DNA of 35,103 nucleotides, taken from Phocaeicola sp. (lineage in GTDB: Bacteria > Bacteroidota > Bacteroidia > Bacteroidales > Bacteroidaceae). The position numbers and the translations under genes are program-made. Positions 1 to 35,103 of this stretch are shown here, in pieces. The notes beneath the pieces are model-generated. The model was not told the origin of the DNA. It did not search any database and was given only the letters and a program-made list of their open reading frames with translations. The first letter of the stretch is position 1, and every line of letters starts with the position of its first letter. Location of the stretch: assembly GCA_022764505.1 (NCBI GenBank), contig JALEQJ010000017.1:1-35103 (forward strand). Reading direction: 5' to 3'.

Positions 1-444
1 TTTATTCTTTCCACCGATATAGGTTTCGTCCGCTTCCACTTTACCCTCCAGCATGGATTCGTTGGCAAGGTACATTTGTCGTCTTATCTTTTGAAGCATA
101 TACCAAGCCGTCTTTTGCGTTACCCCGATATGACTTGCCAACTGATAGGATGAAATACCTTTCTTGTCGTTGGTAACGTACCATATGGCAGAAAACCAGT
201 TACGCAAGCTGACCTTTGTCTTTTCAAACATCGTACCCGTGCGGACGGTGAAGTTCTTACTTGTATTTTTACAGCGATATTTACCACTTTTCAATTTATA
301 AACCTTTGAGGTCTTGTCGAAAGGTGAAACAGGTTTTCCATGCCAATTAATGGCTTCAAGGTGTCTGATACAACTTTCCTCATCGGGGAAAAGTTCATTT
401 AGAGCCGGAATAGAGTTCGCTTTGAGTTCAAACGGGTCTTTCAT
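1..444 (-). CDS. IS1595-family transposase, N-terminal part (runs off window edge)
   Basis: I translated this frame by eye: it opens with ATG at 444-442 and stays open for 148 codons to the first base of the window, so the C-terminus lies outside. The first residues are MKDPFELKANSIPALNELFP. A zinc-ribbon-like segment follows (YKLKSGKYRCKNTSKNF), then FTVRTGTMFE, the WFSAIWYVTNDKKGIS block and KTAWYMLQKIR. The visible part ends in VEADETYIGGKNK, which holds the first Asp of the catalytic triad typical of IS1595/ISXO2-type transposases. The zinc ribbon looks degenerate: the usual second cysteine of the CxxC knuckle after YRCKN is replaced (CKNT). Because the catalytic domain is cut off here, I cannot tell whether the element is active. 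The family call is confident, the subgroup is not. Confidence 0.85.
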   Translation of the reverse strand, partial: MKDPFELKANSIPALNELFPDEESCIRHLEAINWHGKPVSPFDKTSKVYKLKSGKYRCKNTSKNFTVRTGTMFEKTKVSLRNWFSAIWYVTNDKKGISSYQLASHIGVTQKTAWYMLQKIRRQMYLANESMLEGKVEADETYIGGKNK

Positions 445-826
445 AAGTCTTTCCTCCAACTTTTAATGATGTTATAATTTACAAAGATTGATTTGTTCAA
501 CAATGAGTTCACAGAGAAAATCTTGATAGAAATCTGATAACCTCCTGTGCGTATAACGAAAAAGTAGAAGGCGGAGTAAGTCGGATTTGAGTTAAATGAT
601 GTGAAGATGGTATGGAAAGATACGTTATATAGTTGTCATGCTAATATAATCGAAATCTTTCTGCACAATATTTCAACAACATGGCAATAACAAAAGCCGA
701 TACAAGTATGTTTTCGGCTTTTGTTTTGACGATAAAGGAAAGAGAATAGTTAAATAAATAGAAAAGACTGGTTCGGGGATTTCTCGACTCCAGCCTTTCT
801 AAGATTTTCCTGTGTAGATATGTATA
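445..826. other. Gene-free stretch between two transposase remnants
   Basis: No credible coding region is seen here. The 5' flank of the IS1595-type transposase occupies the left side, but I could not locate its terminal inverted repeat by eye. Two hairpins stand out. One has 10-11 bp arms (ACAAAAGCCGA and TCGGCTTTTGT, about 690-722). The other pairs AAAGACTGG with CCAGCCTTT (about 763-798). They look like terminators left over from genes or elements that are no longer present. Confidence 0.5.
690..734 (+). terminator. Hairpin with U-rich tail, orphan terminator
   Basis: The arms ACAAAAGCCGA and TCGGCTTTTGT pair perfectly around a loop of about 12 nt, and a T-rich stretch follows on the plus strand. 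No intact plus-strand gene ends just upstream, so it may serve a lost gene or act in both directions. Confidence 0.45.
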
Positions 827-1403
827 TCAGTCCTTAACTATACCCAAGACCTCACGCCTGCCATCTGGCAAGAGCCCGAGGAGGGTATAATAAGCCTCCC
901 GACGCACGCTATCCTCCCTGCGAGTAGGGCTAAAGGTTGCATCAATGAATACTGCCAGATATCGGCTGGAGAGTTCCCGATTGAGCCAAGCCTCGACCTC
1001 TTCGGCACAAGACCTTGAGAGGTAGCTCACCTGCTGTTTGCTGTAATGTTTGCCGTAGAGTTCTTCGGCTACTTCACCTATCTGCTCCGTGGTTAAGCCC
1101 TTGCTATAAAGACTTGTGAAAAGGTGGGCACTCTCCTCATCCTCTCGCTTAATCACTGCCAAGAGTACGGGGTAGAAACTCCCTTGACGGGTGCGAGGCA
1201 CTTTAAGATGAAACTCATAATGTCCATAACAGAAGCGGCGTGGGCGAAAGCCATTGCCACTATCTGCGGTTTCATCAAGAAACATTCTTCGTTCGTGGTG
1301 CATCAAGCTACCTGAGAATTATCTCAATGAGCTTATTAAAACTATCAGAGCTACTTGTTGCTTTGAGGATAAATTCCGAAATTTGGTCACGTGTAAGTTC
1401 CAT
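827..1403 (-). pseudogene. IS256-family (mutator-type) transposase remnant, frameshifted and truncated
   Basis: The frame from 1306 to 827 encodes 159 residues with IS256-type features: SGNGFRPRRF, then a LKVPRTRQGSF block matching the conserved 'evPRdR.G.F' region, LTTEQIGEVAEELYG, and AVFIDATFSP, which carries the first catalytic Asp. The protein stops right after LGIVKD, at the point where the family normally continues for some 200 more residues, so most of the catalytic domain is gone. Reading from an upstream ATG at 1403 gives MELTRDQISEFILKATSSSD, a typical IS256-family N-terminus. That frame hits a stop near 1312 and is one base out of phase with the rest, so a frameshift separates the two parts. 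No continuation of the transposase was found in any frame left of 827. The gene is therefore dead by both frameshift and deletion. Confidence 0.85.
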
Positions 1404-1450
1404 TTTTTTATCTGTTTTAGGTTCGCACCTCTAAGATACGAAGTTTGGAG

Positions 1451-1477
1451 CTTACACACTTTTTTAGGACACTACCT
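1451..1477 (-). mobile_element. Probable outer terminus of the IS256-type element
   Basis: Read on the minus strand, this segment begins GGTAGTGTCCTAAAAAAGTG, resembling the terminal inverted repeats of IS256-family elements. It lies about 50 bp upstream of the transposase start, as expected. The partner terminus was not found on the truncated side. The next bases belong to the REP-like palindrome. Confidence 0.5.
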
Positions 1478-1521
1478 CTTATCGTGATAGCAAGGCTTGC
1501 TATCAGCACCCCCTCTACAAG
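1478..1521 (+). repeat. REP-like palindromic element, copy 1
   Basis: The arms GATAGCAAG and CTTGCTATC form a perfect palindrome around one base, followed by a GC-ACCCCCTCTACAAG tail. The 28 bp at 1478-1505 recur exactly, in reverse complement, at 33121-33148. A related element with a different but equally paired stem and the same tail lies at about 33160-33203. The size, intergenic position, palindrome and conserved tail fit REP-like dispersed elements. Confidence 0.7.
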
Positions 1522-1528
1522 CCATTGT

Positions 1529-1564
1529 AGACGGCTTTTTCTGTGTAGAGAAAAGACTCCGTCT
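1529..1564 (+). other. Strong hairpin next to REP-like element
   Basis: The outer arms AGACGG and CCGTCT and the inner arms CTTTTTCT and AGAGAAAAG enclose a GTGT loop. No clear T-tract follows on the plus strand. It could be part of the adjacent repeat or a remnant terminator. Confidence 0.4.
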
Positions 1565-1592
1565 ATTTGTTAATACCGCAATATGGTTTAAC

Positions 1593-1631
1593 AAAAAAAA
1601 TCGTGCTTACTCACGGAGAGTAAACACGATT
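1593..1631 (-). terminator. Rho-independent terminator of the galactose operon
   Basis: On the minus strand a stem of ATCGTG with CACGAT continues into TTACTC with GAGTAA around a five-base loop, and a run of eight T follows. It begins about 30 bp past the galK stop. Confidence 0.9.
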
Positions 1632-1661
1632 CATATTTAGTACTAACCAATAATATCCTGT

Positions 1662-2816
1662 TTAGCAGATACGACGTGCGCCATTGCCTATCACCACATC
1701 GTACACCTTAGGACTATGTCCGAATTTTGCTTTGAAACGTTCTTTGGCTGTAGTGACGAAGGTTTCGTAGAGTTCATTCTTCACAAGGTTAATAGTACAA
1801 CCACCGAAACCACCTCCCATTACACGGGAACCGGTTACACCACAGTCAAAAGCGAGGTCATTCAAGAAGTCCAATTCCGGGCAACTTACCTCGTAGAGTT
1901 TACTCATACCATAGTGTGTTTCGTACATTTTTTGTCCTACTGTATCGTAGTCTTTCCTGCCCAAAGCTTCGCAAACGTCCAAGACACGCTGGATTTCTGC
2001 AATCACATAAGCTGCACGCATATAGTCTTCTTCGGAAACTTGCGCCTTCACTGCTTCCAGCATCTCCGGAGTACAGTCTCTCAAATATTCTACGGCAGGG
2101 TGTGTCTTCTTGATTTCTGCTACTACACGTTCGCAACTTTCTCTACGCTTATTGTAAGCAGAAGAAGCCAATTCGTGTTTCACCACAGAATCCAGCAATA
2201 CCAAGCGGTAGCCTTTGGGTTCAAATGGGAAGTACTCGTACTCCAAAGAACGACAATCCAAACGAATGAGCATTCCCTCTTTTCCGAATACCGAAGCAAA
2301 CTGATCCATAATACCACACTTCACACCACAATAGTTGTGTTCGGTAGCTTGTCCTACCTTTGCCAACTCAAAAGCATCTATTTTATTGTCTGCAAAAAGA
2401 TCATTGAGGGCAAATGCATACGTACTTTCCAATGCCGCAGAAGAAGACATACCGGCTCCGAGTGGCACATTGCCTGCAAAAGCGGTATCGAAACCTTTTA
2501 CGTCTACACCACGTTTGATCATCTCTCTGCAAACCCCGAAAATATATCTTGCCCAACTCGCTTTGGGGGCATCTTCTTCACGCAGTCCGAATTCTACATA
2601 GTCTTTCAGGTCTATAGAGTAAGCACGCACCTTGTCTGTACCATTGGGTTTTATTTCTGCCATCATACCCTTGTCTATCGCAGCAGGAAAGACAAACCCA
2701 CCATTGTAATCGGTATGTTCTCCTATCAAATTGATACGACCGGGAGATGCATATACTTGCCCTGTTTCTCCTGTAAAATGCTTGATAAAACGGCTTCTCA
2801 CAAATTCTATATCCAT
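1662..2816 (-). CDS. galK: Galactokinase
   Basis: A 384-residue GHMP-family kinase that phosphorylates alpha-D-galactose to galactose 1-phosphate in the cytoplasm, the first committed step of the Leloir pathway. The galactose-binding signature GRINLIGEHTDYNGG is at residues 26-40. The GHMP ATP-binding loop VPLGAGMSSSAALE is at about 117-130. The catalytic Asp sits in GIMDQFAS (D171), and the third GHMP motif, GSRVMGGGFGGCTINL, is near the C-terminus. Length is normal for bacterial GalK. It is the last gene of galM-gluP-galK, 69 bp after gluP, and is followed by a strong terminator. No galT or galE lies in the window, so the later pathway steps must be encoded elsewhere. Confidence 0.97.
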   Translation of the reverse strand: MDIEFVRSRFIKHFTGETGQVYASPGRINLIGEHTDYNGGFVFPAAIDKGMMAEIKPNGTDKVRAYSIDLKDYVEFGLREEDAPKASWARYIFGVCREMIKRGVDVKGFDTAFAGNVPLGAGMSSSAALESTYAFALNDLFADNKIDAFELAKVGQATEHNYCGVKCGIMDQFASVFGKEGMLIRLDCRSLEYEYFPFEPKGYRLVLLDSVVKHELASSAYNKRRESCERVVAEIKKTHPAVEYLRDCTPEMLEAVKAQVSEEDYMRAAYVIAEIQRVLDVCEALGRKDYDTVGQKMYETHYGMSKLYEVSCPELDFLNDLAFDCGVTGSRVMGGGFGGCTINLVKNELYETFVTTAKERFKAKFGHSPKVYDVVIGNGARRIC

Positions 2817-2885
2817 ACCTTTTCTTATTAAGTATTACAAAAAACGCCATTCGCACTATGGCGAACAGCGCATATATTTTCTCTT

Positions 2886-4202
2886 TTATACCGGAATATC
2901 TTTGTTTACATTCTTGCAACCGATGAGTGCATAATAAAGTAAGTAAACAAGACCTGCTACGATAACCCAATAGCTTACAAGGTATCCTACACCACCCTCG
3001 GCAGAGTCTACAATGAAGTTTTGCAAAAGTGGCAAAATACCACCACCGCACACCATCACCATAAAGATACCGGAGGCTTTCTCTGTGTATTTACCCAGTC
3101 CTTCTACTGCAAGGTTGAAGATACCGCCCCACATCACAGAAGTACAAAGTCCTACGAGTACAAGCAAAGCCGCATTGATAGGTACATTGACCATACCGAA
3201 CAAACCTTCCGAGTTATTCTTGAACACAAGCAAGCTCACCATACTGTCTGTAGGTGCAAACATAGCAGCCAATGTCAGTATCAAACCTACCGCAGAAGCT
3301 ACTACCAGCATACCTTTCGCAGAGAATTTGCTGGCAAATGCAGCACCGAACAAACGACCAATCAGCATCAAGAACCAATAAGTGGCAGCTACAGAACCTG
3401 CTATAGCCGTAGCACCTGCACTACCATTCAAGCCCAATACGTCCAAGTCTGCATTCTGAAGCCATTTTTGCAATACATTAGGCACACCTACTTCTATACC
3501 TACATACACGAATACACCTACAGCACCGAGCAAGAAATGACGGAATGCCAATGGACTGTGTTCAAGTGTAGTTGCAGTTTGTGCAGCTCCTTGTTTTTCC
3601 GGAATCTTGGTAAACAGAATCACCACGAAAGCAAACGCAAAAATCGCCAATGCGGCATACATCAAGGGGAATACTTGGGTAATTTGCGCCTTCGCTATTT
3701 CAGGGATAAGAATACCTGTAAGGATAATCACTGTAGTACCACAAAGTGAATTGAACGAGCCACCGAATTGAATCAACTGATTACCACGATTGCCACCACC
3801 ACCCAATGTATTGAGCATAGGATTCACTACAGTATTGAGCAAGCACATAGAAAAACCGGCAATGAATGCACCGAGCAAATACACACCGAAACTACCCATC
3901 ACACCGGAAAGGGTTTGAATAGCCACACCTATGAAACCTACTGCAATAGCCATTAAGGCTGTTTTCTTATATCCATTCTTTTGTAGCAAAGTACCGGCAG
4001 GATAGCCCATCACGGCATAAGCAATAAAATTGGCAAATACGCCGAGCGTTCCCATCCAGTTGGGTACACCAAACTGATATTTCAAGACATCGCCCATAGG
4101 AGATGCCAAGTTTGTTACAAACGAGATCATCCCAAAAAGGAAAATCATGGCCACAATAGCAATGAGATTGCCCTGCGCCTTCTGTGGAGTTTGAGTTGTC
4201 AT
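2886..4202 (-). CDS. gluP: Glucose/galactose:H+ symporter, MFS FucP family
   Basis: A 438-residue very hydrophobic inner-membrane protein with about 12 transmembrane segments, of the FucP/GluP branch of the major facilitator superfamily. The N-terminal IAIVAMIFLFGMISFVTNLA helix and the VMGYPAGTLLQKNGYKK loop between helices 2 and 3 are typical of the branch, as is the conserved Asn-rich NTVVNPMLNTLGG segment. The family imports glucose, galactose or related hexoses with protons. Its position between galM and galK makes galactose or glucose the likely substrate. Spacing is 41 bp from galM and 69 bp to galK, consistent with one transcript. L-fucose is a less likely alternative because no fucose catabolic genes are nearby. 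Confidence 0.9.
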   Translation of the reverse strand: MTTQTPQKAQGNLIAIVAMIFLFGMISFVTNLASPMGDVLKYQFGVPNWMGTLGVFANFIAYAVMGYPAGTLLQKNGYKKTALMAIAVGFIGVAIQTLSGVMGSFGVYLLGAFIAGFSMCLLNTVVNPMLNTLGGGGNRGNQLIQFGGSFNSLCGTTVIILTGILIPEIAKAQITQVFPLMYAALAIFAFAFVVILFTKIPEKQGAAQTATTLEHSPLAFRHFLLGAVGVFVYVGIEVGVPNVLQKWLQNADLDVLGLNGSAGATAIAGSVAATYWFLMLIGRLFGAAFASKFSAKGMLVVASAVGLILTLAAMFAPTDSMVSLLVFKNNSEGLFGMVNVPINAALLVLVGLCTSVMWGGIFNLAVEGLGKYTEKASGIFMVMVCGGGILPLLQNFIVDSAEGGVGYLVSYWVIVAGLVYLLYYALIGCKNVNKDIPV

Positions 4203-4243
4203 GTTATTTTTGATAATTTATTAATAATGTATTTGTTGTTTGT

Positions 4244-5335
4244 TTATGCTTCTACACCGAATTTATAAATAGTTTCTTGGCGGTATACTTCGCCCGGATT
4301 CAACACTGCTGTAGGGAAATGCGCTTTATTAGGAGTATCCGGAAAACGTTGTGCTTCAAAGCAAATGGCACTTCTGCGCGGGAAAGTATGCCCTTTATAG
4401 CCGGCAAATCCATTGTGCCAATTGGAAGTATAAATTTGCAGTCCCGGTTCTGTGGTATAAACCTCTATGCTTCTACCGCTCTGTGGCTCTACACAGTGGG
4501 CAGCCAAGGAAAGTGCACCGGCTTCTTGTTTATTCAGGACAAAACAGTGGTCATATCCTGCACCAAATTGGAGTTGTTCGTAAACTTCGTCTATTCTGCT
4601 ACCTATAGTATGCGGAGTGCGGAAATCCATAGGCGTACCTGCCACATTCCATATTTCTCCCGTAGGAATAGACACCTCGTCTATAGGAACGAAATGATCC
4701 GCATAAAGGGTCAAGACTTGCTCATCTATCACAGGAGTAGATGCAGCTGTACCTGCCAAGCTAAAGAAAGCGTGGTGTGTAAGGTTCACTATGGTCTTAC
4801 GGTCTGTAGTAGCCTCATACGTTATCTTCAGCTCGTTCTCTGCTGTGAGTGTATAAATTACAGTCGTCTTAAGTTCTCCGGGAAATCCTTCCTCCATATG
4901 TGCAGAAACATAAGACAACCGAAGCGTATTTTCTGCAGTTTGCACAGCGTCCCATACTCTTTTATGAAAACCTGTAGGTCCTCCGTGTAAGGAGTTGGGT
5001 CCATTGTTTATATTCAAACTGTAAGAAACACCATCTAAAATAAATTTACCTTTTGCGATACGATTTCCATAACGACCTATGAGCGTACTCAAGAAAGGTT
5101 CCGGACTATTTATCAAGGCTTGTATATGGTCGTGCCCCTGCACGATATTGGCATAATGCCCGTCTTTATCCGGAGTCATAATAGCCAATATAGCTCCGCC
5201 ATAATTGGTTACAGCCACTTCTATCTGTCCATTGGTAAGTATAAATAAATCTGTATGCTTATCGCCTACTTGGGTTTGAAAGTCTTCTCTTTTTAATCCC
5301 GAGCGATTGTTTAGAGCGTAATAGTTGCCTTGCAT
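4244..5335 (-). CDS. galM: Aldose 1-epimerase (galactose mutarotase)
   Basis: Interconverts alpha and beta anomers of galactose and glucose and feeds alpha-galactose to galactokinase. Family signatures are NGPNSLHGGPTGFHKRVW (substrate-binding His), VNLTHHAFFSLAG (catalytic His region), TEPGLQIYTSN and ICFEAQRFPDTPN (catalytic Glu region near the C-terminus). The frame opens at 5374, but I place the start at the internal ATG at 5335 (MQGNYYALNN, 363 residues), because the -7 box of the likely promoter overlaps 5372-5379 and a start at 5374 would lie at the promoter itself. No signal peptide is seen from this start, so a cytoplasmic enzyme is expected. It is the first gene of the galactose operon. 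Confidence 0.93.
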   Translation of the reverse strand: MQGNYYALNNRSGLKREDFQTQVGDKHTDLFILTNGQIEVAVTNYGGAILAIMTPDKDGHYANIVQGHDHIQALINSPEPFLSTLIGRYGNRIAKGKFILDGVSYSLNINNGPNSLHGGPTGFHKRVWDAVQTAENTLRLSYVSAHMEEGFPGELKTTVIYTLTAENELKITYEATTDRKTIVNLTHHAFFSLAGTAASTPVIDEQVLTLYADHFVPIDEVSIPTGEIWNVAGTPMDFRTPHTIGSRIDEVYEQLQFGAGYDHCFVLNKQEAGALSLAAHCVEPQSGRSIEVYTTEPGLQIYTSNWHNGFAGYKGHTFPRRSAICFEAQRFPDTPNKAHFPTAVLNPGEVYRQETIYKFGVEA

Positions 5336-5371
5336 GGTTCTGTAATGCTTTAATCCGAAGATATATCTATG

Positions 5372-5403
5372 CAAATAAAAAGATTTTATTTAATATACCC
5401 AAA
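5372..5403 (-). promoter_or_regulatory. Bacteroidetes-type promoter of galM-gluP-galK
   Basis: Minus strand: a TTTG -33 element (CAAA on plus, 5400-5403), then 20 bp, then TTTATTTG (5379 down to 5372), one mismatch from the TAnnTTTG -7 consensus. The predicted transcription start is a few bases further, about 30 nt before the preferred galM start at 5335. Confidence 0.6.
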
Positions 5404-5492
5404 TTCATAAAGGAAGAAATAAAACACCCCTACATCATAATGAATTTGTGATTTTTCCGGATACAAAAATGACAGAGAATAGAGATTTATTT

Positions 5493-5500
5493 TATCTTTG
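5493..5500 (+). promoter_or_regulatory. Promoter -7 box for the glutamine synthetase leader
   Basis: TATCTTTG followed by CG fits the TAnnTTTG consensus exactly. No convincing TTTG -33 element is seen at the usual spacing. The implied transcript starts near 5507 and has a leader of about 220 nt before glnN. Confidence 0.6.
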
Positions 5501-5506
5501 CGCCAT

Positions 5507-5698
5507 TCATTAGAGCAAAAAAGTATGAAGAGAGCGATGTTTCAAATAGCAAGCATTACAACTTGCATAAAAAGAAGAAAATATGATGCCACAATGATAA
5601 TTCTCTGTTGCATTTCCATTTCACGCTCAACTCTACACACTGTTCTACTCCACCCGAAACTTCGCACCTGCCAGTTGTCGGGTTTTTTTATACTCTGA
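5507..5698 (+). ncRNA. Leader RNA with internal terminator upstream of glnN; candidate attenuator or small RNA
   Basis: Between a consensus -7 box and glnN lies a transcript region of about 220 nt. A hairpin with arms CCCGA and TCGGG plus an inner ACT/AGT pairing (5653-5682) is followed by seven T (5683-5689), the shape of a Rho-independent terminator, yet no upstream plus-strand gene needs terminating. A small open frame begins at the ATG at 5525 (MKRAMFQIASITTC, 57 codons) and reads through the hairpin to 5698, which would allow translation-coupled attenuation, but it shows no Gln-rich stretch and may not be translated. A free-standing small RNA of about 180 nt is an equally good reading. 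Confidence 0.45.
5653..5689 (+). terminator. Terminator-like hairpin in the glnN leader
   Basis: CCCGA pairs with TCGGG (with inner ACT/AGT), then T7. It lies 38 bp upstream of the glnN start, in the same direction as glnN, so it would stop transcripts before the gene unless bypassed. Confidence 0.65.
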
Positions 5699-5726
5699 TT
5701 TTTTTACAATTTACATATACAGTTAT

Positions 5727-7916
5727 ATGACGAACTTGAGATTTCAAATGGTGGAAAAAGCCTTCCACAAACGTGCTATTCCTATAGAAGTACCCGACAG
5801 TCGCCCTTCCGAGTATTTCGCAAGCCAAGTCTTTGACAGGGAGAAGATGAGAAAATACCTACCACATCAAACATTTCTCCAGCTCATAGAAGTGATAGAC
5901 CATGGCGTAAAATTGGACAGAAGCATAGCAGACGAAGTAGCTGCCGGTATGAGAAGATGGGCAGAAACGTTGGGTGTAACCCATTATACTCACTGGTTTC
6001 AGCCACTTACAGACGGTACAGCAGAAAAGCACGATGCTTTCATAGAACACGACGGCAAAGGTGGATTGATAGAAGATTTTTCCGGTAAACTGCTTGTACA
6101 GCAAGAACCAGATGCTTCTTCTTTCCCCAATGGCGGTATTCGCAACACATTTGAAGCACGTGGCTACAGTGCTTGGGACGCCACTTCTCCTGTCTTCGTG
6201 ATGGACGGCACACTCTGTATTCCTACCATATTCATCGCCTATACGGGAGAATCTTTGGACTACAAAGCCCCTCTACTGAAAGCTCTTTCTGCAGTGAGCA
6301 AAGCAGCATTGGGCGTAGTACAGTATTTTGAGCCACAAGCTACCAAAGTATATTCTTATTTAGGTTGCGAACAAGAGTATTTCCTCGTAGACGAAAGCCT
6401 TTATTTGGCACGTCCGGACTTATTGCTTACGGGCAGAACGCTTATGGGACACGAATCTTCCAAGAACCAGCAATTGGAAGATCACTACTTCGGTGCTATT
6501 CCGGAACGTGTATCTGCCTTTATGAAAGACTTGGAAATCCACGCACTGAAACTCGGCATTCCTACCAAAACACGACACAATGAAGTTGCTCCCCATCAGT
6601 TTGAATTGGCTCCTATCTACGAAGAATGCAATTTGGCTGTAGACCATAATATGATACTTATGGCACTTATGGAGAAACTGGCAAGAAAGCACGGCTTCCG
6701 TGTATTGCTTCACGAGAAACCGTTCAAGGGTATCAATGGTTCCGGAAAGCATAATAACTGGTCGCTGGGTACAGATACAGGCACAGCCCTTATGTCTCCC
6801 GGAAAGACTACAGAAGAAAACATCAGGTTTATAGTATTCATAGTGAACACACTTATGGCGGTTTATCGTCATAATGGTTTACTCAAAGCCTCTATTATGA
6901 GTGCTACAAATGCACACAGACTGGGTGGACACGAAGCTCCTCCTATCATCATATCTTCTTTCTTGGGGAAACAGCTGACCAAGGTTTTGGATCATTTGGA
7001 CCAAAGCACAGACGAAGCGGCTATCCATATAAAAGGGAAATACGAGCTGAATATGGGCATTCCACATATCCCGGAGCTACTCATTGACAATACAGACAGA
7101 AACCGCACTTCACCTTTCGCTTTCACGGGCAATAGATTTGAGTTCCGTGCGCCCGGTTCTACTGCCAACTGTGCCAGTGCTATGATAGCTCTCAATACAG
7201 CCGTAGCACAACAGCTTACTTTCTTCAAACAAGAAGTAGACACCCTCATACAGCAAGGTTCACCCAAAATGAGAGCTATCCTGCAAGTAATAAAGAAATA
7301 TATTCGTCTGTCCAAGCCTATCCGTTTCGAAGGAAATGGTTACAGTGCCGAATGGAGAGAAGAAGCCATCAAACGGGGGCTTAATTGTGAAACAGCTTGC
7401 CCTATCGTATTTGATGAGTACACCACCACAGCCAGCAAAGAGCTTTTTGAATCTATGCAGGTGATGAGTGCCAAAGAACTCTCTGTACGCAATGAAGTGA
7501 AATGGGAAATCTACACCAAGAAGGTACAGATAGAAGCACGAGTACTCGGAGACCTTGTGATGAACCACGTGGTACCTGTAGCGGTAGAATACCAAAGCCG
7601 ATTGGCAGAAAACGTTTGTAAAATAAAAGCGGCTTTCTCTCCTGCAGAAGCAGAAGCCATCTCTTCGGAGAACAAAGCCATCATCAGAGAAATAGCGCAA
7701 CACACAGCTTTCATCAAGGAACACGTAGATTCTATGATAGAAGCCAGAAAGGTAGCCAATGCGCTTTCCGATGAGCGAGAAAAAGCCTTGGCTTATCATA
7801 ATAACATAGCACCTATGATAGAAGAAATACGCTACCATATAGACAAGCTGGAACTCATAGTAGATGACCGTATGTGGACTCTACCTAAGTATAGAGAACT
7901 TCTCTTCTTAGGATAA
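5727..7916 (+). CDS. glnN: Glutamine synthetase, type III
   Basis: A 729-residue cytoplasmic enzyme joining ammonia to glutamate with ATP. The length of about 730 and the sequence identify the GSIII class common in Bacteroidetes rather than the 470-residue GSI. Diagnostic stretches are NEVAPHQFELAPIYEECNLA, HEKPFKGINGSGKHNNWS (ATP/glutamate region), LGGHEAPPIIISSFLG and FTGNRFEFRAPGS. The N-terminal block around RPSEYFASQVFD is also class-specific, and the helical C-terminal extension (about 600-729) is typical of the class. It is a single gene with its own promoter and a long leader holding a terminator-like hairpin, so premature termination may set its expression. It converges with pspC, and a shared hairpin at 7945-7984 lies between them. 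Confidence 0.96.
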   Translation: MTNLRFQMVEKAFHKRAIPIEVPDSRPSEYFASQVFDREKMRKYLPHQTFLQLIEVIDHGVKLDRSIADEVAAGMRRWAETLGVTHYTHWFQPLTDGTAEKHDAFIEHDGKGGLIEDFSGKLLVQQEPDASSFPNGGIRNTFEARGYSAWDATSPVFVMDGTLCIPTIFIAYTGESLDYKAPLLKALSAVSKAALGVVQYFEPQATKVYSYLGCEQEYFLVDESLYLARPDLLLTGRTLMGHESSKNQQLEDHYFGAIPERVSAFMKDLEIHALKLGIPTKTRHNEVAPHQFELAPIYEECNLAVDHNMILMALMEKLARKHGFRVLLHEKPFKGINGSGKHNNWSLGTDTGTALMSPGKTTEENIRFIVFIVNTLMAVYRHNGLLKASIMSATNAHRLGGHEAPPIIISSFLGKQLTKVLDHLDQSTDEAAIHIKGKYELNMGIPHIPELLIDNTDRNRTSPFAFTGNRFEFRAPGSTANCASAMIALNTAVAQQLTFFKQEVDTLIQQGSPKMRAILQVIKKYIRLSKPIRFEGNGYSAEWREEAIKRGLNCETACPIVFDEYTTTASKELFESMQVMSAKELSVRNEVKWEIYTKKVQIEARVLGDLVMNHVVPVAVEYQSRLAENVCKIKAAFSPAEAEAISSENKAIIREIAQHTAFIKEHVDSMIEARKVANALSDEREKALAYHNNIAPMIEEIRYHIDKLELIVDDRMWTLPKYRELLFLG

Positions 7917-7944
7917 AAGCTTTCTCTACAAACGAGAAACAATG

Positions 7945-7984
7945 AAGGAGGGTATGCCTTATGAACTTTGGCACACCCTCCTTT
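7945..7984 (+). terminator. Terminator hairpin between convergent glnN and pspC
   Basis: The arms AAGGAGGGT-A-TGCC and GGCA-C-ACCCTCCTT enclose an 11-nt loop. It lies between the glnN stop (7916) and the pspC stop (8008). The symmetric stem could serve both genes. T-runs are short on either side. Confidence 0.75.
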
Positions 7985-8007
7985 CTATATATAAAACACA
8001 ATGATTG

Positions 8008-9216
8008 CTATTTTACACCATCTCGAACGAGGCTATCTTTCGTAAGACTGTCTTTTACTATTTCCGTTTCTACAAACTCTCCGTCTTCCGTCCATCGTCC
8101 TTCTATCACTTGACCTGTTTTTTCTATTCTCGTTTCTCTATCTATATATTCATCTATATATTTATCTCTATGATAGTCAAAACTGATACAGAATATCAGC
8201 CCTACTACTATCGCAAGAATCCAAGTAAGGAGCAAAGCTATTTTAGAACCGGCTCTCATTCGTTTCAGAGGTTTGAAAAGACTTATCAACAGTCTTATGA
8301 CTATGAGGACAGGAATACCCAAGACTATGATACCACAAAGTGCGATAAAGAAACTGGGTATAGGGACTTGCTGTATTTCTTCCCAGTGGATATAAGGGAA
8401 AAGTTCATAGACAAAGGCAGGAATAGCAGCCACAATACCTACTGCTACCATAAACAATCCAAAACCAGCCACAGCTACACCAAATAAAACAGGCAATAAA
8501 CAAATCCCAAAGAAAATAAGCAGAACTTTCATACATATCGTAGCTACCTTGAAAATAGCATTCAGCACATCTGTAAAGATGGAATTGCTTTTAATTTCCT
8601 GCGCACGGTCTGCCAAAGTATTGGTTACAGCCTTGCCTATATTGCTTACACTCACAGTTTCTCCTTTCATACGCAATTCTTCTACCACAGTATCTGCTTG
8701 TGGCACGATGAGCCACATCACTATATAAAATACGAAAGAAGTTCCAAAGAAGAGAAGCGCACTCACTATAAGAGCCAAACGTACCCAGACAGAGTCTACC
8801 CCGAGATAAGCTGCGATACCTCCGGCTACCCCACCCAGCATACGGTCTGTAAGACTTCTGTAAAGTCTCTTGGACATATCGAACTGGAGAGGGGGGATAT
8901 TCACAGAAGCCCGCTTAGGCTGCTCCTGATCTCCCGCTTCTTCTTCGGCATTCGTACCGCTCACCTCTTCGGGTTCTCCTATACGAGTTATTACGTCCTT
9001 TACCTGTTCTATACTTACCACAGAAGCGTCTGTAGGAAGAGCTTCCGAGAAGATCTCCGCTATTCTACTTTCTATATCTGTTACGATCTCTCTGGCACTT
9101 TCGTCTTGTCCGAAGCATTTTTTCAAATTTCGGATATAGGTATCCAATAACTGATAAGCGTCTTCGTCTATGTGGTAGACCTTACCATTGAGATTTACTG
9201 TCAATGTCTTTTTCAT
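8008..9216 (-). CDS. PspC-domain membrane protein
   Basis: A 402-residue inner-membrane protein. Residues 1-95 form a soluble N-terminal region (MKKTLTVNLNGKVYHIDEDA, DIESRIAEIFSE, VKDVITRIGEPEEV) commonly found ahead of PspC in Bacteroidetes. Residues about 120-180 are the PspC domain (RSLTDRMLGGVAGGIAAYLG, then a transmembrane segment ending FYIVMWLIVPQAD). Several further hydrophobic segments and an acidic hydrophilic tail follow. PspC proteins act in envelope-stress responses, but the exact role here is not known. I rejected the longer frame opening at 9363 because the ATG at 9216 overlaps the padR stop in an ATGA arrangement, pointing to translational coupling, and the protein from this ATG begins like its family. 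Confidence 0.88.
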   Translation of the reverse strand: MKKTLTVNLNGKVYHIDEDAYQLLDTYIRNLKKCFGQDESAREIVTDIESRIAEIFSEALPTDASVVSIEQVKDVITRIGEPEEVSGTNAEEEAGDQEQPKRASVNIPPLQFDMSKRLYRSLTDRMLGGVAGGIAAYLGVDSVWVRLALIVSALLFFGTSFVFYIVMWLIVPQADTVVEELRMKGETVSVSNIGKAVTNTLADRAQEIKSNSIFTDVLNAIFKVATICMKVLLIFFGICLLPVLFGVAVAGFGLFMVAVGIVAAIPAFVYELFPYIHWEEIQQVPIPSFFIALCGIIVLGIPVLIVIRLLISLFKPLKRMRAGSKIALLLTWILAIVVGLIFCISFDYHRDKYIDEYIDRETRIEKTGQVIEGRWTEDGEFVETEIVKDSLTKDSLVRDGVK

Positions 9217-9557
9217 AATGATGTGTTTTGAGGGGTGTTTCTTAACTGCTGAATACTTTCTGATATATCGTCCCAAGCTTTTTCCAATTCTTCCAAGAAC
9301 AATAGACCTGCCTCTGTGAGGAGGTAATACTTCCGAGGAGGACCTTGAGTGGACTCTCTCCATTCGTAGCTCAGCAAACCATCTCTCTTCAAGCGCGAAA
9401 GTAAGGGGTACAATGTACCTTCTACTACAATCAGTCTGGCTTCCTTCAAATCTGTTATAATGTCCGAGGCATAAGAGGTTTCTCTCCTCAGCAATAACAA
9501 GACGCAGTATTCCAGCAAACCTTTGCGCATCTGTGATTTTACATTTTCTGCTATCAT
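9213..9557 (-). CDS. PadR-family transcriptional regulator
   Basis: A 114-residue winged-helix DNA-binding protein. Typical PadR features are QMRKGLLEYCVLLLLRRETS, YASDIITDLKEA, the VVEGTLYPLLSRLKRDGLL recognition-helix region and the wing GPPRKYYLLTEAG. I chose the ATG at 9557 rather than 9614 because a TATATTTG promoter box lies between them (9588-9581, minus strand) and PadR proteins begin near this methionine. Its stop codon overlaps the pspC start by four bases. PadR regulators often control the gene they are coupled to, so autoregulation of padR-pspC is the simplest inference. The effector is unknown. Confidence 0.9.
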   Translation of the reverse strand: MIAENVKSQMRKGLLEYCVLLLLRRETSYASDIITDLKEARLIVVEGTLYPLLSRLKRDGLLSYEWRESTQGPPRKYYLLTEAGLLFLEELEKAWDDISESIQQLRNTPQNTSL

Positions 9558-9580
9558 AACGCTTTCTGTTTTTGTCTGTA

Positions 9581-9588
9581 CAAATATA
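9581..9588 (-). promoter_or_regulatory. -7 promoter box of padR-pspC
   Basis: TATATTTG on the minus strand matches TAnnTTTG exactly, 23 bp before the padR ATG at 9557. A TTTG further upstream (9616-9613) is at 24 bp, slightly wide of the usual spacing. Confidence 0.6.
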
Positions 9589-9781
9589 TAATACACATAC
9601 GTACCTTGCATCACAAAGTAGTAGTTTTAACGCAAGTTTAACAATTTCATTACTTCAGCACCGTATACAGATGCCTGTAGCTGTAAAAAAGACCCAAAGA
9701 AGAACAAAAGAGTACTCCAAACGGATAAACTGTCTTTTTGCACTCGTCCTTTCTTAAACTCTCTGTCATTTACAGACAAAC

Positions 9782-9867
9782 TCTATTCCGTACCACGAAA
9801 TATGTAAACTTCCACCCAAGTTTATATAAACCATAGCGGAAGTTTATATAAACCGAAGTGAGGAACA
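9782..9867 (+). repeat. 86-bp direct repeat, copy A
   Basis: Matches 17811-17896 over 86 bp with one difference (TACCAC here, TACTAC there). Inside are two identical AAGTTTATATAAACC boxes with a 22-bp period (starts 9818 and 9840), each with a GTTTATATAAAC palindrome. A longer inverted pairing joins GTAAACTTCC with GGAAGTTTAT. It ends one base before the terminator region of the minus-strand operon. The pair brackets the four-gene operon in direct orientation. Confidence 0.9.
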
Positions 9868-9868
9868 T

Positions 9869-9909
9869 AAAAAGAACTCCCCGATTTCCATTATCGGAAG
9901 TCGGGGAGT
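9869..9909 (-). terminator. Terminator of the four-gene surface-protease operon
   Basis: ACTCCCCGA (9876-9884) pairs with TCGGGGAGT (9901-9909), with further TTCC/GGAA pairing inside. On the minus strand a CTTTTTA tail follows. Confidence 0.85.
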
Positions 9910-9957
9910 AATCATAAGAAAAAATAGAATCTTTATTATGATAGTTTATTCATAGTG

Positions 9958-10917
9958 TCAAAGCGCAATAGAAGCACCTACAGCAAGGCTATTTCTGGTA
10001 AATTCGCTCAATCCCAAACGATAAGTCAAGTCCACACTCACCTTACCGAAAGTCAAAGATGTGCCCAAAGAATAGAAATCCAAGCCTTTTCCTTGATGTT
10101 GGAAACCTGTATGTAAACCTATCATCTTACGATATTCATAAGATGCACCTACACCTATCTGGCTCTCTTTGTAAGAAGTTACATAGCCACCTTGCAGTTG
10201 CAAACCTACACTATGGTCTTCGTTTATATCGGACATAGCGCCTACTCCCAAAGAAATGGTAGAGGGCATACGATAAGATACACCTTCGCCATAGTTCAAG
10301 TCTTGACCGAAATGATGTGCGCTCAGCGTAGCCGTCCATCGTGTAGGCAATGTACCATCAAAGAGAGCTGTCTCATCTTTGTAGGAAACTCCTACACCGA
10401 AGATATAGTTGGTAGTCTGCTTGTTGGAAACGGAACGTATCATTGCAGCTGTGGCATACGCAAAAAATTTGTCGCAAGAATTATAGGCGTAACCCAAGTC
10501 CAATATAGTCTGATTAGGCTTGATGTTTGTAGCCAAATCCTCTCCCATACCGTTCACTTTAGGAATAGAAAGTCCGGACAAGTAGCGGAAACCTCCGAAG
10601 ATGGCGTGGTGTTCATTGAGCTTATAGCCCGCAGAAGCAACCACATACTTTTCTCTTCCTCCTATTTCTTGCTTAGGCATAAACTCTGTACCCACATAAG
10701 CGGAGAAACGAGACTCTACACCGAAGATATTGGTAGGGTTAGTATATAGGTAGTTATTACTATGAGTTACAAGGTTTGTTCCTCCTAAGGCTTGCGAACG
10801 TGCATCCGGATTAAGTTCCAAAATGCGTAGAGGAGCATTTCCTTGTGCGCATACAGAAGTAGCTATGAGCGTAGCTCCGGCTACTGCCAGCGATTTGCAA
10901 AGTATTTTCTTTATCAT
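9958..10917 (-). CDS. PorV/PorQ-family outer-membrane protein (type IX secretion associated)
   Basis: A 319-residue protein with a signal peptide (MIKKILCKSLAVAGATLIATSVCA, cleaved before QGN) and a beta-barrel-like body of alternating short strands ending LAVGASIAL. The family marker is the NPDARSQALGGTN segment (about residues 36-48), followed by NNYLYTNPTNI. In this FadL-like barrel family, PorV carries type IX cargo to the attachment complex and PorQ is involved in cargo anchoring. This protein is shorter than typical PorV and, unlike the core porV, sits as the last gene of an operon with one T9SS-type cargo protease, 12 bp after it. I infer a dedicated partner for that protease rather than the housekeeping T9SS component. 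No function has been shown for this paralogue. Confidence 0.82.
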   Translation of the reverse strand: MIKKILCKSLAVAGATLIATSVCAQGNAPLRILELNPDARSQALGGTNLVTHSNNYLYTNPTNIFGVESRFSAYVGTEFMPKQEIGGREKYVVASAGYKLNEHHAIFGGFRYLSGLSIPKVNGMGEDLATNIKPNQTILDLGYAYNSCDKFFAYATAAMIRSVSNKQTTNYIFGVGVSYKDETALFDGTLPTRWTATLSAHHFGQDLNYGEGVSYRMPSTISLGVGAMSDINEDHSVGLQLQGGYVTSYKESQIGVGASYEYRKMIGLHTGFQHQGKGLDFYSLGTSLTFGKVSVDLTYRLGLSEFTRNSLAVGASIAL

Positions 10918-10929
10918 AATCTTAGTTTA

Positions 10930-13692
10930 TTACTTGACGAATAATTGTTCAAAACGTGAGAATCCTTCTGCTTCTACTATCAGGCGATAGGTATTGGGAG
11001 CCAAAGCATTTACATTGAGTGTAACGATACCATCGGCTGTAGCTTTCACTTGATGGTCTGCCACTACTTTTCCTGCCATAGTTACAATACGTACACGTGC
11101 TATAGAGATCTTGCTATTCAATAGAAGATTCAACTTGGTAGTTACAGGCATAGGGTATACTAATTGTACAGGAGCTTCTGCATCTGCTACCACACGTACT
11201 TTCACTGTAGTTTCTATAGGACGGCTTACTTCATCGCTCACTTTCACACGCAGGGTGGTCATACCTTTCTTTACAGGAGTTACTTTGAGGACATTGTCTA
11301 CTACAGCTACACGTGCCACAGCTTCATTGGTAGAAACCGCTTCTACTTTCACAGCAAAGTCTGCATCGTAAGAGAAGTTCTTCAGCACCGGAATTTCCAA
11401 TTCGCCACCATTCATACCTACGACCATATCGGAGAAAGCCCCTGTGAGTTTCAGTAGATCGTGAGGCAATACGGTGAAAGTGATAGTTTTATTTGTAGTA
11501 TCACCCAGTTCATCTGTAGCATAAATTACGAAAGAGTAGTCTCCGGCAGGCAGTACAGAACGTACCACGATGGTTTGTACACCTTTTACTTCGGAAAGCG
11601 TAACACCACGTGTTTCTCCCTTGATGCCGAATTTTACCTTATGCCCGTCTTTGTCTTCTACCTTGAAAGTAATTTTAGCATCTCTATTACCTACTACTTT
11701 CACCTTGTCTGTTCCGGAAAGTAAGGTGATAACAGGTGCATTGTTATGCAAGGTCTTCTGTGTGAAGATTTCTGCAGCCGAACGGTTACCCCATCTATCT
11801 TCTGCCACGAGTGCAAAGTGATAATCTGTAGTGGTATTCAGTCCTGTGAACTTATAGCTCATAGTTTCTCCTGCTTTCGCTTCTTTCACCCAAATTTTCA
11901 TAGGTTTAAGAGCAGTAAGATTGGCAGCGGTAATAGGCTCTTTGCTCATATAGAGATAAACGTATGACGCTTTCTTATCGTCTTCGTCTGCAGGTACAGC
12001 CCAAGAAAGACTGATTTCCGTATGCGTAGACTTCACTTCTTTCTTCTTAGGTTTTTCCGGAGCTTTCTTTTGGTCTTTATCAAATACTACACCGGCATCA
12101 AGATAACCCAATCCGAGTCTGCCTCGTTCTGTAGGATTTTCCTCGTCTATATCCACAGGGAGGAAAGAGCTGAGCAATACTTTCTTGAGGTCTTCGTTTG
12201 TATAACCTTTACCACCGTATTTACTCAAAATAAGAGCTGCAGTTCCGGATACGTGAGGAGCAGCCATAGATGTACCTTGGAAATAAGCATACTTATTGTC
12301 TGCTACAGTACTGAGTACACCGGCAGCAGTACCGAATTTATCTATATCTCCACCAGGTGCCATAATATCCACCCAGTCTCCACGGTTTGTATAAGACGCA
12401 CGAGTAAAGTTGGTACTCATAGCAGATACCGCTATCACACGCTCATAAGCTCCGGGATAGCAGGGTGCATCTTCGTTGTCATTACCTGCTGCGAAGATTA
12501 CTAAACCACCCTTCATAGGTGAACCTTCACGTTGATTTCCTTTCTTATCCTTACCCGCATTGTCTATAAAGTAGTCTATCGCTTTCTTCAATGGTTCCGG
12601 GAATGGGAATCTTGGAGGATATCCCCAAGAGTTTTGCGCAATTACGGCACCATTGTCTGCAGAATACACCAAAGCATCTGCGGGATTACTGCCTGTGCGT
12701 TGTCCTTTTGGACGGCTATCTACAGCCAAGCAAGCCATTATGCGAACTCCACTATTTTCCGATCCATCACCACCGGCTACACCGCAAACACCTATATTAT
12801 TGTTGTTTTTTGCAGCTACAGTACCGGCTACGTGTGTTCCGTGGCTTCCCACTCTACCTTTCACCACGAAAGTGTTTCCGTGAACATCGTCCACTATACC
12901 GTTACCATCATTGTCTTTTCCATCGTTTGGAACTTCTTTTTCGTTTACCCAAAGATTGGCTTTCAGGTCTTCGTGGTTCAGATCCACTCCATCGTCTATT
13001 ACACTGACAATGACATTGGGTTTACCTGTTTCTATTTTCCACGCTTCAAACAAGTTAAGGTCTGCACCCAATACAGCACCCGGTGCCGTACCCATATTGT
13101 TGTAATGCCATTGGTCTACCAATTTAGGATCTGTAAAATGATGCTTGACAGAACGTTTTTGGAAAGTGCTGATCATATCATCTCCGAAAGCAGGAGAAAC
13201 CTGTACTCCATAAGTTTCTATAGGATATACCGCTTCTATTTTTTCAAATTCGGGTACAGCACTCAAGGTTTTTATAGCATCTGCAGTTTCTTTTTCTTCA
13301 TCGAAGTGAACTATATACCAAAGATGCAGATCGTACTTACGATGTCTTTCTTCAAACTCTTTGTTGGTTGTAAACATTGGTTTTACCATTGTTACTCCCA
13401 AACGTTTTGATGCGAGAGAGATAGGCTCGGATATAGAAGAGAAAGTCTGTATGTCTATCTCTCCTGTACTTTCCATAAGTCTTTTGGCTGTTTCTTCGCT
13501 CATCTTCACAAAAGCCTGACCTTTGATGGCTTCTGCTATGACAGGATTGATACGATAGTTTTCGTAACCATTGGGCTGTCTGTCTTTGTTCCTTGCATTT
13601 TCTGCAAGATCTTCTACAGCTCTATCCGCAGTACAACCCGATAATGTGATGGCACAGGCTGCGAATGTATATAATAAGTTCTTTATTTTCAT
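10930..13692 (-). CDS. Subtilisin-family (S8) serine protease with lipobox and T9SS-type C-terminal domain
   Basis: A 920-residue surface protease. The start is taken at the ATG at 13692 (MKIKNLLYTF), which gives a clean lipoprotein signal ending ITLSGC. The longer frame from 13749 overlaps the upstream gene and buries the signal. Residues about 45-190 form a propeptide-like region. The S8 domain (about 210-530) has all three catalytic residues: Asp233 in VIDDGVDL, His284 in GSHGTHVAGT and Ser475 in GTSMAAPHV, with oxyanion Asn404 in AAGNDN. A Ca-binding-like NDGKDNDGNGIVDD loop lies between Asp and His. After it come an Fn3-like domain (about 545-650), two Ig/cadherin-like domains (about 660-835), and a C-terminal domain starting VQLVYPMPVTTKLNL and ending FVK, resembling type A T9SS sorting domains. 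It is third in the operon, 29 bp after the BACON gene and 12 bp before the PorV-like gene. Confidence 0.92.
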   Translation of the reverse strand: MKIKNLLYTFAACAITLSGCTADRAVEDLAENARNKDRQPNGYENYRINPVIAEAIKGQAFVKMSEETAKRLMESTGEIDIQTFSSISEPISLASKRLGVTMVKPMFTTNKEFEERHRKYDLHLWYIVHFDEEKETADAIKTLSAVPEFEKIEAVYPIETYGVQVSPAFGDDMISTFQKRSVKHHFTDPKLVDQWHYNNMGTAPGAVLGADLNLFEAWKIETGKPNVIVSVIDDGVDLNHEDLKANLWVNEKEVPNDGKDNDGNGIVDDVHGNTFVVKGRVGSHGTHVAGTVAAKNNNNIGVCGVAGGDGSENSGVRIMACLAVDSRPKGQRTGSNPADALVYSADNGAVIAQNSWGYPPRFPFPEPLKKAIDYFIDNAGKDKKGNQREGSPMKGGLVIFAAGNDNEDAPCYPGAYERVIAVSAMSTNFTRASYTNRGDWVDIMAPGGDIDKFGTAAGVLSTVADNKYAYFQGTSMAAPHVSGTAALILSKYGGKGYTNEDLKKVLLSSFLPVDIDEENPTERGRLGLGYLDAGVVFDKDQKKAPEKPKKKEVKSTHTEISLSWAVPADEDDKKASYVYLYMSKEPITAANLTALKPMKIWVKEAKAGETMSYKFTGLNTTTDYHFALVAEDRWGNRSAAEIFTQKTLHNNAPVITLLSGTDKVKVVGNRDAKITFKVEDKDGHKVKFGIKGETRGVTLSEVKGVQTIVVRSVLPAGDYSFVIYATDELGDTTNKTITFTVLPHDLLKLTGAFSDMVVGMNGGELEIPVLKNFSYDADFAVKVEAVSTNEAVARVAVVDNVLKVTPVKKGMTTLRVKVSDEVSRPIETTVKVRVVADAEAPVQLVYPMPVTTKLNLLLNSKISIARVRIVTMAGKVVADHQVKATADGIVTLNVNALAPNTYRLIVEAEGFSRFEQLFVK

Positions 13693-13721
13693 ATTGATAA
13701 TCTTTATGATATGAGCTTTCA

Positions 13722-15398
13722 TTATTTCTTTGCCTTGGCTTGACACCATTTCTTATAGTTAGCCTCAGCTTTTTGAGCATAGGACTTGAAGAATTCTCTG
13801 CGTTCCATAAATGTAGAGTTCTTCACAGCAGAAGAGATATTATCGTCCAATCCGAAATAAGCAAGTCCCAATACCGGCTTCTTATCATTGTAATCTTCGT
13901 AATTTGGATAAACCTTCACTGTGAGTACTACTCCATCTTCGTAGCGTGCATAAGTTACAGAAGTCAGGTCTTGACTTTCGTATTGGAACTCAAAGCCAGA
14001 GCTCACCAACAAATTCTTGAATTCTTCTGTCAGTTTATATCTGCCTTGAGCTGTTTGCCACATTCCGGCAGAAATGTTTGTAAAGAAGTCTGTCTTTTGG
14101 AACAATAGTCCCATAGTCTTTTCTTTCTCTTGTTCAAAGAAGTAAATAGTAGCCAAGCGAGTAGAAACTTCCTTGCTGATAGGGAGGTATTCTGCAAAGT
14201 AAATCACGTTTGCATTCTTGTCTCCATACGCTCTATAAGTTTCTATAGAGTTACCTTCGGATTCTTCCCAAGCTTTTACAGCGAAGTAGTTTGCTTTATT
14301 GAAGAAAGACGTATTACGGAGTGGCAAAGTAGTAAACGTAGGGAATTCTCCACCTTGTCCTTCCGAAGCAGAATAAACTACTTCTGTCCAGTTTCCGGTT
14401 TCGGAAATTTGTACTGCAGCAGAGATTTCTACTTTTTTATTCACAAGTGCATAATGCTTCGTATGAACTCCTTTCTCAAATTTGTCAATCTTCTTTGAGT
14501 CTTTTACAAAACCTAAAGAGAACAAATGCTTCTCAAATGCCGGATCTAAACCAAATTTCGTATTAGGTGTTGTGATCACACATTGAGAGTAAATATCTGT
14601 TCCAAAAGGATAGAGATAAGAGATAGAAGAAGAATACTTGTCATTGCCCAAGAAAGAATAAGTCCAAGCTCCTTTTTCTTCTTTGCTACCTACAAGAGTT
14701 GTCCCACGCAAATTCTCGAACTTCATCATATCTTGACGTTTTTTACCGTACTCCAGCATATAAGGCAATAAGAAATCCGAAAGAGCTTGTTGCTTAATGA
14801 CAATTTCTTTGGTTACATCTGAGGTGCGCACATAGATTTTAGCTTCACGAGCCGTAGTTTCTCTGTTAGGAAGAACTACCAAGTCTATGTTTCCTTCTGC
14901 TGTTTTCTTCACAGTAATCCAAGGGAACATTTCCGCTCCTTCCAGCGTCCAGTTGGCATCTGTACCGGTAACATTCAACTCATAAGTTCCACCATTGCTG
15001 ATAACAGACAGATCTGTTTCCGATATTTCCAATACACTTTCTCCTGCACTCTGGCGGATATTGAGCACTGTAGAAGCATCTCCTGCATTGAGAAGTACAT
15101 AAGTTTCTCTTTCTGTACCGGTATCATTCTTCGCAGCGGAGAGAATCAAGGCATCTTCTTTCTTTTCCACAGAAAGCCATTTACCTTCTGCGGGAGATGT
15201 AGCAACCCATGATTTCGCATCTGTATTCACAATGATCACTTTTTTACCGCTTTCACGGGTAAAGCTCACCAACTCTTCGGAAAGCGTAATATACGCTTTC
15301 TCCATTCCGTCTATATCATTAACCTGAGAGTTGCATGATGCACACAGCAATGCCACACAACCTACCAGCCAATAAAATGTATGATTTATATATTTCAT
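13722..15398 (-). CDS. BACON-domain lipoprotein
   Basis: A 558-residue probable surface lipoprotein. The signal peptide ends in LLCASC, so lipidation at Cys22 is expected. Two tandem BACON (Bacteroidetes-associated carbohydrate-binding often N-terminal) Ig-like domains occupy about residues 35-120 (ending VLNIRQSAG) and 122-206 (ending EIVIKQQA), with the typical WLSVEKK and PWITVKK tryptophan motifs. The remaining 350 residues match nothing I recognise. They are rich in Lys and aromatic residues, without membrane segments. BACON domains mediate surface carbohydrate or mucin binding or act as spacers. It is the second gene of the operon, 12 bp after the Ig-like lipoprotein and 29 bp before the protease, so it may present or recruit the protease's target. 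Confidence 0.87.
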   Translation of the reverse strand: MKYINHTFYWLVGCVALLCASCNSQVNDIDGMEKAYITLSEELVSFTRESGKKVIIVNTDAKSWVATSPAEGKWLSVEKKEDALILSAAKNDTGTERETYVLLNAGDASTVLNIRQSAGESVLEISETDLSVISNGGTYELNVTGTDANWTLEGAEMFPWITVKKTAEGNIDLVVLPNRETTAREAKIYVRTSDVTKEIVIKQQALSDFLLPYMLEYGKKRQDMMKFENLRGTTLVGSKEEKGAWTYSFLGNDKYSSSISYLYPFGTDIYSQCVITTPNTKFGLDPAFEKHLFSLGFVKDSKKIDKFEKGVHTKHYALVNKKVEISAAVQISETGNWTEVVYSASEGQGGEFPTFTTLPLRNTSFFNKANYFAVKAWEESEGNSIETYRAYGDKNANVIYFAEYLPISKEVSTRLATIYFFEQEKEKTMGLLFQKTDFFTNISAGMWQTAQGRYKLTEEFKNLLVSSGFEFQYESQDLTSVTYARYEDGVVLTVKVYPNYEDYNDKKPVLGLAYFGLDDNISSAVKNSTFMERREFFKSYAQKAEANYKKWCQAKAKK

Positions 15399-15410
15399 AT
15401 TTGCTTATTA

Positions 15411-17258
15411 TTATGGATTTACAAGTACACGTGTAATATCTGTTGTTCTTCCATTCTTTCTATCCAATCCCACTACCATCAACTGATATTTTTTGAACTT
15501 GTACGGTTTCGGTACGAAGAACTTTCTATCTATTTTGAGCGTTCCTTTGTGCAACTTAAAGGCATCTACTCCTATATCACCCAAGAACAGTTTCCAAAGC
15601 ATGTGGTCTACAGGATCCCAGCCTTCATGTCCTTCTTTATTTCCGGCTTCACTCTCATTGAAGTAAAAATCAAAGAAGTTCTGTTGTTGCAAGCTGATGT
15701 AGTATGTAGCCTCATTGTCTGACGGTACGATAGTAGCTGCAAACTCCTTAGCATCCAGATCCAACTCATCTATTGTAACTTTGAATGTAAGGTTATTATT
15801 GGGGACACGCGGTTGAGTGCGGAAGCTATATGTGAGTGTTTCTGTGGTTTTCACTCCATTCTCGTCCAGTCCGTAGCAGTATGCCACGTATTCTGTATCC
15901 CACATTGGAAATCTTACCAAGTCGTCCAAATTTACTTCATGGTTACCTTTTATCAAGTCCATACGCAAAGCTTCCAACCAACGAGCTTTACCCTGATCTT
16001 TCCAGAAAGCAAAGTCATACTCACTAATGTCATCTGTACCAAACTCTGCAAGTGTTTTCTCATATTTGTGCTTAGGCAATACATAAACATAGTAAGTCAT
16101 ATCCGGATTTTTCACTTTCACGGAAAGCTTACCTTCTGTAGCTGTAAGGTCTGTTACTTTAAGTTCAAATACATCTGTAGAACCTTTTTCCATTACTCGT
16201 ACCTTACAGTCTGCGGTTTTTCCGGCAATAGTAGCGTGAATCATAGTTTCACCCGGTGCTACAGAGGAGACAAAACCATACTGATTTACTTTGGCTATCT
16301 TTTCATCATCGGATTTCCATGTAATCGGTTCAAAGAGGTTCATAGGCTCTGTTGTTGCTTTTACAAGCAATCCTTGTCCCAATGTAAGTTCTATAGCTGC
16401 CGGCGTAATAGAGATACTTTCTACTGCCACGTGCTTTTCTACCACTTCTACCTCGCAAGTTTCAGTGAATTTTCCCGCAGTAGCTGTAATTACGGCTTTT
16501 CCTACTTTATGCCCGGTGATTCTCCCGTGTTCTACAGTTACTACGTCTTTGTTATTGGAAGTCCATGCTATTTCTACATCTTTGGGGCGGTCTGCCTTTA
16601 TTTCTGTTTCTACGAAAGACACTTCTCCTACAGACAAGGTCTTTTTCTTTTCTACTATAGTAAAACCTTCTATTACTACATCTTGCGGTTTTACACGGAC
16701 AGTGGTAGAAGTGGTAAACTTACCGGCAGTAGCTGTAATACGTGTTGTACCCACCTTATAAGCAGTGAGTTCTCCACCTTGCACAGACACGATGTTTTCA
16801 TCTTCCGAAGTCCATACTATAGGCTCTGAAGCATCTGCTGGCGCAATAGTAATATCTGCTACACGCACATCTCCTACTTTCATATCCATCGTTTCCGGCA
16901 AACTCAAACCAGTGATAGCGATGTGTTTTTTCACTACACGCACCAAACAAACGGTAGATTTGCCACCTACTTCTGCCTTCACAAAGGTTTCTCCTTCTGC
17001 CAAGGCTTTTACTTCTCCTTCTGCTACAGAGGCTATGGCTGCATCTTCGCTTTTCCACAGCAGATCTTGTGTATCTGCGTTTTGAGGTGATACACTGGCT
17101 CTAAGGGAGGCAGTTTCTCCTATTACCAAGGTGAGTTTATGCTCACTGAGCCTAACTTCTTCTACCGGAACTTCCGGATCCGACTTTGGGGAACAACCTA
17201 CAGCCATCAAGACAGCAAGCAGGTAGAACCAAAGGTCTTTCATTTTGCTTTTTCTCAT
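15411..17258 (-). CDS. Ig-like (BIG2) repeat lipoprotein
   Basis: A 615-residue probable surface lipoprotein. The signal peptide ends MAVGC, with the lipidated Cys at 22. Four tandem bacterial Ig-like group 2 domains fill about residues 31-360. Each has the typical V-W-x-S-x-D/N-x-x-I/V-A/V core (LLWKSEDAAIASV, IVWTSEDENIVSV, IAWTSNNKDVVTV, ITWKSDDEKIAKV) and the G-T-x-I-x-A-x-A-G-K end strand. The last 250 residues are of unknown type, rich in Tyr, Trp and Lys. An alternative start five codons later (17243) would give an equally good signal. It is the first gene of the operon. The most likely promoter is about 350 bp upstream (TATATTTG at 17620-17613), implying a long leader. Adhesion or scaffold roles are typical of such proteins, but nothing specific can be claimed. 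Confidence 0.87.
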   Translation of the reverse strand: MRKSKMKDLWFYLLAVLMAVGCSPKSDPEVPVEEVRLSEHKLTLVIGETASLRASVSPQNADTQDLLWKSEDAAIASVAEGEVKALAEGETFVKAEVGGKSTVCLVRVVKKHIAITGLSLPETMDMKVGDVRVADITIAPADASEPIVWTSEDENIVSVQGGELTAYKVGTTRITATAGKFTTSTTVRVKPQDVVIEGFTIVEKKKTLSVGEVSFVETEIKADRPKDVEIAWTSNNKDVVTVEHGRITGHKVGKAVITATAGKFTETCEVEVVEKHVAVESISITPAAIELTLGQGLLVKATTEPMNLFEPITWKSDDEKIAKVNQYGFVSSVAPGETMIHATIAGKTADCKVRVMEKGSTDVFELKVTDLTATEGKLSVKVKNPDMTYYVYVLPKHKYEKTLAEFGTDDISEYDFAFWKDQGKARWLEALRMDLIKGNHEVNLDDLVRFPMWDTEYVAYCYGLDENGVKTTETLTYSFRTQPRVPNNNLTFKVTIDELDLDAKEFAATIVPSDNEATYYISLQQQNFFDFYFNESEAGNKEGHEGWDPVDHMLWKLFLGDIGVDAFKLHKGTLKIDRKFFVPKPYKFKKYQLMVVGLDRKNGRTTDITRVLVNP

Positions 17259-17810
17259 GTAAATTATTTTTAAGTGTAAATACTCGGCTTGCGCAAAAAA
17301 ACATCTGCCACTTTCTCTATAGACAAAGCGACAGGTTCATTGAACTTGCCATTGGGTTATTTCTTATTTTCTTTACTAACGCTTTGTTTTAAGTTTGTAA
17401 TTATTGTCTTTTTCGAACAGTTCGTTATTAAAAAACATTTACAAATTCATTGTATTTTCTTCACACAACAAACTCTTATAAAAAACTTAAAAACACAAGT
17501 TTATTTTTTTACAAACATCATCGCTAATTGGTTTGCTTACAATACGCATTTTATCTTGAAACAAGAGGATTTTTGAAAACTCTTTTTGAATTTCAGAAAT
17601 ATAACGCCGTCGCAAATATAAGGAAATATAATTCCAAGCAACTATTTTTTCATTAAATTTGGTAAAACAATGCGTTTTTCATTCAAAAAAAGCCTTTCGG
17701 ACATAAAAAAATACGCAGAATACATCGCAAACCTACACAGAAGACCTCAGAAAAGGGATACAGGAAAACTATGCTCGCAACACAAAAAAAACAAAGCCAC
17801 GCATCTATTT
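17259..17810. other. AT-rich gene-free stretch, probable operon leader
   Basis: Very A+T-rich. Two open frames on the plus strand (17289-17576 and 17670-17858) look like chance: low-complexity, no family resemblance, and the second runs into the 86-bp repeat. The only consensus promoter box facing the minus-strand operon is TATATTTG at 17620-17613. If used, about 345 nt of untranslated leader precede the first gene. Confidence 0.5.
17613..17620 (-). promoter_or_regulatory. Candidate -7 box for the four-gene surface-protease operon
   Basis: TATATTTG followed by CG on the minus strand matches TAnnTTTG. No clear TTTG lies at the right distance upstream. A closer, weaker promoter cannot be excluded. 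Confidence 0.4.
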
Positions 17811-17896
17811 TCTATTCCGTACTACGAAATATGTAAACTTCCACCCAAGTTTATATAAACCATAGCGGAAGTTTATATAAACCGAAGTGAGGAACA
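17811..17896 (+). repeat. 86-bp direct repeat, copy B
   Basis: Same orientation as 9782-9867 and identical except for one base. It contains the two AAGTTTATATAAACC boxes at a 22-bp period. It lies about 550 bp upstream of the operon's first codon, so copies A and B enclose the whole operon and its leader with an 8,029-bp offset. Confidence 0.9.
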
Positions 17897-18030
17897 AACT
17901 TTTCTTACTGGCCTGTGAGGTCAGCTCAATAAATAATAGAGTATAGCACTATCTATAGCCTGTTTTCATAGAAATACAGCTTTGCTCATTATATGCACTT
18001 TATAAAAATGGCAGTAGAAATTCTCCTCCA

Positions 18031-18479
18031 AGCACAATACCTATGGCATTGTTTTAAGTGCGTACATAGGCAGGATTCTCCGTTTCACTCCGAACACCTG
18101 CCCTACCAACAGCAAATCCCCGATGGGGATTACTCACTTAAACGTAGCTGTATAGATGATATACTTGTAAACAATCTCAGGTTTGAGCAGTTATGATGAT
18201 AGTGGCTCATTTCAACCAATGCTGTTGGTAGAGCTTTCATTTATGTTTACTTCTCCTGAATAATGAGGTAATTTTCATCAATCTACAAAAAAAATAACGC
18301 CGTAGGCGTTATGCCGTTGTCAGGGCAGGGTTAGAAACGAAGTGGATAACCCTGTCTATGTATATTCCACCATTACCAACCCCACAGGGGTTGTGCGAAG
18401 AGTAAGGAAAGTAAGAACCTACCATAGTTTCACCAATGCGTACTGTTCTGAAGAGAAAACAAACTCTTTATTTCTCTTA
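18031..18479. repeat. Composite inverted-arm repeat, unit 1
   Basis: About 450 bp. A forward arm (18031-18131) begins AGCACAATACCTATG and ends with a hairpin of arms AATCCCC and GGGGATT. An inverted arm (18292-18397) begins with the hairpin ATAACGCC/GGCGTTAT and ends AACCCCACAGGGGTTGTGC. Read in reverse complement, the second arm aligns with the first (AGCACAA, ACATAGGCAGG, CCTGCCCTAACAA blocks). The spacer is about 160 bp. No coding frame is supported. Confidence 0.8.
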
Positions 18480-18962
18480 GCACAATACCTATGACATTGT
18501 TCTTGAACACGTACATAGGCAGGGTTCTACGTTTAACTCCGAACACCTGCCCTAACAATAGCAAATCCCCGATGGGGATTCCTTACTCAAACGTAGTGTA
18601 ATAGTATTTGTAAGTGATTATATACTCGTAAACAAGTTCACATCTGAACAGAATTCACATTCCAACCAACACCGTAAACATTGTGCCGTTGGTAGGATTT
18701 TCATTTTTGTTTACTTCCTCTTTGAATCGATGAGCTTACTTTCATCACTTTATACAAAAAAAAATAACGCCATAGGTGTTATGCTTTTTGTTAGGGCAGG
18801 GTTAGGAGCATAGCGGATAACCCTGCCTATGTGTATACTACCATAACCAACCCCATAGGGGGTTGTGCTAAAGCTTGCAAATAACCAAGCTCTAATGCAG
18901 ATACAAACGTGGTAAGTCTGTATGTTGCAATAACCTTCAACCAAAACCTCTCTATTTCTCCA
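18479..18962. repeat. Composite inverted-arm repeat, unit 2
   Basis: A tandem, diverged second copy of the preceding unit. The forward arm is at 18479-18580 (again ending in the AATCCCC/GGGGATT hairpin). The inverted arm is at 18762-18869, with hairpins ATAACGCC-ATA-GGTGTTAT and ACCCCATAGGGGGTTG. Small open frames in this region, such as the minus-strand frames around 18750-19048, are produced by the repeat and are not genes. Confidence 0.8.
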
Positions 18963-19020
18963 AGCACAATATACCTATACCAAATCCCCGATGGGGATTC
19001 CTTACTCAAATGCGGTCTGC
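18963..19020. repeat. Composite repeat, internally deleted unit 3
   Basis: Begins AGCACAATATACCTATA and jumps directly to the hairpin of arms AATCCCC and GGGGATT and the TTCCTTACTCAAA flank of unit 2. The middle of the forward arm is missing and no inverted arm follows. It ends about 215 bp before susA. Confidence 0.75.
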
Positions 19021-19198
19021 AAAGAATCTTTCCGGAAAGAATAAACAAATTTCTTGCTTATTTTATGTATTTCTTCCTCCAATGTATTTATAAAAACACA
19101 CCGTACAAAAAAGCTCATTTTATTGACGTATATCAAGTTATTACTGATTTCTATTTCTAAAATACTTATACAGGTGTGCATACGCTTCCTGCGACTTT

Positions 19199-19206
19199 TA
19201 CTTTTG
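19199..19206 (+). promoter_or_regulatory. -7 promoter box of susA
   Basis: TACTTTTG fits TAnnTTTG, 30 bp before the susA ATG. A -33 TTTG is not evident, which would fit a promoter that needs an activator. Confidence 0.45.
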
Positions 19207-19236
19207 TTCATCGGCAAAATATAAAACCTATATAAG

Positions 19237-21078
19237 ATGAAGAAACGTATATGGAGCCTTGGGCTCTTACTATGGGGCTGTAGTATGATAGCATTTGCAC
19301 AGACCCTACAGAAAATAGAACCTGCTTTTTGGTGGGCAGGAATGAAAGAAACACAACTCCAATTATTATTGAGCGGGAAGAACTTGGGAACATCTCCCTT
19401 GCAAGTAAAAGGAGAAGGAATAAAAGTAGACAGCATAGTGCGTACCACCAATGCAGACTATACCCTACTCTACCTTGATATAGCACAAGCACCTGCACAA
19501 ACTTTTTCTATAGAAATAGGTACAGGAAAACGAGTGCGCAAGTATGACTATACCTTGTATGAACGAAGAAAAGGAACTTATGCACAAGGATTCAGCCCCA
19601 AGGACGTAGTGTATTTGCTTATGCCCGACAGGTTTGCCAATGGCGATCCCAAGAACGATGTGGTAGCCGGAATGAACGAGCAGAAAGCAGACAGAACAGC
19701 GCAGTATGCCAGACACGGAGGAGATTTAAGAGGAATCATACAGCACTTGGATTATTTTTCGGATCTCGGTGTAACGACGCTTTGGCTCAATCCTACTCAA
19801 GAAAATAATATGAAAGAGGGTTCCTATCATGGGTATGCTATTACGGATTATTACCGCACAGACCCTCGTTTGGGAACAAATGACGAGCTGGCAGAACTCG
19901 TAGACAAAGCACATAAGCGTGGGCTAAAGGTAGTTATGGATATGGTTTTTAATCATTGCGGGAGCGAAAATCCTCTTTTCAAACATCGCCCGTCGGAGGA
20001 TTGGTTCAATTATAAATCTCAATATGTACAAACTACTTTCAAGACAGCTACAGGCATAGACCCCTATGCCTCTACAGAAGATAAAAAAGTGGCAATAGAT
20101 GGCTGGTTTACTTCAGCTATGCCGGATTGGAACCAACGCAACCCCCACGTAGCAAAGTACCTCATACAGAGCAGTATTTTCTGGATAGAATATGCTGGTA
20201 TAGATGGTATAAGGCAAGATACGCACCCTTATGCAGATTACGATTTTATGGCACGCTGGTGCAAAACTGTGATGGAAGAATATCCACAGTTCAATATAGT
20301 AGGAGAAACATGGCTCAATAGCAATGTACAAATCGCTTATTGGCAAAGAAACAGCAAGCTATCAAAACAAAATTCTCACTTGCCTACTGTAATGGATTTT
20401 CCACTCTTCACAGCTATGGGAAAGGCATTTGATGAACCAACAGGAGAATGGGAGGGCGGTCTTTTCCGCCTATATGATTTACTCTCGCAAGACTTTGTCT
20501 ACACAGACGTAAACGGCTTGTTTACTTTCTTGGATAATCACGATACTTCCCGCTTCTTCAAGAATGCAGGAGATACAGCACGTATGGACAGATACAAACA
20601 AGCCATTACTTTTCTGCTTACTACACGCGGTATTCCACAGCTTTACTATGGTATGGAAATCCTGATGGCTGCAGACAAGAGCGAAGGAGATGGACACTTG
20701 CGCAGAGATTTCCCCGGAGGCTGGGCGGACGACAGTCAAAATGCGTTTACCACATCCGGACGCACCCTTGCACAAGAAGAAGCCTACCAAACCTTGCGCA
20801 CCTTGCTCCACTGGAGAAAGAACAACTCGGATATCATAATGGGTCGCTTGGTACAATTTACCATCAGAAAAGGTGTTTACGCTTATGCACGCATTGGAGA
20901 AAAGAAGACTGCACTCGTCATTATGAACGGAACAGATGAGGAGCAACCCATAGACTGGAAGGGCTATGCAGAGGTCTTGAAAAAGGGAGAAATGCAAGAG
21001 GTTTTCAGCGGTAACAGCCTTGATATACATCAAAAAAACAGCCTAAAACCAAGAGAAACTTTGCTCTTATGCTATTAG
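19237..21078 (+). CDS. susA: Neopullulanase, GH13 (SusA)
   Basis: A 613-residue periplasmic enzyme cutting imported malto-oligosaccharides and pullulan fragments. The signal peptide is residues 1-21 (cut after FAQ or IAFA). Residues about 25-110 form the N-terminal beta domain of the cyclomaltodextrinase/neopullulanase branch. The GH13 barrel follows, with VVMDMVFNH (230s), GIDGIRQDTH (nucleophile Asp328), IVGETWL (acid/base Glu357) and FLDNHDTSRF (Asp436). The C-terminal beta domain ends RETLLLCY. It is first of the Sus locus, in the same order as B. thetaiotaomicron. A 210-bp gap with a second promoter box and a hairpin separates it from susB, in line with separate transcription of susA. 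No adjacent susR is seen, unlike the classic locus. Confidence 0.95.
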   Translation: MKKRIWSLGLLLWGCSMIAFAQTLQKIEPAFWWAGMKETQLQLLLSGKNLGTSPLQVKGEGIKVDSIVRTTNADYTLLYLDIAQAPAQTFSIEIGTGKRVRKYDYTLYERRKGTYAQGFSPKDVVYLLMPDRFANGDPKNDVVAGMNEQKADRTAQYARHGGDLRGIIQHLDYFSDLGVTTLWLNPTQENNMKEGSYHGYAITDYYRTDPRLGTNDELAELVDKAHKRGLKVVMDMVFNHCGSENPLFKHRPSEDWFNYKSQYVQTTFKTATGIDPYASTEDKKVAIDGWFTSAMPDWNQRNPHVAKYLIQSSIFWIEYAGIDGIRQDTHPYADYDFMARWCKTVMEEYPQFNIVGETWLNSNVQIAYWQRNSKLSKQNSHLPTVMDFPLFTAMGKAFDEPTGEWEGGLFRLYDLLSQDFVYTDVNGLFTFLDNHDTSRFFKNAGDTARMDRYKQAITFLLTTRGIPQLYYGMEILMAADKSEGDGHLRRDFPGGWADDSQNAFTTSGRTLAQEEAYQTLRTLLHWRKNNSDIIMGRLVQFTIRKGVYAYARIGEKKTALVIMNGTDEEQPIDWKGYAEVLKKGEMQEVFSGNSLDIHQKNSLKPRETLLLCY

Positions 21079-21193
21079 TTTGTTTATATTTTTGTAGGGA
21101 GAAAATCTATTTATATTGTTGATATATAGAAATATAATACTTTTCAATACTTATAATTTATTTCTAATACAAACCTGCACCTTATAAAAGCCT

Positions 21194-21201
21194 TAGCTTT
21201 G
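21194..21201 (+). promoter_or_regulatory. -7 promoter box of susB-susG
   Basis: TAGCTTTG matches TAnnTTTG exactly, 88 bp before the susB start. The classic Sus locus also has a second promoter between susA and susB. No consensus -33 element is seen, as expected for an activator-dependent promoter. Confidence 0.55.
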
Positions 21202-21210
21202 ACTTGCAAT

Positions 21211-23466
<2,256 letters not shown>

Positions 23467-23473
23467 ATAAATT

Positions 23474-23505
23474 CTCTTCCGCAGTGGTAACCCACTACGG
23501 AAGAG
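23474..23505 (+). promoter_or_regulatory. Intercistronic hairpin between susB and susC
   Basis: The arms CTCTTCCGCAGTGG and CCACTACGGAAGAG pair over 14 positions with a single C/A mismatch, around a loop of about 4 nt. No T-tract follows, so it looks like a processing or stability element rather than a terminator. It lies 47 bp before susC. Confidence 0.7.
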
Positions 23506-23552
23506 TTACATAAGATATACGCAAGAAATCTTAATAACAAACTTAGTATAAC

Positions 23553-26500
23553 ATGAGAACAATTCAAAACAGAATGTTCAGGCAATTTGCGCTGTTAATG
23601 ACAGCCTTGCTTGTGTCCATTACTGCCTTTGCCCAAGACATTACGGTGAAAGGTATAGTACAAGACAAAATGGGACCTATTGTGGGTGCAAACGTTCACA
23701 TCAAAGGAACAACCACAGGAACCATCACAGGAATGGACGGAGACTTTACTATTGTGGCACCACGTGGTAGTATACTTGTAGTGTCCTTCATCGGTTACCA
23801 ATCTAAGGAAGTAACTGTTTCTGCCCCTATGATGGAAATAGAGTTGGTAGAAGACGCTTTGGTCTTGGACAATGTAGTGGTAATCGGTTACGGTTCTGTG
23901 AAAAAGACAGATATGACTGGTTCTGTTACAGCTATCAAGCCGGATAAGATGAACCGTGGTTTAGTAACCAATGCACAAGATATGATGACCGGTAAAATAG
24001 CCGGTGTAAGCGTTATTTCGGACGGAGGTACACCGGGAGGTGGCGCACAAATCCGCGTACGTGGTGGTTCTTCACTCAGTGCATCAAATGACCCACTTAT
24101 CGTGATAGACGGTTTGGCTATGGACAACACAGGTGTACAAGGTCTTTCCAATCCTCTTTCTGTAGTAAACCCTGCAGATATAGAAAGCTTCACCGTACTG
24201 AAAGATGCGTCTGCTACTGCTATCTATGGTTCTCGCGCTTCTAACGGGGTCATCATCATCACCACCAAGAAAGGAGAAGCCAACTCTCGTCCACGCTTTA
24301 CTTACAATGGTAATGCAGGTATAAGCTTCCTTACAGAACACGTAGATGTACTCTCCGGAGATGAATTCAGAAGTTTCATAGGCAAGCAATATGGAGAAGA
24401 TAGCCCTGCTTATCGTACCTTGGGAACAGCGAACACAGACTGGCAAAAAGAAATCTATCGCACAGCATTCAATACAGACCACAACTTCACCGTAACAGGC
24501 GGTTACAAGAATATACCTTACCGTGCTACGATAGGTTATACCAATCAGAGTGGTGTATTGAAGACCAGCAATTTCCAACGCTATACTGCTTCTTTGAGCG
24601 TATCTCCTTCTTTCTTTGAAAACCACTTGAAAGTAAATGCCAATTTGAAAGCCATGCTTGCAAAAAACAGATTTGCAGATGGCGGAGCTGTAGGTGCTGC
24701 GGTTCGTTTTGATCCCACACAATCCATATATATGGACGGAGATGCCTATGCCAAAAGTTTTGACGGATATTTCCAATGGTTGGGTACAAACGATATCAAA
24801 ACACAGATAGACCCTACATGGGCTCTTTATCCACAAAACTTAGCTCCGGGTAACCCTGTTTCTCTCTTGGACTTGAAAGACGATACTTCTAATGCGAAAT
24901 CTTTGATAGGAAACTTAGAATTGGACTATAAATTCCACGTATTGCCGGAACTTCGCTGGCATATGAACGGAGGTATGGATCTTTCTACAGGTAAACAGAC
25001 TACCAATGTAGCTGCCACTTCTTTCACAAACAACTATTACGGCAGCTTCGGCTTCACAGAAAAAGACAAGAGAAACCTCTCTTTCAGTACTTACCTCCAA
25101 TATATGAAGGAACACGAAGCTTTCCGTTACGATGTAATGGCAGGTTATGAGTGGCAACACTTCTATAACAAAGGAAATAAAGCCTTTTCCGGATTCTATC
25201 AGCTTACTGCTACAAAGAATGCAGGAGAACCTTATCAGCCAACAGATGACGAATGGAAAAACGAAAACTATTTGGTGTCTTTCTTCGGTCGTGCCAACTT
25301 TACACTCTTGGAACGCTATCTGTTCACAGCTACACTCCGTAGAGACGGTTCCTCTCGCTTCCACAAGAACAATCGTTGGGGTACATTCCCTTCATTTGCT
25401 TTCGCTTGGAAAGTAAACGAAGAGCCTTTCTTGAAGAATATAAAAGAAATCTCAGACTTGAAACTCCGCTTAGGCTATGGTCTTACAGGACAACAAGGTT
25501 TGAACGATGCTTTCTATGAATATATCCCTAAGTATTTAAGCAATGTAGAAGGTGCTTATTACCCTATCGTGGGAGATGGAAAGACTTCTTCTCCTTCCAC
25601 TTTCAATGAAAACCTGAAGTGGGAAAAAACTACAACTTACAATGTGGGTATAGACTTAGGCTTGTGGGACAATAGAATTACCTTGATAGCAGATGCTTAC
25701 TATCGCAAGACTACAGACTTGCTGAATAAGGTATATATTCCGGCAGCTACCAACTTTGGTACTATGCTTTTCAAGAATATCGGTTCTATGGAAAACAAAG
25801 GTTTTGAAATAGCTATCAATGCAAAACCTATCGTGAGCAATGACCTTACTTGGGACTTGAACTGGAACTTGACTTATAATACCAACAAGATTACCAACCT
25901 GATAGACGGGAATGGTGCCGGTTACTACGTACCAACCGGCGGTATCAGCGTAGGTACAGGTTCTACTATCCAAGCGCATGCAGTAGGACACCCGATGAAC
26001 TCATTCTTCGTTTATCAACAAGTATATGACAAAGCAGGTAAACCTATCCAAAATGCGTATGTAGACAGAAACGGAGATGGTGTTCTCACAGATGCAGACA
26101 GATATTTCTATAAAAAACCATCGGCAGATGTACTTATGGGACTTTCTTCTAAAGTCATCTATAAGGATTGGGACTTCAACTTTACACTTCGCGCAAGCTT
26201 GAATAACTATGTTTACAATGATGTGCAAGCCAACAACAGCGACTTGGTAAATACTTATTCTCCACAAAGTTTCTTGACAAACAAACCTCGTATAGCATTT
26301 GATCCCAATTTCCCCGGTACCGTAACCAAAGAAACTGCACAAAGCGACTACTTCGTGCAAAATGCCTCTTTCCTCAAATTGGATAACATCACTGTAGGTT
26401 ATTCATTCAAAGATCTATTCAACAGAGGTGTTAATGGACGTGTGTTCGGTACTATACAAAACGTATTTACTATCACAAAATACAAAGGTTTGGATCCGGA

Positions 26501-26576
26501 AATCAACAGCGGTATAGATAACAATATCTATCCTCGTCCTACTTCAGTATTATTCGGTGTAAACCTCAATTTCTAA
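23553..26576 (+). CDS. susC: SusC-type TonB-dependent outer-membrane transporter
   Basis: A 1007-residue outer-membrane porin importing malto-oligosaccharides with TonB energy. The signal peptide is residues 1-27 (ends ITAFA). The carboxypeptidase-regulatory-like domain (about 30-105) contains VKGIVQDKMGPIVGANVHIKG. The TonB box region is near DNVVVIGYGSVKK (about 107-119), followed by the plug domain (about 115-225) with the SusC signature ATAIYGSRASNGVIIITTKKG. The rest is a beta-barrel ending in VLFGVNLNF, with the terminal Phe typical of outer-membrane proteins. The next gene, 20 bp away, is susD, the partner that forms the lid of the transporter. Confidence 0.97.
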   Translation: MRTIQNRMFRQFALLMTALLVSITAFAQDITVKGIVQDKMGPIVGANVHIKGTTTGTITGMDGDFTIVAPRGSILVVSFIGYQSKEVTVSAPMMEIELVEDALVLDNVVVIGYGSVKKTDMTGSVTAIKPDKMNRGLVTNAQDMMTGKIAGVSVISDGGTPGGGAQIRVRGGSSLSASNDPLIVIDGLAMDNTGVQGLSNPLSVVNPADIESFTVLKDASATAIYGSRASNGVIIITTKKGEANSRPRFTYNGNAGISFLTEHVDVLSGDEFRSFIGKQYGEDSPAYRTLGTANTDWQKEIYRTAFNTDHNFTVTGGYKNIPYRATIGYTNQSGVLKTSNFQRYTASLSVSPSFFENHLKVNANLKAMLAKNRFADGGAVGAAVRFDPTQSIYMDGDAYAKSFDGYFQWLGTNDIKTQIDPTWALYPQNLAPGNPVSLLDLKDDTSNAKSLIGNLELDYKFHVLPELRWHMNGGMDLSTGKQTTNVAATSFTNNYYGSFGFTEKDKRNLSFSTYLQYMKEHEAFRYDVMAGYEWQHFYNKGNKAFSGFYQLTATKNAGEPYQPTDDEWKNENYLVSFFGRANFTLLERYLFTATLRRDGSSRFHKNNRWGTFPSFAFAWKVNEEPFLKNIKEISDLKLRLGYGLTGQQGLNDAFYEYIPKYLSNVEGAYYPIVGDGKTSSPSTFNENLKWEKTTTYNVGIDLGLWDNRITLIADAYYRKTTDLLNKVYIPAATNFGTMLFKNIGSMENKGFEIAINAKPIVSNDLTWDLNWNLTYNTNKITNLIDGNGAGYYVPTGGISVGTGSTIQAHAVGHPMNSFFVYQQVYDKAGKPIQNAYVDRNGDGVLTDADRYFYKKPSADVLMGLSSKVIYKDWDFNFTLRASLNNYVYNDVQANNSDLVNTYSPQSFLTNKPRIAFDPNFPGTVTKETAQSDYFVQNASFLKLDNITVGYSFKDLFNRGVNGRVFGTIQNVFTITKYKGLDPEINSGIDNNIYPRPTSVLFGVNLNF

Positions 26577-26596
26577 CACCTTAAAAGAAACGAACA

Positions 26597-28186
26597 ATGA
26601 AACGATATATTAAATCCTTATTACCAGTAGCGGTTATGGGTATGGTGTCTTTGACCTCTTGTGTAGGAGACCTTGATGTAGACCCAGAAATAGACCCTAA
26701 AACCAATGTAACATTTCAAGCGGATCCTGCATTCAACAAAGTGTATGCAAACCTTGGACTTACAGGAAGACAAGGACCTTCTGGTGCGCCGGACTTGGAA
26801 GGTAAAGACGAAGGTGCCAGCGGTTTTATCCGTGTACTCTGGAACTCCAATACATTACCTACAGATGAAGCTATCTGTGGCTGGAGCGACGGAGGTATCC
26901 TCGGTATGACTACCAATCAATGGGACGCGTCCAATGACTTTATCAATTTGCTATACTACCGTCTTATGTACGGTGTTTCTGTAGCCAATCACTACCTCGA
27001 AAAAACAGCAGAAGCTACAGATGCAGAATCTACAGTACGAAAAGCCGAAGTACGTTTCTTACGTGCCTTGCACTTCTATCATCTGATGGACGCATTCGGA
27101 AACATTCCTACTCCTATGGCTATTTCCAATGAATTGCCTAAGCAAAACAGCAGAGCAGAAGCTTTTGCACTCATAGAAAAAGAACTCACAGAGTGTTTAC
27201 CGAACCTGAAAGATGCACGTAGCAATACTTATGGCCGTGTAGACAAGGCTGCTGCATGGTTACTCTTGGCACGTTTGTACCTCAATGCAGAAGTGTACAC
27301 AGGCACAGCACAATGGAGCAAAGCAGCAGAATACGCAAAGAAAGTAATGGAATCCGGCTATACGCTCGCTCCTAAATATGCTTACTTGTTTATGGGGGAC
27401 AATGACAAGAATGGTGCGCAAAACGAAGTTATCCTCCCTGTCATTCAAGATGGTATCACAACCTTCTCTTATGCAGGTAGTACTTTCTTGATAGCCTCTA
27501 CACGCAATGCAGATATGACTGCAAACGAAGGCTCTTGGGGTATAACAGAACAATGGGCAGGAAACCGTTGTCGTCCTACATTGATAGAAAACTTTATCCC
27601 GGAAAATACAGAAGCTGTAACGAAAGACGTAGGCAATGCTACAAAGATGATAGCTATAGCCAAAGATGACCGTTCCCTTTTCTATAGTATGGATCGTAAG
27701 CTCACAAACGATAAAATCGGTACATTCAAGGACGGTTATAGCTGTCTGAAATGGAATGGTCTCTACTCTACAGGTACAGGTGGCAAAGACAGTAAGTTTG
27801 CAGATACAGACGTGCCTCTTATGCGTGCAGCAGAAGCCTACCTCACCTATGCAGAAGCTACCTTCCGTGCCAATGGAAAGAAAAGCAATGCAGAAGTAGC
27901 CAATGCCATCAATGCACTGCGTACACGTGCGCATGCAGCTACACAGCAAGCCTATACAGAACAAGAAATCTTGAAAGAATGGCAAAAAGAATTCTATTTT
28001 GAAGGTCGTCGTCGTATAGACTTGATTCGTTTCGGTATGTTCGGTGGATATAGCAATAAGAATACTTGGACATGGAAGAATGGCGTGAAAGACGGTTCAA
28101 ACTTTGCGGCTACAAAGAATATCTTCCCTATCCCAACAGAAGAAATGAATGCCAACTACTTGTTGAAACAAAATCCCGGTTACTAA
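26597..28186 (+). CDS. susD: SusD-type starch-binding lipoprotein
   Basis: A 529-residue outer-membrane lipoprotein of the SusD/RagB family that binds starch and caps SusC. The lipobox is SLTSC (Cys22), followed by an acidic DLDVDPEIDP stretch of the kind that exports lipoproteins to the surface. TPR-like helices are visible around VRKAEVRFLRALHFYHLMDA and KAAAWLLLARLYLNAEV. The conserved C-terminal block is WQKEFYFEGRRRIDLIRFG, with FPIPTEEMNAN near the end. It is tightly spaced with susC (20 bp) and susE (26 bp), fitting co-production of the C-D complex. Confidence 0.96.
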   Translation: MKRYIKSLLPVAVMGMVSLTSCVGDLDVDPEIDPKTNVTFQADPAFNKVYANLGLTGRQGPSGAPDLEGKDEGASGFIRVLWNSNTLPTDEAICGWSDGGILGMTTNQWDASNDFINLLYYRLMYGVSVANHYLEKTAEATDAESTVRKAEVRFLRALHFYHLMDAFGNIPTPMAISNELPKQNSRAEAFALIEKELTECLPNLKDARSNTYGRVDKAAAWLLLARLYLNAEVYTGTAQWSKAAEYAKKVMESGYTLAPKYAYLFMGDNDKNGAQNEVILPVIQDGITTFSYAGSTFLIASTRNADMTANEGSWGITEQWAGNRCRPTLIENFIPENTEAVTKDVGNATKMIAIAKDDRSLFYSMDRKLTNDKIGTFKDGYSCLKWNGLYSTGTGGKDSKFADTDVPLMRAAEAYLTYAEATFRANGKKSNAEVANAINALRTRAHAATQQAYTEQEILKEWQKEFYFEGRRRIDLIRFGMFGGYSNKNTWTWKNGVKDGSNFAATKNIFPIPTEEMNANYLLKQNPGY

Positions 28187-28212
28187 TTCATACCTCATAA
28201 ATACACAGTAAG

Positions 28213-29346
28213 ATGAAAAAGTTACAATATATACTGATGCTCTTATGTGCTACAGCATGCTTTACAGCTTGTAGCAGTGATAGAGAGTCCAATCCCGTAT
28301 TTGAGGCTCCTACAGAATTTAAGTTGAATACCCCTGCATTGGTAAACAATCTGTACGACCTAAAGAACTCTGCAAGTATCGTACTTACTTGCTCTCAAGC
28401 CAACTATCCTTATACAGCACCTGCCGCTTATACCGTAGAAGTGGCGTTGAGCAAAGAAGGATTTGAAAAAGAAGCTTTTAAAGTTCTTCCTACCGTTCAT
28501 AACAAAGCAAAGATGGAAATTCCTGCCGCAGAAATGGCGGTAGCACTCACAGAACTTAGTGGTAAGGAAGAAGCTGCTTTCCCTTACGAAACTCCGGTTT
28601 TTGTGCGTGTAAAATCCGAAATTCCCAACACAGGAAATAGTGCAGAAACAGCCATCTACTCTAATGTAGTAGAACTGCCACGTGTACAAGTGTACTATGC
28701 AATTCCTCCTGTGGAACTGCCTACACAAATGAACATCATAGGTGATATGGTTGGTTGGAAATGGGAAAATGCTTTCGCTATGATTCCTACACATAGTAAT
28801 CCTGATATTTTCTGGAGAATAGTTTACCTCCCTGAAGGCAAAGAACTTAAATTCAACGCCAACAGAGAATGGGACGGAGGACAATTCGGAGCCAAAGCCA
28901 CCATACATGACCTTGCAGGTGCCGGAATCAGTGGAAATGATAATATCAAGGTAGCCAAAGGAGGCTGGTATTTAGTCATCGTGAGAAATGAAATAGCAGG
29001 CAGTAAGCTGGTGAACCATGTTTACTTTGCTGCCCCCAATGTTTACCTCTTCGGTGCAACCAATGGCGGAGTATGGGATCATGCTCAAGCACCGCTCTTC
29101 ACTGTACCTGCTACAGACAAAGAAGAGTTTGTATCTCCGGCTTTTGTAGCTGCAGGAGAAATCCGTGCATGCGTTAATCTCAATGTAGACGATATTTCCG
29201 GAGTAGACTGGTGGAAATCCGAGTTTATAGTATTGGGAGGAAAAATCGCCTACCGTGGCGTAGGTGGAGACCAAGACCGCGTTTCCGGAGCTGTGGGTCA
29301 AAAACTCTATCTCAATTTCACAGACGGAACCGGTAAAGTAAAGTAA
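28213..29346 (+). CDS. susE: SusE outer-membrane starch-binding lipoprotein
   Basis: A 377-residue surface lipoprotein with lipobox CFTAC (Cys20). The N-terminal part (about 30-165) is an Ig-like SusE domain with KNSASIVLTCSQANYPYTAP and PVFVRVKSEIP. It is followed by two starch-binding modules. The first (about 170-265) has the MVGWKWENAF and ELKFNANREWDGGQFG motifs whose Trp and Lys/Arg residues line maltodextrin sites. The second (about 270-377) ends RVSGAVGQKLYLNFTDGTGK. Identification rests on order and motifs; sequence drift in SusE is normal. A gap of 85 bp with an imperfect hairpin leads to susF. Confidence 0.9.
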   Translation: MKKLQYILMLLCATACFTACSSDRESNPVFEAPTEFKLNTPALVNNLYDLKNSASIVLTCSQANYPYTAPAAYTVEVALSKEGFEKEAFKVLPTVHNKAKMEIPAAEMAVALTELSGKEEAAFPYETPVFVRVKSEIPNTGNSAETAIYSNVVELPRVQVYYAIPPVELPTQMNIIGDMVGWKWENAFAMIPTHSNPDIFWRIVYLPEGKELKFNANREWDGGQFGAKATIHDLAGAGISGNDNIKVAKGGWYLVIVRNEIAGSKLVNHVYFAAPNVYLFGATNGGVWDHAQAPLFTVPATDKEEFVSPAFVAAGEIRACVNLNVDDISGVDWWKSEFIVLGGKIAYRGVGGDQDRVSGAVGQKLYLNFTDGTGKVK

Positions 29347-29354
29347 TTCAAACC

Positions 29355-29399
29355 GAAGGAAAGAGGAAGGGAGAAAAGCTTCCTTCCCCATCTTCCTTC
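29355..29399 (+). promoter_or_regulatory. Intercistronic hairpin between susE and susF
   Basis: GAAGGAA pairs with TTCCTTC and, inside, GGAAGG pairs with CCTTCC, with an internal loop. No strong T-tract follows. It lies 33 bp before susF. Confidence 0.5.
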
Positions 29400-29431
29400 T
29401 GTGGAAAACAACAGATAAAAGAATACGAAAG

Positions 29432-30793
29432 ATGAAAAAACTATTTATATATGGAATGTTCGTAGCCTCCGCCTTACTTACAGCGTGCAACGAGGATTTT
29501 AACAAAGATGTAGCTGCCCCACAAAGTTGGGAGCAAGAAGAACTGGCAGCCCAATTAGGTTTCTCTGCAAAAGGAGTAGAACTTATAGATCTTGGCAAGG
29601 TAGCAGAAGATATGGTGAAAGTTTGTTCATTCACAGCTCCTACCGCTCAAGCCGCTACGTATGAGATGGTACTCTCTGCGGAAGACAAGAAAATAACCCT
29701 TCCTATGGACAAAGACGGTAAGGTTTCCAAAGCGGCTTTCCAAGATGCTGTGGCAAGCATTTTCGGTCGTAAACCTGTAGAACGTCTATTCAAAGGAGCT
29801 GCGCAAGCTATCGTAGTAGTAGACGGTCAGGCTATGCGTGCATCGGCTACAGCTGTAGATGTCAAAGTTATCCCGGAAGCACCCGTGATAGAAAAAGCCT
29901 ACTACCTGGTAGGTAACCCCGTAGGCTGGAAATGGGATACCGGATTGGCTTTCACACATAGCGGAAAAGATGTATACGAAGACTCACACTTTGAAATCAT
30001 AGTACAAGCTCCCAAAGGAGAAGATTTGTGGTTCAAAATTATCCCACAATCTACCTACGAAAAGGCACAGACCAATGGTGGTAAGGTAGACGGAGAAGTA
30101 GTGCTGGGTATAGCAAACAATGGCGATGGCGCATTAGAAGGTACACTTATAGCAGGTGCAGATGGTGCTATCAAGGCTACAGCAGGAAAGTACTACAAAA
30201 TAGAACTTGATATGATGGAGTACACTTACAAAATCACTCCAATGGCTTATGCACCTATGCTGACTTTGGTAGACGGCACCAATGTAGAAAAGGTACTTAG
30301 CTTGGTAGACAATGCCGGCGTGTACAAAGGATTTGCTTATCTCGGTGCAGGCTTTACATTCTCAGAAAATGCAGAAATAACCTACAATACCGCTCAAATC
30401 AAAACACTCGGTGCCGGACTTACAGCAGGTGCCGGTGGAAAGATAGTTCCTACTCCCGGCTACTATCAAGTGATTTTGGACTTGGCTGCAGGAAAGATTG
30501 AAGTGAAGACTATCCAATGGGGTATCATAGGTAGTGCTACACCCGGTGGTTGGGACGCTTCCACTCCTATGGTTTTGGACAAAGCTACAGGAAAATGGAG
30601 CGTAACTACTACACTCAAAGATGGTGAACTCAAGTTCCGTGCCAACGACGACTGGGTCATCAACTTAGGTGGAAAACCAGCGGCTCTCACTACAGAGAAT
30701 GGGGACAATATGCCTGTTACAGCAGGAGAATACACTATCGTATTGGACGTAAACAATGCCAAGAAGATGTATTGCACCATTACGAAAAAATAA
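29432..30793 (+). CDS. susF: SusF outer-membrane starch-binding lipoprotein
   Basis: A 453-residue surface lipoprotein with lipobox LLTAC (Cys19). A SusE/F N-terminal domain (about 20-150) is followed by starch-binding modules: one at about 155-260 with VGNPVGWKWDTGLAF and GEDLWFKIIPQ, a less conserved middle module at about 260-355, and a last one at about 358-453 with WGIIGSATPGGWDAS and KFRANDDWVINLGG. The repeated pattern of W-K-W, K-F-R and terminal KKMYCTITKK is the module type shared with SusE. In B. thetaiotaomicron SusF has three binding sites, and three modules here fit that. A 92-bp gap with a strong hairpin precedes susG. Confidence 0.9.
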   Translation: MKKLFIYGMFVASALLTACNEDFNKDVAAPQSWEQEELAAQLGFSAKGVELIDLGKVAEDMVKVCSFTAPTAQAATYEMVLSAEDKKITLPMDKDGKVSKAAFQDAVASIFGRKPVERLFKGAAQAIVVVDGQAMRASATAVDVKVIPEAPVIEKAYYLVGNPVGWKWDTGLAFTHSGKDVYEDSHFEIIVQAPKGEDLWFKIIPQSTYEKAQTNGGKVDGEVVLGIANNGDGALEGTLIAGADGAIKATAGKYYKIELDMMEYTYKITPMAYAPMLTLVDGTNVEKVLSLVDNAGVYKGFAYLGAGFTFSENAEITYNTAQIKTLGAGLTAGAGGKIVPTPGYYQVILDLAAGKIEVKTIQWGIIGSATPGGWDASTPMVLDKATGKWSVTTTLKDGELKFRANDDWVINLGGKPAALTTENGDNMPVTAGEYTIVLDVNNAKKMYCTITKK

Positions 30794-30820
30794 CGATATG
30801 TTTATACATTTGTAATTTAG

Positions 30821-30862
30821 GTAGGGCTGTGTCTTGACTGAAAAGGAAGGCACAGCCTCTAC
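30821..30862 (+). promoter_or_regulatory. Intercistronic hairpin between susF and susG
   Basis: GTAG-GGCTGTG (30821-30831) pairs with CACAGCC-TCTAC (30851-30862) around a 19-nt loop. Only a weak TTTCTAT tail follows. It may be a partial terminator that lowers susG expression or a processing site. Confidence 0.6.
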
Positions 30863-30885
30863 TTTCTATATCAAACAGAGGAAAA

Positions 30886-32949
30886 ATGAAAAAGATACAA
30901 TACATAGTACGAACCCTCGCAGGCTTGTTTCTCCTCGCTATGATGGGAGCTTGCTCCGGAGATAAAGGGAAAGATATTCCTACCCCTCCGGCTCCTGTAG
31001 TATGGGAAAGCATCAGCGCACAGCCGGACGCTTGGGACAATGTGAAAAGAGGAAACATCTCTTACCAAGTCTTGGTTTACTCGTTTGCAGATGCAGATGG
31101 GAATAAATGGGGAGACTTGCGTGGAGTAGCAGAAAAATTGGATTATATCCAGTCTTTGGGTGTACAAGCTATTTGGCTTTCTCCTATTCACCCCTCTCCT
31201 TCTTATCATGGCTACGATGTAACCAGCTATGATCAAGTAGATCCACGCTTGGGTACAATGGCAGATTTTGATTATCTCGTAGCCGAAGCGAAGAAAAGAG
31301 GTATCAAAATTTATTTGGATTACGTATTGAACCACACCAGTACAGCACACCCTTGGTTCAAAGAGGCTGTAGCTTCTGCCACTTCTCCTTACAGAGCGTA
31401 TTACTCATTCTCGGAAAACCCGGCAGAAGACATCAAGGCTGGGAAAGTTCCTATGATAGCCACAGAAGGCAGTGGTGGCTATAGAACCAATGAATGGTAT
31501 GAATATGTGAATGAAGCCAATGCTGTACAAGGAGTATTGAAATTCACTTTGGATTGGAGCAATGCGCAAGCACCCGTCATTACAGTAACAAAGGCTGCCA
31601 CACCGGATGCGGATAATCCGGACACTTCTACGGCAGGTGCCAAGTACCTGTATTTTGGAGATGGAGTAACCAAAAAATTCTATGCCAAAGGAAACAATAA
31701 GTATGAACTTACCGTAGATTTCCATTCCACATGGGGATTCTTGGTACGTACTTCTTCCACTGCGTGGGACGGTGGTACAAAGTATGGTGCCGGCAAAGGA
31801 CAGAAGTTGGCATTGGGAACACCTTTTACACTCACCAATGCCGGAGACCCCTCTAACATAGTTTTCAATACTATGCAAAGTGTGTACTATCACTCCAATT
31901 TCAATACCGGCTCTTTCGCAGATCTTAATTATGGAGCAGTAGCCAATGTTACGGCTTCTCCCGTCTTCTGTTCTGTGGTAGCTTCTGCACAGAAGTGGAT
32001 AGACCACGGCGTAGAGGGTTTCAGATTGGACGCAGTAAAACACATTTACCATAACGAAACTTCCGATGAAAATCCCCGTTTCTTGCGTAGCTTCTACGAT
32101 GCTGTAAATACACACTATAAGGCTAAGAGTGGTGGAAAAAATCTGTATATGGTAGGAGAAGTACTATCTGATCATCAGACTGTAACACCCTATTATAAAG
32201 GACTTCCTGCTTATTTTGAATTTGCTTTTTGGTATCGTCTGGAATGGGCTATCAATAATGGACAAGGATTTACCTTTGCCAAGGATTTGGTGGGTTATCG
32301 TGCAGCTTATGCCGCACAACGCCCTGATTATATAGCTGCTACCAAGCTAACCAATCACGATGAAGACCGTGCGGCTACCAAACTGGGACAAAATACAGAT
32401 AAGATGAAACTTGCTGCAGCAGTACTACTCACTGCTTCCGGACAACCCTATATCTATTATGGAGAAGAATTGGGACTGCACGGACAGAAAGAAGGACGTG
32501 GAGACGAATGGGTACGCTCGTCTATGCCGTGGGAAGATCGTTACACTACAGACCTCAGTTCAGTGTATGGAGATAAGATAGACAAGGGTATGCTCAATAC
32601 TCTTACAGTGAAGAAGCAAGAAGCAGACCGTGTATCTATGCTCCAAACCTACAGAAACTTTACTCGCTTGCGTAATACCTACCCTGCACTTGCCGAAGGA
32701 GAAATGAGCAAGCACTCTGTGTATAATGATCAAAATACACATTACAACTCTTTGGCTGCCTGGTATATGACTAAGGGAGCGCAAAAAGTATTGGTTTTCC
32801 ATAATTTTGGAGCTTCTTCTATAGAATTTGCCTTGACAGATGTGGTAAAAAAAGCTATTGCCATACAAGGAACAGCAGAAAGCAGAATCATAGACGGAAA
32901 AACATACCTCCGTTTAGGAAAATACAGTACTTTGGTATACCTGCTGTAA
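30886..32949 (+). CDS. susG: Surface alpha-amylase, GH13 with inserted starch-binding module (SusG)
   Basis: A 687-residue outer-surface lipoprotein (lipobox MMGAC, Cys23) that makes the first cuts in starch. The GH13 motifs are IYLDYVLNH (142-150), GFRLDAVKH (nucleophile Asp382), YMVGEVLSD (acid/base Glu425) and LTNHDEDRA (Asp492). These are each six less than Asp388, Glu431 and Asp498 of B. thetaiotaomicron SusG. Between barrel elements, residues about 216-335 (TLDWSNAQAP to NTMQSVYY) form the CBM58-type insertion found in that enzyme. The C-terminal beta domain ends YSTLVYLL. It is the last gene of the locus and is followed by a clear terminator. Confidence 0.97.
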   Translation: MKKIQYIVRTLAGLFLLAMMGACSGDKGKDIPTPPAPVVWESISAQPDAWDNVKRGNISYQVLVYSFADADGNKWGDLRGVAEKLDYIQSLGVQAIWLSPIHPSPSYHGYDVTSYDQVDPRLGTMADFDYLVAEAKKRGIKIYLDYVLNHTSTAHPWFKEAVASATSPYRAYYSFSENPAEDIKAGKVPMIATEGSGGYRTNEWYEYVNEANAVQGVLKFTLDWSNAQAPVITVTKAATPDADNPDTSTAGAKYLYFGDGVTKKFYAKGNNKYELTVDFHSTWGFLVRTSSTAWDGGTKYGAGKGQKLALGTPFTLTNAGDPSNIVFNTMQSVYYHSNFNTGSFADLNYGAVANVTASPVFCSVVASAQKWIDHGVEGFRLDAVKHIYHNETSDENPRFLRSFYDAVNTHYKAKSGGKNLYMVGEVLSDHQTVTPYYKGLPAYFEFAFWYRLEWAINNGQGFTFAKDLVGYRAAYAAQRPDYIAATKLTNHDEDRAATKLGQNTDKMKLAAAVLLTASGQPYIYYGEELGLHGQKEGRGDEWVRSSMPWEDRYTTDLSSVYGDKIDKGMLNTLTVKKQEADRVSMLQTYRNFTRLRNTYPALAEGEMSKHSVYNDQNTHYNSLAAWYMTKGAQKVLVFHNFGASSIEFALTDVVKKAIAIQGTAESRIIDGKTYLRLGKYSTLVYLL

Positions 32950-32981
32950 ATCACCGCTTTTATAGTATAGCTTACTTAGAG

Positions 32982-33021
32982 AAAGATGTGGTAGTAATTG
33001 ACTGCCACATCTTTTTATTTT
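32982..33021 (+). terminator. Terminator of the Sus operon
   Basis: AAAGATGTGG (32982-32991) pairs with CCACATCTTT (33005-33014), followed by a T-rich tail. It lies 33 bp after the susG stop. Confidence 0.9.
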
Positions 33022-33277
33022 TCTCATTATTAAACAAAGAAGCCGGTATCTCATCGGTCTATTTTTCTACCTGTGCAGATGGATAAATAACAGCTCCCGG
33101 ATAAGATATGTTTGCTATGCTGATAGCAAGCCTTGCTATCACGATAAGATATGCTCCGTATCACGATAGCGTTATAACGCTATCATCACCCCCTCCACAA
33201 GGTATCACAGGGAAGATTATCTGATAAACGTAGCTTTGTTAAAATCGTAGTGCTTTGGTAATCCTCATAGAGATCTT
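33022..33277. other. Gene-free stretch holding REP-like elements
   Basis: Together with the Sus terminator this fills the 328-base gap between susG and the zincin gene. Apart from the REP-like doublet nothing is recognised, and no clear terminator for the minus-strand gene is seen. Confidence 0.6.
33121..33203. repeat. REP-like doublet (two palindromic elements head to head)
   Basis: The first element (33121-33148) is an exact reverse-complement copy of 1478-1505. The second (about 33160-33203) has arms GATAGCGTTA and TAACGCTATC and the same CACCCCCT(C/T)(C/T)ACAAG tail. The two stems differ in sequence but both pair fully, so the structure appears conserved while the bases change. They face each other across about 10 bp, as in bacterial interspersed mosaic elements. 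Confidence 0.7.
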
Positions 33278-34600
33278 TCATTGTGAAGTAGCAAAGACTT
33301 TCATAATGGTTCTGATAGTATGAAACGAGAACTGATGATCGTATGTGTATCTCTTATAATAGGTAGGGTGAGTGGTTTTGTACAAGTCAAAAAATTGCAG
33401 GAGTTCTTCATCGGTAAGTAGGGTAGGATAGGTTGTACCACTATGGGTAACCCTATCTATCCAATCAAGATAAGCGTCTTTCCTATCTTGGGGAATATAA
33501 TCTGTAACCAAAGAATCGTGTTTTTTCTCCCAAAACTTGCGGTCTTTCTCCCCTGCTACGGCAATATAAACCAAAATATCTGTAGCTATGATGCGTTCAT
33601 ACTCCATCCAACCAATATCTTTCTTTCGGTCTATCTGATTGGTTTTATGCTGATACAGATGAAAGAGTTCATGAAACAAAATTTTGTGCGTGATAAATTC
33701 TTCGGTTTGGAAAGATAAGTACCCGTTGGTATCATTGTAAGAAGCATTCCCTTGCTTTTCATCAAAGATGCGTACACAGCCTACTACATAGCCCTTTTCT
33801 TCCAAGTGCTTTAAGAATATACGGGAATAGCTATCGGCTCGCAGTATTTTTACCGCATCTCGCAATTTTTCCATCGCATCTATATTCAGGTTAAGGTTAC
33901 GATGTATGAGTTTTCTCAAAGATTTAGGAACCCGCGCCCGCATCTTCCTTGCAGGAGGCACTTCTTCTATCCACTTTTTGATGCCCGATTCTGTAGCCCA
34001 TTTTACCCAAATCATTTTGTACTTACAGTATCGTCCTTGATACTTATAGTCTTCTATAGCTGTGGTGGCAGTAGCTCCCATATAAGCGTCCCAGCAGGTT
34101 TCTATCTCTGCTCGTTCTTTGGAAGGTGTAGCCGGTAAGAACATAATATGCTCTATATTCTCTGTCCCGAAGATTTTGTAACCGAAATAAGAACAAAGCC
34201 ATACTTGATCATAGAAATCCATATTTTCGTCCACCCTTTCTTTGATACACTGATAAATATCTCCTTCCTTATTCTTATAAAAGAACCATATAGCCCGAAT
34301 GCTCTTCCCATACCGAGAATGATGCAGAGGAACAAAAACAAAGGTCTCTTCTGCTGTGTTCTCTATATCCGCTACGTCCCATAGAGGCTTACCCAATTTC
34401 TTTACAATTTTCTTTATAAACGGACGATGGGTTTCTTCTGCTTTGAGCCAATCCAAAAGGAAAGAAAGCTCCTCTCTATCTGAACATAGATAGCTTTCTG
34501 CACCATTCTTAGGCTCTTGCTGTAGTGTATATAGTGCCAAAAAGAAACCACAGAAAGATACAAATAGCCAAGTTTTCCAATGTCTATACCGATAAGTCAT
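33278..34600 (-). CDS. Membrane-anchored putative zinc metallopeptidase, family unknown
   Basis: A 440-residue protein I do not recognise by family. Residues about 9-25 (KTWLFVSFCGFFLALYTL) are a single N-terminal membrane anchor or uncleaved signal. The rest is soluble, basic and rich in Trp and Tyr. The key feature is HELFHLYQH with a zincin HExxH motif at 310-314, followed about 20 residues later by WMEYERIIATD, where Glu333 or Glu335 could be the third zinc ligand. The context FITHKILFHELFHLYQHK also resembles putative peptidases with no assigned substrate. It stands alone on the minus strand between the Sus locus and a tRNA gene, with a good promoter box (TATATTTG) just upstream. Proteolytic activity is an inference from the motif only. 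Confidence 0.75.
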   Translation of the reverse strand: MTYRYRHWKTWLFVSFCGFFLALYTLQQEPKNGAESYLCSDREELSFLLDWLKAEETHRPFIKKIVKKLGKPLWDVADIENTAEETFVFVPLHHSRYGKSIRAIWFFYKNKEGDIYQCIKERVDENMDFYDQVWLCSYFGYKIFGTENIEHIMFLPATPSKERAEIETCWDAYMGATATTAIEDYKYQGRYCKYKMIWVKWATESGIKKWIEEVPPARKMRARVPKSLRKLIHRNLNLNIDAMEKLRDAVKILRADSYSRIFLKHLEEKGYVVGCVRIFDEKQGNASYNDTNGYLSFQTEEFITHKILFHELFHLYQHKTNQIDRKKDIGWMEYERIIATDILVYIAVAGEKDRKFWEKKHDSLVTDYIPQDRKDAYLDWIDRVTHSGTTYPTLLTDEELLQFFDLYKTTHPTYYKRYTYDHQFSFHTIRTIMKVFATSQ

Positions 34601-34620
34601 ATCACTTTAAGCAATAAATA

Positions 34621-34628
34621 CAAATATA
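34621..34628 (-). promoter_or_regulatory. -7 promoter box of the putative zincin gene
   Basis: TATATTTG on the minus strand matches TAnnTTTG, 20 bp before the ATG at 34600. No properly spaced TTTG is seen upstream. Confidence 0.5.
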
Positions 34629-34749
34629 TAGAATCTACCAAAAGAACATTTCCTGCCATTTATTTTTTTTGCACCTTTTTGACAAGCCACACGAAGAGCC
34701 AACACAAGAAAGCTGTCTCAAAAAATGTTTCAATAAAAGCTCACGGAAA

Positions 34750-34780
34750 TTTGCAGATATAAAAAATAGCCTTACCTTTG
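34750..34780 (+). promoter_or_regulatory. Promoter of tRNA-Ser
   Basis: TTTG at 34750-34753, 19 bp, then TACCTTTG at 34773-34780: both Bacteroidetes elements match consensus at the ideal spacing, about 33 bp before the tRNA. Confidence 0.8.
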
Positions 34781-34813
34781 CATCATCTTTGAAAAAGTCC
34801 TATTCATTGGACT

Positions 34814-34898
34814 GGAGAGATGGCAGAGTGGTCGATTGCGGCGGTCTTGAAAACCGTTGAAGTGAGAGCTTCCGGGGGTTCGAATCCCTCTCTCTCCG
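34814..34898 (+). tRNA. tRNA-Ser (anticodon UGA)
   Basis: An 85-nt cloverleaf. The acceptor stem GGAGAGA pairs with TCTCTCC, followed by discriminator G. The D arm begins TGGCAGAGTGG. The anticodon stem CGGT/ACCG has the loop CTTGAAA (anticodon TGA), reading UCN serine codons. A long variable arm (GTTGAAGTGAGAGCTTCC region) marks a class II tRNA such as serine. The T arm is GGGGGTTCGAATCCCTC. The encoded 3' end reads GCA, so CCA must be added. Confidence 0.97.
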
Positions 34899-34901
34899 CA
34901 A

Positions 34902-34930
34902 AACCCGCTGATTTTCAGCGGGTTTTTCTT
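34902..34930 (+). terminator. Terminator of tRNA-Ser
   Basis: AACCCGCTG pairs with CAGCGGGTT around an ATTTT loop, followed by a T-rich tail, directly after the tRNA. Confidence 0.92.
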
Positions 34931-35103
34931 TTGGTACTCCATCCAAATTGCCCATCATTAAGGGGGTCAGCTGCAAAAGGTGGTTGAAATGTTAAAAAAC
35001 TACCCGAATGAGAAATTATTTTTAGGCGCATAGTTTAGAAAGGCGAAAAAGGAAGAAAGGTATGTCAGTCACACCTCTGAACTGACTGCGGAATGCTTTG
35101 ACT

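Follow-up and report, generated by a model that had tools for sequence, protein, structure and literature searches.

S8 protease lipoproteins with a type A-like C-terminal domain are paired with PorV-family barrels in genomes with and without detected SprA, suggesting a stand-alone surface anchor

An S8 protease and a PorV/PorQ-family outer-membrane barrel, encoded side by side at the end of a four-gene operon in the window (the whole 35,103-nucleotide stretch analysed here), belong to a gene pairing that is conserved in genomes with and without a detected SprA translocon, suggesting that a C-terminal tail and a barrel can serve together as a stand-alone surface anchor. The reading that we favour, and hold to be fairly probable, is that the protease is a surface lipoprotein whose uncleaved C-terminal domain (CTD) docks on the barrel encoded by the next gene, without SprA or PorU. 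CTDs are usually read as type IX secretion system (T9SS) signals; if CTDs persist together with PorV-type barrels where the secretion machine is missing, a CTD is no longer proof of type IX export.

Gene organization

The operon and its surroundings contain the following features.

15411..17258, minus strand: Big2 lipoprotein, 615 aa, accessory gene (PF02368 four times; lipobox-like AVGC near the N terminus)
13722..15398, minus strand: BACON lipoprotein, 558 aa (PF13004 twice)
10930..13692, minus strand: S8 subtilase, lipoprotein, with Ig/fn3 region and type A-like CTD (PF00082, PF16361, PF18962)
10951..11160, minus strand: CTD of the S8 protease (position of the 24.2-bit TIGR04183 match)
9958..10917, minus strand: PorV/PorQ-family barrel of FadL type, 319 aa (NF033709)
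9879..9899, minus strand: terminator-like hairpin (sites of this kind are about as frequent in the region as chance predicts)
9782..9867, no strand assigned: 86-bp direct repeat, left copy
17811..17896, no strand assigned: 86-bp direct repeat, right copy

The first-pass annotation had described four open reading frames within 9958..17258, and these are present, all on the minus strand and in the order Big2, BACON, S8, barrel. The gene identities given there agree with the profile matches (Big_2 four times; BACON twice; Peptidase_S8_N with Peptidase_S8; PorV_fam at 123 bits against a cut-off of 90), and its gaps of 12, 29 and 12 bp hold given an S8 start at the ATG at 13692. An alternative, longer S8 frame starts at 13749 and overlaps the BACON stop; the start was re-set to 13692, which leaves a short lipoprotein signal and a protein of 920 aa, close to the length of its relatives. 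As for the single shared terminator, a terminator-like hairpin is present at 9899–9879, but the region has hardly more such sites than chance would give (9 versus 6.3 ± 2.8 expected). Rfam and ARAGORN searches identified a tRNA-Ser at the window's far end and gave nothing at the operon. The Big2 lipoprotein has relatives in L017 (38%) and L018 (31%), and the BACON lipoprotein aligns at 21–27% identity with five BACON lipoproteins from three other loci of its own genome.

The copies of the 86-bp direct repeat, on both sides of the operon, are 98.8% identical, and a 36-bp part of it also lies near two other S8 loci (L012 and L015); the repeat could permit gain or loss of the operon as a cassette. 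Plasmid carriage was rejected after a tblastn search with the barrel against 72,556 plasmid records (zero matches).

Protease lipoprotein and its C-terminal domain

The S8 protein consists, in order, of a propeptide domain (PF16361), the S8 domain, Ig/fn3-like repeats and a C-terminal CTD. Residues D252, H303, N373 and S494 (ORF numbering) are invariant in five paralogues of its own genome, and we take D252, H303 and S494 to be the S8 catalytic triad. The N terminus is a lipoprotein signal, with a cysteine invariant in 43 of 43 aligned relatives. By a relaxed pattern, a lipobox is present in 66 of 68 full-length short S8s (the remaining two look so by eye) and in 0/13 long S8s (over 1,200 aa, mostly about 2,500); a first, stricter pattern, relaxed afterwards, had recognized 36 of 70 short S8s. 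Three CTD-less S8s with no barrel are also lipoproteins by the relaxed pattern. After the cysteine, short S8s carry D/E at +4 (46/66) and glutamine at +2 (19/66), residues that resemble the lipoprotein export signal of PMC5080379 (here and below, papers are cited for their available sections). Judged from these signals, the S8 protease would be exposed on the cell surface.

The CTD of the window scores 24.6 bits against PF18962 (cut-off 27), a match that is weak on its own, and 19.7 bits in a protein scan and 24.2 bits in a genome scan against TIGR04183 (cut-off 23), and PF18962 is matched at E ≤ 0.01 by 42 of 43 aligned relatives, a set already classed as CTD-bearing with a profile grown from five own-genome CTDs (E 0.01). 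The S8 cargo carries a type A-like CTD, with the window's own score being borderline. The CTD motifs that contact PorV are B, D and E (PMC11969387); the window CTD has motif B (YPMP) and the final K, and its motif D is NTY, not GxY. Motifs B, D and E occur in 31, 38 and 39 of 39 S8s classed as SprA-negative, six of which (L096, L098, L102, L103, L104 and L119) come from genus members with no SprA search, and the three motifs occur together in none of 15 CTD-less S8s. Strict motif B is missing from seven own-genus S8s and from L088.

A PorV/PorQ-family barrel that is neither PorV nor PorQ

The window barrel exceeds the cut-off of the PorV/PorQ family model NF033709 (123 bits versus 90), and falls below those of the PorV model NF033710 (51 bits versus 250; positive control L124, 519 bits) and the PorQ model NF033711 (46 bits versus 220; positive control L125, 403 bits). 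Identity with core PorV or PorQ is ruled out by these scores, which are far under the curated cut-offs. Nor is it the only PorV-family gene of its genome, which holds five such barrels (51–104 bits against the PorV model, 24–52 against the PorQ model), none over either cut-off; a paired barrel of another genus member (G177, 199.5 bits) approaches the PorV cut-off more closely. The PorP-family model TIGR03519 did not list the window barrel and gave 27.4 bits for the L012 barrel (cut-off 90.55). In a structural search the best matches of the barrel were PorV chains, including 8gl6 (a complex with bound CTD), and PorV ranked above FadL; a 43-residue stretch of PorV is missing from the barrel. In relatives' loci that were read, PorV precedes a gene that we take to be ispF-like (5/5), and PorQ one that is presumably cmk-like (4/6). 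An unrooted tree of 80 barrels grouped the five PorV (support, 99) and the six PorQ sequences (support, 100), put the S8-linked barrels on one side of a weakly supported branch (72), and placed those of most genus members nearest PorV and PorQ.

Pairs in genomes with and without SprA

In the genome of the window (G000; a draft of 2.14 Mb in 70 contigs, 92.8% complete with 0.44% contamination), four genes match TIGR04183 and five exceed the NF033709 cut-off. Taken together, these matches mark five loci in which an S8 lipoprotein is followed after 7–24 bp by a PorV-family barrel; identities to the window's own proteins are 37–41% for the other S8s and 25–29% for the barrels. Each of the five pairs has BACON-family genes beside it, which follow the barrel in L012 and precede the protease in the other four, in one case only as a 150-aa piece near a contig start, recognized by profile and not by Pfam. 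SprA/Sov (TIGR04189) had no match in this 92.8% complete draft or in any of the seven own-genus genomes drawn (G000 included); the same search found SprA in 84 of 121 family genomes. GldM (TIGR03517), which stands for the PorLM/GldLM motor, was detected neither in G000 nor in five other genus members, and was present in all five SprA-positive family members; the model misses two SprA-positive Porphyromonas genomes and is too narrow for that genus. One search of G000 for PorU, run without a positive control, gave a weak match on the S8 CTD and nothing more. The link to type IX secretion proposed for this operon therefore finds no support in this organism, in which neither SprA nor GldM was found.

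Searching genome contigs with the five G000 S8 proteins yielded 79 loci, from the best 80 of 545 matches. Fifty of these loci, picked by hand with one per genome, were used for a SprA test: within those best 80 of 545 matches, 26 of the 50 hosts have SprA and 24 do not, and an adjacent pair, counted by hand, occurs in 22/24 SprA-negative and 23/26 SprA-positive genomes. The count takes in G162 for a barrel of 84 bits and G165 for a piece of a barrel where a contig ends, scores L081 (edge) and L072 (long S8) as not adjacent and treats G143 and G190, which have identical coordinates, as one genome; the 24 SprA-negative genomes may otherwise overlap the genus survey described below. Pair-bearing SprA-negative isolates include Bacteroides sp. 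ET71, Bacteroides sp. GM023 and Odoribacter laneus YIT 12061.

These data bear on the reading that the barrel is a dedicated shuttle within type IX secretion, the SprA-negative pairs being remnants or cases of missed SprA genes. The presence of SprA in about half of the hosts speaks for it, as do the membership of CTD and barrel in T9SS families and the dedicated downstream shuttles of type B CTDs (PMC12618676, PMC9143113); against it stand the five intact pairs in G000 with no detected SprA or GldM, the pairs in these SprA-negative isolates, and the lipoprotein nature of the paired S8s, unlike the 13 long S8s. We consider this reading quite improbable, and allow that the pair may have a T9SS role in SprA-positive hosts.

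Distribution of the pairing and its exceptions

Among the loci from the best 80 of 545 matches, a barrel lies directly downstream of 52 of 62 short CTD-bearing S8s, 0/3 short CTD-less S8s and 0/14 long S8s; five S8 genes at locus edges, duplicates with identical tails (including L031) and L047 (no intact S8 ORF) were left out of the count, and L101, counted as having no barrel, is a gene-calling artefact. Only these 62 genes of L017–L095 and the PF16361 genus survey are free of barrel-based choice: L096–L123 were fetched by barrel matches and L124–L139 were taken at barrel positions. The genus survey of 61 genomes gave 31 S8 genes, one of them truncated at the end of its contig. All 18 genes that encode a CTD are followed directly by a barrel gene, and none of the 12 CTD-less ones (about 700 aa) is; in G180 and G192 the S8 genes are broken, and the barrel of G180, at 83 bits, stays below the cut-off of 90. 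The gene after the CTD-less genus S8s encodes 260–280 aa (DUF1573 in the one scanned), an arrangement that resembles B. thetaiotaomicron BT0211-13 (BACON, S8 and DUF1573; PMC10434189). A Porphyromonas sub-clade with no CTD also has no barrel (3/3) and is nested in the S8 tree within a clade of CTD-and-barrel genes.

The suggestion that all four genes form a conserved system did not survive this survey. Upstream of the 48 pairs with enough sequence, Big2 relatives precede only 4, compared with BACON genes in 31 and a SusD homologue in at least 12 (a lower bound from one query). The proposal of a dedicated PorV-like partner fares better, given the 52 of 62 adjacent barrels above and a comparison within six multi-copy genomes, in which none of 2,000 within-genome shuffles was as good as the true pairing, whether the CTD or the Ig region was compared. 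Over 56 pairs, barrel distances correlated more strongly with those of the CTD (0.70) and the Ig region (0.75) than with those of the catalytic domain (0.57); the Ig region follows the barrel at least as closely as the CTD does, and operon inheritance alone would hold pairs together. On the S8 tree the CTD is missing in two places only (sign test, p 0.5–1), so that no more than two independent events, one of them in the Porphyromonas sub-clade, underlie the association and the test is without power.

The barrel might instead be a FadL-type importer for a small product of the protease (haem, a lipid or a hydrophobic peptide), co-transcribed for that reason, with the CTD merely capping or stabilizing the enzyme. 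This is unlikely in our view: it leaves the association of CTD and barrel in the genus unexplained (18/18 versus 0/12), although the independent events are few, and PorV outranks FadL as a structural match.

One-to-one pairing fails where CTD-bearing S8s have no barrel directly downstream (L032, L046, L067 and L144–L149; further, the plus-strand S8 of L075, one of L153 and a tandem array in G168). Such genes make up 3/5 in G146, 3/4 in G159 (L075 counted) and 1/2 in G151, with one in G154, and are not rare in some gut and rumen lineages. A barrel lies elsewhere in G146, G159, G151, G154, G168 and G142 (L046), which allows for sharing; in G153 (L067), which has a CTD-bearing S8, no barrel in the genome exceeds the cut-off, and barrels with no adjoining S8 occur in G161 and G168. 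L140, from a SprA-negative genome, holds a tandem array of CTD-bearing S8 lipoproteins with no adjacent barrel, in which four S8s were called and TIGR04183 gives six CTD matches. Non-S8 proteins of ~1,000 aa with a partial CTD match and no adjoining barrel lie at L150:3570-6587 (genus member G183) and L151:3711-6695 (SprA-negative G142).

Proposed anchoring and relation to known systems

Under the anchoring reading, the S8 protease would leave by Sec, become a lipoprotein and reach the surface by the general surface-lipoprotein route, steps proposed because of the signal sequences. Its uncleaved C-terminal CTD would dock on extracellular loops of the next-gene barrel, as T9SS CTDs do on PorV, a step that we infer, together with the anchoring, from pairing, motif and fold. 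The protease would be held at two points, by its N-terminal lipid and by the barrel at its C terminus, with no part for the SprA translocon or the PorU sortase. A CTD contacts about 850 square ångströms of PorV loops and about 1,000 of SprA, and a lower CTD affinity for PorV outside the translocon has been inferred (PMC10994853), which counts against docking without SprA.

A two-gene secretion device, in which the lipoprotein crosses the outer membrane by being carried or flipped by its own barrel, would fit the constant downstream position of the barrel gene and the failure to find a SprA-type channel in G000. A FadL-type barrel is, judging from the fold, too narrow for a folded enzyme of ~100 kDa, the S8 proteins have N termini resembling export signals and three CTD-less, barrel-less S8s are also lipoproteins by the relaxed pattern, and we regard such a device as very unlikely.

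For the anchored protease, the BACON and Big2 lipoproteins, or SusCD in other lineages, would bind substrate or take up products, and the probable purpose is to obtain peptides or haem/iron by surface proteolysis. We predict this role because of two published gene sets: Prevotella intermedia PIOMA14_I_1836-40, an operon with BACON, S8 and PorV/PorQ genes side by side that responds to iron depletion (PMC10434189), and hmuY gene clusters holding pepS8 and porV/Q (PMC12106395). The available sections of both papers name these genes as annotation and give no mechanism.

Known precedents are barrels dedicated to type B CTDs, the retention of PorZ by PorQ, and complexes of surface lipoproteins with barrels. 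The pair resembles PorV with type A CTD cargo in its barrel family, its CTD motifs B, D and E and its best structural match, and differs in that no SprA or GldM was found here, the single cargo gene is adjacent and encodes a lipoprotein, and the window barrel has neither the 43-residue stretch nor a PorV-level score (51 bits versus 250). As in type B CTD systems with PorP/SprF barrels, a cargo gene is followed by its own FadL-family barrel; for those systems anchoring has been proposed and some orphan cargo shares a barrel (PMC9143113, PMC12618676). They are, however, T9SS-dependent and of the PorP family, whereas here the barrel is of the PorV family, the CTD is type A-like and genomes with and without SprA carry the pair. 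PorZ–PorQ offers the likeness of an uncleaved CTD remaining on a PorV/PorQ-type barrel, proposed here for the protease, yet PorZ is a T9SS part and the window barrel is no PorQ (46 bits versus 220; PMC10202324). SusCD, BamG–BamH and Bt1926–Bt1927 likewise combine a surface lipoprotein with an outer-membrane barrel, in BamG also one of FadL type (PMC12578637). The S8 protein matches them, on sequence, in being a lipoprotein with an export-signal-like start; unlike in those complexes, the lipoprotein is a protease and contact is expected through a C-terminal T9SS-like domain. In the open-access literature searched, we found no description of the S8–barrel pair as a system, nor of a type A-like CTD on a lipoprotein protease kept with a PorV-family barrel without SprA.

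If the pair does persist without the secretion machine, CTD–barrel docking is open to study without translocon and sortase in tractable T9SS-free Bacteroidota, and a protease class would join the surface-lipoprotein/barrel complexes by which these bacteria feed. A bolder version holds that a CTD and a PorV-family barrel form a complete T9SS-independent display module, the barrel alone capturing and displaying the CTD, and that the handling of T9SS cargo is one special case of lipoprotein–barrel pairing, either elaborated from it or reduced to it; we give this little credence.

Flanking and related loci

In other lineages (L051, L059, L062, L073, L077, L078 and L095) the S8–barrel pair follows a SusD homologue; the SusD-linked loci read in detail also contain SusC and a lipoprotein of about 290–310 aa and look like peptide-uptake operons, SusC and SusD being confirmed by Pfam in L051 and L077. 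At L014:4908-6548, behind the C49 S8–barrel pair, lie genes for a small protein that resembles a lipoprotein and for one of 289 aa that matches thiol-activated cytolysin at 28.7 bits. Within the window, 17900–19010 is a gene-poor stretch of repeated blocks with palindromes, found also in L012 and L013 of G000, and 19237–32949 is a starch utilization cluster in sus order (GH13, GH97, SusC, SusD, SusE, SusF and SusG-like genes).
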